Shown here: piece after piece, positions 1-64,000 of the stretch
Layout of the letters: each line of letters starts with the position of its first letter
How positions within the stretch are numbered: position 1 is the stretch's first letter
NCBI RefSeq assembly: GCF_011516765.1
Contig: NZ_JAAABN010000004.1
Span: forward strand, 1-64,000
Direction: 5' to 3'
Length of the DNA: 64,000 nt
Origin: Acetobacter sicerae
GTDB taxonomy: Bacteria > Pseudomonadota > Alphaproteobacteria > Acetobacterales > Acetobacteraceae
Notes under the pieces: generated by a model
Database searches by the model: none
The model's input: only the letters and a program-made list of their open reading frames with translations
Told to the model about the DNA's origin: nothing
Translations under genes and position numbers: made by a program

Positions 1-229
1 CCCCATCCGAACTCATGCGACCCCCGTCAAAACGGGCCACAACACGCCGTCCACAGGAGGCTGGAAACTCATACGCGCCTGCGCTACACTCTGTCTGCAT
101 CGGGTTTTCTTATAGCTTACGAAAATTTCTTTTCTACAAAACAGACTTTTTCATAATCTAACCCGATGTACAACCCTTCTGTGAGATTTCCGCGTCGATA
201 CGGTTGCAAACTGCACTTTTGTTAAAAAT

Positions 230-2080
230 ATGCCTGCACGACTGGTTCTGTCTGCAAAGAATTACACGCAGACCAGCGTTCAGCTGAAGGTCCCGCTGAC
301 AGCTGCTCAGGCTGTCCAGATTCATATTGATATGTATATTACGACCAATAGTCTCAATACTGCGCTGTCTCCGGCAACCGCCGGAGGAACGCTTCCGGCG
401 CGAAATCTTTATGCCGGTTTTGTGTCAGCTCAACCTAAGGCGGGTGACACAGAGATTGATGTCTACGGATGGGATGTCCCGACGTATGGTACGAAAGTAG
501 TCGGCCAGATCCCTCAGACCGAACAATCCTCTCTTGACACAGTGTTCAGTCATTACACTGAACCAACTGTTTTTCTGGGAGGAGGAGCGGCAGCTACCGC
601 TTTTGCGCATAACTGGTTTTTTCAGGTCAACACGCATGACCTACTTCCGTCAGACACAAATAGATCACTTATCCGTCAGTTGACACCTCTCGAAATTGAT
701 CTCGATTTTACAGATGGTTCATCAGATCCAGCACCTCCAGACCGGTCAGTGCTCTGGACAGGTATCAATATGAATGCTGGAAACAAACCTGATGCTCTGA
801 CCACGAACAGCCACCAGTTCTACATGGGAGGAGTGATTAACCATCATCTTATTATAGACGGCGGTTGTGGCAACTGGGATCTGGAAGCAAACGGTGTTTT
901 TATTCCAAATGCATTTTGTGGAACAGGAACATCCCAAGCGGCTCAGATCAGTCAGGAATGGCAACAGAGAGCAGATGATACGAACACAATGAGGTTTGTA
1001 TTGTGGAATCAGAAAGGCAATCCGGATGCTGAAGGCTGGAAAAGTGTGGTCAGTCATCTGGGACTTATTGTTGATGGCTCTGTACAGCAGAGTGGTTCGC
1101 CCCTGGCAGATGGCGGCAGTGCTGAAGGTGATATTGAATTTGACCAGGGCGGTCTTTACGGCGGTTTGTCTCTTTGTGGTTATGCAAGTAATTGCGGCCT
1201 TACGGTGGATGGTGCCGGAGCTGTCAGTATTCCTCTACAGGTTCTGCAGTCACCAAAAGGTGTCAATATCGGCACAGGTGGCGTGTTTGGTCTGACCACA
1301 AAAGGTAGCAGCAGTGTTCAACTTTATCCCACGGATGCCGGTGACTGGCTTGTCGGGACCCAGGTATCCGGAGGCGGAAGTATACGCGGTCTTAATGGTA
1401 TTTATGCGAATTCAGGAAGCTTTGGCGGTACGTTGACGGCTTCATCCGAAACAATATCGGGCGCACTAACTGCCGGAAGCATTGCGACCACGTCCCTCAA
1501 TTCAAATGGCATTAATATTGGAACAGGTCAGATACTGACCACAACCTCCAAAGGTGGTTACAGCACCCAGTTGTATGCAAACGACTCAGGAGACTGGATC
1601 ATTGGAACACAGGTTGCAGGCGGAGCTAATATCCGTGGTATTAACGGAATGTATGCTAATTCGGCAACTCTGGAGAGTGGGCTTACAACCCCGAAAGCAA
1701 CGGTATCTGATACGCTGAAAGCAGGGACGATCACGACCACAAATCTGCAATCAAGCGGGATCAATATTGGGACAGGAGCTATTTATGCTTTGACTTCCGA
1801 AGGAACGAACGGTGCGCAGTTGTATTCTGGTGACGCGGGAGACTGGGTGGTTGGCACGCAGGTTGCAGGCGGGGCAAATCTTCGGGGCGTTAATGGCTTT
1901 TACGGCAATAGTCTGACCATCACAGGCACAGCATCTGCGGTATCCTTCATGGAATCACTCACCACGCCGGTTTCCGGTCATGCAAACTGCACTACCGGAC
2001 AATTCACTGATGACGCCAACTATCACTATGTCTGCGTTGCAGCCAATCACTGGCGGCGTGTTGCTTTGAGTGATTTCTGA
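230..2080 (+). CDS. phage tail-fibre-like repeat protein
   Basis: The 616-residue product has no signal peptide or membrane segment. Its N-terminal half (about residues 1-340) matches no domain I recognise. From residue 344 it holds three tandem repeats of exactly 83 residues, each with G-I/V-N-I-G-T-G, then Q-L-Y, D-A/S-G-D-W, G-T-Q-V-A/S-G-G and R-G-x-N-G-x-Y. The last 40 residues (C-T-T-G-Q-F, then Y-H-Y-V-C-V, N-H-W-R-R-V-A-L) resemble the terminal module of tail-fibre and adhesin-like proteins of phages. I infer a phage-derived structural or receptor-binding protein. The ATG at 230 is the only usual start after an in-frame stop at 182, yet it has no clear ribosome binding site, so expression is doubtful. 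The 229 bases before it show no gene. No other phage gene is visible, but the window begins here, so a prophage could continue to the left. A surface adhesin is the alternative. Confidence 0.6.
   Translation: MPARLVLSAKNYTQTSVQLKVPLTAAQAVQIHIDMYITTNSLNTALSPATAGGTLPARNLYAGFVSAQPKAGDTEIDVYGWDVPTYGTKVVGQIPQTEQSSLDTVFSHYTEPTVFLGGGAAATAFAHNWFFQVNTHDLLPSDTNRSLIRQLTPLEIDLDFTDGSSDPAPPDRSVLWTGINMNAGNKPDALTTNSHQFYMGGVINHHLIIDGGCGNWDLEANGVFIPNAFCGTGTSQAAQISQEWQQRADDTNTMRFVLWNQKGNPDAEGWKSVVSHLGLIVDGSVQQSGSPLADGGSAEGDIEFDQGGLYGGLSLCGYASNCGLTVDGAGAVSIPLQVLQSPKGVNIGTGGVFGLTTKGSSSVQLYPTDAGDWLVGTQVSGGGSIRGLNGIYANSGSFGGTLTASSETISGALTAGSIATTSLNSNGINIGTGQILTTTSKGGYSTQLYANDSGDWIIGTQVAGGANIRGINGMYANSATLESGLTTPKATVSDTLKAGTITTTNLQSSGINIGTGAIYALTSEGTNGAQLYSGDAGDWVVGTQVAGGANLRGVNGFYGNSLTITGTASAVSFMESLTTPVSGHANCTTGQFTDDANYHYVCVAANHWRRVALSDF
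1259..1930 (+). repeat. three tandem 249-bp coding repeats
   Basis: Units start at 1259, 1508 and 1757, which is exactly 249 bases (83 codons) apart; the third is shortened near 1930. Each encodes the G-x-N-I-G-T-G start and the D-x-G-D-W core. The protein is conserved more than the DNA, so the duplications are not recent. Confidence 0.85.
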
Positions 2081-2154
2081 GAATTCAGCCCGCGACTATA
2101 GTTGCGTTTCATGAGGTAAGTAATCGCGGACAGTACGGACCTGATGTGTTCGTC

Positions 2155-2416
2155 GATCACGGTATGAATACGAAACTTCATGCCGTGATCGACAGCAACG
2201 GAAGACCCCTTGGTCCCGCGGCGCTGTTCAGGCGAAGAGAATCAAGCCGTGTATTCCCGGATGGAAATCCTGCGTGACCCTGTAATACACTACGAGCGAC
2301 ATTATAAACGTCGCAAGCACATTGAAATCATGCTTGCTCCGCTCAAGGCAGGATGCAATACGTTAGGGCTGTGTCCGCCACTTTTTTCTTCTTCACTACT
2401 TACCTCTCTGCCATAA
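2155..2416 (+). pseudogene. decayed IS5-family transposase remnant
   Basis: Two fragments in different frames recall the C-terminal half of IS5-family transposases. From 2164 the reading M-N-T-K-L-H-A-V-I-D-S-N-G-R-P-L matches the region around the second catalytic aspartate. From about 2255, in another frame, P-V-I-H-Y-E-R-H-Y-K-R-R-K-H-I-E-I-M matches the typical K-R-R-x-x-I-E-x-M end motif, followed by a degraded tail. The sequence between is too short, so an internal deletion plus frameshift has inactivated it. Terminal inverted repeats were not found. IS5-type elements are common in acetic acid bacteria. The remnant lies between the phage-like gene and the haem locus and may mark an old insertion boundary. 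Confidence 0.75.
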
Positions 2417-2586
2417 TCTTGTTCTGATTATGAATCTTGAGCCTAAAACCATAGCATCAGTCACAACCATGGCTAGCAAAGTTATCAGGGCGCTTTGCTG
2501 TGTGAGCATACCTTAAAACAGATGAGGCGATTGCCGACTTTCAACAGACTGACAAACCAGCTTTCGCCTCTTCATTCTTTTGCTCT

Positions 2587-2907
2587 TCAGAGCTCAATAT
2601 CCTGAAGCACCTCGAAGCCTTCGAAAACTGGCGGGCCGGCCGTCTGTGGCTTGCTCTGCCCCGCACCGGCATGAGCCTGACGGAACTGCTCCGAGTTGGT
2701 CCAGCCGATAAAGGCGTCATACGATGCCCATACGGTGTGAGATGCGTAGAGAATGTATCCGTCTTTTTCAGGGCCTTTCAGAAACTGAAAGCTTATGAAA
2801 CCGGGAACCGTCTTGAGCAGGACTTCCCGATCCAGCCAGCGACTACGGAAAGCATCCTCACTTTCCGGAAGCACCTTGAAACGGTTCATCGCGATGTATT
2901 TGTTCAT
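2587..2907 (-). CDS. hmuQ: haem-degrading monooxygenase, second copy (HmuQ/IsdG-like)
   Basis: The 106-residue product is a small ferredoxin-like-fold protein of the antibiotic biosynthesis monooxygenase/IsdG group. These enzymes cleave haem in the cytoplasm and release iron. The triad known from IsdG (Asn, Trp, and His ten residues after the Trp) is present: Asn in M-N-R-F near the start, then W-T-N-S-E-Q-F-R-Q-A-H. The start is the ATG at 2907, preceded by AAAGGA; the TTG at 2928 would overlap the end of hmuV. It is the last gene of the haem operon and a paralogue of the gene at 5707-6027, having the same N-terminal motif I-A-M-N-R-F-K-V and the same length. Whether both copies degrade haem to the same product cannot be told from sequence. 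Confidence 0.82.
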   Translation of the reverse strand: MNKYIAMNRFKVLPESEDAFRSRWLDREVLLKTVPGFISFQFLKGPEKDGYILYASHTVWASYDAFIGWTNSEQFRQAHAGAGQSKPQTAGPPVFEGFEVLQDIEL

Positions 2908-2924
2908 GGTTGTGATTTTTCCTT

Positions 2925-3725
2925 TCAATGCATGATATCATGCGGAAGCATATAGGGTTTTCCTGTCCGCTCATGCGTGCGCACGCATCCTTCCGCAAGC
3001 CCGAAAACCGAACGGATCAAGGGGCCTGAGAGCACTGTCTGTGGCGCACCCTGAGCATAGATCCGTCCGTCATGGACGACCACGATCCTGTCGGCGCACG
3101 CTGCCGCCCAGTTCAGATCGTGCAACACCATTACGACCCCGCCGCCACGATCGGCGTGCGCTCTGGCGATCCTCAGAATGAGTTCCTGCCGTGCAGGATC
3201 CTGTGCGGAAATCGGCTCATCAAGAAGCAGAAACCCAGGAGAAGTATCAATCGCGGCCGCTTCAAGCTGCATCAGCACACGGGCAAGATGCACGCGCTGG
3301 CGTTCGCCACCCGACAGGCTCATCACATCCCGCCCGGCAAAAGCAAGAAGGCCCACCCGATCCAGAATCTCATCAGCCATCGCGATACGCTTCACATGCG
3401 GCAGGTGAGCAGCCGAGACGGACGCTCCAAGCACGACCAGTTGCCGGGCCGTAAAGCGTGCGGTCAGAACGCCATCCTGCATCAACATCGCCCGCCGCGC
3501 CGCCATGACGGCCGGGCTGAAGGAAGAGAGAGGAAGGTCATCAAGCAGAACCTTCCCGCGCGAAAGAGACGTAAGCCCACTGGCGAGGCGAAGCAGGGAG
3601 CTTTTCCCAGCGCCATTAGGACCGACAATTGCCGTCACCTGCCCCGGAGAGAACACGACCGAGACGTCATTCACGATGGCCCGGTTTCCTGCCTCCCAGA
3701 AAGCGTTTTCGAGGGCGATTGTCAT
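2925..3725 (-). CDS. hmuV: haemin ABC importer ATP-binding protein
   Basis: This 266-residue ABC ATPase would power haem import across the inner membrane. Walker A (G-P-N-G-A-G-K-S) is at residues 35-42, the signature L-S-G-G-E at 137-141 and Walker B (F-L-L-L-D-E-P) at 165-171. It resembles the FecE/HmuV family of iron-chelate and haem importers. Its start overlaps the stop of the permease gene by four bases, which indicates translational coupling. The haem assignment rather than siderophore or cobalamin comes from the flanking haem-degrading monooxygenases and the TonB-dependent receptor with an adjoining Fur-like site. Confidence 0.88.
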   Translation of the reverse strand: MTIALENAFWEAGNRAIVNDVSVVFSPGQVTAIVGPNGAGKSSLLRLASGLTSLSRGKVLLDDLPLSSFSPAVMAARRAMLMQDGVLTARFTARQLVVLGASVSAAHLPHVKRIAMADEILDRVGLLAFAGRDVMSLSGGERQRVHLARVLMQLEAAAIDTSPGFLLLDEPISAQDPARQELILRIARAHADRGGGVVMVLHDLNWAAACADRIVVVHDGRIYAQGAPQTVLSGPLIRSVFGLAEGCVRTHERTGKPYMLPHDIMH

Positions 3726-4747
3726 ACACCCACTCCATCATGAGTGCGGGCAAGAAGCCAGACGAAAATCGGTGTACCGAGAATGGCTGTCACAATTCCG
3801 ACCGGAACATCAGCCGGGCTTGCCAGCGTCCGCGCCAGTGTGTCCGCGCCAGTCAGCAATACCGCCCCAAGAAGGACACTCCCCGGCAGCACGAGCCTGT
3901 GATCCGGACCGGTGATCAGCCGGACCAGATGAGGCACCACGACACCGATGAAGCCAATGACACCGGTGAAGGCGACCGCAGGCCCCACCGCGCAGGCGAC
4001 GGTCAGCATGCCGACCGTTTTCACACGCTCGACCGGATATCCCATCAGACGCGCGTCCCCCTCCCCCAGCAACATCGCATTCAGAGGTCCGGCGAGCCAC
4101 ATGACGCCAACCGTCGCCGCAATGAGAAACGGAGATAGAATGACGATACGGGGCCAGGTCGATCCCGCGAAACTGCCCATGGTCCAGAAAGTCAGATCAC
4201 GCAGGGCTGTATCATTGGCCCGAAAGACAAGAACACCCGTGAGTGCGGCGGCAAGAGTTCCAAACGCTACACCCGCCAGAAGAACGCGCGTGATGGACGT
4301 AATGCCTTCGCGTGTCGCAAAAAGATACAGTGTCAACGTCGCGCCAAAACTGCCCAGAACACCAGCGGCTGGCACTGCCCACGCCGAGGAAAGAATGGAA
4401 AAACCACTTGCACTGCCAAGAACAATGACACAGGCAGCCGCCAGACCAGCACCAGCGGAAATACCGATCAATCCCGGATCGGCCAGTGGGTTTCGAAAAA
4501 GCCCCTGCATGATCGCGCCCGACGCACCGAGGGCCGCACCCGTCAGGCTCGCCATGACCACACGGGGTGCCCGGATCTGCGTAAGCACCAGCCACGCCAC
4601 CGAGGCGTCCGCATCATCTCCCCCACGCCACAACGCATCAAAGTGCAAACCGGTCGCGCCAATGTTGACTGACAGCACCATCGTGATCAGCAACAGGCTG
4701 GGCAGCAGAAACAGGAGCCAGAACAGAATGGAACGACGCGCCATCAT
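3722..4747 (-). CDS. hmuU: haemin ABC importer permease (FecCD family)
   Basis: The 341-residue polytopic membrane protein belongs to the FecCD/BtuC permease family, which forms a homodimeric channel with its ATPase. Many hydrophobic segments are visible, and the family's G-x-x-x-Q-x-x-x-x-N-P-L-A-D-P motif occurs around residues 78-93 (I-M-Q-G-L-F-R-N-P-L-A-D-P-G). The length is normal for the family. It overlaps both neighbours by four bases (hmuT stop and hmuV start), as expected for an importer cassette. Confidence 0.9.
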   Translation of the reverse strand: MMARRSILFWLLFLLPSLLLITMVLSVNIGATGLHFDALWRGGDDADASVAWLVLTQIRAPRVVMASLTGAALGASGAIMQGLFRNPLADPGLIGISAGAGLAAACVIVLGSASGFSILSSAWAVPAAGVLGSFGATLTLYLFATREGITSITRVLLAGVAFGTLAAALTGVLVFRANDTALRDLTFWTMGSFAGSTWPRIVILSPFLIAATVGVMWLAGPLNAMLLGEGDARLMGYPVERVKTVGMLTVACAVGPAVAFTGVIGFIGVVVPHLVRLITGPDHRLVLPGSVLLGAVLLTGADTLARTLASPADVPVGIVTAILGTPIFVWLLARTHDGVGV

Positions 4748-5691
4748 CCGGGCTGTCCGGTCGTCTGCACCGGCATCTCCGCGAGTTTCTGCGCGAGTTC
4801 AAGAGCCGCATCCGGCGTGCGCAATCCCAATCCCAGAAGACGCTCGCCTTCCATGGAAATGATCGCTCCGGACCGGCCTGCCGATGTCAGACGGAAGCCC
4901 GGATCGGCCAGAAGGTTTTTGCGGATGTCCTCACTTCCCTGAGCCATGACAAGAATGACATCGGGTTTCAGGGCAATGAGATTTTCCTGATCCACAATCT
5001 TGTATCCCTGCATCGCAGCGCCCGCATTGACGGCTCCCGTCAGTCGGATCACGGCGTCCGCCGCAGTCCCGGTTCCGGCTACCATCGGTCGATTGTTCGT
5101 CATGCGCATCACAAACAGCACACGTTGCGCAAGAGGATGGGCAGCGCGCCAGGCCGTCAGGGTCTCGAAACGTCGTGAAAGATCAGCACACAAGCGATCA
5201 CCTTCTGCTCCAGCCTGCATCAGGTTTGCGATAAAGCGTGTCCGATCCACGATCGCTTCCGCAGAGGGTGTCGAATCCACAAAAATCACCGGAACGCGAG
5301 ACGCCATGAGCTGATCGAGAGCCGTTGGTGGTCCGGCATTGTTCATTGTGAGGACAAGATCGGGACGGAGCGCCAGCACCCCTTCGGAGGACAGGGCCCG
5401 CATGTAGCCGACCGAGGGCTTGTCATGCAGCGCCGCCTCCGGCCAGGTCGAGGTTGAATCCACACCGACAATCCGGTCCGCGGCTCCGAGCGCATACAGT
5501 GTTTCCGTAACTGCGCCGCCCACGGAGACAATCCTGCGGGCCTTTCCCGGATTGACCCGACGCCCCCGACAGTCGGTCACAACAGGCCCATCGGCGGCGA
5601 GCGCCCCAACTGCGCTCCCTGCGGCGAGAAGACCCGTAGTCAGACCTATTCCGAAAAGACGTCGCGTTATCAGCTTTGTTCTCATATCCAT
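4744..5691 (-). CDS. hmuT: periplasmic haemin-binding protein
   Basis: The 315-residue product is a substrate-binding protein of the iron-chelate/haem type (TroA-like fold). Its start has a ribosome binding site (AGGAA, seven bases upstream). The N-terminus contains T-R-R-L-F-G-I followed by a hydrophobic stretch ending near A-L-A-A-D, which looks like a Tat or Sec signal peptide. The mature part begins with the family pattern D-x-x-G-R-x-V and the segment R-I-V-S-V-G-G-A-V-T-E-T-L-Y-A-L-G, close to known HmuT proteins. It would collect haem in the periplasm from the outer-membrane receptor and deliver it to HmuUV. Confidence 0.88.
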   Translation of the reverse strand: MDMRTKLITRRLFGIGLTTGLLAAGSAVGALAADGPVVTDCRGRRVNPGKARRIVSVGGAVTETLYALGAADRIVGVDSTSTWPEAALHDKPSVGYMRALSSEGVLALRPDLVLTMNNAGPPTALDQLMASRVPVIFVDSTPSAEAIVDRTRFIANLMQAGAEGDRLCADLSRRFETLTAWRAAHPLAQRVLFVMRMTNNRPMVAGTGTAADAVIRLTGAVNAGAAMQGYKIVDQENLIALKPDVILVMAQGSEDIRKNLLADPGFRLTSAGRSGAIISMEGERLLGLGLRTPDAALELAQKLAEMPVQTTGQPG

Positions 5692-5706
5692 GGTGATATT
5701 CCTCGC

Positions 5707-6027
5707 TCAGGATAGCGCACTGACCGTTTTCAGAACTTCGAAACCATTCGATTCCCGCCGCTCGATCGTCAGCATTTCGCCCTGACCGGCAGTACGATGC
5801 GCTGTCCTGAACGCGTCGGACTGCTTCCAGTCATCGAAGGCCTCCCGAGAGGCCCATGTCGTCTCCGACGCATAAAGAATATAGGTGTCGTACACCTCAC
5901 CTTTCATGAAACGGATCGTAACAAATCCAGGTACGTCGCGCAGGCTGACCTCACGATCCAGCCACCGGGAGAGAAACATGTCTTCGCTATCCGGACGCAC
6001 CTTGAAACGATTCATAGCAATGAACAT
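5707..6027 (-). CDS. hmuQ: haem-degrading monooxygenase, first copy (HmuQ/IsdG-like)
   Basis: The 106-residue product is of the same family as the gene at 2587-2907. The IsdG-type triad is visible: Asn in M-N-R-F at residue 6, then W-K-Q-S-D-A-F-R-T-A-H with Trp and His ten residues apart. It is the first gene of the minus-strand haem operon, 15 bases before hmuT, and its start is about 110 bases from the Fur-box-like site shared with the divergent receptor gene. I infer cytoplasmic haem cleavage to supply iron. A role unrelated to haem is possible for this fold, but the context argues against it. Confidence 0.84.
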   Translation of the reverse strand: MFIAMNRFKVRPDSEDMFLSRWLDREVSLRDVPGFVTIRFMKGEVYDTYILYASETTWASREAFDDWKQSDAFRTAHRTAGQGEMLTIERRESNGFEVLKTVSALS

Positions 6028-6134
6028 GCGCGAAAAACCTTATAAAAACAGCACGTCGCAGCGGGCGGCCCATTTCTGATCCCCGCATGCGCCAGTGTGA
6101 CTTTGATGTCTCAGCAATGAAGTCTTACATTAAT

Positions 6135-6153
6135 GCAAATGAGAATCAATATC
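6135..6153. promoter_or_regulatory. Fur-box-like operator
   Basis: GCAAATGAGAATCAATATC agrees with the classic 19-base Fur consensus at 15 positions by my hand alignment. It lies between the divergent hmuQTUV operon and the receptor gene and could repress both. A weak promoter for the receptor (TTGATG at 6103, TACATT at 6126, 17-base spacer) would place the site across the transcription start. That promoter is tentative. Confidence 0.7.
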
Positions 6154-6221
6154 ACTATCTTGACATTGCCGATCAATCCGTTTCTTGTTGCGAACAATTC
6201 TCAATAAGAAAGATGATGGTC

Positions 6222-8549
6222 ATGCCTCTCCTTCGGTCAGTCCATGCCGTAAGATGTTCTTTCCTTCTGGCATTTCCTGCATTTCTCCTTACATCAGTCT
6301 CATCAGCAGCTTTGGGGCAGGATGCCGTTTCGGTCTCTCCAGAGAAGAAAACCAAAGCCTCGTCGCACACGTCTGCGCCATCAGCACCGTCGCAAACCGC
6401 CGCTTCTCCGGTATCGCCGATTGCTCTTTCTCCCCTCCGGGTTCAGGGGCGGTCAACGGATCTCGTCGGCTCCATGAAAATCGATCCGGATGCGGATTAC
6501 AGCAATGTCGGCAAAGCACGTGTCCTGACACAGACAACCACAATGAAGACCTTCCAGGACCGGATGATCGACAACATCTCCGATTACAGCCGTCGCGTGG
6601 ATGCGGCGGTGAATTTCAATACGAACAATTCGTCGATCAATATGCGCGGCCTTGATCAGAACCGCATTCTCACCACTATCGACGGCATCCGCAGTGTCTG
6701 GACCAATAACGGCGCTCGCGGCCTTGAAGGCGGTATTTCAGGCTACGATTTCAACTCGCTCAGCGCCATTGATGTGGTGAAGAACGCGAGTTCAAGCTTT
6801 TTCGGCACCGGTGCGCTAGGCGGTGTCGTGGCAATGCGCACGCTTGAACCGGAAGACATTCTCAAACCCGGCAAGACAGTCGGAGGTCTGACAAAGCTGA
6901 CCTATGACGGTTCCAGCGAAAGCGCCTATCTCAATCAGGCCTTTGCAGCGCGTTACCATAACACCGTCGTGCTGGTTCAGGGCGGATTTCAGGACGGCAG
7001 CCAGACAGGCAACCGGGGAACCGTAGGGGGTGTCGGAACATCACGAACGAAACGGGATCCTGCTTCCTACACACAGGGCAATTTTCTTGGAAAAATTCAG
7101 CATTATTTTGCAGGCGGTCACCGGATCGGTCTGACGGGAGAAGTCTTCGATCGCAATTACAATGAAAACACGCTGTCAAACATAAACAGCACCTACAGCA
7201 CCTATCATACGCTGGAAGAAACAAAGCGTTCCCGTGTGTCTGGCGGCTATGACTACAAGTCTGTCAATCCGCTCGCTTTCATCAGTGAAGCGCATCTGAT
7301 CGCCTACTGGCAGAAGGTCGACACGATCACCAACACTGCCTCCAACCGGCTGATCGCGCCAATCGGCATTTATGACCGGAATGACAAGCTGACGACGTCA
7401 TCCTACGGCGTGACCGGTTCTGTTTCATCCAATGTTTTTACCGGTCCTTTTCATCATGCGATCACGCTTGGAGGCGAGGCCTATCTGACCGACACCAGTG
7501 AATATGCGGCTGGGCGGGACAACTGCACTGCGTCCATCTATGCCTGCGCCTATCTGCACAACAACCAGTCGGACATGCCGAATGTTCACGGCACGGATCT
7601 TGGCGCCATTGTGCAGGACCGTATCGGATACGGGAAACATGAATGGCTACACATCACACCCGGATTCCGCTTCGACTGGTATAAACGTAACCCGCAGCAG
7701 ACAGCGTCCTATACCGCCAACGCCATCTATGACGGATTTCCAGCGGCCTCCAGCACCTCGCATTTTTCTCCCAAGGTGCTGGCGGAAGTCCGTGTGGCGG
7801 ATAAGGTCACACTTTACGCCCAATATAACACGGCATTTCGCGCTCCCTCCGCAAACGAGCTTTATCTGACCTATGGCGGAACAGGGTCCTACGCTGCAAT
7901 CGGCAATCCTGCGCTCAAGCCGGAAACAAGCCGGGGTTGGGAAGCCGGTGTCCGTTATGGAGATTCAAAACGCGGCGCGAATATTTCCGTCTACGACAAT
8001 TATTATCACAACTTCATCGATCAGGTCACCACAACGGCGGATGAAGCCGGAATTGACGGAAGCTTTCCATTTGGCGTCTTCAAATACGTCAATCGTCAGC
8101 GTGTGCGGATTTACGGTGTTGAAGCCCGTGCAAACTGGACCTTTGGCGAGCATTGGCTGGCGTGGACCTCCCTTGCCTATTCCGACGGAAAAGATCAGCA
8201 GGAACATGTGCATCTGAATTCCGTTGCGCCATTCAGGGGAATTGTCGGCGTCGGTTATGTGTCCGACCGCTGGGGCGCAAACTTCTCCACAACATTCGCC
8301 GCGGCCCGGAACAAGGTGCAGGACCCCTCATCCTCCCTGAACAAGACTCCCGGATACGCCATCTTTGATCTGAACGGATGGTATTCACCTGCCTTTTTTC
8401 CAAACATGAAGATACAGGCCGGGATGTACAACATGTTCAACAAGCGGTATTACAGCGCTCTCGATATTCCCGACAGTTCCACAGTGAAAAAGGCATATTA
8501 CTCACAGCCGGGACGCAGCTTCAAAGTCACGGCATTGATAAACTTCTAG
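6222..8549 (+). CDS. hmuR: TonB-dependent haem receptor
   Basis: This outer-membrane receptor of about 775 residues would take up haem or haemoproteins using TonB energy. After a signal peptide (hydrophobic stretch, then A-A-L-G-Q) come a plug domain (with N-M-R-G-L-D-Q-N-R and the following D-G-I-R) and a beta-barrel ending in an aromatic-type terminus (S-F-K-V-T-A-L-I-N-F). The reading frame is open back to 6087, but that would run through the Fur-like site and put 45 residues before the signal peptide. I prefer the ATG at 6222, nine bases after AAGAAAG; 6213 and 6216 are alternatives. It is divergent from the haem importer operon. The ligand is inferred from that neighbour; no TonB or ExbBD genes are in view. 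Confidence 0.87.
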   Translation: MPLLRSVHAVRCSFLLAFPAFLLTSVSSAALGQDAVSVSPEKKTKASSHTSAPSAPSQTAASPVSPIALSPLRVQGRSTDLVGSMKIDPDADYSNVGKARVLTQTTTMKTFQDRMIDNISDYSRRVDAAVNFNTNNSSINMRGLDQNRILTTIDGIRSVWTNNGARGLEGGISGYDFNSLSAIDVVKNASSSFFGTGALGGVVAMRTLEPEDILKPGKTVGGLTKLTYDGSSESAYLNQAFAARYHNTVVLVQGGFQDGSQTGNRGTVGGVGTSRTKRDPASYTQGNFLGKIQHYFAGGHRIGLTGEVFDRNYNENTLSNINSTYSTYHTLEETKRSRVSGGYDYKSVNPLAFISEAHLIAYWQKVDTITNTASNRLIAPIGIYDRNDKLTTSSYGVTGSVSSNVFTGPFHHAITLGGEAYLTDTSEYAAGRDNCTASIYACAYLHNNQSDMPNVHGTDLGAIVQDRIGYGKHEWLHITPGFRFDWYKRNPQQTASYTANAIYDGFPAASSTSHFSPKVLAEVRVADKVTLYAQYNTAFRAPSANELYLTYGGTGSYAAIGNPALKPETSRGWEAGVRYGDSKRGANISVYDNYYHNFIDQVTTTADEAGIDGSFPFGVFKYVNRQRVRIYGVEARANWTFGEHWLAWTSLAYSDGKDQQEHVHLNSVAPFRGIVGVGYVSDRWGANFSTTFAAARNKVQDPSSSLNKTPGYAIFDLNGWYSPAFFPNMKIQAGMYNMFNKRYYSALDIPDSSTVKKAYYSQPGRSFKVTALINF

Positions 8550-8666
8550 ATCTATCACCAGTTAATTTCGATTACGGCCATGACATGCTGAATCCGGCAG
8601 AAATTCAGCATATCGTGGCCACAGATCACGCTCTCTCCTGACCTGCGGCAGTTCAGGTTGGGGCTC

Positions 8667-11600
8667 TCACCCCTCCACTTTTGCCGCCAGCTTCGCCAGA
8701 ACAGTCGTCACCTTCTGCGCCAGACCAACCCGCTGCGCATTGAGCAACTCACGCACGATGGACAATTTATGGTCAGGACGAACGCGGATCTGGCCATCCG
8801 TCCATTTTCCCATCCAGCGGATCAAGCCATCCGGATTGGCGAAGTGATTGCCACGGAACTGGATCACCATGCCTTTCGGCCCGGCTTCCACACGCTCAAC
8901 GCCGGCAGCGCGGCACGACCGTTTGATCGCCACCACGTCGAGCAGGTTTTTCAGCTCAGGTGGCACGGCGCCAAAGCGATCAACCAGTTCGGCCTCCATC
9001 GCCTCATCCTCGGCGGCTGACGCCAGCGAGGCAATCCGGCGATACAGGCTGAGCCTGACTGGCAGATCCGTGACATAGGTGTCAGGGATGAGAACCGGCA
9101 ACCCAAGAACGATGTTCGGCGTCCAGTCGCGGTCTTCCCGCTTCGCCTTGCCTTTTTCGGCTCGCAGATCCGCCACCGCGTCCTGCAACATCTGCTGATA
9201 AAGCTCGATACCCACTTCACGGATATGACCGGACTGCTCGTCGCCCAGCAGATTGCCCGCGCCACGCAGATCGAGATCGTGCGAGGCCAGCGTAAAGCCG
9301 GCACCCAGCGTGTCGAGCGTCTGCATGATCTCAAGTCGTTTCTGGGCGGCGGCGGACAGCAGATGCGTCTGCGGCCATGTCAGATAGGCGTAACCACGCT
9401 GCTTGCCGCGTCCGACACGCCCGCGAAGCTGGTAAAGCTGCCCAAGTCCGAACATGTCGGCACGATGGATGATGAGCGTGTTGACGGACGGCATATCCAG
9501 CCCGCTTTCCACGATATTGGTGGAAAGCAGAATATCGTATTTGCCATCAGCAAATTCCGTCATCACCCGCTCAAGATCGGTCGGTGATAACTGCCCGTGC
9601 GCCTGAACGACCTTTGCGTCCGGCACAATGTCGGCCAGACGCTCCGCCAGACGGTTCAGATCTTCGATACGTGGCGCAACACAGAAGATCTGACCACCGC
9701 GGAACCGCTCGCGCTGGATCGCCTCGCGGATCACCACGCTGTCGAACGGCATGATGAAGGTGCGCACAGCCAGACGGTCGGTCGGCGGTGTGGCGATCAG
9801 ACTCATCTCGCGCACGCCGGACAGGGAAAGCTGCAACGTGCGCGGCAGCGGTGTGGCGGAAAGCGTCAGCACATGCACGTCTTCGCGCAGGGCTTTCAGT
9901 TTCTCCTTGTGGCTCACACCGAAATGCTGCTCTTCATCGATAATCAGCAAGCCCAGATCAGCGAATTTCACGGTCTTGGCCAGAAGCGCATGTGTACCGA
10001 TCACGATATTCACCGTGCCGTCGGCAATCCCCTTGCGTACTTCGGTCGCCTGCTTGGCCGTGACCATGCGCGAAAGCTGCGCGACGTGAATTGGGAACCC
10101 TTCAAACCGGGTCTCAAACGTGCGGAAATGCTGACGGGCCAGCAGCGTGGTCGGCACCACGACCGCCACCTGCGTGCCGGACATCGCCGCCACGAAAGCC
10201 GCACGGAGCGCCACCTCGGTCTTGCCGAACCCGACATCACCGCAGACAAGACGATCCATCGGCCGACCGGACGCCATATCCTCGATCACATCAGCAATGG
10301 CGCGGGCCTGATCGTCCGTCTCCACAAATGGGAAGCGGGCGCAGAATTCCTCCCACATTCCTTCCGGCGGCGCCAGTGAAGGCGCTTCACGCAGCGCCCT
10401 CGCCGCCGCCGTGCGGATAAGAGCGCCCGCCATGTCGCGGATGCGCTCCTTCATCTTGGACTTGCGGGCCTGCCAGGCCACGCCGCCCAGTTTGTCGAGC
10501 GCCACACCGGCCTGATCCGAGCCGAAGCGGCTCAGCAGTTCGATGTTCTCAACCGGCAGATACAGCTTCTGGCCGCCATCATAGAGCAGACGCAGACAGT
10601 CATGCGGCGCGACCCCGACGCTGACCGTTTCCAGCCCGTCATACCGCCCGATGCCGTAATCCTGATGGACGACCAGATCGCCCTCGGTGATCTCGCCCGC
10701 TTCGGAAATCAGTTCGTCAGCACGACGACGCTTGCGTGGCGGGCGACCAATCCGTTCGCCCAGCAGATCCTGTTCGGAGACGATGGCGATGTCATCACCG
10801 ACAAAACCGCGATCTATGCCGAAGATCAGCAGCCCGACCGGCCCCGCCTTCATCTTGCTGGCGGCATCCCAGCTATCGAAAGTCTCGACCGCCACACGAT
10901 GCTCCATGAGCAGCGTCTTGATCCGCTCGCGGGAGCCTTTGGTCCACGCGGCGACAAAACAGCGACGTTTCGTCTGCGCCCATTGCTGCGCGTAATCAGC
11001 GATCAGGTCGAAGACCTTCTCGCGCTCGCCCTGCGGCGCCATTTTGGCGAACATGATGCCGGGGCGACCGCCCGCGTCGATCCCCTCCGCGCCATCCGGC
11101 TTGGCGAAGGGACTGAACTTCGTGACCGGGAAGCGTGATAGCGCGGCGTCCCACCCCTTGCGGTCGAGATACAGCAGATGCGGCGGCAGGGCGCGATACG
11201 GTGTCTCCCCTTCACGAGGCGGGGTCTTTCGCGCCTCGTAATGGTCCTGCACCATCTCCATCCGCGCAGTCAGGGATTCATCGACCTGATGATCGAGCGA
11301 GATGGCCGGGTTTTTCAGATAGTCGAACAGCGTTTCCATGTCCGCATGGAACAGCGGCAACCAGTGTTCGATTCCGGTATAGCGACGCCCTTCGCTGACA
11401 TGCTCGTAGAGCGAATCCGTGGCGGCGGCCTGCCCGAACTGGTCGCGCCATGCGGAGCGGAAACGTGAGATGCTGTCCGGATCAAGAGAGAACTCGGAGA
11501 CCGGGCGGAGAGTCAGGCGCTCGGCCTTGCCCGTCGAACGCTGGGTGCCGGGATCGAAATGGCGGATATTCTCGACCTCGTCACCGAACAGATCGAGCCG

Positions 11601-12167
11601 CACCGGTTCTGCCTGCCCTGCGGGAAACAGGTCGAAAATCCCGCCACGGGAGGCGAACTCGCCCGGCTCCATCACCGTGTCGGTGCGGGTGTAACCGTTG
11701 GCGATCAGCAGTTCGATCAGAAAGGACTGATCAAGACTTTCGCCCTGCGCGACCTCAAGCGACTGACCTTCAAACGCCGGGCGAGGGGCAACACGCTGCA
11801 TCAGGGCGGCAGGCGTCGTAAGAACGATCCGGCCGGCTTTCGCTTTCGTCGGTTCCAGCAGACGCGTCAGGGTGGCGACACGTTCGGCGATCAGAACCGG
11901 ATTGGGAGAAACGCGGTCGTAAGGGAGGCAGTCCCACGCGGGAAAGCGCAGAACCTCGGTCTTCTCTCCCATGTAGTCCAGCGCCTCGCCGAGCCGATTG
12001 AGCGCGGCATCGTCCTTGGCGACATGCAGCACAGGACCATTATGCTCACGCGCGCGCTTGACCAGCAGAAGCGCATCGAAGCCATCCGGCGCACCCCATA
12101 TTGTGGTCGCGGCAGTGGTAACAGTCCGGGTGTTGCGTACGTCCACGTCCATCGGCGAGGGGTCCAT
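8667..12167 (-). CDS. mfd: transcription-repair coupling factor
   Basis: This is an ATP-driven translocase of about 1166 residues that removes RNA polymerase stalled at DNA damage and recruits UvrA. The usual order is visible: UvrB-like N-terminal modules, then the RNA-polymerase-interacting module (E-G-D-L-V-V-H-Q-D-Y-G-I-G-R-Y), then the RecG-like motor with Walker A G-D-V-G-F-G-K-T and the D-E-E-Q box, the conserved L-R-G-R-V-G-R-G motif, and the C-terminal regulatory domain. Length is normal. The codon at 12170 is TTG and directly precedes an ATG at 12167, which I take as the start. It lies 17 bases downstream of sdhE on the same strand and so may be co-transcribed with it. Confidence 0.96.
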   Translation of the reverse strand: MDPSPMDVDVRNTRTVTTAATTIWGAPDGFDALLLVKRAREHNGPVLHVAKDDAALNRLGEALDYMGEKTEVLRFPAWDCLPYDRVSPNPVLIAERVATLTRLLEPTKAKAGRIVLTTPAALMQRVAPRPAFEGQSLEVAQGESLDQSFLIELLIANGYTRTDTVMEPGEFASRGGIFDLFPAGQAEPVRLDLFGDEVENIRHFDPGTQRSTGKAERLTLRPVSEFSLDPDSISRFRSAWRDQFGQAAATDSLYEHVSEGRRYTGIEHWLPLFHADMETLFDYLKNPAISLDHQVDESLTARMEMVQDHYEARKTPPREGETPYRALPPHLLYLDRKGWDAALSRFPVTKFSPFAKPDGAEGIDAGGRPGIMFAKMAPQGEREKVFDLIADYAQQWAQTKRRCFVAAWTKGSRERIKTLLMEHRVAVETFDSWDAASKMKAGPVGLLIFGIDRGFVGDDIAIVSEQDLLGERIGRPPRKRRRADELISEAGEITEGDLVVHQDYGIGRYDGLETVSVGVAPHDCLRLLYDGGQKLYLPVENIELLSRFGSDQAGVALDKLGGVAWQARKSKMKERIRDMAGALIRTAAARALREAPSLAPPEGMWEEFCARFPFVETDDQARAIADVIEDMASGRPMDRLVCGDVGFGKTEVALRAAFVAAMSGTQVAVVVPTTLLARQHFRTFETRFEGFPIHVAQLSRMVTAKQATEVRKGIADGTVNIVIGTHALLAKTVKFADLGLLIIDEEQHFGVSHKEKLKALREDVHVLTLSATPLPRTLQLSLSGVREMSLIATPPTDRLAVRTFIMPFDSVVIREAIQRERFRGGQIFCVAPRIEDLNRLAERLADIVPDAKVVQAHGQLSPTDLERVMTEFADGKYDILLSTNIVESGLDMPSVNTLIIHRADMFGLGQLYQLRGRVGRGKQRGYAYLTWPQTHLLSAAAQKRLEIMQTLDTLGAGFTLASHDLDLRGAGNLLGDEQSGHIREVGIELYQQMLQDAVADLRAEKGKAKREDRDWTPNIVLGLPVLIPDTYVTDLPVRLSLYRRIASLASAAEDEAMEAELVDRFGAVPPELKNLLDVVAIKRSCRAAGVERVEAGPKGMVIQFRGNHFANPDGLIRWMGKWTDGQIRVRPDHKLSIVRELLNAQRVGLAQKVTTVLAKLAAKVEG

Positions 12168-12184
12168 CAAGTCAGAGATAAGGT

Positions 12185-12505
12185 TCAGTCTTCACCGCGT
12201 TGCGCCCGGCAATCCCGGATCATGGCCACCAGCATGGGGGTCTCGCGCTCTTTCGGCAGGGGCAGACGCCCGAACAGCCAGTCCGAAAGGTCGGGGTCAG
12301 GCATTTCCAGCACGGCCTCCATGTCGGTGAGGGCCGCGGCGTCCATCCTGTCCACGTTCCGGTCGACAAAACCGCCGATCAGGATATCGGTCTCGAAGGT
12401 GCCACGATGACGCGCACGGAAGACAAGACGCCGCCGCCGTGTCTCAAGATCGGGTTCGGAACCCTGCGCTGATTCCGGAGCAGATACGGTTTCGTTTTGT
12501 TCCAT
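12185..12505 (-). CDS. sdhE: succinate dehydrogenase flavinylation factor SdhE
   Basis: The 106-residue product is a SdhE/SdhAF2 (DUF339) protein, which helps attach FAD covalently to the succinate dehydrogenase flavoprotein. The family hallmark is seen as R-A-R-H-R-G-T-F-E-T-D, containing the R-G-x-x-E motif, followed by the acidic D-P-D-L-S-D-W-L-F-G segment. It sits between mfd and the divergent recG, an arrangement I know from other alphaproteobacteria. Only 29 bases separate it from recG, so the two promoters must be compact or lie inside the genes. Confidence 0.92.
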   Translation of the reverse strand: MEQNETVSAPESAQGSEPDLETRRRRLVFRARHRGTFETDILIGGFVDRNVDRMDAAALTDMEAVLEMPDPDLSDWLFGRLPLPKERETPMLVAMIRDCRAQRGED

Positions 12506-12534
12506 GGCTGTGGTGTCCTATAGCCTCATGACTG

Positions 12535-14748
12535 ATGCCTGTCAGCCCGACAAGAAAGGCCGTTGCGCCGCCCGTGTCCAGACCAGTTCGCCCGGAGGCC
12601 CCCTCACGGGCGGGTGAGGTCATACCTGCCCCGCAAGAAACGGAGGCAGCGCAGCCGCCTGCCTGCATCGCGCCGCTTCTGGAACCTCTGACCGCCCTCC
12701 CCGGCATTGGCGAGGCGACGGTCAAGCTTCTGTCCCGGGTCGCTGGCGGCAGCCGGATCATCGACCTGCTGTTCCTGATGCCGGAAAACGTCATCGACCG
12801 GCGCTGCCGCTCAACGATCGCAGCCCTTGAGCCGGGTCAGATCGTCACGCTGACGGGAACAGTCACACGAATCTCTGAACCGGCGCACAGACGGCAGCCC
12901 TGGACCGTCACGCTCACCGACGACACGGGCGCGCTGGATATCGCCTTTTTCTCGAAATGGATGGCCAAACGCGCCGTTATGAACGCCGTCATGCAGGTGT
13001 CCGGCCGCATCGAACTGTTCAATGGCCGCAAAGTCATGAATACGCCGGACTATTTCGTATCGGCCGATGATCATATCCCGCCGCTCGATCCGGTCTGGCC
13101 GCTGACAGCGGGGCTGTTCGGCGGACAGGTGCGGGCTGCGATGCGTCGGGCTTTTGCCCGTGTGCCGAGCGATCTGCCCGAATGGCAGAATCCGGCCGCG
13201 GTGAAAAAGCGCAACTGGCCGGATTTCAGGACGGCGCTGCTCTGGACCCACTTTCCCGGCGACGTGCCGGAGTTTCAGGACGGTGAGACATGGCGCGAAA
13301 GCCGTCGCAAAGCACGGGAGCGACTGGCGGCGGATGAACTGCTGGCCGATCAGATCGCCACACTTCTGGCGCGTGAGGCCAACCGGTCGCGCCCCGGTCG
13401 CGCCCTGAAAGGCGACGGTCATCTGCGTCGGGAAGCCCTCGCCCGGTTTGGCCATCCCCTGACCTCCGCCCAGTCCAGGGCGCTGAGGGAAATCGACATT
13501 GACCTCGCCGCCCCCCGCCGCATGGTGCGTCTGCTTCAGGGCGATGTCGGCGCGGGCAAGACGCTGGTGGCGCTTCTGGCGATGCTGCGGGCAGCCGAGG
13601 CCGGGGCGCAGGCGGCGATCATGGCCCCCACGGAAATCCTCGCCCGCCAGCATTTCGCGACGTTCGAGCGGCTGTCCCCGGTTCCGGTCGTATTTCTCTC
13701 CGGTTCAGTACGCGGCAAGACGCGTCGCGAGGCTCTTGCCGCCATCGCGGACGGCTCCGCCGTTCTGATTGTCGGCACGCACGCGCTCGTTCAGGACGCT
13801 GTTCACTATCATGATCTGGCTCTGGCCGTGGTGGACGAGCAGCACCGTTTCGGGGTCGGGCAGCGGCTGACGCTCGGCGCCAAGGGTGAGGCCGTGGACA
13901 TGCTGGTCATGACCGCCACCCCCATTCCGCGCACGCTCCTTCTGGCGCAATGGGGCGAGATGGAGGTCAGCCGTCTGGACAGCAAACCTGCCGGTCGTAA
14001 ACCCATCCGTACATCGGTTCATGGACCGGACTCTTTTCAGGGCGTGCTGGCTGGTCTGGAGCGCGCGCTGAAATCGGGAGCCAGAATCTTCTGGGTCTGC
14101 CCGCTGGTCAGCGAAAGCGAGGCGCTGGATATCGCCGCTGCCGAGGCGCGGCATATTTCACTGGAACAGCAGTTCGGCGAGCGGTTCGGTGTGGGGCTGG
14201 CGCACGGACAGCAGGATATTGCTGTGCGTGAAGCGGCGCTGACCGACTTTGCCGAGGGACGTACGAAGCTGCTGGTGGCCACGACGGTCATCGAAGTGGG
14301 CGTCGATGTGCCGAGCGCTACCGTCATGGTGATCGAACACGCCGAGCGCTTCGGACTCGCGCAGTTACACCAGCTACGCGGGCGTGTGGGGCGTGGCGCA
14401 GCGGAGTCGTTCTGCCTGCTCCTGCATGGGAGCGAAATGGGACAGGTCGCCCGTCAGCGCCTCAGTCTTCTGCGGGAAACGGAAGATGGTTTCCTCATTG
14501 CCGATGAGGATTTCCGTATCCGGGGCGGCGGGGACGTGACCGGAAACCGCCAGTCAGGTCTTCCGGGCTTCAGGCTCGCTGACCCGGAGAACTGCGACAT
14601 CGATATCGGCACGCTGCTCGTTCTCGCACGCCAGACAGCAGAGACCCTGTCAGGACAGATGAAACGGGAACGTGATGTGCCCGAAAACATTCTCTGCCTT
14701 CTATCCCTGTTTAAAAAAAGTAATTTTGCTTCAATTTTACAGGCATAG
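12535..14748 (+). CDS. recG: ATP-dependent DNA helicase RecG
   Basis: The 737-residue branch-migration helicase remodels stalled replication forks and Holliday junctions. It has an N-terminal OB-fold wedge domain (around residues 90-180), Walker A G-D-V-G-A-G-K-T, the D-E-Q-H box, the G-V-D-V-P and L-R-G-R-V-G-R-G motifs, and the C-terminal R-I-R-G-G-G-D-V-T-G-N-R-Q-S-G-L-P motif specific to RecG. It is somewhat longer than the Escherichia coli protein, with a Pro/Ala-rich N-terminal extension of about 40 residues. No clear ribosome binding site precedes the ATG at 12535, so the true start may be slightly further inside. Confidence 0.95.
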   Translation: MPVSPTRKAVAPPVSRPVRPEAPSRAGEVIPAPQETEAAQPPACIAPLLEPLTALPGIGEATVKLLSRVAGGSRIIDLLFLMPENVIDRRCRSTIAALEPGQIVTLTGTVTRISEPAHRRQPWTVTLTDDTGALDIAFFSKWMAKRAVMNAVMQVSGRIELFNGRKVMNTPDYFVSADDHIPPLDPVWPLTAGLFGGQVRAAMRRAFARVPSDLPEWQNPAAVKKRNWPDFRTALLWTHFPGDVPEFQDGETWRESRRKARERLAADELLADQIATLLAREANRSRPGRALKGDGHLRREALARFGHPLTSAQSRALREIDIDLAAPRRMVRLLQGDVGAGKTLVALLAMLRAAEAGAQAAIMAPTEILARQHFATFERLSPVPVVFLSGSVRGKTRREALAAIADGSAVLIVGTHALVQDAVHYHDLALAVVDEQHRFGVGQRLTLGAKGEAVDMLVMTATPIPRTLLLAQWGEMEVSRLDSKPAGRKPIRTSVHGPDSFQGVLAGLERALKSGARIFWVCPLVSESEALDIAAAEARHISLEQQFGERFGVGLAHGQQDIAVREAALTDFAEGRTKLLVATTVIEVGVDVPSATVMVIEHAERFGLAQLHQLRGRVGRGAAESFCLLLHGSEMGQVARQRLSLLRETEDGFLIADEDFRIRGGGDVTGNRQSGLPGFRLADPENCDIDIGTLLVLARQTAETLSGQMKRERDVPENILCLLSLFKKSNFASILQA

Positions 14749-14896
14749 TATTGACGGTGAGGGTATTCTAACTTTTGATTATTATGTCATTAATTTTAGA
14801 TTTACAGGCCTCTGCTACCATAGAGACCGATCAATACAGAGGCACGCGGAGAGCCGTTCTTCCTCGTCAGCCTTATTTGTAAAGGCCATGATTTCG

Positions 14897-16570
14897 ATGA
14901 GTGACAACAAGGCAGACAACAGCGGCCCGGATGTGTCCTGCAACGTGCTGTGCCATCTCTTGCCGCAGCTTCTGCCTTGTGAAGCTGCCGTGATACTTGA
15001 AACGGGTTCGGCTCCCATAATCCTGAGCTGTAGCCCGGATCATGAAAAGGCTTTCACGGCCCCATTCCTGCTTGAGGCGTTGACGCTGTCCACAGCGAGA
15101 CTGTCCGCCGAAGGTGGAGTGGAAGCGGGTCTGTTCCCTGAGTCTGTCAATGGCTTCCGGTCCTGGGCCAGCAAACCCATCGGATCGAAAGACGGTCACA
15201 AGGTGCTGGTCCTGTGCCTGAACAGCAGCACAGAACCTTTTCCATCTCCGGCGCTGACCAGACTGGCGACACTCACGGCCAACACCACCTCGTCGGACAC
15301 CAGAAAAAAGAGCGGCCAGACCCGCTCTGTTTCACGCATTTCTGATCTGGCGCGGTATCTGGATACACGGATTTCGCCGTCTGAAATTTCCTCTTCAACG
15401 CCGCTGGCTTTGCTCCGGCTTGATCTCGGCAAGATTGTCCCGATCAACGATCGGGACGGCTGGCCTGCTTCCGATGCTCTCATCGACAGGGCCCACACGC
15501 TGATCCGCGAGTTTGTCCCCGCTCACTGCTTCACCGTGCATCTAGGGGGCGGCAGCTTCGCCATCGTGCTTCCTGTCGAAAAAGATGTGTCCGAAGCAGA
15601 AACTCTTGCTGAGGCTCTCGTCAGACGCATGCAGGGAGACGTCATTGCTCCCAAGGATGGTTTTCCTTTCGAACCTTATATCGGCTGGGCCTGTTATCCA
15701 TTCGACGCTCCTGACGCCAACACGCTGATCGGGTTCGCCAACGCCGCACTGGCCCGCATTCGGGGGCTCCGTGCGGGCCCTCATATCAACAGGGTTGCTC
15801 CCGAGATCGCTCACGCCCATGCTGACGAAATCGGTATGGAAAGCGATCTGCGACAGGCCCTGATTGACAATGCCTTCACACTGAACTGGCTTCCTGTTCT
15901 TGAGACGGGAACAGAGCACGTTGTCACGTTCGAAGCTCTGGTACGCTGGAAACGTCCCAATCACGGCGATGTCGAGCCCTCGCAATTCCTGCGATGCGCC
16001 GAACTGGCGGGCCTGATCGAGGATATCGACTCATGGGTGCTGCACACCGCCTGTCATCAGGCCCAGAACTGGAAAGAACCGCTCGGGCTGAGTGTGAATG
16101 TTTCCCCCTCATGGCTCGCGACTGAACGCGTCGCCACGACAATCCGCTCGGCTCTCGAGACAAGCGGCCTCGACCCCCTCCGTCTCCAGATCGAATTCTC
16201 GGAGAAAAGTGATTTCGGGTCCCTCGACATTGCCCGAAAGGAACTTGCGCGAATCAGGGGGATGGGCGTCCGGCTTATTCTGGATGATTTCGGAACCGGT
16301 TTCGGCGCACTGGAACGTCTGACCAACTACCCCTTCGATCAGGTCAAGCTGGACCGTTCATTTGTGCGCCGCGTGGGTGTCGACAGCCGCGTTGAGACGG
16401 TTCTTCGCTGCACGCTTTATATGATCCACGCGCTGAACATGACCTGCTGTGCGGAAGGTGTTGAAACCGAAGAGCAGCTTGGCTTTCTGGAAGCTCATGG
16501 ATGTGAAGAAATTCAGGGTTATCTGATCGGACAACCTACGTTGCGGCAACCCGACAGTCGGGCGGACTGA
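14897..16570 (+). CDS. EAL-domain cyclic-di-GMP phosphodiesterase with degenerate GGDEF
   Basis: The product of about 557 residues has an unassigned N-terminal region, possibly a divergent sensor, then a GGDEF-like domain whose signature has decayed to G-G-G-S-F (near 15546). A full EAL domain follows: E-A-L-V-R-W (15932), V-N-V-S-P, D-D-F-G-T-G (16283), K-L-D-R-S-F and E-G-V-E-T. All the hallmark EAL motifs look intact, so I infer cyclic-di-GMP hydrolysis, with the decayed GGDEF domain perhaps binding GTP as a regulator. No membrane segment is seen. The frame is open back to 14672 inside recG; starts at 14888 and 14897 are closest to the AAAGG at 14881, and the intervening sequence before them is AT-rich and noncoding in appearance. 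Confidence 0.85.
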   Translation: MSDNKADNSGPDVSCNVLCHLLPQLLPCEAAVILETGSAPIILSCSPDHEKAFTAPFLLEALTLSTARLSAEGGVEAGLFPESVNGFRSWASKPIGSKDGHKVLVLCLNSSTEPFPSPALTRLATLTANTTSSDTRKKSGQTRSVSRISDLARYLDTRISPSEISSSTPLALLRLDLGKIVPINDRDGWPASDALIDRAHTLIREFVPAHCFTVHLGGGSFAIVLPVEKDVSEAETLAEALVRRMQGDVIAPKDGFPFEPYIGWACYPFDAPDANTLIGFANAALARIRGLRAGPHINRVAPEIAHAHADEIGMESDLRQALIDNAFTLNWLPVLETGTEHVVTFEALVRWKRPNHGDVEPSQFLRCAELAGLIEDIDSWVLHTACHQAQNWKEPLGLSVNVSPSWLATERVATTIRSALETSGLDPLRLQIEFSEKSDFGSLDIARKELARIRGMGVRLILDDFGTGFGALERLTNYPFDQVKLDRSFVRRVGVDSRVETVLRCTLYMIHALNMTCCAEGVETEEQLGFLEAHGCEEIQGYLIGQPTLRQPDSRAD

Positions 16571-16586
16571 CACGTTTCTTTCCGAG

Positions 16587-16618
16587 AAACCGGCTCCTGC
16601 CTGTCGGGTTCCGGTTTT
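16587..16618 (+). terminator. rho-independent terminator after the EAL gene
   Basis: AAACCGG pairs with CCGGTTT around a 17-base loop and runs into TTTTT, 17 bases after the stop codon. It ends at the convergent small gene's stop. Confidence 0.7.
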
Positions 16619-16622
16619 TATT

Positions 16623-16790
16623 TCAGATCAGTTCGATCAGCATGATCAGAAACGGCACAGCGCCCAGCACAACCCATGCGCCCATTGCACAGGTTGCGCA
16701 GAGACGTGCTGTCTTGCGTCGGAAACGCGCGATTCCGGAAACTGTTGAGACCGAAACGTCAGGTTCTTCCTGATTCATTGCGTGGTTCAT
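16623..16790 (-). CDS. small membrane protein of unknown function
   Basis: The 55-residue product begins M-N-H-A-M-N-Q-E-E, has a basic middle (R-F-R-R-K-T-A-R) and ends in one hydrophobic helix of about 22 residues (G-A-W-V-V-L-G-A-V-P-F-L-I-M-L-I-E-L-I). The ATG at 16790 follows AAGGGG, about ten bases upstream; the frame is open to 16853. I recognise no family. A short single-pass inner-membrane protein is the likely form. It stands alone between the EAL gene and uvrB. Confidence 0.5.
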   Translation of the reverse strand: MNHAMNQEEPDVSVSTVSGIARFRRKTARLCATCAMGAWVVLGAVPFLIMLIELI

Positions 16791-16970
16791 GAGGAATTTT
16801 CCCCTTGTATCTGTCCACCCGATAGCCCGGCAGGGCAGAGGCGAGTTTCTCACGCTACAGGAGGCCTCATTTAAGGCAAAATCAGGGCTAAACTCCCCGT
16901 TTCCGTAAGGAATTTTTTCAAATCCAAACGAGACGTTACCTACGGGTGACTGAAAGCGACGTCAGCACCT

Positions 16971-19205
16971 TCATTTCGCCTTGCCACGCCCCCTCGCCCG
17001 CCCACGTTTCTTCTCGGGATCGTAGCCGCCTCCACCCGGACCAAGTGGCACAGGTCCGCTGTTTTTTCTGCCGCCTCCCGTCTTCTGACGCGGTGATGAT
17101 GGCGGCGGGGGTTCAATGCCCAGTTGCAGGGCTTCAAGCCTTTTGACTTCATCACGCAGCCGAGCCGCCGTCTCGAACTCAAGATCAGCTGCCGCCGCCC
17201 GCATCTTCTTTTCAAGCTCGGCAATCGTCTGATCGAGATTTTTGCCGACAAATTCATCGGCTTCGGCACCCTGCGTCGGTGTGACCGTCACATAATCCTG
17301 CTCGAACACGGAACCGACAATATTACCGATCTGCTTGCGGACACCCTGCGGCGTGATGCCATGTTCCGTATTCCAGAGAGACTGCTTCTCACGACGACGC
17401 GCTGTTTCCTCAATGGCGTAACGCAGACTGTCGGTCATGCGGTCTGCATACAGCAGCACACGGCCGTCGATGTTACGGGCGGCACGGCCGATCGTCTGAA
17501 TCAGAGATGTCTTCGATCTCAGAAAACCTTCCTTGTCAGCATCAAGAATCGCAACGAGAGAACATTCCGGAATATCAAGCCCCTCACGCAGAAGGTTGAT
17601 GCCGATCAGCACATCGAAAGCGCCAAGACGCAAATCACGGATGATCTCGATCCGTTCAAGCGTATCAATATCCGAGTGAAGGTAACGGACTTTTATACCG
17701 GCCTCATCCAGATACTCCGTCAGATCCTCGGCCATGCGCTTGGTCAACACCGTGACCAGCACACGCCCGCCCTTACCGATTGTCTCCCGACACTCAGCCA
17801 GAAGATCATCCACCTGCCGTTCGACCGGACGCACCTCAGTCACAGGATCAATCAGACCGGTTGGCCGAATGACCTGCTCGCTGAAAACACCCGCTGTCCT
17901 CTCAATCTCCCAGGGACCGGGGGTCGCACTGACAAACAGCGTCTGGGGGCGATAGGCTTCCCATTCTTCAAACTTCAACGGTCGATTATCGAGACAGGAC
18001 GGAAGGCGAAACCCGAATTCGGCAAGAACGGATTTACGCGCATGGTCTCCCCGCTCCATGCCGCCAATCTGCGGAACAGTGACGTGGCTTTCATCCACAA
18101 TCAGCAGGGCGTCTTCCGGCAGATATTCGAACAGTGTCGGCGGCGGATCACCCGCTGCGCGACCTGACAGATAGCGTGAGTAGTTCTCGATCCCTTTGCA
18201 GACGCCGGTTGTTTCCAGCATTTCAAGATCAAAGGTCGTGCGCTGCTGGAGGCGCTCCGCCTCCAGCAGTTTGCCTTCCTCAATGAACTTCGCGAGTTGC
18301 TGCTTCAGTTCCTGCTTGATGCCGACGATCGCCTGATTCAGCGTCGGGCGCGGCGTGACATAATGGCTGTTGGCGTAAAGGCTGACTTCCTGAAGATCGG
18401 CTGTTTTTTCACCGGTCAGCGGATCGAACTCAATGATCTGGTCGATCTCGTCACCAAACAGGGACACCCGCCATGCACGGTCCTCATTCTGGGAAGGGAA
18501 GATGTCGATACTCTCTCCCCGCACACGGAACGCGCCACGCACGAAGGCCGCATCATTTCGCCGATACTGGAGCTCCACCAGTCCCTTGATCAGCTTGTCA
18601 CGATCGATTTCACCACCGACCTCCAGCCGTACGACCATGCGGGAATAGGTTTCGACCGACCCGATACCGTAGATGCAGGAAACAGACGCCACGATGATGA
18701 CGTCGTTACGTTCAAGCAGCGCCTGCGTGGCCGCATGCCGCATCCGGTCGATCTGCTCGTTGATCTGGCTGTCTTTTTCTATGTACGTGTCGGAACGCGG
18801 CACATAGGCTTCCGGCTGGTAATAGTCGTAGTAACTGACGAAATACTCGACAGCGTTGTTGGGGAAAAACTGCTTCATTTCCCCGTAGAGCTGGGCCGCC
18901 AGCGTCTTGTTAGGCGCAAGAATGAGCGTGGGTTTCTGTGTGGCCTCAATGACCTTGGCCATGGTGAAGGTCTTGCCGGAACCGGTCACGCCAAGCAGAA
19001 CCTGATCCCGCAGATTTTCCTGCACACCGGCGGACAGTTCACGGATCGCTGTGGGCTGATCACCAGCAGGCTCATACTCCGACACCACTTCCATGCGGAA
19101 GCGCTTCTCCTTCGGAGGCTGGCGCTCAGGCTGGAACAGGAGTGCGGGATTTCCCTCAAGGGAGGATCGGGAGCGAGTGGCCATTTCGTGAACATGGGCG
19201 TTCAT
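16971..19205 (-). CDS. uvrB: excinuclease ABC subunit B
   Basis: The 744-residue product is the damage-verifying helicase of nucleotide excision repair. It shows Walker A G-V-T-G-S-G-K-T, the damage-wedging beta-hairpin region ([12 protein letters not shown]), helicase motifs ending with T-I-G-R-A-A-R-N, and a C-terminal UVR motif (I-A-E-L-E-K-K-M-R) that contacts UvrC. An Arg/Lys/Gly-rich tail of about 50 residues follows the UVR motif. The first 37 residues precede the conserved start of the fold, so an inner start such as the eighth codon is possible. It follows rne on the same strand, with a terminator-like hairpin between. Confidence 0.95.
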
Positions 19206-19225
19206 CGTTCAACCCGCAAGAGACA

Positions 19226-19262
19226 GAAACGGGGACGGAAGCATCTGCCTCGTCCCCGTTTC
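19226..19262 (-). terminator. terminator-like hairpin after rne
   Basis: GAAACGGGGACG and its exact complement form a 12-bp stem with a 13-base loop between the rne stop and the uvrB start. On the minus strand it is followed by a T-rich stretch. Confidence 0.65.
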
Positions 19263-19291
19263 CATTACACGCTCTTCAGAAGAAGACGGTT

Positions 19292-22108
19292 TTAACGACG
19301 CCACCAACCTGTGCGCGGCTTCGCCACAGGAGTGTCCTCATCAATGATCTTCGGCTCAACCACAACCGGCTTCCGATCATTTTTCGGAGCATCTTCCTTT
19401 GGTGCTGCTGAAGGCGCTTCTGCTACAGGGGCTTCGGCGACCGGAGCTGTCTCCGGACTTCTCCGTGTCCGACGACGACCACGAGGAGCAGGTTTTTCAT
19501 CTGCCTGCACTTCTGTTTCCGTCTCAGCAACAGGCGCAGGAGCAGGAGCAGGAGCAGGAGCCTCCGCTTCAACCGGTTCTTCCCGCGTCGTTTCTGCCGC
19601 GTTTCTGGACGCGCCAGAACCACGACGTCCACGACTGCGACGACGAGCCGGACGTGCTTCCTGAGCGGGCTCTTCTCCCTCAGAAACCTCGGCTTCAACC
19701 GCCTTCACGGCATGGTCAGCCTCGTCGCCCATGGCTTCGGCAGCAGAAGCCGGCTCATGCCGCTGGGCAGCGGTCTTGGGGGCCGTTTCTGACTTTGGTT
19801 CGGACGATGCTTCAAAATCGACCTGATCCATGATGTCGAAGATATCGAAGCTACCGCCGAACGGATCAGCCGGTGTCGGACCACGCCAGCCTGATGCTGC
19901 CGCTGGAGCCGGTGCTTTGGCAGGCTGATTTCTCTCACCTGTCTGACGCTGCTCTGCTGGCGTCCGTGTTTCTGCCTGAGGAGAAGACGGCGTCTTGCGG
20001 GAATAACGGGTACGGTTGCGACCCGGAACCAGATTTTCGTTCGCTTCCGGAGCAGGTGCAGCCGCATTGTCCGCATAGGGATCTTCCTCAGCGACAGGAC
20101 GCTCGCCTGTGCTTTCAGAAGTCACGCCTTCTGCACCACGCGTCTCAGCCGCACCTTCTTCTCTCGGTCCACGACGACGACGGCGACGACGACGGCGACG
20201 GCCGGTGCCATCACCTTCGCTCCGCTCTTCTTCCTGCGTCTCAGCATGATCCCGGGCTTCACCCTGCGCACCGGGCGGCTCGTCACTGATGGCGATGACC
20301 TTTGTCCGCGTCTCAGCGGACGCTGCCTCATCCTTTCTGGGAGCGGAGTGACGGCTTGATGAAGAAGCTTCATCCTCAACCGACGCTGCAATCTCAGGCG
20401 CGTCGAAGCGCGCCGTCTGTGCGCGGCGACGTTCGATCCGGATCTGTGGCGCGGGCAGAGACTGATCCGCCGAGAAGATCACCCGCATCTTGTGGCGGGT
20501 TTCGATGGCCGTCAGCCAGTCGCGCTTGTTATTGAGAATGTAGAGTGCAATCTCACCGGCGACATACACGACAATTTCCGCCGCACGACGCTGACCGCCC
20601 TCATCTTCCACGGCACGAAGCACATGGAGCGCCGAACTTTCGATACCGCGCACGATACCGGTGCCCTGGCAGTGCGGGCATGGCACAAAGGCGGACTCAG
20701 CGACAGAAGGACGCAGCCGCTGACGGGACATTTCCAGCAGCCCGAAGTGAGAGATTCCTCCCACCTGAATGCGGGCGCGGTCATGACGCAGGGCATCCTT
20801 CAGACGACGCTCGACCTGCGTATTATGACGCCGGGATTCCATGTCGATAAAGTCGATAACGATCAGACCGGCGAGATCCCGCAGACGGAGCTGACGCGCT
20901 ACTTCATCAGCGGCTTCAAGGTTGGTCTTTACCGCTGTCTCCTCGATATTGCGCTCACGTGTCGCGCGTCCCGAGTTCACGTCGATCGCGACCAGAGCTT
21001 CCGTCTGGTTGATAACCAGATAGCCACCTGAACGGAGCTGAACTGTCGGCGACAGCATTCCGTCCAGCTGACCTTCGACCTGATAATGGCTGAAGAGCGG
21101 CTGATTTTCCTTACGCCACAGCTTCACCCGCTGCGCGCTCTGCGGCATCAGCATCCGCATGAAATCGCGCGCAGCACGCCAGCCCTGCTCACCATCAACA
21201 AGAATTTCGTCGATATCGCGGGTGTAGACGTCACGGATCGCCCGTTTGACGAGGCTGGCTTCCTCGTAAATCAGAGCCGGTGCGACCGAATTGAGGGTAT
21301 GCTCGCGAATCTCATCCCACAGATGCAGCAGATACTCGCAGTCGCGCATCACTTCGGGGCGGGGACGCTGTCCACCGGCGGTACGCACGATCATGGCCAT
21401 GCCGCGGGGCAGTTGCAGATCCGCGATGATGTCTTTGAGACGCTTACGATCGGCAACCGACGTGATCTTGCGGGACACACCACCGCCGCGCAGGGCGTTC
21501 GGCATCAGCACGCAATAACGTCCGGCCAGCGAGATGTAGGTAGTCAGCGCAGCGCCCTTGTTGCCGCGCTCTTCCTTGACGACCTGCACCAGCAGAACCT
21601 GCCGGCGACGGATGACTTCCTGAATCTTGTAGCTGCGCAGGAAGCGGGCCATGCGCTTCTGCACCATGGCTTCTTCGCCGGTGTCCGTTTCGCCGCCGAC
21701 AAAATCAGGGGTCTGCTCGGATGAGGACTCTTCGCCGTTTTCTTCAGAACGGGTTGTTTCCTCAGGCTGCTCGGCATCATCGGATGCGGCAGATTCGTCC
21801 GTCAGATCGTCTTCGGCTGGCTCTTCTTCCTGAAGCGCCAGCAGTTTTTCGCGGTCGGCAACCGGAATCTGATAGTAGTCAGGATGAATTTCGCTGAAAG
21901 CAAGGAAACCGTGACGGTTTCCGCCATATTCTACGAAGGCAGCCTGAAGGCTGGGCTCGACGCGGATAACCTTGGCAAGATAGATATTGCCTTTGAGCTG
22001 CTTACGATTGGCAGCCTCGACGTCGTAATCCTCAAGACGGTTCCCGTCCATCACAACGACGCGGGTTTCTTCCGCGTGCGTTGCGTCTATCAGCATACGC
22101 TTGTTCAT
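19292..22108 (-). CDS. rne: ribonuclease E/G
   Basis: This endoribonuclease of about 938 residues would start mRNA decay and process rRNA and tRNA. It has the S1 domain near the N-terminus, the RNase E/G catalytic core with V-D-V-N-S-G-R and the zinc-link C-P-H-C. The C-terminal 400 residues are low-complexity, rich in Ala, Pro, Glu and Arg. They include an uninterrupted run of Arg (R-R-R-R-R) that probably binds RNA, and would serve as a scaffold for a degradosome. The frame is open to 22180, but M-N-K-R-M-L-I-D-A-T at 22108, preceded by GGAG, matches the family start. Confidence 0.94.
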   Translation of the reverse strand: MNKRMLIDATHAEETRVVVMDGNRLEDYDVEAANRKQLKGNIYLAKVIRVEPSLQAAFVEYGGNRHGFLAFSEIHPDYYQIPVADREKLLALQEEEPAEDDLTDESAASDDAEQPEETTRSEENGEESSSEQTPDFVGGETDTGEEAMVQKRMARFLRSYKIQEVIRRRQVLLVQVVKEERGNKGAALTTYISLAGRYCVLMPNALRGGGVSRKITSVADRKRLKDIIADLQLPRGMAMIVRTAGGQRPRPEVMRDCEYLLHLWDEIREHTLNSVAPALIYEEASLVKRAIRDVYTRDIDEILVDGEQGWRAARDFMRMLMPQSAQRVKLWRKENQPLFSHYQVEGQLDGMLSPTVQLRSGGYLVINQTEALVAIDVNSGRATRERNIEETAVKTNLEAADEVARQLRLRDLAGLIVIDFIDMESRRHNTQVERRLKDALRHDRARIQVGGISHFGLLEMSRQRLRPSVAESAFVPCPHCQGTGIVRGIESSALHVLRAVEDEGGQRRAAEIVVYVAGEIALYILNNKRDWLTAIETRHKMRVIFSADQSLPAPQIRIERRRAQTARFDAPEIAASVEDEASSSSRHSAPRKDEAASAETRTKVIAISDEPPGAQGEARDHAETQEEERSEGDGTGRRRRRRRRRRGPREEGAAETRGAEGVTSESTGERPVAEEDPYADNAAAPAPEANENLVPGRNRTRYSRKTPSSPQAETRTPAEQRQTGERNQPAKAPAPAAASGWRGPTPADPFGGSFDIFDIMDQVDFEASSEPKSETAPKTAAQRHEPASAAEAMGDEADHAVKAVEAEVSEGEEPAQEARPARRRSRGRRGSGASRNAAETTREEPVEAEAPAPAPAPAPVAETETEVQADEKPAPRGRRRTRRSPETAPVAEAPVAEAPSAAPKEDAPKNDRKPVVVEPKIIDEDTPVAKPRTGWWRR

Positions 22109-22669
22109 AAAAAAGGAAACTCCGGTGTCCCGGCGCTCGTCCAGACGGGCGCAGCCAACCAGATTGGAACAAACCAACATGGAAATGGGCGCCGCGCGGG
22201 AGCGCTGCGGGCAAATCGATTATATGATCGGGGATAACGGGCGTGAGCGACTTTCGGGAGACAGTGATGCCGGCATGACAGTCCATCACTGACAGCGGAA
22301 ATGGGGCATGAAGAGGACACTTGCGCTCCCTGCCCTTCCCTTGTTCCGCCAGTGTGTCCAGACCTGCTCTCATCCGCCCTTGTCGATCAGTATAAATTAG
22401 GCCTGACCCAAAACTCAGCCGCTCTCTGAATGATGAAAAAGCGGCTTGCCTTGGTCCGGGCAGCGTGGGTAACCGTCACAAACGGGCCACATGCTCGCAA
22501 ACATGGCCGAAACCAACAGAGTACGCAAGCCATCGGATACAACTGTATGTAACCGGCAGTGAATGTAGCCGCAACGAACCTCACACTCTCCTGACATAAT
22601 CATCGTTCATTAATGACTTCCCAACGTCAGCATGGCAAAATCGCAGCAGCCTCTTTCAGGACGCAGTTC
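22109..22669. other. intergenic region between rne and the amidase gene
   Basis: About 560 bases hold the divergent promoters and the 5' leader of rne. No gene, tRNA or convincing promoter was recognised. Long leaders are known for rne in other bacteria, where they serve autoregulation; I see no specific element that shows this here. Confidence 0.4.
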
Positions 22670-23650
22670 ATGGCTCAGAAACCGGATAACGGAGATAAAT
22701 TGCCCACCGACCGCCTGCTTCCCGGCAAATCATTCCGGCAGGGCTGTACCGCCAAAGCGGCGGCCCCTCTGGCTGCTGAAGCCACATCCGGCCTTCTGGG
22801 CCTCTCCCTGCCCCGCAGAACCGCCCTCATCGCCAGCCTTGCGCCTCTGCTTCCGCAGGCTGCGTTGGCTCGCACCGGAACAGGCGCTCACACTTCTCTC
22901 TCCACACACTCCCACAACACTCTACACGCCCCCGCCATCATCAGGGGAGCGGCTCCACCTCCTCCCCTGGTCATGCTGGACCCTGGCCATGGCGGAAAAG
23001 ATCCGGGCGCCGTTGGTTATTCAGGCACATATGAGAAGCATGTCTCGGAGGCGGCCGCCGCTGAACTGGAACGGCAACTGCTGGCGACAGGCCGCTATCG
23101 GGTTGCCCTGACACGCTCCAGTGACCGTTTCATTCCGCTGGAAGGACGTGTGGAGATGGCACAGGCGCACAAGGCGTCGCTGTTCATTTCCATGCATGCC
23201 GATGCGTTACATGACTCCGCCGTTCGTGGCGCCAGTGTTTACACCCTTGCCGGAGCCGCGTCGGATTCCCAGACAGCCATGATCGCCCAGAGCGAGAACA
23301 GCGCGGATCTTTTCGGGGGACCGCATGTCCACGCGACATCCCCGGAAGTGCAGCAGATACTGGCCAGTCTGGTTTCGGAAGAAACTCGACGGGGCTCAAC
23401 CCACATCGCCAATCAGGTTGTCTCTTCCTTCCAGTCCCGCATCTCGTTGCTGTCGCATCCGCATCGCCATGCCGCCTTCGTGGTTCTCAAGGCGGCAGAC
23501 ATTCCTTCAGTGCTGGTGGAAATGGGCTTCATGTCCAATCGCAGCGATGAGGCAGCGTTACGACAGGCAGGCCACAGAGCCATGGTAGCCGGCGCCATGC
23601 GGGACGCCGTGGATCGCTATTTTGCCACGACGCGTATCGGCGTTGGTTAA
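22670..23650 (+). CDS. N-acetylmuramoyl-L-alanine amidase (Amidase_3)
   Basis: The 326-residue zinc amidase cuts the bond between muramic acid and the stem peptide and helps separate daughter cells. An N-terminal P-R-R-T-A-L followed by a hydrophobic stretch ending A-L-A looks like a Tat-type signal; the AmiA and AmiC amidases of Escherichia coli are Tat substrates. The catalytic domain shows D-P-G-H-G-G-K-D-P-G (zinc His), the E in T-Y-E-K-H, S-M-H-A-D-A (second zinc His) and V-L-V-E-M-G-F (catalytic Glu). The ATG at 22670 has AGGA eight bases upstream; an ATG at 22613 has no ribosome binding site. No AMIN domain is evident. Confidence 0.88.
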   Translation: MAQKPDNGDKLPTDRLLPGKSFRQGCTAKAAAPLAAEATSGLLGLSLPRRTALIASLAPLLPQAALARTGTGAHTSLSTHSHNTLHAPAIIRGAAPPPPLVMLDPGHGGKDPGAVGYSGTYEKHVSEAAAAELERQLLATGRYRVALTRSSDRFIPLEGRVEMAQAHKASLFISMHADALHDSAVRGASVYTLAGAASDSQTAMIAQSENSADLFGGPHVHATSPEVQQILASLVSEETRRGSTHIANQVVSSFQSRISLLSHPHRHAAFVVLKAADIPSVLVEMGFMSNRSDEAALRQAGHRAMVAGAMRDAVDRYFATTRIGVG

Positions 23651-23743
23651 AATCTGTCCACACAACGCAGACTGCCTCATCTACGCCATCAGCAGGCTTC
23701 AGAATACCCAGAGCATCTCAGTCAGGGAAACAAAGGAAATTTC

Positions 23744-24214
23744 ATGATCGCATCATCCAGACAGTCCGGAGCCCTGTTAGCCGGGGTCTTTTTCGCACTT
23801 ACACTGGGAAGCGCATCATCTTTTGCGCGCACTGTCTCCTCCATCTGCGACAACAGCAGTTTTGTTCAGGCGCAACAGTCGTTCGAGAATGGCCGGAAAA
23901 GGGAGAATATTCCTGTTCATATCTGCGGACAGGTTATAGCCGTTTCAGAAAAAGCCAAACACACACGCAGCGGTTGGCATGGTTATTTTTATGTGAATGT
24001 CGGACAGGGCATTTCAATCCGCGTGGTCAGCAATCTCGACGAAATCAACGCCCCGGAATGGCCATGGGTACGGGATGGCGATATGGCGGATATCGTAGGG
24101 CGTTATTACTATGACTCTCCCCGCAGTCAGGGAATTGACTGGACCCACAAAGGGACCAGCCGTTCCTGGGACATTCCCGGTTACGCAATCATCAACGGCA
24201 AACGGTTCGACTGA
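23744..24214 (+). CDS. DUF3465-like secreted protein
   Basis: The 156-residue product has a signal peptide (hydrophobic residues 9-26, cleavage near S-S-F-A). The mature part resembles DUF3465 proteins, with the pattern G-Q-V-I-A-V, then a Y-V-N-V-G-Q-G segment, a D-G-D-x-x-D-I-V-G-R-Y-Y-Y segment, and I-D-W-T-H-K-G near the C-terminus. The fold suggests a small OB-like periplasmic protein. Function is unknown. AAAGGAAA lies upstream of the ATG as a ribosome binding site, and a strong terminator follows seven bases after the stop, so it is a single-gene unit. Confidence 0.75.
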   Translation: MIASSRQSGALLAGVFFALTLGSASSFARTVSSICDNSSFVQAQQSFENGRKRENIPVHICGQVIAVSEKAKHTRSGWHGYFYVNVGQGISIRVVSNLDEINAPEWPWVRDGDMADIVGRYYYDSPRSQGIDWTHKGTSRSWDIPGYAIINGKRFD

Positions 24215-24220
24215 GACAAG

Positions 24221-24262
24221 AACGCCTTTTTCTTCTTAATGTATGAAGAGAAAGGCGTTTTA
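24221..24262 (+). terminator. rho-independent terminator after the DUF3465 gene
   Basis: A 15-bp stem (AACGCCTTT plus TCTTC against the reverse, with one T-G pair) ends in TTTT just after the gene's stop codon. Confidence 0.8.
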
Positions 24263-24285
24263 AAAGAATACCCTTTGAGAATACG

Positions 24286-24322
24286 TCTTTTGGAAAATCA
24301 GCTCCTCTGATTTTCCAAAAGA
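24286..24322. repeat. perfect 16-bp inverted repeat
   Basis: TCTTTTGGAAAATCAG pairs perfectly with its complement around the 5-base loop CTCCT. It lacks a T-run on either strand, so it is not a classic terminator. It lies between two convergent genes, 24 bases past another terminator. Confidence 0.8.
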
Positions 24323-24361
24323 TGAATCATTAAAAACGATATCCTATAAAAGCTTTTACAA

Positions 24362-24862
24362 CTAACTTGTTTTTCCATCCGATTTTTTGACGCTCTTCGG
24401 CAAAGGACCGACTTTTTTCAAACTATCCCAAGACAGAAAGCAATCTCCAAGAAAGGATGCCAGCGACGCAATCGTGCAGAGCAGCGCAGCCCCAAACAGC
24501 CCTACCAGCCACAGCGCGATCGAAGCATCCCTGACAGTGCCAAGGAAAAGCACGAATGCAGCGCCGCATGTCATGGCTCCAGCGAGACCGCCAAACATGA
24601 TGGCCATATCAAGAACCATGACACGTTTCTGCAAGCGCATAAAATGCCTTTGAAGCTTGCGCCTCGCCTTATCATCCTCTTCGTCCGTGAGGAGATCAGA
24701 CGCTTTTTCAATCTGATCCGCGACACGGCTTGCCCGTGTGTTCAATAGATTGAGCAGTGTTCCCACACCGGACAACATGAAAACCGGCGTAAGGGCCGTC
24801 TCGATCAGATGCGCGACATCACCGGCTGAGTCGGATGCAAGAGCAGAAAGAGGAAGAGCCAT
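24362..24862 (-). CDS. DUF2721 family membrane protein
   Basis: The 166-residue product matches the DUF2721 pattern. An N-terminal hydrophobic segment (A-L-T-P-V-F-M-L-S-G-V-G-T-L-L) is followed by L-N-T-R-A-S-R-V-A-D-Q-I and a charged linker (T-D-E-E-D-D-K-A-R-R-K). Two further membrane helices follow around residues 83-140. These inner-membrane proteins have no known biochemical role. It stands alone and is convergent with the DUF3465 gene. The ribosome binding site is weak. Confidence 0.75.
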   Translation of the reverse strand: MALPLSALASDSAGDVAHLIETALTPVFMLSGVGTLLNLLNTRASRVADQIEKASDLLTDEEDDKARRKLQRHFMRLQKRVMVLDMAIMFGGLAGAMTCGAAFVLFLGTVRDASIALWLVGLFGAALLCTIASLASFLGDCFLSWDSLKKVGPLPKSVKKSDGKTS

Positions 24863-25018
24863 AATTGAACCACGCCGTCACAATAGAGAGCACACTCCCT
24901 ACAGAGAACCGCACGAAACTTCAAATAAGACTGAATAAGAGGGCTGTGAGACGACCGTCAAAAATATCCCGAGTGCGCATCCTGTTTCCCGCACACCGGG
25001 AAACAGGACGAACCCCCG

Positions 25019-26608
25019 TTACAACGCAGCAAGAATCTTCAAACCACCCAGAATTGCATTCGGGATAACGGATGTTTCCCCCGGACGCATTATATATTCA
25101 AACACTGGCTGCATCACGAGACCAGGCACCACCGGAATACCGTAATAAGCTTCAAGTGTTGCGGCATGGGTCTGCGGGCCATTGACATATGCCCCCATCG
25201 ACATACCCGCCATCTGACGCAAACGCTGCCCCTCCGTCAGATTGTGACTGATCTGATAGTACGAATACATCACGCCAAAGCGGTCAAACGGGCGATAAGG
25301 CAGGATGCCGAGCAGAGAGGCGCCGACATAAAACTGATCCGACCATACCGAAACACTCGGGGTATTATGAATATACCCGGCAAGCAGATATCCACCCGCC
25401 ATCTGATGATCGCCGCCTTTACGGTACACCATCTGATCCGCTTCAAAGTAGAACGTATCCCGCGGCCCGCCATCATGACCCAGATAATCATGCCTGTAAG
25501 CTGCGGGAATACTGCCCAGCATATCGTCATAATGACTTGTGTCATGTCCGAAGCCGATCTTGTAATGGCCCGGCAGTTTCTTTTTTCCGAAAAACGGCTC
25601 CCATGCCAGTTCGATCGGCAGCATGACGCCTGTATGTTCCTCACTGCCCCACGCCCATCCAGACGGGTTCGAGGTCAGCGGTCCCGAAGCGTATACACCT
25701 GTGGTCAGCGTAAGATCGCGCATTGGCCTCAGACGGATTGTGCCGCCCCAGCTTGCTTTCGGATACACACTCCAGCCCGCCTGCGATTTGAGAGCGACCG
25801 GCGCAGAGCACTGGATCATGAATGTGCACAGCAGAACCGACGTTGCGTAGGTATGCGTCAGGGTCAGTCGACCGACGTTGATGTTGACCTTGTTATGAAA
25901 AAGGGATTTCTCAAGGTAGATATCGGCGAGATGGGCGGCCATATGCCCTGACAGGCTGTAGACTTCGGACAGCAGCATGCGATGGTCGCCAACATAGTCC
26001 GTTGTAACCTGACGACCGGCGCGCTCCATCAGAACGGCATGCAAAATCCAGCCGTTCCACCCGACAAGTTTACCCAGATCAAACCTCGTGGTGAGAGTCA
26101 GTTCGTGGGCGTAATCCATTCCTCTGGCAAGGCCGCCTCCCGTATTGGCTATACCCTCACCCTTATAGGCGAACTGAAAGCTGAACCCGCGATCCTGCAT
26201 CCACTTACGCCATGGCTGCAACTGAGGAACCAGATTACCGAACGTCTGGGCAGGAACGTAATAACCTGCGGACAGATCACGCTCGCGAATGGCGTCATCC
26301 CTGTTGTTAAGCAGGGACGAAATGCTTTCAGTGTCGAACAGGGCATCCAGACGCTGAGCAGGCGTTATGACCGTTTTCTTGGGCGCCGCATGAACAGGCG
26401 CATCATACGGGCCAGGCTTTTTCTGCACAGAAACAGGCACATCTGCCTTTGGGCGCTGCACAATCTCCTGATTTTCCGCTCGCACCTCCGTGGAGCCGGC
26501 GAAGCAAACCGCCAGCACCCAGAACGGAGCACACAAAATCCAGCCACTTCGACGCGAAACGACAGACGGCTGGTTAACGGAGAGGGGTATTTTTCTTATT
26601 TTTTTCAT
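25019..26608 (-). CDS. OprB-family carbohydrate porin
   Basis: The outer-membrane beta-barrel of about 529 residues belongs to the OprB carbohydrate-selective porins. A signal peptide ends near E-V-R-A (residues about 20-45). The barrel has frequent W/Y-rich strands and family patterns such as G-M-D-Y-A-H-E-L-T-L and H-A-V-L-M-E-R-A-G. It would let sugars or sugar acids into the periplasm, where acetic acid bacteria oxidise them. The frame opens at a GTG at 26614; the ATG at 26608 behind AAGGTGAG is my choice. It stands alone after a long AT-rich region. Confidence 0.85.
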   Translation of the reverse strand: MKKIRKIPLSVNQPSVVSRRSGWILCAPFWVLAVCFAGSTEVRAENQEIVQRPKADVPVSVQKKPGPYDAPVHAAPKKTVITPAQRLDALFDTESISSLLNNRDDAIRERDLSAGYYVPAQTFGNLVPQLQPWRKWMQDRGFSFQFAYKGEGIANTGGGLARGMDYAHELTLTTRFDLGKLVGWNGWILHAVLMERAGRQVTTDYVGDHRMLLSEVYSLSGHMAAHLADIYLEKSLFHNKVNINVGRLTLTHTYATSVLLCTFMIQCSAPVALKSQAGWSVYPKASWGGTIRLRPMRDLTLTTGVYASGPLTSNPSGWAWGSEEHTGVMLPIELAWEPFFGKKKLPGHYKIGFGHDTSHYDDMLGSIPAAYRHDYLGHDGGPRDTFYFEADQMVYRKGGDHQMAGGYLLAGYIHNTPSVSVWSDQFYVGASLLGILPYRPFDRFGVMYSYYQISHNLTEGQRLRQMAGMSMGAYVNGPQTHAATLEAYYGIPVVPGLVMQPVFEYIMRPGETSVIPNAILGGLKILAAL

Positions 26609-27071
26609 TACCACTAACTCACCTTGACCCCCGACACGTACTACGAATTACCCCTTCTTCCAATATTAGCGGCATCGTTTGACATCTCAATTTCCAGAGA
26701 ATGTTGCAAAGAGACAACACAATTTTTCGTTATAAAAAACCATAAATAAAATTGATTTTTTCGTAATTTATTACTATTAAATTATAAATATATATTTATA
26801 ATAATGCCATATTGCAATTTATATTGTTTTTATGGAATAAAAATATCCAAAACTCTAATTGCAACAAAGCAAAATACAACGCAATAACTTGAAAAATAAA
26901 AATATAAATTACAAAAATACAAGCATATTAAATTACATTGTTTTTAATTATAAATTTAATTAACCAAGTTAATTTAAAAACAGAATATAAATAAGATAAA
27001 GTTTATATTGACTTGGATTGCATCAAAGCTTATTTTTGAAAAAAATACTTTCATAACATGAAAGGTTTCTC
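26609..27071. other. very AT-rich intergenic region
   Basis: About 460 bases, markedly AT-rich with many A and T runs, especially 26730-27050, lie between the divergent porin and persulfide-dioxygenase-like genes. No gene is present. The composition contrasts sharply with the flanks and suits intrinsically curved, silencer-bound or recently acquired DNA. A TTGACT at 27009 could be a -35 element for the plus-strand gene, but no good -10 follows. Confidence 0.5.
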
Positions 27072-27995
27072 ATGTCCGACATCAGGCTTTCCGCAGCATC
27101 CCGGCAAATCGAACAGGCAATTCTCGACCCGAAACTTCGGCCTGTCGTTCAGACCTTCTTTGACGAAACAACTTTCACGGCAACTCATATTGCCCACGAT
27201 CCTGCCACACGGAAAGCTGTCATAATTGACAGTGTCCTTGACTACGATCCCGCATCAGGGCGCACTCAAAACACTTCTGCCCATCGAGTCCTGAATTATA
27301 TTCAGGAGAATAACCTTGTTGTCGAATGGCAACTGGAGACACATGCTCACGCTGACCATCTTTCCGCCGCAGTGTGGCTAAAGGAGAAACTGGGAGGCAG
27401 GATCGCGATCGGCGAGAACATCACTCACGTGCAGGATGCATTCGGCAAGATCTTTAATGCTGAAAAAAACTTTTCCCGAGACGGCTCACAGTTTGATAAG
27501 CTTTTCCACGACGGGGAGACGTTCTCTGTTGGCTCATTGCCAGCCATAGCCCTCTCTGTGCCCGGACACACTCCTGCAGACATGGTCTACATCATTGGAG
27601 ATGCCGCCTTCATTGGCGATACACTCTTCATGCCGGATTATGGTACTGCTCGGGCTGATTTTCCGGGAGGTGATGCGCGCCAGCTTTATCGTTCGATTCA
27701 ACGTCTGCTTTCCCTTCCTGACAAAACTCGTGTCTTTCTCTGTCACGATTACAAAACAGCTGACCGTCATGAATTCAGGTGGGAAACAACAATTGGCGAC
27801 GAACGGAACAACATTCATGTGCATGATGGTGTTTCCGAAGATCAGTTCGTCAGTATGCGAACCAGCAGGGACAAAACCCTTTCTCTACCGCATCTGATCA
27901 TGCCCTCTGTTCAGGTGAACATGCGGGCTGGACACCTGCCTGAGCCAGAAGAAAATGGTGTGAGTTACATAAAGATTCCCGTCAATCGTATGTGA
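27072..27995 (+). CDS. persulfide-dioxygenase-like metallo-beta-lactamase-fold protein
   Basis: The 307-residue cytoplasmic protein has the metallo-beta-lactamase fold. Metal-ligand motifs are T-H-A-H-A-D-H (residues 90-96), P-G-H-T-P-A-D, G-D-T-L-F and C-H-D-Y. The sequence is closest to the persulfide dioxygenase/Blh group, which oxidises glutathione persulfide to sulfite and so removes sulfide-derived sulfur. A ribosome binding site (GAAAGG) lies six bases before the ATG. A TauE/SafE exporter gene follows about 420 bases downstream and could expel the sulfite; a hairpin lies between them. A BigR-type repressor or rhodanese partner is not seen. A glyoxalase-II-like activity is the alternative. 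Confidence 0.8.
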   Translation: MSDIRLSAASRQIEQAILDPKLRPVVQTFFDETTFTATHIAHDPATRKAVIIDSVLDYDPASGRTQNTSAHRVLNYIQENNLVVEWQLETHAHADHLSAAVWLKEKLGGRIAIGENITHVQDAFGKIFNAEKNFSRDGSQFDKLFHDGETFSVGSLPAIALSVPGHTPADMVYIIGDAAFIGDTLFMPDYGTARADFPGGDARQLYRSIQRLLSLPDKTRVFLCHDYKTADRHEFRWETTIGDERNNIHVHDGVSEDQFVSMRTSRDKTLSLPHLIMPSVQVNMRAGHLPEPEENGVSYIKIPVNRM

Positions 27996-28413
27996 CTCAG
28001 ATAGAGCCGGTCATTAGTTAAAAAGCGGCCTGATCGTTATCAGGCCGCATCCCTTGACGTGACCAGCCAGTCCATCAGGAGAATAAGAAGAATCTTCCCC
28101 GATAATTAGGCCGCCTTACGATTACAATCATCAGATTTCCCATTGCATTTGCGTACAAACGCGCCATTACCCTTTTATTGATAGTTATACCACTCACTCA
28201 CATTCGTGCGAAACAACCGAAATATTCTGGATGATTGGCTACAGAGAAAATTTTTCTCATTCTTGGTAGTGCTTTTACAAAATGACAAACAAAAAGAAAC
28301 TTACCAAATATATCCAAATAAATTTAACGATTTAATGCCTTTATATCGGAATGTACCTAAAGGGCTTATGATCACAATCATGAGTTTCTCTCCCACGACC
28401 AGATACAGAAAAC
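27996..28413. other. intergenic region before the TauE/SafE gene
   Basis: About 420 bases contain the hairpin at 28025-28048 and otherwise AT-rich sequence. A 72-codon open frame at 28206-28424 lacks a ribosome binding site and coding character, so I regard this stretch as noncoding. A promoter for the exporter gene is expected here but not evident. Confidence 0.45.
28025..28048. terminator. GC-rich hairpin after the dioxygenase-like gene
   Basis: GCGGCCTGAT pairs perfectly with its complement around a CGTT loop. A T-run follows only on the minus strand, so on the plus strand it would be a weak terminator. Confidence 0.6.
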
Positions 28414-29196
28414 ATGCAGATTGATCTGAGCCACGCAACGCTGGAAGTTTTGTCCGGCGTCCCCGTTGGCTTCACTCTCGGGCTGATTGGCGGCGGCGGC
28501 TCCATTCTTGCTGTCCCCCTGATGGTTTATCTGGTTGGAGTGAAGGATCCTCATGTCGCCATTGGCACAAGCGCGCTTGCTGTAGCCGTCAACGCTCTTA
28601 CCGGGCTGATACAGCATGCGCGAAGCGGCACTGTGCAATGGCGGTGTGCAGCCGTATTTGCTTCGTGTGGCGTGGTGGGCGCCCTATGCGGCGCATGGCT
28701 TGGAAAAGCCATGGACGGGCAGAGTTTACTGCTCTTATTCGCTTTTCTGATGATAGCCGTCGGCATCATGATGCTCCGTGACCATCATGAGTCTGGTCAC
28801 GAAGACACTAGTTATACTCAAAAAAACATTGTGAAAATTGCCAGCTTTGGAGCCGGCACAGGTCTGTTATCAGGTTTTTTCGGCATTGGTGGGGGTTTCC
28901 TGATTGTACCTGGCCTCATGGCGTCAACACATATGCCGATCATCAATGCTGTCAGCACATCGCTGGTGGCAGTGGCTGCTTTTGGCATCAGCACAGCGGT
29001 AAGTTACGTTCTTTCAGGCTACATAGATTGGGGGCTGGCCGCTTTCTTCATTCTTGGCGGGGTCATCGGCACATACAGCGGCAGTCATTGCGCCCGAGTT
29101 TTGTGCAAGAAGGATGGCCGCTTAACAACTATTTTTGCCAGTATTATTTTTATTGTCGCTGGGTACATTATCTGGCGCGGGGTCCATACTCTCTGA
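28414..29196 (+). CDS. TauE/SafE-family sulfite or sulfur-anion exporter
   Basis: This 260-residue inner-membrane protein has about seven to eight hydrophobic helices. It carries the family's paired glycine motifs, G-L-I-G-G-G-G-S-I-L near the start and G-F-F-G-I-G-G-G-F-L in the second half, which mark the duplicated TauE/SafE domain. Members export sulfite, sulfoacetate or related anions. The neighbouring persulfide-dioxygenase-like gene suggests sulfite as substrate. The ribosome binding site is weak. The gene's last 75 bases overlap a convergent small open frame. Confidence 0.82.
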   Translation: MQIDLSHATLEVLSGVPVGFTLGLIGGGGSILAVPLMVYLVGVKDPHVAIGTSALAVAVNALTGLIQHARSGTVQWRCAAVFASCGVVGALCGAWLGKAMDGQSLLLLFAFLMIAVGIMMLRDHHESGHEDTSYTQKNIVKIASFGAGTGLLSGFFGIGGGFLIVPGLMASTHMPIINAVSTSLVAVAAFGISTAVSYVLSGYIDWGLAAFFILGGVIGTYSGSHCARVLCKKDGRLTTIFASIIFIVAGYIIWRGVHTL

Positions 29197-29442
29197 GTCT
29201 GCTGCGGAAGATGGCATCTGTCTATTCAGTCTCCATGCACTTTCAAGCGCATCAATCAAAGTAGCCTCATCTCCGCTCCAGACCCCCTTCATGCCGGGCG
29301 CATAAGTTAAGGCGCGCCATTGCTGCGACGCACTGGAGCGTTCGATACGCACCTCCCAATCGCCCGGCAGACGCGAGAGGACTCGTTCGAGGCGTTGAAC
29401 AGTCCCGGCAGGTTTAGCGTGATTATGACCCATGTTTCCCAT
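29122..29442 (-). CDS. hypothetical protein, convergent overlap with the TauE gene
   Basis: The 106-residue product begins M-G-N-M-G-H-N-H. Its N-terminal 70 residues look like a genuine small domain (L-S-R-L-P-G-D-W-E-V-R-I-E-R, then Q-Q-W-R-A-L-T-Y-A-P-G). The last 35 residues, which lie antisense to the exporter gene, are Ser/Asp/Asn-rich and look unconstrained. I recognise no family. The ribosome binding site is weak; the fourth codon (29433) is another possible start. It may be real in its N-terminal part, with a stop codon that has drifted into the neighbour. Confidence 0.45.
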   Translation of the reverse strand: MGNMGHNHAKPAGTVQRLERVLSRLPGDWEVRIERSSASQQWRALTYAPGMKGVWSGDEATLIDALESAWRLNRQMPSSAADSESMDPAPDNVPSDNKNNTGKNSC

Positions 29443-29771
29443 TTCATATCAGAGCGTTAAGATTTATTTCGTTTTTTCCAACTATGTGCCGACGGATATG
29501 GTCTCACCAACAATAACGATATTATCACTCAAATTGCATATCTACCCTTGCATGTAGCTCATTCTTATGGTCAAAGAGTCCCGAGCATTGGCGGAAGCGG
29601 TGGATGTTCTATTTATGCCGCTCGTTACCAATAGCCCCTCTAAACTCCTTGGACGTCTTGCCAGATGAAGTGTGAATACACTTCAGAATGATGGTGAGGG
29701 TAAATCAGGGGTTCAGCTAGCTGTCCAGAGGACCAATCGATTGAAAACCAAGAAGGCATCGTGGTAACGCC
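29443..29771. other. intergenic region without a recognised gene
   Basis: About 330 bases. A 33-codon frame at 29567-29668 starts with ATG but has no ribosome binding site and no recognised product. Nothing else was identified. It separates the sulfur-related pair from the DUF4167 gene. Confidence 0.4.
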
Positions 29772-30200
29772 ATGAATATAAAGCGCATGCGCAACCGTAA
29801 TCATCGTCCCGGCGGAAGTAACGGCGGAGGAGGCACGCGCCACCAGAACGGTCAGATACCTCTTAATCGTAATCACGTATTTGACAGCAATGGTCCTGAG
29901 GTTCGCATTCGGGGCACGGCACAGCAGCTCTTTGAGAAATATCTTCAGCTCGGCCGTGACGCCACGAGCAGCGGTGACAGGGTTCTGGCAGAAGCCTATT
30001 TTCAACATGCAGAACATTATTTCCGCATTCTGAATGCGATGAATCAGGCTGCGCAGCAGGCACAGCAGGAAAGGCAGGAGCGTTCCGCTCGCGCCAGAGC
30101 GTCTTACAAACAGGATGCCGAGCCTGCTCAGGAAGACGAAGAAAACAGGAACGATCCTCAGCCCGAATCTTTTGCTGCAACTGAAGGTGCGTCCTTCTGA
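29772..30200 (+). CDS. DUF4167 protein
   Basis: The 142-residue basic protein begins with the typical R-M-R-N-R-N-H-R-P-G-G motif and a Gly/Asn-rich stretch. The conserved core follows (F-D-S-N-G-P-E-V-R-I-R-G-T, then E-K-Y-L-Q-L-G-R-D-A and A-E-A-Y-F-Q-H-A-E-H-Y-F-R), and then a Gln/Arg-rich helix and an acidic tail. DUF4167 proteins are alphaproteobacterial and probably bind RNA, but the function is unestablished. The gene is usually found just after prfA-prmC. Here it points the opposite way and is separated from prfA by a 3-kb cyclase gene, which suggests local rearrangement. Confidence 0.85.
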   Translation: MNIKRMRNRNHRPGGSNGGGGTRHQNGQIPLNRNHVFDSNGPEVRIRGTAQQLFEKYLQLGRDATSSGDRVLAEAYFQHAEHYFRILNAMNQAAQQAQQERQERSARARASYKQDAEPAQEDEENRNDPQPESFAATEGASF

Positions 30201-30362
30201 TTCTGATCAGACAGTACACTGTACAAGCTACAGGAATCTGTTCCCAAGATATCATGAATCACTTTCTTTTGCCCTGCGATCGCCAGAAGCAGCAGGGCAA
30301 AAGAAATTATATAGGAATTGTCCTGTTAAAAACCTGTATAATTTCAATTGCTGAAATTGCAT

Positions 30363-33300
30363 TCAATCAGCAACAACAATGCAATTTCTTCCGCGTTTCT
30401 TACCTCTATAAAGCGCACGATCTGCTCGTCCAATCAGTTTCGACGCAGTATCACCGGGCAGAATAACCGCCAAACCTACACTACAGGTGGCAACCACCTC
30501 GGACATACCGTAAATCATCGGTTCACGTAAGCATTCATGTACCTTCGTGATCTGCGTCAGCAGTTCTTCCGTGGAAGAAACCGACATGAACACCACGATC
30601 AGCTCCTCTCCCCCGTAGCGCCCGCAAATCGCAGTTGATCCAGCGGATTGTCGTAAACGTTGGCCATACTGCTCCAGAACATAATCACCACCCTGATGAC
30701 CAAGTGTATCGTTAATCGTTTTAAAATGATCGATATCAATAAGCGCGGTAGCGATGAGCTCATTTGGAGAGAGGGATGCAACCAACTCATCAAGTTCATC
30801 AAGGATACTCCGACGATTAAGCAGCCCCGTCAGACTATCAATGCGCGACTGGTGCAAAAGCTGTGTCTGCATTTCTTCCATCATACGAGTACGTCCTCGC
30901 ACGGCGGCTTCAAAATTCTTTTGTCTCAGAAGCTTTATTCTTCTGTATAAAATGATGCTGAGTAGCGCCACTGCCAAAAGTGAAAATACGACCCACCAGC
31001 TACCTTTGAAACCTGATACTTTCAGACCAGAAGAACGCACAGACAAAACGGCGCTGCTGGCAGCACGATAATTCAGAAGATCCTGCGCCTGGACCTGAAA
31101 AATTATTTTTTCTCCTTTTATATTATTATAATTTATAAAGTTTATCGAAGAATACCTGACTTCAGGATCAACACCCACAAGTTGGTACTGATATTTAATC
31201 TCTCTATTGCCTGTAAATGTTGGAGCGATAAATTGAAGAGAAAGCTTTCTGTCTCCTTCTGGCCAGAAACGCTGCCTTCCTAAAAGATCTATATTATCCA
31301 GACGGGCAGAAAGAAAATCTGTATGTAAATCAGGAAGTACCGGGAGAGAACCGGGCTCCCTGAGATGATTCAGTCCATTTTCTGTACCAAACCAGAGTGA
31401 TCCATCGTCATCTTCATTGATAGAACCAGGAAGAATGCGACTGGAAGTTAACCCACTCGTCAAATCAAAATGAGACCAGCCATTCGGTGTCGAAACATCC
31501 AGTCCATGAGAACCGCCCAGCCATATCCAGCCTCGACTATCCCGAAAAATTGTTGTGGAATCAGAGTTTTTAGGACCATCATCCAGAATGGACGCGACTG
31601 GAGAACCATCTTCCGGAAGGAAAATCTTTCTGACGCTTCCTTTGGTTCCTAAAACCCAGACATCGTTGGACATTGCCACCGCCATGGCCCTGCCGTCTCC
31701 GATATCAAAACTTTCCAGATCAACACGGGGATCAAAAACGTTCTCTTCCGCTGTTTGCTGGAACAGAACGCTATCCGTCAAAACAAGAAGTCGTCCAAAC
31801 TGATCAAAACACAGAGCATTGATACGACGATTCTGTAATGCGAATACGGTCGGCAAATGGGAAACGTAGCGTAAAGGATCGTCTATGCGTACGAGACCAG
31901 CAACGGTACCAACCCATATCCGGCCTCCGCTATCCAGAGCCAGTGCGCCCGTCACCGGCTCTGGAGAAGGAAGCGTCCTGACCTGACCGCTTACAGGGTC
32001 AATCCGGATCAGACCCTTTCCTTTTTCCGCAGTCCAGAGCGCACCGTCCCCGGTCCGAATAAGGAAACTAATGTTTTCAAGCTCAAGATGTTTCAGAAGA
32101 TGATCACCATCATGACCAGATGGTGATGCTGCATATTCAAAAAGACCGTTTGCAGCTGCAATCCAGAAGTTACCAGCTGCGTCATGTCTTATGCCAGACA
32201 CATGCACCGGTGATATATCATTGCTGGAAAGAAATATTTTCCAGAAAGGAAAGCCCGCTATCCTAACGGGACCACGTCCGGGACTGTCCAGCCAGATCCC
32301 ATATTCCCTGTCAATAAAAGCGCTTGAAATCACCTGCGGAGAATAACCAGGAGGCCAGTCCATATCATCCCAGCGTCCAGCAGAGGACCGGAGGACAAGC
32401 GAACCGTGCCCGGGCGTCAGCAAGGAGCCATCGGTCATACGGAGCATAAAAATTTCAGACGGTCTTTGTCTGAAATATTCCGGCAAACCATATGGAATGT
32501 CTTCCACATGCACGCCACCATTAGCGGCGATAATCACCAGCTTCCCGTCACTTCGGGCAATCAGGGATCCATCTGGGGAAATGACCAGCGCACGCCAGAT
32601 CTCATGCGGCACTCCCTGACGTTCATCAAAAGTGTCGACACCCCCGTCCCGATAACGACAGAGCGCCGCACCACAACCCACCCACACAGTTTTTTCTTCA
32701 GAAGCCATAACGGAGAGGGCTTCTGTTTTAAGCGGACTTCTGGATGGCACCTGACTGTCCGCATGATCTTTCACCAGAGGGACAAATACAGGGTTTGCCC
32801 CCTGATGACGGTACAGCCGCCAGATGCCTCCATTTCGTGCAGGCCCTTCACCCGACAGAACAATAAAATCCATTCCATAAGCGGCAAGGGATATCCTGCC
32901 ATCAAACTGAAACGGTATTTTTTCAAAACCACCTCTGGTTCTCAGCCATAATTCCTTATCGGCGGCGACCAGAACGCTGCCATCAGATCCTCCCGCGATG
33001 GCAGCTGTATCTTTGAAAGGAGATCCATCAGGCTTGTCGATACGTGTAAACTCTCCACCGGAACTGACATACAATCCCGTTTTATTCCCGATATAGAAAA
33101 AGCCATCAGAATTTTGCGCAAAGATATTTCGGGAAATATCAGCAAGACCATTTTGCCCGTTAAAAAAACGCACTGTCTGTGCCGGAGCAGGTGTCGTGCA
33201 GAGCCCGAAAAAACCGATCAGGATGGCAGCCAGCACACTGCCTATTTTAGAAGGCAGACCTGTCCAGTTCCAAAAGGCTATCTTTAGCTTAAAGGAAAAA

Positions 33301-33368
33301 CGAAAATAATCGGGTTTCTTTTGCGACTGCACTACGGGAGTGCAAGGAAAATACAGCAACGAAATCAA
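30363..33368 (-). CDS. two-component-propeller sensor diguanylate cyclase
   Basis: The 1001-residue membrane sensor starts with a signal-anchor region (hydrophobic around 43-62). Seven-bladed beta-propeller repeats of the two-component regulator type follow (recurring G-x-I-W-V/L-G and D-G-S-L-W-F-G-T-E-N-G-L), then a Y_Y_Y-type domain around 690-760. One membrane helix lies near 790-810, then a short linker and a GGDEF domain with D-I-D-H-F-K and the active loop G-G-E-E-L at 919-923. The periplasmic part would sense a ligand and the cytoplasmic part make cyclic-di-GMP. No R-x-x-D inhibitory site precedes the active loop. The first codon at 33368 is TTG, so the true start is uncertain. It stands where prmC would be expected after prfA. 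Confidence 0.85.
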   Translation of the reverse strand: MISLLYFPCTPVVQSQKKPDYFRFSFKLKIAFWNWTGLPSKIGSVLAAILIGFFGLCTTPAPAQTVRFFNGQNGLADISRNIFAQNSDGFFYIGNKTGLYVSSGGEFTRIDKPDGSPFKDTAAIAGGSDGSVLVAADKELWLRTRGGFEKIPFQFDGRISLAAYGMDFIVLSGEGPARNGGIWRLYRHQGANPVFVPLVKDHADSQVPSRSPLKTEALSVMASEEKTVWVGCGAALCRYRDGGVDTFDERQGVPHEIWRALVISPDGSLIARSDGKLVIIAANGGVHVEDIPYGLPEYFRQRPSEIFMLRMTDGSLLTPGHGSLVLRSSAGRWDDMDWPPGYSPQVISSAFIDREYGIWLDSPGRGPVRIAGFPFWKIFLSSNDISPVHVSGIRHDAAGNFWIAAANGLFEYAASPSGHDGDHLLKHLELENISFLIRTGDGALWTAEKGKGLIRIDPVSGQVRTLPSPEPVTGALALDSGGRIWVGTVAGLVRIDDPLRYVSHLPTVFALQNRRINALCFDQFGRLLVLTDSVLFQQTAEENVFDPRVDLESFDIGDGRAMAVAMSNDVWVLGTKGSVRKIFLPEDGSPVASILDDGPKNSDSTTIFRDSRGWIWLGGSHGLDVSTPNGWSHFDLTSGLTSSRILPGSINEDDDGSLWFGTENGLNHLREPGSLPVLPDLHTDFLSARLDNIDLLGRQRFWPEGDRKLSLQFIAPTFTGNREIKYQYQLVGVDPEVRYSSINFINYNNIKGEKIIFQVQAQDLLNYRAASSAVLSVRSSGLKVSGFKGSWWVVFSLLAVALLSIILYRRIKLLRQKNFEAAVRGRTRMMEEMQTQLLHQSRIDSLTGLLNRRSILDELDELVASLSPNELIATALIDIDHFKTINDTLGHQGGDYVLEQYGQRLRQSAGSTAICGRYGGEELIVVFMSVSSTEELLTQITKVHECLREPMIYGMSEVVATCSVGLAVILPGDTASKLIGRADRALYRGKKRGRNCIVVAD

Positions 33369-33467
33369 CCTGCTTTATGAACCCCAATAGCAGGATGTTA
33401 GAACCGGCATTATTATTATTCAGTTAAAACATACCGTTATCTTCTAACTGATAAATATTTAATAGAA

Positions 33468-34526
33468 TTACAGACCGGCCGCCGCGAGTTGCGCCGCCTG
33501 ATCTTCCTGAATCAACGTATCAACAATTTCGTCAAGCTCACCCAGCATCACGCGGTCAATCTTGTGAAGCGTCAGACCGATACGATGATCGGTCACACGA
33601 CCCTGAGGAAAATTGTAAGTCCGTATCCGTTCGGAACGGTCCCCGGTTCCCACCTGCGATTTCCGATCGGCGGCCCGGGACTCGTGGAGACTGACTCGCT
33701 GCTGCTCATAAAGACGGGACCGCAGAATCTTCATCGCCTTCGCACGGTTCTTGTGCTGACTTTTCTCTTCCTGCATCGCCACAACAACACCTGTCGGCAG
33801 ATGCGTGATCCGCACGGCGCTTTCCGTCTTGTTGACGTGCTGTCCCCCTGCCCCGGAAGCCCGGTAAACGTCGATACGCAGATCTTTTTCATCAATCTGC
33901 ACATCGACCTCTTCCGCTTCCGGCAGAACGGCGACGGTGATGGTGGAGGTGTGAATACGCCCCTGACTTTCCGTGGCTGGCACACGCTGAACACGATGAA
34001 CCCCGGATTCATATTTCAGACGTGCAAAAACACCCTTCCCGCTGATGGTCGCAATACCTTCGCGCAGACCGCCAAGCTCGCTTTCGTCATACTCCATGAC
34101 TTCAAACTTCCAGCCACGAAGATCAGCGTAACGACGGTATGCTCCGAACAGCTCAGATGCGAACAGCGCCGCCTCATCACCTCCGGCAGCAGGGCGTATC
34201 TCAAGAATGGCGCTACGTTCGTCAGCCGCATCCTTGGGCAGCATCGCCAGACGGACATCCTGCTGAAGCGCGCCGATACGATCCTTCACCTCATGAAGCT
34301 CGCTTTCCGCCAGCGCCTTCATTTCCGGATCATCCAGAAGCTGTTTCAGATCCTGCTCTTCCGCCTGTACGGCGCGCAGGGCGTTGACCCGCGCCACCAG
34401 AGGTTCGATTTCCCCGTATTCACGGGAAGCCCGTGTGAAATCTTCTCCAGTTACACCGCTCGCCAGCAGCGCCTCGAGTTCCTCACTGCGAGCAACGATA
34501 CGATCAAGCCGGTCGTCCAGATTCAC
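33468..34526 (-). CDS. prfA: peptide chain release factor 1
   Basis: The 352-residue release factor recognises UAA and UAG and triggers peptide release. The catalytic G-G-Q is seen in [14 protein letters not shown], with the usual [11 protein letters not shown] segment just before it. Length is normal. Its start overlaps the hisS stop by four bases. The methyltransferase gene prmC, which modifies the Gln of G-G-Q and usually follows directly, is absent; a diguanylate cyclase gene begins 99 bases downstream instead. Confidence 0.96.
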
Positions 34527-35779
34527 GCGCGGACTTCTCCTGACTGGCGAATGGCCAGAACCAGCGCAGACGCCGCGACTTCATTCTGCAGGCCGGTGGC
34601 GAGATCACGGACCTGCACCGTTCCCCCGGCCACTTCGGTCTCGCCAATAATCACAACATGGGACGCCCTGGTCTTGTTGGCGCGCTCCATGCGTTTTTTC
34701 AGATTGCCGCGATAGGCCATCTCAGCCCGGATGCCTCCCGCCCGCAGCGCCGCAAGGGCGCGGACCGCAGCTTCCTGCGCCACATCGCCAACCGGGATCA
34801 CCGCGACGGGCTGCTGCACGGCCGGAGCCGTATCCAGCAACATGGCCAGGCGCTCAATGCCACCCGCCCAGCCGATGGCAGGGGTCTGAGGCCCTCCCAT
34901 CTCCGACACAAGACCATCATAACGCCCGCCAGCGAGCACGGTGCCCTGCGTGCCGAGGTTGGTTGTTACAAACTCGAACGCCGTGTGACTGTAATAGTCG
35001 AGTCCGCGAACGATACGGGGGTTCTCGGTATAGGCAACGCCGAACATGCGAAGCGCTTCACGCAGATCATCCCAGAAACGACGGGACGCATCATTCAGAA
35101 AGGATGCCAGCATGGGCGCATCGGCCACCAGTTCACGATCCTCTGGCGCCTTGCTGTCGAGAATACGGAGCGGATTGCGTTCCAGACGGTTCCGGCTGTC
35201 CTCTGAAAGACGATCGCGGAAGTCTGAAAAATAGGCGACCAGCCCCTCACGCCAGGCAGCGCGACTTTCCGCATCGCCGAGCGTGTTCAGCTCAAGAACA
35301 ACATCATCCACGATCCCCAGAGCCGCCAGAACGTCACGTCCCATGGCGATGGCCTCGGCGTCGGCCATCGGCTCACCGGGACCGATCAGTTCCGCGCCAA
35401 TCTGATGAAACTGGCGGTAACGTCCCTTCTGGGGCCGCTCATAACGGAACATGGGCCCCGCATAGAACACCTTCTGCGGCAGCGACTGCGTCAGTCCGTT
35501 GGTGACAAGCGCCCGGCAGATGGCGGCCGTGCCTTCCGGACGGAGCGTCAGGGAGTCTCCCCCACGATCCTCGAAGGTATACATTTCCTTGGAAACAACG
35601 TCCGACGTGTCGCCGAGGGAACGGGAGAAAACGCCCGTCTCTTCAAAAACAGGCGTCGCCCATTCTTCAAAGCCATACAGGGCCGTGACTCGCCGGGCTG
35701 TCTCAACGACATGGGCGTGACGACGCTGGTCCTCTCCAATCAGATCGTGGGTACCGCGAACGGGTCTGATGGTGCTCAT
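34523..35779 (-). CDS. hisS: histidyl-tRNA synthetase
   Basis: The 418-residue class II synthetase charges tRNA-His. Motif 1 sits in the N-terminal part ([12 protein letters not shown]). Motif 2 is [18 protein letters not shown], the histidine-binding loop is R-G-L-D-Y-Y-S, and motif 3 is G-W-A-G-G-I-E-R. The C-terminal anticodon-binding domain follows. It belongs to the lysC-to-prfA run, with 126 bases and a hairpin separating it from ispG. Confidence 0.96.
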
Positions 35780-35819
35780 AAGGACAGGACTCCGAAAAAA
35801 TGGCTTCAGGACGCCAGCG

Positions 35820-35847
35820 GGCCATCAGACAAAAACGCCTGATGGCC
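35820..35847. terminator. hairpin between ispG and hisS
   Basis: GGCCATCAG pairs with CTGATGGCC around a 10-base loop. No T-run follows on the minus strand, so it may be an mRNA-stabilising or partial-termination structure rather than a full terminator. Confidence 0.45.
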
Positions 35848-35905
35848 GCAAAGGCGTCTCTCATAGACTGTCCCGAAGAAAGAGAGCCTCCGGAACCTGG
35901 GTATT

Positions 35906-37066
35906 TTATTTCGCGCTGGCGAGATCAGGCAGCGGCAGGTCAACACCTTCCGCCTTTTCCTTGGCTTCCTCTGCCTCGATGTTCGCTACACGCTCTTCAA
36001 CCAGACCCACGATGTGTTCGATCATGTCGTTGGCTGGTACCGTGTGGTCCTGCTTGCCGGACGAATAGACCATGTGACGGCCTGAACCACCGCCGGTCAC
36101 ACCGAGATCGGTCATCAGCGCCTCACCCGGACCATTCACAACGCAACCGATGATGGACAGCGTCAGCGGCGTCTTGATGTGCGCGAGACGATCTTCCAGC
36201 GTCTGGACCGTCTGGATGACGTTGAACCCCTGACGGGCGCAGGACGGGCAGGAAATGATCTTCACACCACGGTGACGCAGACCGAGGGACTTGAGGATAT
36301 CCCAGCCCACCAGCACTTCCTCTTCCGGCTCGGCGGAAAGAGAAACGCGCATCGTGTCGCCCACACCGGCCCACAGGAGATTTCCAAGACCGATGGAGGA
36401 TTTCACCGTTCCGGCGCGGCGGCTGCCTGCTTCGGTGATGCCAATATGCAGCGGATGATCACACGCATCGGCAAGCTGCTGGTAAGCCGCCACGGCGAGG
36501 AAGACATCCGACGCTTTCACGCTGATCTTGAACTCGTGGAAGTCGTGATCCTGAAGGATCTTGGCGTGCTCCAGAGCGCTTTCGACTAGCGCATCGGGGT
36601 TAGGCTCACCGTATTTTTCAAGCAGGTGCTTTTCCAGCGAACCGGCGTTCACGCCGATGCGGATGGAGCAGTTATGGTCCTTCGCGGCGTTCACAACCTC
36701 ACGGACACGCTCGGCGCTGCCGATGTTGCCCGGATTGATACGCAGACAGGCCGCACCGGCTTTCGCAGCCTCAATGGCGCGCTTGTAGTGGAAGTGGATG
36801 TCCGCAACGATGGGAACATTCACTTCACGCACGATCTCGTGGAGAGCAGCCGTGCTTTCCTCGTCAGGGCAGGACACGCGCACGATATCCACACCAGCCA
36901 GTTCGGCACGACGGATCTGCGCGATCGTCGCCTCGGCATCACTGGTCAGGGTGTTGGTCATCGTCTGGACCGAAATCGGCGCATCACCACCGACCGCGAC
37001 CTTGCCGACGTGAATCTGACGCGACTTGCGGCGTTCAATATACTGATAGGGCCTGTAGCCACTCAT
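35906..37066 (-). CDS. ispG: 4-hydroxy-3-methylbut-2-en-1-yl diphosphate synthase
   Basis: The 386-residue iron-sulfur enzyme performs the penultimate step of the methylerythritol phosphate pathway of isoprenoid synthesis. The TIM-barrel N-terminus ([15 protein letters not shown]) and the [4Fe-4S] ligands are visible: C-P-S-C-A-R in the C-terminal part and the Cys of [10 protein letters not shown]. Length is that of the short, bacterial form. A strong ribosome binding site (AGGAGG) lies nine bases before the ATG. It lies in the lysC-to-prfA run. Confidence 0.96.
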
Positions 37067-37236
37067 CGTTCAATCCTCCTGTCGGGGCGAAGGTCGAGGC
37101 TGAGAAAGGATGCCTCGGTATTGGTGTTCGGGTCTTCCTGCCAAATTTGTCATCCGAAAGCCAGAGCGCAAGCCCTGACCGGGGTGCGTTCCACAGACCG
37201 CGGTAAGAACGGGCAGGTCATTTCCTGTAAGGCATA

Positions 37237-38523
37237 TCAACGAGGATCGCCCATAGTCTTCAACTGGCGCGCATTCAGATCATCCGCAGAAAGCTCTTTT
37301 GGCTCTGATCTGGGGCGCAACACCCGTGGCTTTACCACAGGTGGCGGAGGAAGGGGAATCGGGGCCTTTTCCTCCGCAGAAACATCATCGCCCGGCACAA
37401 CGGCTGGAGAAATCGCGGCGTCTCCTGTTTTTGGCGCTAGGGCTGCAATACTGCCATCCCGGATCGCCTCATCGCTGACCGGAACATTGCGTCGGACAGC
37501 ACCATCCCGCCCCAGCGGCTGGGTGACCACATTGTCGACAGCCAGAACCACACCGCCCGCATTCCCTACGGTCAGAGTGAACGGCGCGCCATCCTTTGGA
37601 AACTCCCAGGTCTCCTCCGGCTCCATGATGTGATCATACACCACCTTGCCGTCAGCGCTTTTGACCTGAATCCAGCTTTTGGCCGTCGCCTTGATCTGTG
37701 CCGCTTTTAGCTCTGGGGCTCCAGGAGCGTTTTCACCGGTTTCATTGCCAGACGACATCGGCCCCACTGCCCCAGACGCGGAGCCAGCAGACTGCTCAGA
37801 CGGCATGGTCACTGCTTTTGCGAATTCATCCGCGCTGACATGACTGGACGCGTCAGGCTGCTTCGCCGGAAGAGCAGAAGGTGTGCTGCCGTTCAGCACC
37901 GAAGGCGCGGCATCCGGCATCAACGTCGCAATCTGCGGTGACGGCGCGGCTGCGCTGTTCACACCCGGCATCACACTGGCGACGGAAGGCACTTTCTCCA
38001 GATGCACCGGTTCATGACCGCCCATTTCATACCAGCCGACATAAGCCAGCACGATGACGAACAGACCTGCCAGCACAAAGGCGCTCGCAGGAACTGTCCT
38101 CTCGGGCTCGGGCGTCAGAAATGTCAGCTCAGGTTTTTTCGCGACATTACGGACTTCACGCTTGAAGCGGGCCACCATCGCTTCGGCGGGGAATCCCAGA
38201 GCAGCGGCATAAGTGCGCAGAAAGCCCAGTGCATAGGCTCCGGCCGGAATGGTGTCCGCCCGATCATGCTCCAGAGCTTCGAGATAGGATTGTTTGATGC
38301 AGAGCCACGCCGCGATATCGGGCAAGGACCAGCCGAGGGTTTCGCGGCGTATTCTGAGCGCATGCCCCACGCCAAGTGACTGAAAGTCGGGCAATGGGAC
38401 AGACCACGCACGGGAGGCCTCCGCAGCCTGATCAGGATTCTGATCAGGGATCTGCACAGTGTCCTGCGGGTCGTCCTTGCCCATTGTGTCTTCCTCGATT
38501 CGCTTCGAGGTCTCCACGTTCAT
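37237..38523 (-). CDS. rodZ: RodZ-like helix-turn-helix membrane protein
   Basis: The 428-residue protein has an Xre-type helix-turn-helix domain at about residues 50-120 (L-R-I-R-R-E-T-L-G-W-S-L-P-D-I-A). One membrane helix follows at 144-164, then a long Pro/Ser/Ala-rich periplasmic linker and a DUF4115 domain (K-S-W-I-Q-V-K-S-A-D-G-K-V-V-Y-D). This is the RodZ architecture, which links the MreB cytoskeleton to cell-wall synthesis and rod shape. The ATG follows directly after the TGA of the upstream gene and has AGGAG six bases before it, so the genes are coupled. It precedes ispG, an arrangement common in Proteobacteria. Confidence 0.88.
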   Translation of the reverse strand: MNVETSKRIEEDTMGKDDPQDTVQIPDQNPDQAAEASRAWSVPLPDFQSLGVGHALRIRRETLGWSLPDIAAWLCIKQSYLEALEHDRADTIPAGAYALGFLRTYAAALGFPAEAMVARFKREVRNVAKKPELTFLTPEPERTVPASAFVLAGLFVIVLAYVGWYEMGGHEPVHLEKVPSVASVMPGVNSAAAPSPQIATLMPDAAPSVLNGSTPSALPAKQPDASSHVSADEFAKAVTMPSEQSAGSASGAVGPMSSGNETGENAPGAPELKAAQIKATAKSWIQVKSADGKVVYDHIMEPEETWEFPKDGAPFTLTVGNAGGVVLAVDNVVTQPLGRDGAVRRNVPVSDEAIRDGSIAALAPKTGDAAISPAVVPGDDVSAEEKAPIPLPPPPVVKPRVLRPRSEPKELSADDLNARQLKTMGDPR

Positions 38524-39606
38524 TCACTCTCCTCGACGAGCACTCCGCTGCACCAGAGCGCCGACTGCCTGCTGGACGAGTTCTTCGATGATGTCCTTCA
38601 CCGGCTGGACGGTCTTTACCATGCCAACCGACTGCCCGGCCATGACCGATCCGGTCTCCACATCACCGTCAATCACGGCGCGACGCAATGCGCCAGCCCA
38701 GAAATGCTCGATTTCAAGCTGCGCTTCCTCTTTGGTCAGCTCTTCCGCCTGAAACCGCCGAAGCGTCTCCGACTGATGGGCAAGAAAGTTCTTGCTCCCC
38801 TCATTCACCAACCCACGGACAGGGATAACAGGGAATCGGGGATCCAGTTGCACCGAAGTCGTCGCATCACGGGCAGCAGCCCGGATGAAGGCCTGTTTGA
38901 ACCGTGGGTGCGCGATGCTTTCCTCAGCCGCCGCAAAACGCGTTCCCAGCTGCGCGCCGGACGCCCCCTGCTCCAGAAAACCGACGATCGCATCGCCTCG
39001 GGCAATGCCACCGGCCACAAAGACGGGCACATCCTGAATATGCGGCAGAATTTCCTGAGCCAGAACGGTCAGGGAAACCGGGCCGACATGCCCGCCGGCT
39101 TCAGCGCCTTCGATCACCAGCGCATCGACGCCCATGCGGATCAGACGTTTGGCCAGAACCAGCGCCGGAGAGAAGGCGACAACCTTTGCTCCACCATCCT
39201 TGGCCGTACGGATCGCAGATGACGGAGGGATGCCGCCCGCCAGAACAATGTGACCTACACCAGCCCTGAGACAGACCTGAACCAGATCATCAAGCTGGGG
39301 ATGCATGGTGATGAGGTTCACGCCGAACGGTCTGCTGGTCAGGCTTTGCGTCGCCGCGATTTCTTTCTCCAGCAGTTCCGGCGTCATGGCGCCACAGGCG
39401 ATCACCCCGAAGCCACCAGCATTGGAGATCGCCGCGACGAGATTGCGCTCACTCACCCACGACATGGCGCCGCCGAGAATGGCGTATTCAGTGCCCAGAA
39501 ATGCGGTGCCACGGGACCAGAGCCGATCAAGTTCCCGGCGGGCAGCCTGCATGTCAGGAGCCAGCGTGTCAGAAGGTGCGGCGGTCGTCACAGAATGCTC
39601 CGTCAT
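38524..39606 (-). CDS. nitronate monooxygenase-like FMN oxidoreductase
   Basis: The 360-residue FMN-dependent TIM-barrel protein belongs to the nitronate monooxygenase (2-nitropropane dioxygenase) family. It has the early G-G-A-M-S-W pattern, the active-site region V-I-E-G-A-E-A-G-G-H-x-G and the FMN phosphate-binding loop A-G-G-I-A-R-G-D. The family also includes enoyl-ACP reductase FabK and other flavin reductases, so the substrate is open. It follows lysC by 20 bases and abuts rodZ. Its place in this housekeeping run is conserved in relatives as I recall, but a link to lysine or cell-shape functions is not evident. Confidence 0.82.
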   Translation of the reverse strand: MTEHSVTTAAPSDTLAPDMQAARRELDRLWSRGTAFLGTEYAILGGAMSWVSERNLVAAISNAGGFGVIACGAMTPELLEKEIAATQSLTSRPFGVNLITMHPQLDDLVQVCLRAGVGHIVLAGGIPPSSAIRTAKDGGAKVVAFSPALVLAKRLIRMGVDALVIEGAEAGGHVGPVSLTVLAQEILPHIQDVPVFVAGGIARGDAIVGFLEQGASGAQLGTRFAAAEESIAHPRFKQAFIRAAARDATTSVQLDPRFPVIPVRGLVNEGSKNFLAHQSETLRRFQAEELTKEEAQLEIEHFWAGALRRAVIDGDVETGSVMAGQSVGMVKTVQPVKDIIEELVQQAVGALVQRSARRGE

Positions 39607-39626
39607 GGCGTCAGAAAATCGACAGC

Positions 39627-40880
39627 TTACGCTGCGTCGAGCCCATAGGCGGTGTGAAGCGCCCGGATGGCCAGCTCCGCGTAGTCTGCCGGGATCAGCA
39701 CGGACACCTTGATCTCACTGGTGGAAATAACCTGAATGTTGATCCCGCGCTCCGACAGCGTGCGGAACATCGTGCTGGCGACACCCGCGTGCGAACGCAT
39801 ACCCACACCCACCACGCTGATTTTGACCACGGCGTCGTCCGTGACGACTTCACCATACTGGATGTCCGGACTTGCCGCCTCGATCACCGCCATGGCGCGG
39901 GCGAGGTCCGTCTTACTGGTCGTGAATGTCATGTTGGTCATGCCGTCCTCGCCCGTGCTCTGGACGATCATGTCGACATTGATGCTGTTCTCGGACAGAG
40001 GACCGAAGATGGCGGCGGCGATACCGGGACGATCCGGAATGCGGCGCATCGAGATCCTGGCTTCGTCGCGGGAATAAGCGATGCCTGTAACGAGTTCCTG
40101 TTCCACGATTTCGTCCTCATCAACCACAAGCGACCCGGGCAGGTGGCCATTTTCTGCGGGAGCTTCTTCAGCGAAGCTGGAAAGCACCTGCACACGCACG
40201 CGCTCTTTCATGGCGAGTTCGACACTGCGGGTCTGCAGCACCTTCGCGCCGACGGATGCCAGTTCCAGCATCTCTTCATAAGTGATCTTGGCGAGTTTGC
40301 GGGCCTTCGGCACGATCCGCGGATCGGTCGTGTAGACACCGTCCACGTCCGTATAGATGTCGCAGCGGTCCGCCTTGACGGCTGCCGCAATGGCCACGGC
40401 GGACGTATCCGACCCGCCACGTCCGAGCGTTGTCACGCGTCCTTCCGGGGACACGCCCTGGAACCCGGCGATAACAGGCACCTGCCCTGCCTTCATGCAG
40501 GAAGAAAGCCCTTCGCCATCGATGGAGTCGATACGGGCTTTGCCGTGTGCGCTATCGGTCCGGATGGGAACCTGCCACCCCTGCCAGGACCGCGCGTTCA
40601 CGCCGAGCGCCTGCAAGGCGATCGCGAGCAGACCGCTGGTGACTTCCTCACCCGTTGCGACTACCGCATCATATTCACGCGGATCGTAAAGCGGTGACAG
40701 GCTTTCACAGAAACCGACCAGCTTGTTCGTTTCTCCGGACATGGCGGAGACGACCACCGCCACTTCGCAACCGGCGTTGACCTGCGCCTGAACCCGCTTG
40801 GCGACCGCACGGATCCGATCGAGGTCGCCGACTGACGTGCCGCCGAACTTCATGACGATCCGTGGTGGAGTGCGCTCCAT
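39627..40880 (-). CDS. lysC: aspartate kinase
   Basis: This enzyme of about 417 residues phosphorylates aspartate, the first step to lysine (diaminopimelate), threonine and methionine. It opens with the family start M-K-F-G-G-T-S-V-G, has the G-R-G-G-S-D-T-S-A nucleotide/aspartate region, and ends with two ACT domains (T-G-I-A-Y-S-R-D-E-A and K-I-S-V-V-G-V-G-M-R) that probably bind lysine and threonine for feedback control. The frame is open to 40958; I chose the ATG at 40880, which follows ACAGG by seven bases and gives the usual length. It is divergent from ubiG. Confidence 0.94.
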   Translation of the reverse strand: MERTPPRIVMKFGGTSVGDLDRIRAVAKRVQAQVNAGCEVAVVVSAMSGETNKLVGFCESLSPLYDPREYDAVVATGEEVTSGLLAIALQALGVNARSWQGWQVPIRTDSAHGKARIDSIDGEGLSSCMKAGQVPVIAGFQGVSPEGRVTTLGRGGSDTSAVAIAAAVKADRCDIYTDVDGVYTTDPRIVPKARKLAKITYEEMLELASVGAKVLQTRSVELAMKERVRVQVLSSFAEEAPAENGHLPGSLVVDEDEIVEQELVTGIAYSRDEARISMRRIPDRPGIAAAIFGPLSENSINVDMIVQSTGEDGMTNMTFTTSKTDLARAMAVIEAASPDIQYGEVVTDDAVVKISVVGVGMRSHAGVASTMFRTLSERGINIQVISTSEIKVSVLIPADYAELAIRALHTAYGLDAA

Positions 40881-41149
40881 GATCTGACCTGTCTCCATCC
40901 CCCGTCCGTGCGGAGGCCTGCTCTTTTCACGCAGGCGTCCAGATGCCAGAAACGCCACCTGAACCCTGCGTGTCTTGTGTTATCTCTTACGTTCGACGAA
41001 TGGACTGTCTGTGTACACCGGGAGTTGCCGATACGTATCAGCAACCATTCCCCTGCATGACCAGCCATTGCCAACGCGTGCAAGCCGCGTCACATAACCT
41101 CGCCCTTGGCTTACGTCCAGCCGGGAACGCAGTTGAAAGGTGTCGTTTC

Positions 41150-41944
41150 ATGCATTCTGCTCATGACAGTGACTGGCAGACAACAGAGCCGGAAACAGCA
41201 ACCGGACAGGCCAATGCTTCGGCTGCCTCTGTTTCTCCTGAAGAAATCGCCCGTTTCAGCGCGATCGCCCGGGAATGGTGGGACCCGACCGGACCAATGC
41301 GTCCATTGCATGCCATGAACCCCCTCCGCATCGGCTGGATTGACCGCCACCTGCCCCTGAGAAGCAGAAAACAGTCGCCGTTGACCGTGCTCGACCTCGG
41401 ATGCGGCGCAGGCCTGGCCAGCGAGGCTCTGGCCAAGACAGGTCATGACGTGCTGGGCATGGACGCGTCGGCCGAAGGCATTGCTGCTGCCCGCAGACAT
41501 CTTGAAGACAATCCGCTCCCTGCCGGGTCCGGCTCCCTCGCCTACCGCGTCGGCAGCGCTGAAGCGCTTGTGGCTGAAGGCGTGACGTTTGACGCCGTTG
41601 TGGCTCTTGAAATCATCGAGCACGTCACGGACCCGACTGCTTTCATGTCGATGCTCGCCAGTCTGGTGAAACCGGGCGGCTGGGTGTTTGTCTCCACGAT
41701 GAACCGCACCGCTCGCGCCTTTGCCTTCGCAAAAGTCGGGGCGGAATACATCATGCGGCTTCTTCCTGTCGGCACGCATGACTGGCGCAAATTCGTGATG
41801 CCGTCCGAACTGGGACATTACGGGCGTCAGGCAGGCCTCAGGCTGGAGGATATTGCCGGCATGACCCCTTCCCTGCTGGGCGACAGCTGGCGGGAAAGCC
41901 GTGATCTGGGCGTGAATTATATCGCGGCGTTTACGCGGGGCTGA
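41150..41944 (+). CDS. ubiG: ubiquinone biosynthesis O-methyltransferase
   Basis: The 264-residue S-adenosylmethionine-dependent methyltransferase performs both O-methylations of ubiquinone synthesis. It contains the UbiG start E-I-A-R-F-S-A-I-A-R-E-W-W-D-P, motif I V-L-D-L-G-C-G-A-G and the late N-Y-I-A-A-F motif. The frame is open from 40943, but the ATG at 41150 has AAAGG nine bases upstream and gives the family length. Ubiquinone is the electron acceptor for the periplasmic dehydrogenases of acetic acid bacteria, so the gene is central to their respiration. The lysC/ubiG divergent pair is familiar from other alphaproteobacteria. Confidence 0.94.
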   Translation: MHSAHDSDWQTTEPETATGQANASAASVSPEEIARFSAIAREWWDPTGPMRPLHAMNPLRIGWIDRHLPLRSRKQSPLTVLDLGCGAGLASEALAKTGHDVLGMDASAEGIAAARRHLEDNPLPAGSGSLAYRVGSAEALVAEGVTFDAVVALEIIEHVTDPTAFMSMLASLVKPGGWVFVSTMNRTARAFAFAKVGAEYIMRLLPVGTHDWRKFVMPSELGHYGRQAGLRLEDIAGMTPSLLGDSWRESRDLGVNYIAAFTRG

Positions 41945-42005
41945 CTGGCTCGCAGAAGCATCCCGTCGGGACTTCCTTCAAGAGTTATCAGCAATTGAGC
42001 TTTTC

Positions 42006-42046
42006 AATGGACTGTCACTTTCAGACCGAAAAAGCGACAGTCCATT
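42006..42046. terminator. bidirectional hairpin between ubiG and the sugar transporter
   Basis: AATGGACTGTC plus CTTT pairs with AAAG plus GACAGTCCATT, 15 pairs with one mismatch. It lies between two convergent genes. T-runs are weak on both sides. Confidence 0.65.
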
Positions 42047-42065
42047 AACGCGACCAGAAGAAACC

Positions 42066-43535
42066 TCAGACGACTTTATGCTCCAGCATCGCATTCTTAT
42101 CGGCTGCGATATTCAGCAAGGACTCTTTCCTGCCTGACACCCCCTCCTCGTCCGAGAAATGGTTTTTCAGATAGGTCTCCAGTTGCTCAAGTGTGCGACC
42201 TTTGGTTTCCGGCAGAAAGCGTGCCACAACTGCCAGCGAGATGGCATTAATGACGGCAAAGGCAAAAAATGTTCCCGGACCGATTGCATGAAGAAGAACG
42301 GGAAACAGAAAAGCAACCGTCGCATTGAAAAGCCACTGTGCTGACACGGACAATCCCGTGAGAGCGCCACGCACACGCATTGGAAACAGCTCTGACATCA
42401 GCAGCCAGTAAAGTGGCGACACCATCATCTGGATAAACAGCAGAGCAAAAAGAATGAAGCCCAGCGCGACAAAGCTCTCAATTGGCGATCCATGCAGGAA
42501 CAGAAGCGTTGCACCCAGACCCACATGCGCAAGCACGACACCAGCCAACCCGCACATCAATGTAAGACGGCGCGGAAAACGTCCGATCATCCACAATGCG
42601 GCGAATGTCGCTCCGACCGCAACAAGACCATTGCCGATTGTCGCAATCAGGGTGGCCTGCACACCCAGACCAGTTTCCCTGAGAATGATCGGCGTGAAAT
42701 ACATGAAGGCGTTCACACCCGTGAACTGCGCGACAAAACCGAGACTGATTCCAAGCATCAGCAGCCGCCGCATCCAGACTTCACTCAGCGCCTGCCGCCA
42801 ACCCACCTGCTCGGTTTCCTGATCGACCTGCATGCCGATGGCGGTCAGTTCCTTACGGACCTGTTTGTCTGACGACCGGATGAGCGTCAGAACTTCTTCA
42901 GCTTCTTCAATCCGACCATGACTGGCCAGCCAGCGAGGCGAACGGGGAACAAAGATCAGCCCCACCCCCAGCAGAACAGCAGGCACGGCTGCAATCATCA
43001 GCATTGTGCGCCAGATTTCCGGAGACCCAGAAAATCTGGCTAGCAATGCGCTGAGAACGTAGGCAACAAGCTGCCCGGTCACGATCATCATTTCATTCTG
43101 ACTGACCAGCCGGCCGCGTCTGCCTGGAGGCGCCATTTCCGAGATGAACATCGGCACGAGAGCCGACGCACCGCCCACTGCGAAACCGAGAACAAAACGC
43201 ATCAGGGTCATGAAAGCAATTGATGGAGCCAGCGCAGTTCCGATCGCTCCCATCATGAAAACAACGGAAAGCCCCATAAGACTGTCACGCCGCCCAAAGC
43301 GGTCGGCCAGATTGCCACAAAGCAGAGAACCGAAGGCAGCGCCTACAACCAGAGAAGATGTCACCAGCCCCTCTGTCAGCGGTGTCAGTCCGAGACCGCC
43401 CTCTGAAACAGGATGCTGCATGAACGGCAAAGCGCCCGCTATGACACCAGTATCATAGCCGAACGCCAGCGCACCCATCGTTGCGACAACAACAATTTTT
43501 GTAATCAGCCTATCTGCTTCGCTTCGCTCTCTCAT
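42066..43535 (-). CDS. sugar porter family MFS transporter
   Basis: The 489-residue transporter has twelve predicted membrane helices. The sugar porter motifs are present: G-Y-D-T-G-V-I-A-G-A in helix 1, the G-N-L-A-D-R-F-G-R-R loop, P-R-S-P-R-W-L in the central loop and the P-E-T-K-G-R motif after the last helix. It would import a hexose or pentose with protons, like the galactose and xylose symporters; the sugar cannot be told. It stands alone; no sugar-catabolic gene is adjacent. Confidence 0.9.
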   Translation of the reverse strand: MRERSEADRLITKIVVVATMGALAFGYDTGVIAGALPFMQHPVSEGGLGLTPLTEGLVTSSLVVGAAFGSLLCGNLADRFGRRDSLMGLSVVFMMGAIGTALAPSIAFMTLMRFVLGFAVGGASALVPMFISEMAPPGRRGRLVSQNEMMIVTGQLVAYVLSALLARFSGSPEIWRTMLMIAAVPAVLLGVGLIFVPRSPRWLASHGRIEEAEEVLTLIRSSDKQVRKELTAIGMQVDQETEQVGWRQALSEVWMRRLLMLGISLGFVAQFTGVNAFMYFTPIILRETGLGVQATLIATIGNGLVAVGATFAALWMIGRFPRRLTLMCGLAGVVLAHVGLGATLLFLHGSPIESFVALGFILFALLFIQMMVSPLYWLLMSELFPMRVRGALTGLSVSAQWLFNATVAFLFPVLLHAIGPGTFFAFAVINAISLAVVARFLPETKGRTLEQLETYLKNHFSDEEGVSGRKESLLNIAADKNAMLEHKVV

Positions 43536-43885
43536 ATGGCAAGCATCGATCTTTCGGTCGATTTCCCTGAAAATTTACACACGGTAATGCTCGGGCAATG
43601 TGAGCGATCAAAGTTTGAAACATTCCGGCCGTTCAGAAGTTTCCCGTCCAATCAGCCAACAATTGGCACAAATGATTTACAGAAATGGATTTTTCGCTGA
43701 TCATAAAAAGGGATTATAAAAATCAAACAGGTACGGAAAATACCACAATCACGAAATCTTTATCGCTGTATAGCAGCGATCATCTCATAAAGAGGAAAAA
43801 GAAATTCCAATCTTTTTCGTTCTATTCATAATTTTCAGTATTATTGTAAATACTACATCAAAAGCGAGCATAAAGCTCGCTCTCT
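43536..43885. other. intergenic region between cfa and the sugar transporter
   Basis: About 350 AT-rich bases contain the transporter's upstream region and, at the low-complexity end, the cfa terminator. No gene was recognised. A clear promoter could not be assigned. Confidence 0.4.
43863..43881 (-). terminator. rho-independent terminator after cfa
   Basis: AGCGAGC pairs with GCTCGCT around a 5-base loop, five bases after the cfa stop, and is followed by TTTT on the minus strand. Confidence 0.75.
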
Positions 43886-45103
43886 CTATTTCACTGATCT
43901 TTCAGCTTCAAACATGTAATCGCGCGTTAATGGGACCGCACGGATGTCGCGGGTCAGCTGGATCTGAAAATTCATGTGACCCTGCACCTCAAAGGAAAGC
44001 TCTGCTCCCGCAAGGTAGAATTCGAACATGCGGCAGAAGCGCTCATCATACAGAGCCTTGGCGTTTTCACGCTGCTCCGCAAAACGCTTCCTCCAGATGG
44101 ATATCGTTTTTGCGTAGTGTAATCTTAGGATTTCACAATCCGTTACCCACAGTCCTGTCTTTTCAATCGCAGAGAATGTTTCGCTCAGACTGGGTGAATA
44201 ACCACCAGGGAAGATATATTTATCAATCCAGGGATTGGTCGTCCCCGGCTCATCACTGCGGCCGATGGAATGCAGGAGCGCCACACCATCGTCTTTCAGG
44301 CATTCCCGAACTTTCCTGAAAAATGCCTGATAATGTCCAATTCCGACATGCTCGAACATGCCGACAGACACGATCCGGTCATACCGTGTCTGAACATGCC
44401 TGTAATCAAGCAGTTCAAATCTGACCCGATTTGAAAGACCCGCTTCCTGCGCCCTTTCACGAGCTATTTTCAGTTGTTCGACCGAGAGCGTGACGCCGGT
44501 CACCGTCGCCCCGTAATCCCGGGCCAGCGTCAGCGCCATACCGCCCCAGCCACACCCTATATCGAGCACTTCCAGTCCCGGCCGGTCGAGCAGAAGCTTT
44601 GAGGCTATATGACGTTTTTTAGCCTCCTGTGCTTCGTCCAGCGTTTCCTTTCCTGTCCGGAAATAAGCACAGGAATACTGACGATCCTTGTCCAGAAACA
44701 GATCATACAGGCGCGTATCGAGGTCATAATGATGCGCGACGTTCTTGCGTGACCGACTCTCCGGATTGAACTGAATCCAGCTACGCCTTGCATAACGTGT
44801 CGTCGCGGAAATCGCTTCGCCAATATGACCGCCCGGCTTCATGGCGTTGATCATCATGACATTCAGCAGATCGTAGAGCGTGCAGTCATCGGGTTGCAGG
44901 CCACCATCCATATAGGCTTCGCCAAACCCCAGACCCGGATTGAGCAGAAGACGTTTCTCAGCTTCCACACTTGTGAAACGAAGCGCTGCGTGCGGACCTG
45001 CCTGAGCGCCCCTGAAGAGAGCCGAAGATCCATCGGCAAAGACAACGCCCAGAGAACCAACCGAAATAAAGCGTCGAAGGAGAATATTAAGTAGGCTCTT
45101 CAT
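43886..45103 (-). CDS. cfa: cyclopropane-fatty-acyl-phospholipid synthase
   Basis: The 405-residue methyltransferase adds a methylene group from S-adenosylmethionine to unsaturated membrane lipids, which raises acid and ethanol tolerance. The S-adenosylmethionine motif V-L-D-I-G-C-G-W-G-G and the family motifs Y-S-C-A-Y-F and M-F-E-H-V-G are present, as is the N-terminal lipid-binding region (G-F-G-E-A-Y-M-D-G). The frame opens at 45124; the ATG at 45103 has GGGAGAG eight bases upstream. It is a single-gene unit with its own terminator. Confidence 0.92.
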   Translation of the reverse strand: MKSLLNILLRRFISVGSLGVVFADGSSALFRGAQAGPHAALRFTSVEAEKRLLLNPGLGFGEAYMDGGLQPDDCTLYDLLNVMMINAMKPGGHIGEAISATTRYARRSWIQFNPESRSRKNVAHHYDLDTRLYDLFLDKDRQYSCAYFRTGKETLDEAQEAKKRHIASKLLLDRPGLEVLDIGCGWGGMALTLARDYGATVTGVTLSVEQLKIARERAQEAGLSNRVRFELLDYRHVQTRYDRIVSVGMFEHVGIGHYQAFFRKVRECLKDDGVALLHSIGRSDEPGTTNPWIDKYIFPGGYSPSLSETFSAIEKTGLWVTDCEILRLHYAKTISIWRKRFAEQRENAKALYDERFCRMFEFYLAGAELSFEVQGHMNFQIQLTRDIRAVPLTRDYMFEAERSVK

Positions 45104-45446
45104 GCGTCGTCTCTCCCAAAACAAAATGTCCGGTTGTAACTACCACGCTCATATCCCGAACAGGTTGGTTTTCTTATATCTTATCTCGATCTGACACATG
45201 CATCCGATCTGTTTTTCTATCACGACAGAAAAGATATTGTCTCAGAAAGGAAGACGCAGGCTTTGAGGGATGAGATATTCCGCGCCCCGTCTCGCAGCCC
45301 TTCATGGCGTCTCTCAAGACTTTTCAAACCAGAGGCTTGCCAACAAAATATAATCTCAAATTTGTCTTTCAAAATGACGATACGCGCCAGTTATGGGGTT
45401 CGCGCAGAGCCCTGAAAGAGCTTTTACAAACCATATAAACGTCAAA
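45104..45446. other. intergenic region upstream of cfa
   Basis: About 340 bases hold the cfa promoter region. I see no gene, tRNA or convincing promoter motif. Confidence 0.4.
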
Positions 45447-45483
45447 AAAAGGGCCGGGATGGTCAAACCATCCCGGCCCTTTT
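45447..45483. terminator. strong terminator after rplI
   Basis: A perfect 17-bp stem (AAAAGGGCCGGGATGGT and its complement) closes a 3-base loop. The A-run and T-run at its ends make it work in both directions. It ends the rpsF-rpsR-rplI operon. Confidence 0.9.
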
Positions 45484-45509
45484 CAGGATTCCGAATAAGA
45501 CAGAAAGTC

Positions 45510-46094
45510 TTATGCAGAGGCTTCTTCTTCAGCCGGAGCCTCAGAAACAGTCTCTTCCTCGACGAGTTCGAGAACGGGTGTCTCTTCCTCTTCTTCCTCG
45601 GCGCCGATCACTTCACCGCGTGCCTGACGCTCGGCCTCTTCAACCGTACGGGCCACGTTGACGCGAACGGAGATGGAGACTTCCGGGTGCAGTGCGACGC
45701 GGACGTCATACAGACCCAGAGACTTGATCGGGTGCGGGAGGAACACCTGATTACGGGTGATCGTCAGACCAGCCTCGGTTGTCGCCTGAGCGATGTCACG
45801 GGTGGAGACGGAACCATACAGGTTGCCGCCGTCACCAGCCTGACGGATCAGAACGACCGACAGACCTTCCATACGCTCGGAAAGGCGCTCGGCCTCTTCA
45901 CGACGCTTGACGTTCTGAGCCTCAAGCTGGATGCGCTCGCGCTCGAAGCGCTCACGGTTCGCAGCATTGGCGCGAATCGCCTTGCCCTGTGGCAGGAGGA
46001 AGTTACGGGCATAACCCGGCTTCACCTTCACAAGGTCGCCCATCTGGCCGAGATGCTCGACGCGCTGGAGCAGGATAACTTCAGTTGCAGCCAT
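45510..46094 (-). CDS. rplI: ribosomal protein bL9
   Basis: The 194-residue 50S protein has the L9 start [23 protein letters not shown]-type pattern with A-R-N-F-L-L-P, the long connecting helix and the C-terminal RNA-binding domain. It is longer than the Escherichia coli protein (149 residues) because of an acidic, Glu/Ala-rich tail of about 45 residues, as in other alphaproteobacteria. It is the last gene of the rpsF-rpsR-rplI operon. Confidence 0.96.
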
Positions 46095-46105
46095 GATCTT
46101 CTCCC

Positions 46106-46381
46106 TCAGCCCACAACATAGGGCAGCAGGGCAAGGAAGCGGGCGCGCTTGATGGCCTGAGCCAGTTCACGCTGCTTCTTCGCGGACACGGCCGTGATAC
46201 GGCTAGGGACGATCTTGCCACGCTCCGAGAGGAAGCGGCTCAGCAGACGGACGTCCTTGTAGTCGATCTTCGGCGCGTTCGGCCCGGAGAACGGGCAAGC
46301 CTTGCGACGACGGTAGAACGGGCGGCGCGCACCAACGGCAACGCGACGGGCACCCGGATTGATTTCGTTGCTTTCGGACAT
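46106..46381 (-). CDS. rpsR: ribosomal protein bS18
   Basis: The 91-residue 30S protein has the typical R-R-K-A-C-P-F-S segment, [12 protein letters not shown] and the C-terminal basic stretch ([12 protein letters not shown]). It pairs with bS6 in the platform of the small subunit. It lies six bases after rpsF and 11 before rplI. Confidence 0.96.
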
Positions 46382-46387
46382 TCGACC

Positions 46388-46849
46388 TTACTCCGCTGCG
46401 GCTTCGGCGTTCTCTTCACGAGCGCGATATTCTTCGCGATCGTCATAAGAACGACGTGAGGAACGACCGCTTTCAAAGCGACCGGACGGCTTCGGACCAC
46501 GGAAGCCACGCTCGCCACGGTCGTCACCCTTGCGGGACAGAACCGGAGACGGGTTCTCGTCGATTTCCTCAACACGCAGCGTCAGAACGCGCAGGATGTC
46601 TTCGTTGAGGCTGAGCTGACGCTCAACTTCACGCAGCGTCTCAGGCTTCGCCTCAAGACCGAGGAGCATGTAATGGCCCTTGCGGTTCTTCTTGATGCGG
46701 TAAGCGAGTGAACGCAGACCCCAGTATTCCTGCTTCTTGATGGAGCCGCCGTCTGCCTCAAGGAGACCCTTGATCATTTCGGCAATTGCTTCAACCTGCT
46801 GCTGGTTGATGTCATTACGTGCGATAAGCACGGTTTCGTACAATGGCAT
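46388..46849 (-). CDS. rpsF: ribosomal protein bS6
   Basis: The 153-residue 30S protein starts M-P-L-Y-E-T-V-L-I-A-R and includes the conserved Y-W-G-L-R-S-L-A-Y-R-I-K-K-N-R-K-G-H-Y segment. A perfect GGAGG lies six bases before the ATG at 46849; the frame is open further to 47221 but that part is noncoding. A charged C-terminal tail rich in Arg, Ser and Glu, about 45 residues long, follows the core. It is the first gene of the operon. Confidence 0.95.
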   Translation of the reverse strand: MPLYETVLIARNDINQQQVEAIAEMIKGLLEADGGSIKKQEYWGLRSLAYRIKKNRKGHYMLLGLEAKPETLREVERQLSLNEDILRVLTLRVEEIDENPSPVLSRKGDDRGERGFRGPKPSGRFESGRSSRRSYDDREEYRAREENAEAAAE

Positions 46850-47049
46850 GCAGTCCCTCCGGATTGCTTCAACCCAAACACTGCGGACCGTTCCGGCAAT
46901 GCTGCGTGGCGGGAAAGCCTTGAACGCACGGGTATAGCCGGACACGATGCCACGCGCCCGGCAGGGAAGAGGGGCGATCAAACACGACTGGGTCTGAAAA
47001 GCAAGTTTTTTCGCACTTTCATCAGCTTTTTCCACCGACGAACGAACAG

Positions 47050-47610
47050 TCAGAGCCTGGTCAGATGCTCCGGGACAGGCAAATCCAGACGGAGGGGAAT
47101 ATCCCACTCCTCCCTGACAACACCCAGAACCCGAAAACCGATTGCCAGATAGGACGGCAGGGCGCGCCGGTGATCCGCCGTGCAGGTATTGACCGTCACA
47201 CGGAACGGACTGGCGGACCACGCCATGTCCACGGCCTGCGACAGAAAGGCGCGTCCTATTCCTCGGCCAATCATATCCGGCACAAGGCCAAAGTAGGCGA
47301 GATTGACCGTCCTGTGCGGCTGTAACTCAAACTCGAAAAAACCACGGACGACGCCGTGCTCTTTCAACAGAAAGAATGACCGCCGTGGCTCGGCAAGAAT
47401 GGCCGCCAGTTCTCCATCGGATTTAACCCGACGCATCCACCAGCAATGCTTTCCGCCTACTTCCCTGTGCAACTGACGATACAGCGTGACAGTCGGCGCA
47501 TGTTCCTGCTCGATCCGGAAACCCGACGGCAGAGCCATTGCCGGAAATCTCGGGGGGTGGATCATCTCCAGAAAGGTGACGTCCACCAGAACCCGATCAA
47601 CAGGCTCCAT
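47050..47610 (-). CDS. GNAT-family N-acetyltransferase
   Basis: The 186-residue product shows the GNAT core: a beta-4 strand (N-L-A-Y-F-G-L-V-P), the acetyl-CoA pyrophosphate loop M-I-G-R-G-I-G-R-A-F-L and a late Y-L-A-I-G-F segment. The acceptor is unknown. It starts four bases after rpoD ends and is probably co-transcribed with it. Protein N-terminal and small-amine acetylation are both possible. Confidence 0.82.
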   Translation of the reverse strand: MEPVDRVLVDVTFLEMIHPPRFPAMALPSGFRIEQEHAPTVTLYRQLHREVGGKHCWWMRRVKSDGELAAILAEPRRSFFLLKEHGVVRGFFEFELQPHRTVNLAYFGLVPDMIGRGIGRAFLSQAVDMAWSASPFRVTVNTCTADHRRALPSYLAIGFRVLGVVREEWDIPLRLDLPVPEHLTRL

Positions 47611-47614
47611 AGTC

Positions 47615-49606
47615 TCAGTTGTCGTCGAGGAACGACCGGAGTTTGCGGCTGCGGCTCGGATGCTTGAGCTTGCGGAGCGCCTTGGCTTCGATCTGACGGA
47701 TACGTTCGCGGGTCACGTTGAACTGCTGCCCGACTTCTTCCAGCGTGTGATCGGTGTTCATGCCGATGCCGAAGCGCATACGCAGGACACGCTCTTCACG
47801 CGGCGTAAGAGAGGCGAGCACACGGGTTGTCGCTTCACGCAGATTGGTCTGGATGGCGGCGTCCAGCGGAATGATGGCCGTCTTGTCCTCGATGAAATCA
47901 CCGAGATGGCTGTCTTCCTCGTCACCAATCGGTGTTTCGAGTGAGATCGGCTCCTTGGCGATCTTGAGAACCTTGCGCACCTTCTCCAGCGGCATACCGA
48001 GCTTTTCGGCCAGTTCTTCCGGCGCGGGCTCACGACCGATCTCATGCAGCATCTGCCGCGAGGTGCGGACCAGCTTGTTGATCGTCTCGATCATGTGGAC
48101 CGGGATACGGATCGTACGGGCCTGATCCGCAATGGAGCGCGTGATGGCCTGACGGATCCACCATGTGGCGTAAGTGGAGAACTTGTAGCCGCGACGATAC
48201 TCGAACTTGTCCACCGCCTTCATCAGGCCGATGTTGCCTTCCTGAATCAGATCGAGGAACTGAAGACCACGGTTGGTATATTTCTTGGCGATGGAGATCA
48301 CGAGACGCAGATTGGCCTCGATCATCTCCTTCTTGGCGCGGGCTGAATCACGCTCGCCACGGGCGACAGTGGCATAGACGCGACGGAATTCACCAACGGA
48401 CAGACCAGTGTCCTGCGCCAGTTCGGCAACCTGCGTCCGCAGGTTATTCATCGTGTCCGTGTGCTTCGTAACAAGGTTTTTCCACCCCTTACCCGGAAGC
48501 GTCGTGATCATGTCCATCCAGCCCGGCTCAAGCTCGTGGCCACGATATTTCAGCAGGAAGTCGTCACGGGAGACTTTGCAGCTTTCCGCCAGCCGGAGCA
48601 TCCTGCCTTCAAAGGCGTTCAGGCTCTGGAACAGCTCCTTGAGCTGCATGACCAGTTCTTCGATCCGGTTGTTGTGCAGATGGACCTGCTCAACTTTCGC
48701 CACCAGCTCCAGTCGAAGCTTCTGATAGTCAGCTTCGATCTTGTCGGTGGTTTCTTCACCCGCCACAAGCGCTTCAAGACGCTTGTCCTGCATTTTCTGC
48801 AGCTTCTCATAAAGCGGCTCGATCTCATCGAACTGCACAAGAATGTCGGGCTTCAGCTTTTCTTCGAGAGCAGACAGGGAAAGACCACTGCCTTCCCCTT
48901 CAGCACCGTCGACTTCCTCTGCTTCCTCAGCATCATCCGTCTCGTCTTCGCTGTTCTCTTCGCCGTCTTCACCCTCGGCTGGAACGCCTTCCGGGCCGTT
49001 CTGGTCAGCCTGCATGGCTTCAAGATCGACAATATCACGCAGCAGCATGTCGCCGACCTTGAGGCGCTCATGCCACGAGATGATGGCGCGGAAAGTAAGC
49101 GGACTCTCGCAGAGCCCACCGATCATCTCGTTCCGGCCAGCCTCGATGCGCTTGGCGATGGCGATTTCGCCCTCACGCGAGAGGAGTTCGACCGACCCCA
49201 TCTCACGCAGGTACATCCGGACCGGATCATCGGTGCGACCAAGGTTTTCGCTGACATTGCCGGTAGCACTTTCCGTGCCGGCCTCGGCTTCAGCCTCTTC
49301 TTCCTCGGCTTCCTCTTCCTCACCCTCGGCGGTCTTTTCAGCCGGAGTCTCGGTCTCGTCGTTATCTTCGTTTTCTACGACCTGAATGCCCATCTCGGAG
49401 AGAATGGCCATGACGTCCTCGATCTGCTCGGAAGACATCTGATCCTGAGGCAGAACCGCATTCAGCTCATCAAACGTGATGTAACCACGCTCGCGGCCCT
49501 TGGCTATCAGACGTTTAACGGCGCCGGAGCGGGTGTCGAGGAGTGCGTTATCTCCGTCCTGTTCACCAGACGTGGTGCTCGTCCCGGCTGCAGTCTTAGT
49601 CGCCAT
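47615..49606 (-). CDS. rpoD: RNA polymerase primary sigma factor (sigma-70)
   Basis: The housekeeping sigma factor of about 663 residues shows region 1.1 at the N-terminus, a long acidic nonconserved region (Glu/Asp runs at about 80-130 and 210-240), region 1.2 ([11 protein letters not shown]) and region 2 ([13 protein letters not shown] and [12 protein letters not shown]). Region 4 includes T-L-E-E-V-G and [10 protein letters not shown]. The start is the ATG at 49606, 45 bases inside the open frame, with GAGGGAG upstream. It follows dnaG, as in the macromolecular synthesis operon. Confidence 0.96.
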
Positions 49607-49777
49607 CCCTGGATAGTCTCCCTCTGCTCGCTTCCTGCAGAAGGAAGACAAGACAGCTCAATGCATACATAAAGAATTAGGCAGCGTGGAGGTGGTCGAT
49701 CCAACTCCGGAAGTCAAGGCCGCTTCATCAACAAACAGGCAAGTTATCTGTGCGTTGCATCTGCAACACACGATTTC

Positions 49778-51643
49778 TCAACTGAACCCGTCCTCCATCC
49801 GCCGCAACGCCGCCAGCGCGTCGATTCGGGATTTCAGCCTGTCCCACTCTTCGGGGTCCATCCCATTCCTCGTCCAGGCCTCGGTATCCCGCACCACATC
49901 GGCCTCAAACTCCGAGCGATTGACGTTAGCATAAAAATGCCACCATTGCATTTCCGGCGTCTCGTCAGCGGTCGCCGGATCGGGGTCGCGGTCTGCTGTC
50001 GGGCTACAGGAAGCCCTGATTACAGTCTCAGCCTTCTCACTCAACCCCTGAACCGCCAAAACCTGCATCAGTCTTGCATGTATATCTTCCGGATGAAACT
50101 GTCCTTCGGCATCCAGATCGTCTTCCACAAACATCATGATCGCGGAGCGCAGATCGGTCAGGTCCTTCGGTAACGTCAGACGACACCACGCATCCCCGAC
50201 GCGATCAGCCAGCCACGGATAGCGCAGCACCAGATCCGTAAGCTTCTCCAGACTACCCCGATCACCGCTAAAGGGTGTCTCCGCCCGCGCCCCCAGACTG
50301 ATGTCGGGGAGAGCAGGACCGCCCTTCCCTGATCGACCTCCACCATATGCAGGGCGCTTCTGTCGATAGGTCTGAAAAAATCTGTCGAGGAGTGTAGAGC
50401 GATATTCACCACCGAGCGTCTTGTCCTCGATCTTCGCGGCGGCCTGCGTAAGGCGACTACGGAGAGCAGCGCGCTGCTCCGGTGTCGGTTGCGCGGGCGT
50501 GCCTTCGGAAAGAAGATCGAAAAGCATGTCGGCCAGAGGACGGGCCTGCGCGAACAGTCCAGCGACAGCGTCCAGTCCTCGTCGCTGAAGGAGACTGTCG
50601 GGATCCTCGCCTTCGGGAAGCAGGCAGATACGCAGGCCTCGATCGGCGGAGATGAGAGGAAGCGCGGTCTCGGCTGCACGAACGGCGGCGCGACGACCTG
50701 CGGGATCACCGTCAAAGCAGAGGATGGGCGACGGAGTAGCCTGCCAGAGAATTTCGAGCTGCTCGGGCGTCATGGCGGTGCCGAGCGGGGCGACGGCGCC
50801 GTGGAAGCCTGCCTGATGGAGCGCGATAACGTCCATATAACCTTCAACGACGAGCGCCTCGACCGGTGGCGCGCCTCTGGGGCGGGCGGCGCGGAGGGCT
50901 GCACGGGCGCGGTCGAAGCCGAACAGGAGGCGGCGCTTGGAGTAGAGCGCGGTTTCGGGACCGTTGAGGTATTTGGGCTGGCCGTCGCCGAGGATGCGGC
51001 CGCCGAAGGAGACGAGGTCGCCGCGGCGGTCGCGGATGGGGAAGGTCACGCGGTTCCAGAACAACTCGCCTTTGGGGCGTCCCTGCTCATCAAGGCGCAT
51101 GAGGCCAGCTTCGGCCATGGCTTCCGGAGTGATGCCCTGCGGCTTGAGGGCATCCACGAGGGCGTTGCGGCGGTCGCTGGCCCAACCGAGACCAAAGGCG
51201 GCGATGGTCTCGTCGGTGAGGCCGCGTCGGCGGAGGTAGTCTAGGCCGGGGCGTCCGGCGGGCTGGTGCAGGTCGTGGGCGTAGATGCGCTGCGCGGCTT
51301 CGAGCACGTCGCCAAGGGTTTTCTGGCGGGCGGCTTCCTCGCGGGCCTGAGGGCTGGGTTTGGGAACGCTGAGTCCCGCCTCCCCGGCGAGGGTTTCCAC
51401 AGCTTCAGGAAAGCCCTTCCCTTCAATCTGCATGACGAAGGAGATGGCGTCACCGTGCGCGCCGCATCCGAAGCAGTGGAAATGGTCGTCGTAGACGTAG
51501 AAGGACGGGGTTTTCTCGCCGTGGAAGGGGCAGCACCCCTTCCAGTTTCGGCCAGAGCGCGTGAGCTTGACGCGACGAGCGATCAGGGGCGCAAGTGGGG
51601 TTCTCGCGCGGAGTTCGTCGAGGAAGGCGGCGTCAAGGCTCAT
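49778..51643 (-). CDS. dnaG: DNA primase
   Basis: The 621-residue primase makes RNA primers for replication. The N-terminal zinc-ribbon ligands are C38, H41, C57 and C60 (C-P-F-H and C-F-G-C). The catalytic TOPRIM domain carries V-V-E-G-Y-M-D-V with D-G-D-P-A-G later, and the C-terminal helicase-interacting domain follows. It lies 11 bases after the yqeY-like gene and before rpoD, so the three form the replication/translation/transcription block known in many bacteria. The ribosome binding site is poor. Confidence 0.96.
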   Translation of the reverse strand: MSLDAAFLDELRARTPLAPLIARRVKLTRSGRNWKGCCPFHGEKTPSFYVYDDHFHCFGCGAHGDAISFVMQIEGKGFPEAVETLAGEAGLSVPKPSPQAREEAARQKTLGDVLEAAQRIYAHDLHQPAGRPGLDYLRRRGLTDETIAAFGLGWASDRRNALVDALKPQGITPEAMAEAGLMRLDEQGRPKGELFWNRVTFPIRDRRGDLVSFGGRILGDGQPKYLNGPETALYSKRRLLFGFDRARAALRAARPRGAPPVEALVVEGYMDVIALHQAGFHGAVAPLGTAMTPEQLEILWQATPSPILCFDGDPAGRRAAVRAAETALPLISADRGLRICLLPEGEDPDSLLQRRGLDAVAGLFAQARPLADMLFDLLSEGTPAQPTPEQRAALRSRLTQAAAKIEDKTLGGEYRSTLLDRFFQTYRQKRPAYGGGRSGKGGPALPDISLGARAETPFSGDRGSLEKLTDLVLRYPWLADRVGDAWCRLTLPKDLTDLRSAIMMFVEDDLDAEGQFHPEDIHARLMQVLAVQGLSEKAETVIRASCSPTADRDPDPATADETPEMQWWHFYANVNRSEFEADVVRDTEAWTRNGMDPEEWDRLKSRIDALAALRRMEDGFS

Positions 51644-51654
51644 GCGACCATGAT

Positions 51655-52116
51655 TTAGGCGGAGAGAGCGGCCTTGACGAGACCATTTGCACGGCCGAGG
51701 TCGAGGGATGCGCCGAATTTGGATTTCAGGGCGCCCATGACCTTGCCCATGTCCTTCATGGTTGTTGCGCCAGCCTCAGCGATGGCGGCTTCGACAGCGG
51801 CCTTCAGCGCGGCTTCGTCCATTTCCGGCGGCAGGAATTCGCGAATGACTTCGATTTCGTGCTGTTCCTTTTCGGCAAGGTCTTCCCGACCACCTTCAAG
51901 GTACATTTTCACTGATTCCTGCCGCGACTTGACCATGCTGCGGAGCGTAGAGGTGATGTCGTCATCCGAGAGCGCCTCCTTGCCCTGCCCGCGCGCAGCG
52001 ATGTCGGCATCCTTGATTTTCGCGCCAATCATGCGGAGCGTGGTGACGCGCTCTTTCTGACCGGCCTTCATGGCAGTCTTCGTTTCGTCAGCGATGCGGG
52101 CACGGATATCGGTCAT
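51655..52116 (-). CDS. GatB/YqeY-domain protein
   Basis: The 153-residue product matches the YqeY family: an N-terminal helical part (K-T-A-M-K-A-G-Q-K-E-R-V-T-T-L-R-M), a middle segment R-E-F-L-P-P-E-M-D-E, and the C-terminal M-K-D-M-G-K-V-M-G-A-L-K. The domain is shared with the tail of GatB and may bind tRNA. Function is not established. The start is the ATG at 52116 with GGAGG eight bases upstream, 15 bases inside the open frame. It is probably the first gene of the dnaG-rpoD transcript. Confidence 0.9.
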   Translation of the reverse strand: MTDIRARIADETKTAMKAGQKERVTTLRMIGAKIKDADIAARGQGKEALSDDDITSTLRSMVKSRQESVKMYLEGGREDLAEKEQHEIEVIREFLPPEMDEAALKAAVEAAIAEAGATTMKDMGKVMGALKSKFGASLDLGRANGLVKAALSA

Positions 52117-52362
52117 GGCACGAGCCTCCAATAGAGTGGATCAGATGCAGGGGGTGTCTCCCTTATTCGCAGGCTGGTCAAGCCAAACTGGTTCAAGGCA
52201 GCCTGCCTTCCGGACGCGCTTTCCAAGGTAGAGGCCTATGCCTCACACTCACCTGACAGCAAGCGCATCTGAAACAGGGATTTGAATAGCACCCAAATTA
52301 TCAGGCTATAGAAGGATAAATTTACAAAAACAGATCATTTAACCAATTACAAATTCAGATAT

Positions 52363-53346
52363 TCACTTACCAATACGGCTTCCTTTTATGATCTCGTCGA
52401 CGAACATATTTATTATTCTGTTTTTCTCATCTATCGTTCTAAACGCCACATAATGCTTTGATGAAAATTTATATATATCACGCTTGATGGCCCGCATCTG
52501 CTTACTTCTGACATAAGGAAGCGCTGCCTGCTCAGGCAGAAATCCGATGAAACTTCCTGACAGAATCATCATCAGTTGCGCCTCCATATGCACAATGCTG
52601 CCACTGGCGCGTGGATGCCGGATACGCTGAAGATCCTCAAGCTTGCGATAGGCCCTTACGGAAAACCGGGCCTGATCAATCATGTCTTTCGAAATATCAG
52701 CATCTTTTGTGCCAAAGAACGGATGCTGGTTGCCGCAATATAAAGCGTGCGGCTCCTCACAAAGCTCCACATACTGCACGCCGGGAGCGTGACGGGCGAA
52801 AGGCCCCACCACGACATCGCGCGTTCCGTCCGCCACCTGAAGCTCAAGATCCTGCGGCACCCCCAATCGCAGATCAATATGGATATTGGGGATTTGAGCC
52901 ACCACGCGCGCCAATACATGCTGAAGCGCCATCTCAGGACTATTTATGATTCCTCCGATTGTGCCAATCCGCAGTCTCCCCCCCAATTCAGTTGGAGCCT
53001 GACTGATCCGGGATTGGAAAGTGTCGATACTTTCAAAAAGATCCTGAATTGCCTCGACTGTCTCCTCCCCCAGAGGCGTCAGTCGAAAGCCCTTGCGCCC
53101 CCGAAGACACAGCGCGCCGCCCAGTCGCTGCTCCAGCGCGGCCAGATGGGTGCTCAATGTGGACTGGCTGAGATTGAGGGTTATCTGGGCAGCCGAAAAG
53201 CTGCCCGTTTCTGCGAGTGTCGCAAAAACCCGCAAGAGGCGCAGATCAATATTGTCGAACCGCCGCATCCTCGTAGCGCCAGGAGCAGCCTGCTTTTTTG
53301 GGGCAGGCGGGAGGGAATGCGCCGATGGAGGGCGTTTAGGACTCAT
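52363..53346 (-). CDS. LysR-family regulator of the guanidino-type operon
   Basis: The 327-residue protein has an N-terminal winged helix-turn-helix (L-R-V-F-A-T-L-A-E-T-G-S-F-S-A-A-Q near residue 37-53, then Q-S-T-L-S-T-H-L-A-A-L-E) and a LysR-type ligand-binding domain. It is the last gene of the minus-strand cluster; its ATG lies inside the end of the ureohydrolase gene (10-base overlap), so it is translated with the operon it probably controls. The first 26 residues precede the conserved start, and M-R-R-F-D at 53268 is another possible start. LysR genes are more often divergent from their targets; co-transcription at the end points to autoregulation. Confidence 0.85.
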   Translation of the reverse strand: MSPKRPPSAHSLPPAPKKQAAPGATRMRRFDNIDLRLLRVFATLAETGSFSAAQITLNLSQSTLSTHLAALEQRLGGALCLRGRKGFRLTPLGEETVEAIQDLFESIDTFQSRISQAPTELGGRLRIGTIGGIINSPEMALQHVLARVVAQIPNIHIDLRLGVPQDLELQVADGTRDVVVGPFARHAPGVQYVELCEEPHALYCGNQHPFFGTKDADISKDMIDQARFSVRAYRKLEDLQRIRHPRASGSIVHMEAQLMMILSGSFIGFLPEQAALPYVRSKQMRAIKRDIYKFSSKHYVAFRTIDEKNRIINMFVDEIIKGSRIGK

Positions 53347-54298
53347 GCTTCCTGAAATACAGGATGCGTCCGATAAAATTAAGCAGCAATTGCGCCGCCA
53401 GTATGGGCGTTATTTTGGCAGGATCGTAATCGGGCGCGACCTCCACCAGATCAATCCCGGCGACATGGCCTCTTTCCGCCAGAGCCGCAAGCAGTTCCAG
53501 TATTTCATAATACAGGAAGCCACCATGACTTGGCGTGCCTGTTCCGGGAGCAATGGATGGGTCGAAAGCATCAATGTCGATGGAAAGATAATAGTTCACA
53601 CCAGCAGGAATACGTTCAAGCAGGGCTTCCAGCCCCATCTTGCGCACCTGTCGCACGCTGAGAATATCCGAGCCGAACTCCCGCGCATCTTCATATCCTT
53701 CGCGCGCTGTGGAAGACACGTTACGGATACCGATCTGCGTCATGCCGGTGATGTAAGACTGTTCTGCGGCACGACGCATCGGATTACCGTGACCATGACG
53801 AACCCCCTGCCGCTCATCCACGAAGTCGAGATGTGCATCGATCTGGATAAGATGCATCGGGGGTTGATCATCGAACGCCCGGATGCAGGGGATGTTGATG
53901 GAATGATCGCCACCCAGCACGATCGGTAGCGCCCCCGCGGCCAGGATGGCGCGAACACCTGCTTCAATGTTCGCGTGGCTCCGCTCCGTATCCGTATGCA
54001 CGATATCGGCATCGCCTATATCGACAATGCGCCCTCCGGTTCCATCAAGATAAACCCGGTCATCTTCATGATCGTAGGCACCGGCATGGCCGAAGGCGAA
54101 GAGGGTCGAAGCCTCCCGAATGCTGCGGGGACCAAAGCGGGTTCCACTGCGCCACTGGGTGCCGCAGTCGAAAGGCGCGCCCATGATGGCGACGTCCGCA
54201 TCGATGGCGGACCAGTCCGTCTGTATCGGATATTTTCCGAAGCTGCATATGCCGACAAAAGGCAGATCAAGGCGGCCGCTGTCGTAGCCGTTTTTCAT
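53336..54298 (-). CDS. ureohydrolase (agmatinase-like), copy B
   Basis: The 320-residue product belongs to the arginase/agmatinase superfamily, which hydrolyses guanidino groups to urea and an amine with a two-metal centre. The ligand motifs are complete: G-G-D-H (H132), D-A-H-L-D (D154, H156, D158) and S-I-D-I-D (D241, D243). It differs from copy A in its long N-terminus and in the G-H-G-N-P-M-R-R segment, which replaces H-G-T-P-F-R-R in the substrate region. It starts with an ATGA overlap to copy A's stop. The substrate may be agmatine, a guanidino acid or guanidine; sequence alone does not say. Confidence 0.85.
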   Translation of the reverse strand: MKNGYDSGRLDLPFVGICSFGKYPIQTDWSAIDADVAIMGAPFDCGTQWRSGTRFGPRSIREASTLFAFGHAGAYDHEDDRVYLDGTGGRIVDIGDADIVHTDTERSHANIEAGVRAILAAGALPIVLGGDHSINIPCIRAFDDQPPMHLIQIDAHLDFVDERQGVRHGHGNPMRRAAEQSYITGMTQIGIRNVSSTAREGYEDAREFGSDILSVRQVRKMGLEALLERIPAGVNYYLSIDIDAFDPSIAPGTGTPSHGGFLYYEILELLAALAERGHVAGIDLVEVAPDYDPAKITPILAAQLLLNFIGRILYFRKHES

Positions 54299-55245
54299 GC
54301 CTTCTCTCCTGCCGCGACAGCACAAAGCAGCTCAAACATCATGGTCGCACCGGCAAGAGATGTAATGCCTCCTACATCGAATGGGGGAGACACCTCCACG
54401 ACATCGGCGCCAATGATATCGAGACCATTGAGACCGCGGACCATCTTCTGTGCTTCACGCATCAGAAAACCTCCAGCTTCCGGCGTGCCTGTGCCTGGAG
54501 CAACCGAAGGATCAAGACAGTCAATATCGAACGACACATAAACGGGGCCGTCACCTACGCGCTCACGAATGGCGCGGATGATGCCGTCCGGCCCAAGGTC
54601 CACCGCCTCATCCATGAGGATCAGGCGGAACCCGGCTTCACGAGCGAAATCGTAATCCGTTGGAGAATACAGCGAGCCGCGCAGACCGATCTGAAGCGTC
54701 CGGCTGCTGTCGATCAGCCCCTCCTCCACCGCACGCCGGAAAGGAGTGCCGTGAGTATAACGGTTTTTCCCGAAATAGGCGTCACCGGTGTCGGTATGAC
54801 TGTCGAAGTGGATCAGCCCGACAGGACGCTCAGCCGCAAGGCCACGCAGGATAGGCAAACTGACAAGATGGTCGCCACCCGCCGTGATGGGCACCGCACC
54901 TGCGGCCGCAATGGCAGCGTAATGCGCGGTGATCATGTCCAGACACTCCGTCACATTGAACGGATTGACCGGGCAATCTCCGATATCAGCCACATTAAGC
55001 GACTGATATGGAGCGATCCCGTTGGCATTGACCTGCCGCATCATGGACGAGGCGTTCCGCATTTCACGCGGACCATGGCGCGCACCGGAACGGTTGGTTG
55101 TGCCGCCGTCATAGGGAATACCAGTAAAAACGACGTCATACCCATCAGCGCTGCTGGCCAGCGGGAGACGCATGAAGGTCGGCACCCCTGCAAAACGGGG
55201 CACCTGACTGGCGTCGATCACATGGGTTTCACCGTGATGCGTCAT
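54295..55245 (-). CDS. ureohydrolase (guanidinobutyrase/agmatinase-like), copy A
   Basis: The 316-residue product is of the arginase/agmatinase superfamily and resembles guanidinobutyrase and guanidinopropionase of Pseudomonas in overall pattern, as I recall those sequences (V-P-R-F-A-G-x-x-T-F-M-R-L-P near the start, L-N-V-A-D-I-G-D, then H-G-T-P-F-R-R-A-V-E-E-G-L). Metal ligands are G-G-D-H (H126), D-S-H-T-D (D148, H150, D152) and S-F-D-I-D (D240, D242). It would cut a guanidino compound to urea and an amine. Its start overlaps the creatininase stop by four bases. Confidence 0.86.
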   Translation of the reverse strand: MTHHGETHVIDASQVPRFAGVPTFMRLPLASSADGYDVVFTGIPYDGGTTNRSGARHGPREMRNASSMMRQVNANGIAPYQSLNVADIGDCPVNPFNVTECLDMITAHYAAIAAAGAVPITAGGDHLVSLPILRGLAAERPVGLIHFDSHTDTGDAYFGKNRYTHGTPFRRAVEEGLIDSSRTLQIGLRGSLYSPTDYDFAREAGFRLILMDEAVDLGPDGIIRAIRERVGDGPVYVSFDIDCLDPSVAPGTGTPEAGGFLMREAQKMVRGLNGLDIIGADVVEVSPPFDVGGITSLAGATMMFELLCAVAAGEKA

Positions 55246-56015
55246 AGTCCGAACTCCTTGCTGATGGCTTCCGCCAACAGACGTGTGTGATCATCCATCA
55301 GCCACTGCCCTTTTTCGGCCGTGGAACCCTGCGCTCTGGCCAGCACGCCGGAGGGAGGAACAAAATCCGCTCGCAGCGGCCAGCGGTCATAGGGTGGGAA
55401 TGTAGCGGGTCCGTCATTGGGGACCTTGTTCATATCAACCAGATCGTCGCGCACGAGCAGCATCAGCGAAGTTTCGAGCAGGCTTGCATGCTCAAGTTCC
55501 GTGCCGGGAAATCCTTCCGGAAACAGACGATCAAGCGTCGCGCGTTCGACGAAATCCCAGTATTCCAGACGCATGGCGGTGAGACCTTCGATCCCGTCGC
55601 GTCGGACATCACGCATGGCGAGATCGAGACCTTCCACGGCAGGCCATGCATTTTCGAAATGACCGTTCACGAGAACGATCCGTTTGACACCATGATGCGC
55701 CAGCCGACACACGATATCGCGGATGACGAGGGTGAGCGTATTGGCATCCAGCCCGATTGTGCCGGGAAAATGCTCGCCACCGCCTGAACGGGGCTGCGAT
55801 TTGTAGCCGTAAGGCAGCGTCGGGGCGACCAGCCCGCCCACCTTTTCCGCCACACGTTCGGCGACGGCCGTGGGAAGGACCTGATCAACATTCAGCGGCA
55901 GATGCGGGCCGTGCTGTTCCGTGGCGCCGATCGGCAGGAACACCACGGGATTCTCCGCCACACGGGCAGCGAAATCTGGCCATGTGAGTTCAGCAAGTTT
56001 GACAGTTCTGGACAT
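55242..56015 (-). CDS. creatininase-family amidohydrolase
   Basis: The 257-residue metal hydrolase aligns closely with Pseudomonas putida creatininase as I recall its sequence. Shared features include the metal ligands E33, H35, D44, H119 and E121, the G-G-G-E-H-F-P-G-T loop, the E-Y-W-D-F-V segment and a conserved C-terminal half. Creatininase opens the cyclic amide of creatinine. Two active-site aromatic positions differ: Y121 is F120, and the lid residue W174 is T172. The substrate may therefore be another cyclic guanidino or related amide. The ATG at 56015 has GGAGG eleven bases upstream; the frame is open to 56201. It lies between the dehydrogenases and ureohydrolases. Confidence 0.85.
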   Translation of the reverse strand: MSRTVKLAELTWPDFAARVAENPVVFLPIGATEQHGPHLPLNVDQVLPTAVAERVAEKVGGLVAPTLPYGYKSQPRSGGGEHFPGTIGLDANTLTLVIRDIVCRLAHHGVKRIVLVNGHFENAWPAVEGLDLAMRDVRRDGIEGLTAMRLEYWDFVERATLDRLFPEGFPGTELEHASLLETSLMLLVRDDLVDMNKVPNDGPATFPPYDRWPLRADFVPPSGVLARAQGSTAEKGQWLMDDHTRLLAEAISKEFGL

Positions 56016-56046
56016 GATGGACTGAAGCCTCCTAACGGAAAGCAGG

Positions 56047-56757
56047 TCAGTGCATGGCGGCGCCGCCATCCACGTTAAGGCACTGGCCGGTGATGAAGGA
56101 TGCGTCCTCAGACGCGAGAAAGAGAGCAACCCGGGCAATTTCCTCAGGTCGTCCGATGCGCCCCAGCGGATTGGAAAGATCCTGAGCCTGTGTGGCGGCA
56201 TCCTGCTGGGCGAAATTCAGCAGTGGTGTATCGACTGGTCCGGGCGCGATGGCGTTCACCCGGATGCGGGGCGCAAGTTCACGCGCCCATGAACGCGTCA
56301 TCGACAGGGTCGCTCCCTTGGTTGCGCAGTACGCCGAAGCCCCGGCACGTCCGAGATAGGCCAATTCGGACGCGATATTGAGAATACAGCTACCTTCACC
56401 CATGAACGGCAGAGCGCACTGTGTGACCAGAAAGGGCGCGCGCAGATTGACTGCCAGCGTAAGATCGAGTGCTTCACTGGTTAAATCCTGAAGCGTTTCT
56501 TCGATCATGATACCAGCGCAGTTGACCAGAACGTCGATCCGGTTTTCCAGATGCGCCGCGGCGTTCCTGACGCCTTTTTGCAGAGCTGCGACATCTGTCA
56601 GATCGACTTCCAGACCATCAAGCCCCTCAACAGGTGCTTTACGATCCAGGCCGATCACATTGGCCCCAGCCACTGACCACGCCTGCGCAATGGCAAGCCC
56701 GATCCCTGACGAAGCTCCTGTCACAAGAACATGCTGATGTGAGGACTGTATTTTCAT
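56047..56757 (-). CDS. short-chain dehydrogenase/reductase
   Basis: The 236-residue classical SDR has T-G-A-S-S-G-I-G for the coenzyme, an Asp after the second strand (L-D-R-K) that favours NAD, N-C-A-G, and the catalytic Ser and Y-C-A-T-K. It is six bases downstream of another SDR gene and 31 bases upstream of the creatininase gene. It would oxidise or reduce an alcohol or carbonyl intermediate in the cluster's pathway. Which intermediate is unknown. The ribosome binding site is plain but not strong. Confidence 0.85.
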   Translation of the reverse strand: MKIQSSHQHVLVTGASSGIGLAIAQAWSVAGANVIGLDRKAPVEGLDGLEVDLTDVAALQKGVRNAAAHLENRIDVLVNCAGIMIEETLQDLTSEALDLTLAVNLRAPFLVTQCALPFMGEGSCILNIASELAYLGRAGASAYCATKGATLSMTRSWARELAPRIRVNAIAPGPVDTPLLNFAQQDAATQAQDLSNPLGRIGRPEEIARVALFLASEDASFITGQCLNVDGGAAMH

Positions 56758-56763
56758 TGGAAC

Positions 56764-57519
56764 CTACAGGGGATATTCGCCGCGATCGATCTGGATCGTC
56801 TGGCCGGTGATGCTTGCTGCGAGGGGAGACGCAAGAAACAGATAGGTATCCGCCACATCCGACGCCGTCATGAGGCCCGGAAGAGCCTGAGCTGCGATAA
56901 TGTCGTTCAGACAGCCATCTTCGCTTTTCCCGCTCCGTTCCGACATCGTCGCCAGAGAGCGCATGGCGGCCTCCGTGCGCACCCAGCCCGGCGCTACGGC
57001 ATTGACGCGAATACCCTGCGCCCCAAGCTCAAGCGCCCAGGTTTTTGTCAGACCGATGATGGCGTGTTTGGAAGCGACATAGGCGCCAAAAAGCGGCTCC
57101 GCTACACGGCCCCAGATCGACGCCGTGTTGATGACAGCCCCCCCAGCCCGCATGAGAGGACGCACCAGACGCGTGACATGATAGGTGCCGACGACATTGG
57201 TGTGGATGACCCGCTCAAACATCGCGACGGTTTCGGCGTCCTGACTCTCCAGCGGGGTCAGCCGTTCAAGCCCGGCATTATTGATCAGCACGTCGATCGG
57301 TCCGTGATCGCGCAACCCTTCAGCTATGGCAGACGCGTTTCCGATATCTGCTTTTACAGCCTTCCCACTGAGAGAGGCGGCCACATCGAAAATCGCATCG
57401 TCGTTAGCGAGAAGTGTCAGGGATGCCCCTGCGCGCGCGAAAGCCTGCGCCACGCCGAGGCCGATCCCCCGGCTTGCTCCCGTGATGAAAACGGACTTTT
57501 TCGAAAAATCCATCATCAT
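56764..57519 (-). CDS. short-chain dehydrogenase/reductase
   Basis: The 251-residue classical SDR has T-G-A-S-R-G-I-G, N-N-A-G, the catalytic S-I-W-G with Y-V-A-S-K and a late A-P-G-W-V-R-T-E segment. It is clearly different from the SDR that follows, so the pair would act on different intermediates. The Asn-Asp after the second strand suggests NAD use. The start overlaps the transporter ATPase stop (ATG at 57519, or the third ATG at 57513), so it belongs to the operon. Confidence 0.85.
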   Translation of the reverse strand: MMMDFSKKSVFITGASRGIGLGVAQAFARAGASLTLLANDDAIFDVAASLSGKAVKADIGNASAIAEGLRDHGPIDVLINNAGLERLTPLESQDAETVAMFERVIHTNVVGTYHVTRLVRPLMRAGGAVINTASIWGRVAEPLFGAYVASKHAIIGLTKTWALELGAQGIRVNAVAPGWVRTEAAMRSLATMSERSGKSEDGCLNDIIAAQALPGLMTASDVADTYLFLASPLAASITGQTIQIDRGEYPL

Positions 57520-58304
57520 GCAGCAACCGCCTTCACCTGGCGTCCTCGCAGACGATGCAGGATCTCCGTACGCAGGTGGAAAAACCGCTCACTGTCTCGC
57601 ACGGTTTCGTTTCTCTCCGCACCTATCAGGGAAGTCACATCGATATCCGCGATAACATGAGCCGGACGAGATCCGAATACGATGATCCGATCAGCAAGGA
57701 AAACGGCTTCCTCAACATCATGCGTAACGAAGATCGTGGTCTTTCCAGAATTTTTCTGAATTTTCCGGAGTTCGAACTGAAGATCCTCGCGCAGATTGGC
57801 GTCCAGTGCACCGAAAGGTTCATCCATCAGCAGCACATCCGGATCGGCGGCAAGGGTTCGGGCGATGGCGACACGTTGACGCATCCCGCCAGAAATGCGC
57901 GAAGGATAACTTGTGGCGAAGTCGCCAAGCCCGACCAGTTTCAGGAAATGTTCCGCACGGTCCTTTTTCTGGCCGAATGAAAGGTCTTTGCGGAAACGCA
58001 TGCCGAATTCAATATTCTTGCGGACAGTCAGCCATGGAAAAGAAGAATAGGACTGAAACACCATGCCACGCCGGATATCCGGCTCACCTACAGGCCTTCC
58101 CTGAAGCAGAATCTCCCCGGAAGTCGGCGTATCAAGACCACCGATCATCCGCATGAGCGTGGTCTTTCCGCATCCGGAGGGACCGAGAAAGACCGTGAAC
58201 TGACCTGCAGGAATGGAAAGATTGAATGGTTCCTGCACAACCGGAACGTCTCCGAAGAATTTCGTGACATTTCGGAACTGGAGATAGGGAGAAATCTGTT
58301 CCAT
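57516..58304 (-). CDS. ABC importer ATPase (nitrate/sulfonate/taurine type)
   Basis: The 262-residue ATPase has Walker A G-P-S-G-C-G-K-T, the signature S-G-G-M-R-Q-R and Walker B L-L-M-D-E-P-F-G-A-L-D. The last is the pattern of the NitT/TauT/SsuB importer family. The start at 58304 follows the permease stop by two bases; the frame is open to 58349, which would overlap the permease. It provides energy for the importer that begins the cluster. Confidence 0.9.
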   Translation of the reverse strand: MEQISPYLQFRNVTKFFGDVPVVQEPFNLSIPAGQFTVFLGPSGCGKTTLMRMIGGLDTPTSGEILLQGRPVGEPDIRRGMVFQSYSSFPWLTVRKNIEFGMRFRKDLSFGQKKDRAEHFLKLVGLGDFATSYPSRISGGMRQRVAIARTLAADPDVLLMDEPFGALDANLREDLQFELRKIQKNSGKTTIFVTHDVEEAVFLADRIIVFGSRPAHVIADIDVTSLIGAERNETVRDSERFFHLRTEILHRLRGRQVKAVAA

Positions 58305-58306
58305 GT

Positions 58307-59119
58307 TCACTGATACCTGAAGAGCTTGCGGTGCAGCAGGCGCAGACATTGGTCGGTCACAAGACCGATCAGGCCGATCATGATGACACCAGCCATGACC
58401 TGATCGGTCTTCATGAAGCGTCGCGCCGTCCAGATGACGAAGCCAAGACCACTATCGGAAGCAACGATTTCCGCGATGATGACATAGGTCCAGCACCAGC
58501 CAAGACTTATACGCATGCTGTCCATGAGCTGGGGCAGCATGGCCGGAAGCGCCACAGGTAGAAGCGTCTCCCTTGGCCGGGCGCCCAGTGTGTAAGCCGT
58601 TTCGAAATATTCGTTGGGAATACGCTTCATGTCAGCAGCGATCATGAGAACGAGCTGGAAGAATGTGCCAAGCCACAGCAAAAAGATCTTGGTTGACTCC
58701 CCTACCCCGAACCAGATGATCGCGAGCGGCACAAGCGCCGGCACCGGAAGATAACGGATAAAGTCGATCATTGGCTCCAATGTCGCGCCGATGATGCGAT
58801 ATCCGCTCATCAGGATACCCAGCGGCACGGCCAGCAAAGCCGAAAGAAGAAAGGCCAGCCACACACGTCTGACGGACACCACCGTATTGGGCAGCATCGA
58901 GCCATCCGTGCACATCCGGATGAAAGTCTGCGCGACCTTGAGCGGCGTAGGCAGGAAGACGGGCGCCACCACATGCAGCGACACCAGTAACTGCCAGCCT
59001 CCGAGAAAAGCCGCTGCCCCAGTCACTGCAGCCAACAGTGTGGCGCTCTGTGGAATTGATGCCCGAAAACGAAACAGGCCGCCGGAGCCCTTCCGGGAAG
59101 AAGAAGCCACTGCCGTCAT
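58307..59119 (-). CDS. ABC importer permease (nitrate/sulfonate/taurine type)
   Basis: The 270-residue inner-membrane protein has about six hydrophobic helices and the coupling-loop pattern E-x-x-x-x-x-x-x-x-x-G near the C-terminal half (E-T-A-Y-T-L-G-A-R-P and A-L-P-A-M-L-P). This is the SsuC/TauC-like permease family. It would form the channel as a homodimer. Its start overlaps the stop of the substrate-binding protein gene by four bases. Confidence 0.9.
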   Translation of the reverse strand: MTAVASSSRKGSGGLFRFRASIPQSATLLAAVTGAAAFLGGWQLLVSLHVVAPVFLPTPLKVAQTFIRMCTDGSMLPNTVVSVRRVWLAFLLSALLAVPLGILMSGYRIIGATLEPMIDFIRYLPVPALVPLAIIWFGVGESTKIFLLWLGTFFQLVLMIAADMKRIPNEYFETAYTLGARPRETLLPVALPAMLPQLMDSMRISLGWCWTYVIIAEIVASDSGLGFVIWTARRFMKTDQVMAGVIMIGLIGLVTDQCLRLLHRKLFRYQ

Positions 59120-60102
59120 GGAGAAGAAATCTCGGCAATCAGGCTGCTATCGATAGAATGCGCTGGATCGAGACGAACAGAGGCAGCTCCATTTTCGATG
59201 TTCAGCCCCATGAGAGTGACGAAAATCTCGTTAATCTTTCCCGGCTTTTCAGGCGTGCCCATATAAGCCTTTGACTGAGCCAGATCTGTATATTCAAGGC
59301 TTCCCACGACGCTTTTCTTGAAGTCATCAGGTGAAAGATCAAAGTGAGGCGCTGCGATCTTCGCAAAATCTTCCGGATTGGATTTGTAATAGGCCACAGC
59401 CTTGTACAAAGCCGTCAGGAAACGCTTGTATTTGTCGGGATTGGCCTTCAGATCGTCATTGCGGGCCACAAGAACATCCACGATGTAATCAGGATAATCA
59501 GCCGACGACACCAGTTCCTTTGGATGACGGTCTGCTGAAATGCCCAGTATCTGCTGCAGGAAAGGCTGATAGGTCACGACCGCCGCAATGCTCGGGTCCG
59601 CAAATACCGCCACACTGTCGGAAGTCAGGATTTCCTTCATCTTGAGATCGGCCAGAGTCATGCCGTGCTTGTGCAGTTCCATCTGCAGGAGAAGACGACC
59701 CGGAATATTGCTTTCCGAGGCAACAGTCTTGCCCTTGAGGTCACTGACGTTATGGATGGAGCCGTCAACAATCACCCCATCCCCACCAAGACTGCGGTCA
59801 ATTGAACCGATGACGATACCCGGCGTGTTCTCGTCACGCGGCCGCCCCTGATATTCATTGAGGGCGCGCATCTCCATCTCGATGGAGCCATGCGCCATGG
59901 CGGCCATGACATCGGAGCGTTCGTCGGAGAATTTCAGATCGACGGAAAGATGGGCATCCTTGAAATATCCCAGATCCTGAGCGACCAGAACCGGAGCAAA
60001 ACCTGTCCAGACAGGCGCCATGATTCGAATTGTATCGTCAGCATGCGCTGCTGTCGCACAGCCAAGACCGAGAACAACCGCAAGCACTTTGAGTGACTTC
60101 AT
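59116..60102 (-). CDS. ABC importer substrate-binding protein (NMT1/SsuA-like)
   Basis: The 328-residue periplasmic protein has a signal peptide (V-L-A-V-V-L-G-L-G-C-A-T-A-A-H-A) and the NMT1/SsuA-like two-lobe fold, with V-A-S-E-S-N-I-P-G and a typical hinge. Family members bind taurine, sulfonates, nitrate, pyrimidine precursors and other nitrogen compounds. Here the downstream ureohydrolases suggest a guanidino ligand, which is inference. The ATG at 60102 has GGGG six bases upstream; the frame is open to 60117. It is the first gene of the operon and lies downstream of a candidate promoter. Confidence 0.88.
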   Translation of the reverse strand: MKSLKVLAVVLGLGCATAAHADDTIRIMAPVWTGFAPVLVAQDLGYFKDAHLSVDLKFSDERSDVMAAMAHGSIEMEMRALNEYQGRPRDENTPGIVIGSIDRSLGGDGVIVDGSIHNVSDLKGKTVASESNIPGRLLLQMELHKHGMTLADLKMKEILTSDSVAVFADPSIAAVVTYQPFLQQILGISADRHPKELVSSADYPDYIVDVLVARNDDLKANPDKYKRFLTALYKAVAYYKSNPEDFAKIAAPHFDLSPDDFKKSVVGSLEYTDLAQSKAYMGTPEKPGKINEIFVTLMGLNIENGAASVRLDPAHSIDSSLIAEISSP

Positions 60103-60164
60103 CACGCACCCCATCATATCGTTACCGAAACAGGTTAGAGGCGTGATGTCTTTATGGGTATCAA

Positions 60165-60182
60165 AATGTTCAGAACATTATA
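60165..60182 (-). promoter_or_regulatory. -10 box overlapping a perfect palindrome
   Basis: On the minus strand TATAAT (60182 to 60177) is followed directly by the palindrome AATGTTC-A-GAACATT (60165-60179), sharing three bases. A protein bound here would cover the -10 and start region, so I infer an operator for repression. The -35 is weak (about GTGAAT). The leader would be about 70 bases. The regulator may be the LysR protein of the operon or another factor. Confidence 0.55.
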
Positions 60183-60427
60183 TCGATAAATCTGGATGTA
60201 TTCACATCGACATGGCGAAGCGTTCCGGTTGGATGGCCGTCTCTCCTCAACTGATACACTTGATTGATTCTCACACGCCTTTGGACCAACGCCCATAGCG
60301 CAATCGCCTCCCTATCCAATCAACAGGAAAGCAGGCTTCAGTATCTGCTATTTAACTTGGGAAAGCTTTGCGGCAGGCATCGACTGCGCGGCACGATGAA
60401 CTGCTCTCTCATGGATTTTGCCAGAGA

Positions 60428-60470
60428 GAAGAAAATTCCCACCATAATTTCCGGGCTGGGAATTTTCTTC
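60428..60470. repeat. perfect 14-bp inverted repeat upstream of carA
   Basis: GAAGAAAATTCCCA pairs perfectly with its complement around a 15-base loop. It ends 52 bases before the carA start. It has no T-run after it. It could be an mRNA structure in the carA leader, an attenuator, or a bidirectional terminator. Confidence 0.7.
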
Positions 60471-60522
60471 CCACCGCCGTTTCAGACTGCTAGAAGACCT
60501 CTCGGTAGGGAGTAAGCAAGCC

Positions 60523-61935
60523 ATGTCTCTGTCTGTCGAAGCCATCATTGAACGGATCGGCGGTCCTGAAAAGATCGCGGCGCTGACCGGCGTCGGCACT
60601 GAAGCCGTACGCAAGTGGCGTCAGGCGCGGGCGATTCCCCCGAAGCACTGGCCTGTTGTGGCCCGGGCTGCCGGCATTTCGCTTGATGAGCTTCAGCCAG
60701 AATCCACTCCCTCTTTTCCCGAGTCCCCTAACCGGAAACCGACCATGTCTGAACAGCGTGCAAGCTCCGCCACTGATGTTCCGGAGGGAGCGACAGCCGC
60801 CCTCGTCCTCGCCGATGGCACGGTGTTCTGGGGAATCGGCTTTGGCGCTGCGCCAACCGACGAGGCGATCGGTGAAATCTGCTTCTCCACCGGCATGACC
60901 GGCTATCAGGAAACGCTGACCGATCCTTCCTTTGCCGGACAGATCATCACCTTCACCTTCCCGCACATCGGCAATGTCGGCACCAATGCCGAAGATGACG
61001 AAGCCCTGCGCGTTGCCGCACGTGGCCTTGTCGTGAAGCAGGACCTGACGGAGCCGGCCAACTGGCGCTCGACGGAAAGCCTCGACGCCTGGCTGAAAGA
61101 ACGGAACGTGCCGGGCATCTGCGGCGTGGATACGCGCGCCCTGACCCTTCGCATCCGTGACGGCGGTCCCCAGACTGCCGTTCTCGTGGCTGTCAGCAAT
61201 GGCCAGATCGACCTTGACGCCGCCAGGGCGAAAGCCGTCGCATGGCCGGGTCTGGAAGGCATGGACCTCGCCAAGACCGTGACATGCGAGAAGCCCTACA
61301 CATGGTCGGAAGGCGTGTGGAACTGGCCGTCCGGCACCACACCGCTGCCCACCAAGCGTCGCAAGGTTGTCGCGGTCGATTACGGTGCGAAGCGGAACAT
61401 TCTCCGCTGCCTGACCACCGCGGGCTGTGATGTCACGGTCGTTCCGGCAACGACGTCCGCCGAGGAAATTCTGGCGCTCAAGCCGGAAGGCGTCTTCCTC
61501 TCCAATGGCCCCGGCGATCCGGCAGCCACGGCTCCCTACGCCGTCCCCGCCATTCGCGGCGTTCTGGATGCGGGCATTCCCGTGTTCGGCATCTGCCTCG
61601 GCCACCAGCTTCTCGCACAGGCGCTGGGAGCCAAGACCTACAAGCTGGCGCAGGGTCATCGCGGCGCGAACCAGCCCGTGAAGGATATCGAGACCGGAAA
61701 GGTCGAGATCACCAGCCAGAACCATGGTTTCGCCGTCGATGAGAAGTCGCTGCCGAACGATGTGAAGGTCACGCACATCAGCCTGTTCGACAAGTCGAAC
61801 GAAGGCATCGCCTCGACCACGCTTCCGGCCTTTTCCGTGCAGTATCATCCGGAAGCCAGCCCCGGTCCGTCCGACAGCTTCTATCTGTTCGAACGGTTTG
61901 TGGCGCTGATCGACTCACACGGAAAGGCCGCCTGA
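60523..61935 (+). CDS. carA: carbamoyl-phosphate synthase small subunit with N-terminal helix-turn-helix
   Basis: The 470-residue glutaminase subunit supplies ammonia for carbamoyl phosphate, used for arginine and pyrimidines. Residues 1-57 form a Cro/YdaS-like helix-turn-helix (I-G-G-P-E-K-I-A-A-L-T-G-V and V-R-K-W-R-Q-A-R), followed by a linker and then the CarA body from about residue 75. The class I amidotransferase Cys358 is in G-I-C-L-G-H-Q, with the H and E of Y-H-P-E-A-S late on. A ribosome binding site (TAGGGAG) precedes the first ATG; the inner ATG at 60745 has none, so the fused form seems real. I recall a small domain of this kind in other alphaproteobacterial CarA proteins. Confidence 0.93.
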   Translation: MSLSVEAIIERIGGPEKIAALTGVGTEAVRKWRQARAIPPKHWPVVARAAGISLDELQPESTPSFPESPNRKPTMSEQRASSATDVPEGATAALVLADGTVFWGIGFGAAPTDEAIGEICFSTGMTGYQETLTDPSFAGQIITFTFPHIGNVGTNAEDDEALRVAARGLVVKQDLTEPANWRSTESLDAWLKERNVPGICGVDTRALTLRIRDGGPQTAVLVAVSNGQIDLDAARAKAVAWPGLEGMDLAKTVTCEKPYTWSEGVWNWPSGTTPLPTKRRKVVAVDYGAKRNILRCLTTAGCDVTVVPATTSAEEILALKPEGVFLSNGPGDPAATAPYAVPAIRGVLDAGIPVFGICLGHQLLAQALGAKTYKLAQGHRGANQPVKDIETGKVEITSQNHGFAVDEKSLPNDVKVTHISLFDKSNEGIASTTLPAFSVQYHPEASPGPSDSFYLFERFVALIDSHGKAA

Positions 61936-61945
61936 GCCTTCCCGC

Positions 61946-63151
61946 ATGGATCCTGTCCGTAACCCTTACGTCCCCGGAGCGGGCGCGTCTCCTCCCGAAC
62001 TTGCCGGGCGGGAAGACCTGTTCACACAGGCCGGAATCGTGTTGCAGCGTGCGCTTGGTGGAAAAAGCGCACGTAGCTTCATCGCCACCGGTCTGCGGGG
62101 CGTGGGCAAGACCGTCGTTCTGGCGCGTGTCGAACAGCTCGCGAAAAGTGCTGGCTATCTGACCTGCTTTGTCGAAGCAGAGGAAGAAAAACCGCTTGGC
62201 GCGACACTGGCTCCTCACCTGCGCCGGATGATGCTGGAACTGGATCGTCTCGGAGCAGTAACGGAACAGGTCAAACGCGGCCTGCGCGTTCTGAAAAGTT
62301 TCGCCAGCGGCCTGCGTATCCAGTCAGTGCTTGGTTTCAGCATCGAACTGGATGTGGAGCCTGAACACGGGACAGCAGACACGGGCGATCTGACGACCGA
62401 TCTGCCAGACATGATCTCGGCTCTCGGTCATGCCGCGCAGTCCCGTCATACCGGCGTGGCGCTGTTCATCGACGAGATCCAGAACCTGTCCGAGTCCGAT
62501 CTTTCGGCTCTCATCATGGCGATGCACCGTGTCATGCGCGAAGGCCTGCCGATCGTGCTGGTTGGCGCGGGACTGCCGCATCTGGTGTCACTGATCGGTC
62601 AGGCCAAATCCTATGCCGAGCGCCTGTTCGAATTTCCCGTTCTCGGCCCGCTTTCTCCTGCCGAATGTGAAGACGCCCTTCGCACTCCCGCAGAACGGGA
62701 AAGCGTGGACTTCACGCCGGAAGCCGTCGCGGAAGTCGTGCGCATCACGCGTGGCTATCCCTATTTCCTTCAGGAATGGGCCTACCACGCGTGGAACGTG
62801 GCGCATGGCGACCGTATTCTCAAAGGCGATATCCAGGTGGCGACGGAAGTGTCCCTGACGTCGCTGGACGGGGGCTTCTTCCGGATGCGCTACGCCCGTC
62901 TGACCCCCCGCGAACGGGAATACTGTCAGGCCATGGCGGAGCTGGGTGACGGCTCACATCGTTCCGGCGAAATCGCCGAACGCATGGGCTCGCGCACGCA
63001 GGCCGTGGCTCCTGTGCGGGCGACGCTGATCCGCAAGGGCATGGTCTACAGCCCGGCTCATGGCGAAACGGCGTTCACCGTGCCGCTTTTTGAAAACTAT
63101 CTTCACCGTATTCGGACCATGGGCACCGACCCAACCGACTCAGACGACTGA
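61946..63151 (+). CDS. AAA+ ATPase between carA and carB
   Basis: The 401-residue protein has Walker A G-L-R-G-V-G-K-T (residues 49-56), Walker B L-F-I-D-E-I-Q (173-179) and the sensor-like L-V-G-A-G-L-P. The layout is that of Orc1/Cdc6-like or AAA_16-type ATPases. A winged-helix-like C-terminal region follows (L-T-P-R-E-R-E-Y-C, then G-E-I-A-E-R-M-G and L-I-R-K-G-M-V-Y). I recognise no characterised member. It lies 10 bases after carA and 15 before carB on the same strand, so it is probably co-transcribed with them. No signal peptide. Possible roles are regulation of the operon or an unrelated DNA-associated function. The ribosome binding site is weak. Confidence 0.82.
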   Translation: MDPVRNPYVPGAGASPPELAGREDLFTQAGIVLQRALGGKSARSFIATGLRGVGKTVVLARVEQLAKSAGYLTCFVEAEEEKPLGATLAPHLRRMMLELDRLGAVTEQVKRGLRVLKSFASGLRIQSVLGFSIELDVEPEHGTADTGDLTTDLPDMISALGHAAQSRHTGVALFIDEIQNLSESDLSALIMAMHRVMREGLPIVLVGAGLPHLVSLIGQAKSYAERLFEFPVLGPLSPAECEDALRTPAERESVDFTPEAVAEVVRITRGYPYFLQEWAYHAWNVAHGDRILKGDIQVATEVSLTSLDGGFFRMRYARLTPREREYCQAMAELGDGSHRSGEIAERMGSRTQAVAPVRATLIRKGMVYSPAHGETAFTVPLFENYLHRIRTMGTDPTDSDD

Positions 63152-63166
63152 CCAAAAGGACTGATC

Positions 63167-64000
63167 ATGCCCAAACGGACAGATATTCGCTCTATCCTGA
63201 TCATCGGCGCCGGTCCGATTGTTATCGGTCAGGCCTGCGAGTTCGATTACTCCGGCGCGCAGGCGTGCAAGGCGCTGCGTGAGGAAGGCTACCGCGTCAT
63301 CCTGCTGAACTCGAACCCGGCGACGATCATGACCGATCCGGGACTGGCGGATGCGACCTATATCGAGCCGATCACGCCGGAGTTCGTGGAACGGATCATC
63401 CTCAAGGAAAAGCCGGATGCGATCCTGCCGACGATGGGCGGCCAGACGGCGCTGAACGCGGCGATGGCGCTGGATGCGTCGGGTTTCCTCGTGAAGCATG
63501 GCGTTGAGCTGATCGGCGCGAAGGCGGACGTGATCGACCGCGCCGAGGACCGTCAGAAGTTCCGCGAGGCGATGGACGCCATCGGCATCGAAAGTCCGAA
63601 GAGCTTCATTGCGCACACGCTGGCAGAAGCGCGTGACGCGCTGAAGAATGTCGGGCTCCCGGCCATCATCCGTCCGTCCTTCACCATGGGCGGCGCGGGC
63701 GGCGGCATCGCCTACAACAAGGAAGAGTTCGACCAGATCGTCACGGGTGGCCTCGACGCCTCGCCTACGACGGAAGTGCTGGTTGAAGAGTCCGTGCTGG
63801 GCTGGAAAGAGTTCGAGATGGAAGTGGTCCGCGACAAGGCGGACAACTGCATCATCGTCTGTTCCATCGAGAACATCGACCCGATGGGCGTACATACGGG
63901 CGACTCCATCACCGTCGCCCCGGCCCTGACGCTGACCGACAAGGAATATCAGCGGATGCGCGACGCCTCGATCGCCTGTCTGCGGGCGATCGGCGTCGAG
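63167..64000 (+). CDS. carB: carbamoyl-phosphate synthase large subunit, cut by the window end
   Basis: The first 278 codons of the ATP-grasp synthetase, which makes carbamoyl phosphate from bicarbonate, ammonia and two ATP. It begins [18 protein letters not shown] and continues with the family pattern [21 protein letters not shown] and the ATP-grasp region [18 protein letters not shown] lies six bases before the ATG. The rest of the gene, about 800 codons by family length, lies beyond the window. Confidence 0.97.

Follow-up and report, generated by a model that had tools for sequence, protein, structure and literature searches.

A creatininase-family hydrolase with an altered lid residue in a putative guanidino-compound operon of Acetobacter sicerae

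The gene studied here lies within the first 64,000 nucleotides of contig NZ_JAAABN010000004.1 of Acetobacter sicerae (RefSeq assembly GCF_011516765.1), a stretch that we call the window. It belongs to a run of genes on one strand (Table 1), transcribed in the order substrate-binding protein, permease, ATPase, two short-chain dehydrogenases (SDR1 and SDR2), creatininase relative, two arginase-family ureohydrolases (UreA and UreB), and LysR-family regulator. The creatininase-like gene and that of UreA overlap by 4 bases. The mechanical open reading frame of UreB runs from a TTG at 54325, the ATG at 54298 being the likelier start. In many other loci, the LysR gene is divergent and stands at the operon head.

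Table 1. Genes of the operon, with positions counted from the first nucleotide of the window.
Gene product	Position	Strand	Features
ABC importer substrate-binding protein, NMT1/SsuA type	59116..60117	minus	
ABC importer permease	58307..59119	minus	
ABC importer ATPase, nitrate/sulfonate/taurine type	57516..58349	minus	
SDR1, short-chain dehydrogenase	56764..57519	minus	nearest solved structures are 3-hydroxybutyrate dehydrogenases; Ser-Tyr-Lys intact
SDR2, short-chain dehydrogenase	56047..56757	minus	Ser-Tyr-Lys intact; Asp38 at the end of β2
Creatininase-family hydrolase, SDR-linked clade	55242..56015	minus	257 aa, ATG start
UreA, arginase-family ureohydrolase	54295..55245	minus	metal motifs GGDH, DSHTD, DIDCLDP
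UreB, second arginase-family ureohydrolase	53336..54298	minus	nearest solved structure is agmatinase 1wog; metal motifs intact
LysR-family regulator	52363..53346	minus	start uncertain; relatives begin at the equivalent of an internal Met

Creatininase (creatinine amidohydrolase, EC 3.5.2.10) cleaves the amide bond of a cyclic acylguanidine. The Acetobacter protein passes the NCBIfam equivalog model "creatininase" (TIGR04448) with 356.2 bits against a cut-off of 235, matches the Pfam model PF02633 with 206.9 bits, and aligns over residues 1-255 with the P. putida creatininase 1j2t in phmmer (275.7 bits, E 3.8e-81). Its AlphaFold2 model has a mean pLDDT of 89.9, with 70 in the block 171-180 that includes the lid. 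Superposed on the ten creatininase entries listed, wild type and mutants, the model gives Z values of 33.5-34.3 and rmsd values of 1.6-1.7 over 254-256 residues, at 48-51% identity; the next structural matches are 3no4 (Z 26.1) and 3lub (Z 23.8). Compared in this way with the P. putida enzyme (entries 1j2t, 1q3k, and 3a6d), the model thus shows a near-full-length creatininase fold, with Z of about 34. PDB titles also list W174F mutants of creatininase (3a6e and 3a6f).

The original prediction held, from a hand alignment, that the metal ligands and one active-site tryptophan are kept while two other aromatic residues are changed, and alignment with the P. putida protein bears this out at each position. 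All five ligands of P. putida (E34, H36, D45, H120, and E122) are found as E33, H35, D44, H119, and E121, W154 is found as W153, and the equivalent of His178 is also kept. At the lid, W174, which we take to help close over creatinine, is replaced by T172, and Y121 is replaced by F120. The register of the W174 column is not in doubt, because the stretch between the conserved anchors PEGF..G[W/T]..EH....ET is ungapped. Further changes relative to P. putida are R149 for V150, E151 for S152, and A177-S178 for G179-G180. Sequence comparison of the aligned rows revealed no clade-specific Trp that could replace W174; W124, considered for this role, is not supported as a substitute, being present in 78 of 83 clade rows and also in 9 of 12 creatinase-type sequences.

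We then set the lid residue against gene context in 109 aligned rows, 106 of which differ. The creatinase-linked set comprises 11 proteins, annotated as creatininase or matching TIGR04448, that are encoded near a creatinase-type M24 gene: 8 are from plasmid loci, chosen from 15 listed matches with more than 60% identity to P. putida (7 were left out), and 3 from genome loci (L130, L131, and L133). W174 is kept in all 11 creatinase-linked rows versus none of the 81 SDR-linked rows, where Thr, Ile, Val, Phe, or Tyr takes its place. Matches to SDR1 or SDR2 are absent from the 11 creatinase-linked loci, 7 of which are represented by stretches shorter than 11 kb. Tyr121 behaves otherwise: it is Phe in 5 of the 11 creatinase-linked creatininases, so the Y121F change is uninformative, and we rejected it as a marker. 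The changed substrate that the original prediction called plausible finds partial support, mostly in evidence outside that prediction, namely the distribution of W174 together with the operon context and the riboswitches described below. Y121F carries no weight.

When the lid column is left out of the tree, one change separates the creatinase-linked from the SDR-linked rows. When 17 rows with neither context are added, the SDR label needs 8 changes and the presence or absence of the Trp needs 3. Nine of these 17 rows keep the Trp (P. putida included) and eight do not. Five of the latter (L075, L087, L088, L096, and L106), which fall below the SDR cut-off or lie on cut or rearranged stretches, are placed among the SDR-linked rows, and two long-branch rows with the Trp (L117 and L129) stand beside the SDR-linked rows on the quick tree. 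Since lid change and SDR context coincide on one branch, they represent one event and not many independent ones; the association is strong, and phylogenetically close to a single event. The other residues that separate the groups are Arg for V150, Glu for S152, and Ala-Ser or Ala for G179-G180. Most of the rows with neither context also have Arg or Lys at position 150 and Ala at position 179, so that the marks of the clade are the loss of W174 and, less cleanly, Glu152.

The relatives were found by scanning genome contigs with patterns from the Acetobacter protein alone, and the best 80 of 177 were retained as loci, with genes called by our own codon-model script. Neighbors were counted within a 6-kb radius, with chosen SDR identity cut-offs of at least 35% for the 80-locus count and at least 38% for the lid and context rows. 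The resulting counts are not independent, because the 80 loci include many near-copies (17 are titled Ancylobacter). The five metal ligands are kept in the Acetobacter protein and in all 80 related loci; the SDR-linked row of Salipiger (L114), from the wider set, has Asn for the ligand His120. An SDR2-type gene, the most constant neighbor, is found in 77 of the 80 loci and both SDRs in 58, UreA is present in 45 and UreB in 33, and a creatinase (M24) gene within 6 kb in none. Taxa in the record titles of the loci include Acetobacter, Acidocella, Methylopila, Ancylobacter, Skermanella, Azospirillum, Aurantimonas, and Hyphomicrobium, and further from Hydrogenophaga, Polaromonas, and three cyanobacteria. 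The six named loci at 81-96% identity are all from Acetobacter. Within this genus the gene is patchy, a copy of at least 81% identity being present in 8 of the 37 genomes searched, including that of A. sicerae.

A less biased sample of the class gave TIGR04448 matches above cut-off in 11 of 385 genomes. Among the ten besides A. sicerae, the gene lies by a creatinase in three, by SDRs in three, and by neither in four. In one of these four, L134, a creatinase-type gene is matched weakly (36%) at a distance of about 6.5 kb. Among the eight Acetobacter genomes that have the gene, a creatinase-type query found no match in five, A. sicerae included, and only partial matches of at most 41.3 bits in the other three.

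The SDRs and ureohydrolases keep their motifs. Ser-Tyr-Lys is present in 63 of 63 rows for SDR1 and 77 of 77 rows for SDR2, and the idea that the two form an active/inactive pair is therefore unsupported. The Asp at the end of β2 is shared by 68 of the 77 SDR2 rows. In SDRs, an Asp at this position usually goes with a preference for NAD and hence with oxidation, which suggests that SDR2 uses NAD and works in the oxidative direction. UreA shares 60.5% identity over 304 residues with 3-guanidinopropionase (PDB 3nip), and UreB matches the agmatinase structure 1wog with 190.6 bits. The substrate-binding protein of the importer matches the putative urea-transporter model TIGR03427 weakly (59.9 bits, cut-off 333.9).

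We rejected the possibility that UreA or UreB is a guanidinase of the GdmH type, as both have Thr at the site of the guanidinase Trp (PGTG-W-P). The same Thr is found in 46 of 48 UreA matches in the loci (2 unread) and in all 34 UreB matches. The guanidinase Trp is given as Trp305 in Synechocystis and Trp313 in N. inopinata in the relevant passages of PMC11410670; from an alignment with guanidinase 9fek, we read it as probably the Trp of the PGTG-W-P site.

Other lineages carry different enzymes at this place. In four loci (two of them titled Hyphomicrobium), an ADI/DDAH-superfamily protein and a DUF1989 protein replace the ureohydrolases, as judged from the proteins scanned in L086. Ten of the 80 loci, mostly betaproteobacterial, have an isochorismatase-like hydrolase; the one that was scanned (L087) resembles biuret hydrolase, with 221 bits against a cut-off of 370. 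Guanylurea hydrolases are members of this family, according to passages of PMC9800807. Neither UreA, UreB, the ADI/DDAH protein, nor the isochorismatase-like hydrolase was found within 6 kb in 21 of the 80 loci, and nine of these 21 have a Rieske gene.

Several related operons carry a guanidine-sensing RNA. The Rfam model, run on 26 of the 80 loci, on one stretch of L106 again, and on L114, L115, L139, and L141, places a guanidine-I riboswitch directly upstream of the first gene of the operon in eight loci (L093, L098, L102, L104, L105, L107, L108, and L110), and that of L106 is sub-threshold (53.4 bits, gathering threshold 63). This makes nine beta- and gammaproteobacterial SDR-SDR-hydrolase operons, all from a single subclade that has 11 loci on the tree; of the other two, the stretch of L109 starts too far in to show whether a switch is present, and in L087 the operon is rearranged. 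Our own model R1, built from 11 riboswitches, was run on the full set of 80 loci plus the window (1.6 Mb in all) and gave 12 matches, corresponding to the nine operons and to three sites before guanidine transport or carboxylase-type genes (L098, L107, and L048). Eleven of these 12 are matches by construction, because R1 was built from riboswitches already found, and what R1 adds is the L106 match and the absence of others. It gave no match in 26 further loci, including the 11 creatinase-linked ones.

In the window, no guanidine-I riboswitch (RF00442) was detected at the gathering threshold or with R1, and positions 52000-60600, searched at E up to 5, yielded no guanidine riboswitch and one unrelated match (E 0.97). 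Among the alphaproteobacterial versions of the operon that were searched, none is preceded by such a switch; the sole alphaproteobacterial match (L048) lies before DUF1989 and carboxylase genes. The Acetobacter operon presumably relies on its LysR regulator in place of a riboswitch. Beyond the operon in the Polaromonas locus L098 lie a second guanidine-I switch, a permease, an ATPase, two DUF1989 genes, a guanidine-II switch, and a gene of 1207 aa, which falls into one cluster with the gene of urea-carboxylase type in L048. DUF1989 is the family of CgdA/B, as stated in part of PMC11410670. Over the range tested, the guanidine-I switch of Vreelandella bound guanidine but did not bind methylguanidine, according to the section of PMC12508155 that describes it.

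From these observations, a substrate other than creatinine seems likely, and the operon probably degrades some other nitrogen-rich guanidino compound. We consider the chances slightly better than even that the Acetobacter enzyme is a binuclear-metal cyclic amidohydrolase of the creatininase family, no longer specialized for creatinine, which carries out the hydrolysis within an operon for guanidino-compound catabolism, in the order SDR, acylguanidine, ureohydrolase. An acylguanidine pathway fits, because the oxidative enzymes are encoded directly before the hydrolase and the guanidino-removing enzymes directly after it. The ABC importer would take up a small guanidinium-type compound, and the two SDRs would oxidize the carbon of its hydroxyl or cyclic hemiaminal as far as the acyl level, giving a cyclic or open acylguanidine with a creatinine-like group. 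Using the creatininase mechanism, the creatininase-like enzyme would then hydrolyze the C-N bond of this acylguanidine and yield a guanidino acid; without the lid Trp, it could accommodate a ring that is larger or has another shape. Finally, the 3-guanidinopropionase-like UreA, perhaps with UreB, would split off urea. In some lineages, oxygenases would supply the hydroxyl. The step order, the direction of the SDRs, the acylguanidine intermediate, and the creatininase-like chemistry are all what we infer for this system. One concrete candidate, given the resemblance of UreA to 3-guanidinopropionase, would be a ring with one more carbon than that of creatinine, for which a lid lacking Trp would be suitable. 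The wide margin by which the NCBI equivalog cut-off is passed counts against a non-creatinine reading. Also against it stand the coincidence of lid change and SDR context on one branch, the lost ligand of the Salipiger row, the lack of a riboswitch in the window and before the alphaproteobacterial operons searched, the 21 loci with none of the guanidino-removing enzymes looked for within 6 kb, the patchy distribution in Acetobacter, and the hydroxyl or hemiaminal that the SDR step would require in the starting compound.

The wide margin above the equivalog cut-off, together with the near-full-length fold match, also speaks for an ordinary creatininase whose lid has drifted. Such an enzyme would convert creatinine to creatine, UreA and UreB would replace creatinase by cleaving creatine to urea and sarcosine, and the SDRs would have a side role. 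The ureohydrolase genes directly downstream agree with this, as does urease, which is above cut-off in all eight same-genus genomes with the gene, A. sicerae included. The same explanation nevertheless leaves the SDR2-type gene near 77 of 80 relatives unaccounted for, is at odds with the loss of W174 in 81 of 81 SDR-linked rows and its retention in 11 of 11 creatinase-linked rows, and does not agree with a UreA that is nearest to 3-guanidinopropionase; we regard it as rather unlikely. Elsewhere, the A. sicerae genome has an ABC-CgdA-CgdB-carboxylase-AtzF-like operon (names other than carboxylase read from translations), and, because it has both this operon and urease, urea and guanidine could both be usable.

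A marginally less likely explanation is the oxidative dealkylation of an N-alkylguanidine, in which an oxygenase would hydroxylate the substrate, an SDR would oxidize the hemiaminal to an N-acylguanidine, and the creatininase-like enzyme would free guanidine. Three unrelated types of oxygenase occur near the core in subsets of the loci: a Rieske oxygenase in 13 of 80 (for that of L044, the one compared with solved structures, carnitine monooxygenase is the nearest), a membrane desaturase-like protein in 14 of 80, and an FMN monooxygenase within 6 kb in one of 80, with another in the Salipiger locus L114. The guanidine riboswitches on nine operons point the same way, and N-(hydroxymethyl)guanidine is an unexpectedly stable hemiaminal, as a passage of PMC12508155 indicates. 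However, the Acetobacter operon has no oxygenase gene, and its UreA resembles a guanidino-acid enzyme, not a free-guanidine enzyme, and is without the guanidinase Trp.

Less probable again is a hydrolase that acts without an acylguanidine step, for example in the ring or lactone opening of a guanidino-bearing polyol or cyclitol. IolN, another member of the creatininase family, opens a diketo-inositol, the two SDRs match sugar- or polyol-type models below threshold, and the Acetobacter protein matches the IolN model weakly. Yet the sequence is far closer to creatininase, and the riboswitches point to guanidine. IolN itself was rejected as the identity of the protein on score (NF041098, 66.3 bits, cut-off 245). 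A mycofactocin-type peptidase (MftE) with mycofactocin-coupled SDRs is extremely improbable and was rejected: MftE is in the same family and SDR1 matches the coupled-SDR model with 146.6 bits, but both models are below cut-off (300 for the SDR model; 104.2 bits against 172 for TIGR03964), and the radical-SAM protein MftC (TIGR03962) is above cut-off in none of the eight genomes, its sub-threshold matches occurring in all eight (best 89-103 bits) and also in 12 of 14 controls (E 1e-10).

Returning to the acylguanidine route, we suggest more tentatively, and with less than even confidence, that the SDR-SDR-creatininase core represents an undescribed way of breaking down guanidino compounds, in which the dehydrogenases would build a creatinine-like acylguanidine, cyclic or open, inside the cell and a creatininase relative without the creatinine lid would open it. 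Depending on the lineage, the last step would fall to a ureohydrolase, to a deiminase that modifies guanidine, or to an enzyme like biuret hydrolase, and some lineages would have the set under a guanidine riboswitch. If this is true, many proteins labeled "creatininase" belong to this route. In the open literature, with most subscription papers and all bioRxiv preprints outside it, we found no description of an SDR-SDR-creatininase operon. The Acetobacter protein is a creatininase by the NCBI model and, judged by its lid and gene context, is outside the creatinine-degrading group; it should not be filed as a creatinine amidohydrolase. Under the equivalog model, at least two distinct groups receive the name "creatininase", and lid residue and gene context can separate them. 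For the questions of where guanidine comes from in nature and what many genes under riboswitch control do, the operon offers a small and testable set of enzymes, in which a creatininase relative and two dehydrogenases are linked with RNAs that sense guanidine and with guanidino ureohydrolases. Free guanidine itself has been recognized as a bacterial metabolite only recently, according to part of PMC12186494.

Compared with known systems, the Acetobacter protein is like the P. putida creatininase in fold, metal ligands, W154, and the equivalent of His178, and differs by Thr for W174, Glu for S152, Arg for V150, and Ala-Ser for G179-G180; the neighbors of its gene are SDRs and ureohydrolases, not creatinase. 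With IolN (3-dehydro-scyllo-inosose hydrolase), which serves a pathway with dehydrogenases, it shares the creatininase family, at a score far below the IolN cut-off. UreA shares its metal motifs with the 3-guanidinopropionase GpuA (3nip), and accompanies a creatininase relative and two SDRs. The closest published remark that we found concerns a MAG of an archaeal ammonia oxidizer, which has a creatininase-like gene near biuH, a biuret-hydrolase-type neighbor like that in 10 of the 80 loci here; the passages of PMC12625717 on this case name no SDRs, ureohydrolases, or guanidine riboswitch. The closest regulatory parallel is with the guanidine-riboswitch operons, namely those of guanidine carboxylase, CgdAB, and AtzF and the MgdH-MgdL operon of Vreelandella, which is treated in sections of PMC12508155. 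MgdH is described there as a 2-oxoglutarate dioxygenase, a type that was not among the neighbors identified in our loci. The Acetobacter-type operon differs from these by its SDR-SDR-creatininase core, and that of A. sicerae is without the riboswitch, whereas nine related operons share the guanidine-I switch and one of them (L098) runs directly into DUF1989 and carboxylase-type genes.

Of the loci compared with the window, the one best suited to laboratory work is L098, from Polaromonas. Its first part runs, in order, from a class I guanidine riboswitch (Gd-I) through genes for an importer protein, a desaturase-like protein, the short-chain dehydrogenases SDR1 and SDR2, a 292-aa protein, a creatininase-like protein and an isochorismatase-like protein to two further genes; this is followed, in order, by another Gd-I switch, permease and ATPase genes, two DUF1989 genes, a class II switch (Gd-II) and a gene for a 1207-aa carboxylase-type protein. 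The consecutive genes at locus L141 likely constitute a guanidine carboxylase operon, and no riboswitch was detectable there.

Features of the window and of the compared loci (L-numbers)
Feature	Location	Positions	Remarks
AAA-ATPase-like ORF	window	61946-63151	401 aa; between carA-like and carB-like genes; all three named by eye
N-terminal extension of carA-like ORF	window	60523-60744	about 74 extra residues, by eye
Likely guanidine carboxylase operon	L141 (contig C12, window's own genome)	2694-13002	ABC importer, DUF1989-like (CgdA/B-type) gene pair, urea/guanidine carboxylase, AtzF-like amidase
Riboswitch and gene set	L098 (Polaromonas sp. CG_9.7)	81-15217	uninterrupted
DUF1989 gene, then ADI/DDAH-superfamily gene	L086	10786-12251	in the ureohydrolases' place
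SDR-linked creatininase relative	L114 (Salipiger sp. CCB-MM3)	9965-10759	metal ligand His120 replaced by Asn
275-aa protein	L093	12194-13018	adjoins SDR/creatininase-relative operon

The gene pair of L086 has similar arrangements in L090, L091, and L092, and loci of this type possibly represent a deiminase variant of the proposed guanidino-compound pathway. The creatininase relative of L114 is preceded by an FMN-monooxygenase gene. Genes grouped with that of the 275-aa protein adjoin such operons in 13 other loci; the L093 member, which was scanned, matched no Pfam or NCBIfam model. In the window itself, the extension of the carA-like ORF resembles, by eye, a small helix-turn-helix domain.

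A third context is seen in L113, L117, and L135, where cytosine-deaminase-type genes adjoin proteins annotated as creatininase or matching TIGR04448, and these proteins retain the lid Trp of P. putida creatininase (W174). The two creatininase-like genes of L139 and L140, each with an isochorismatase-like gene next downstream, form their own branch of the tree, with Pro at the site of P. putida W154 and Leu at that of W174.
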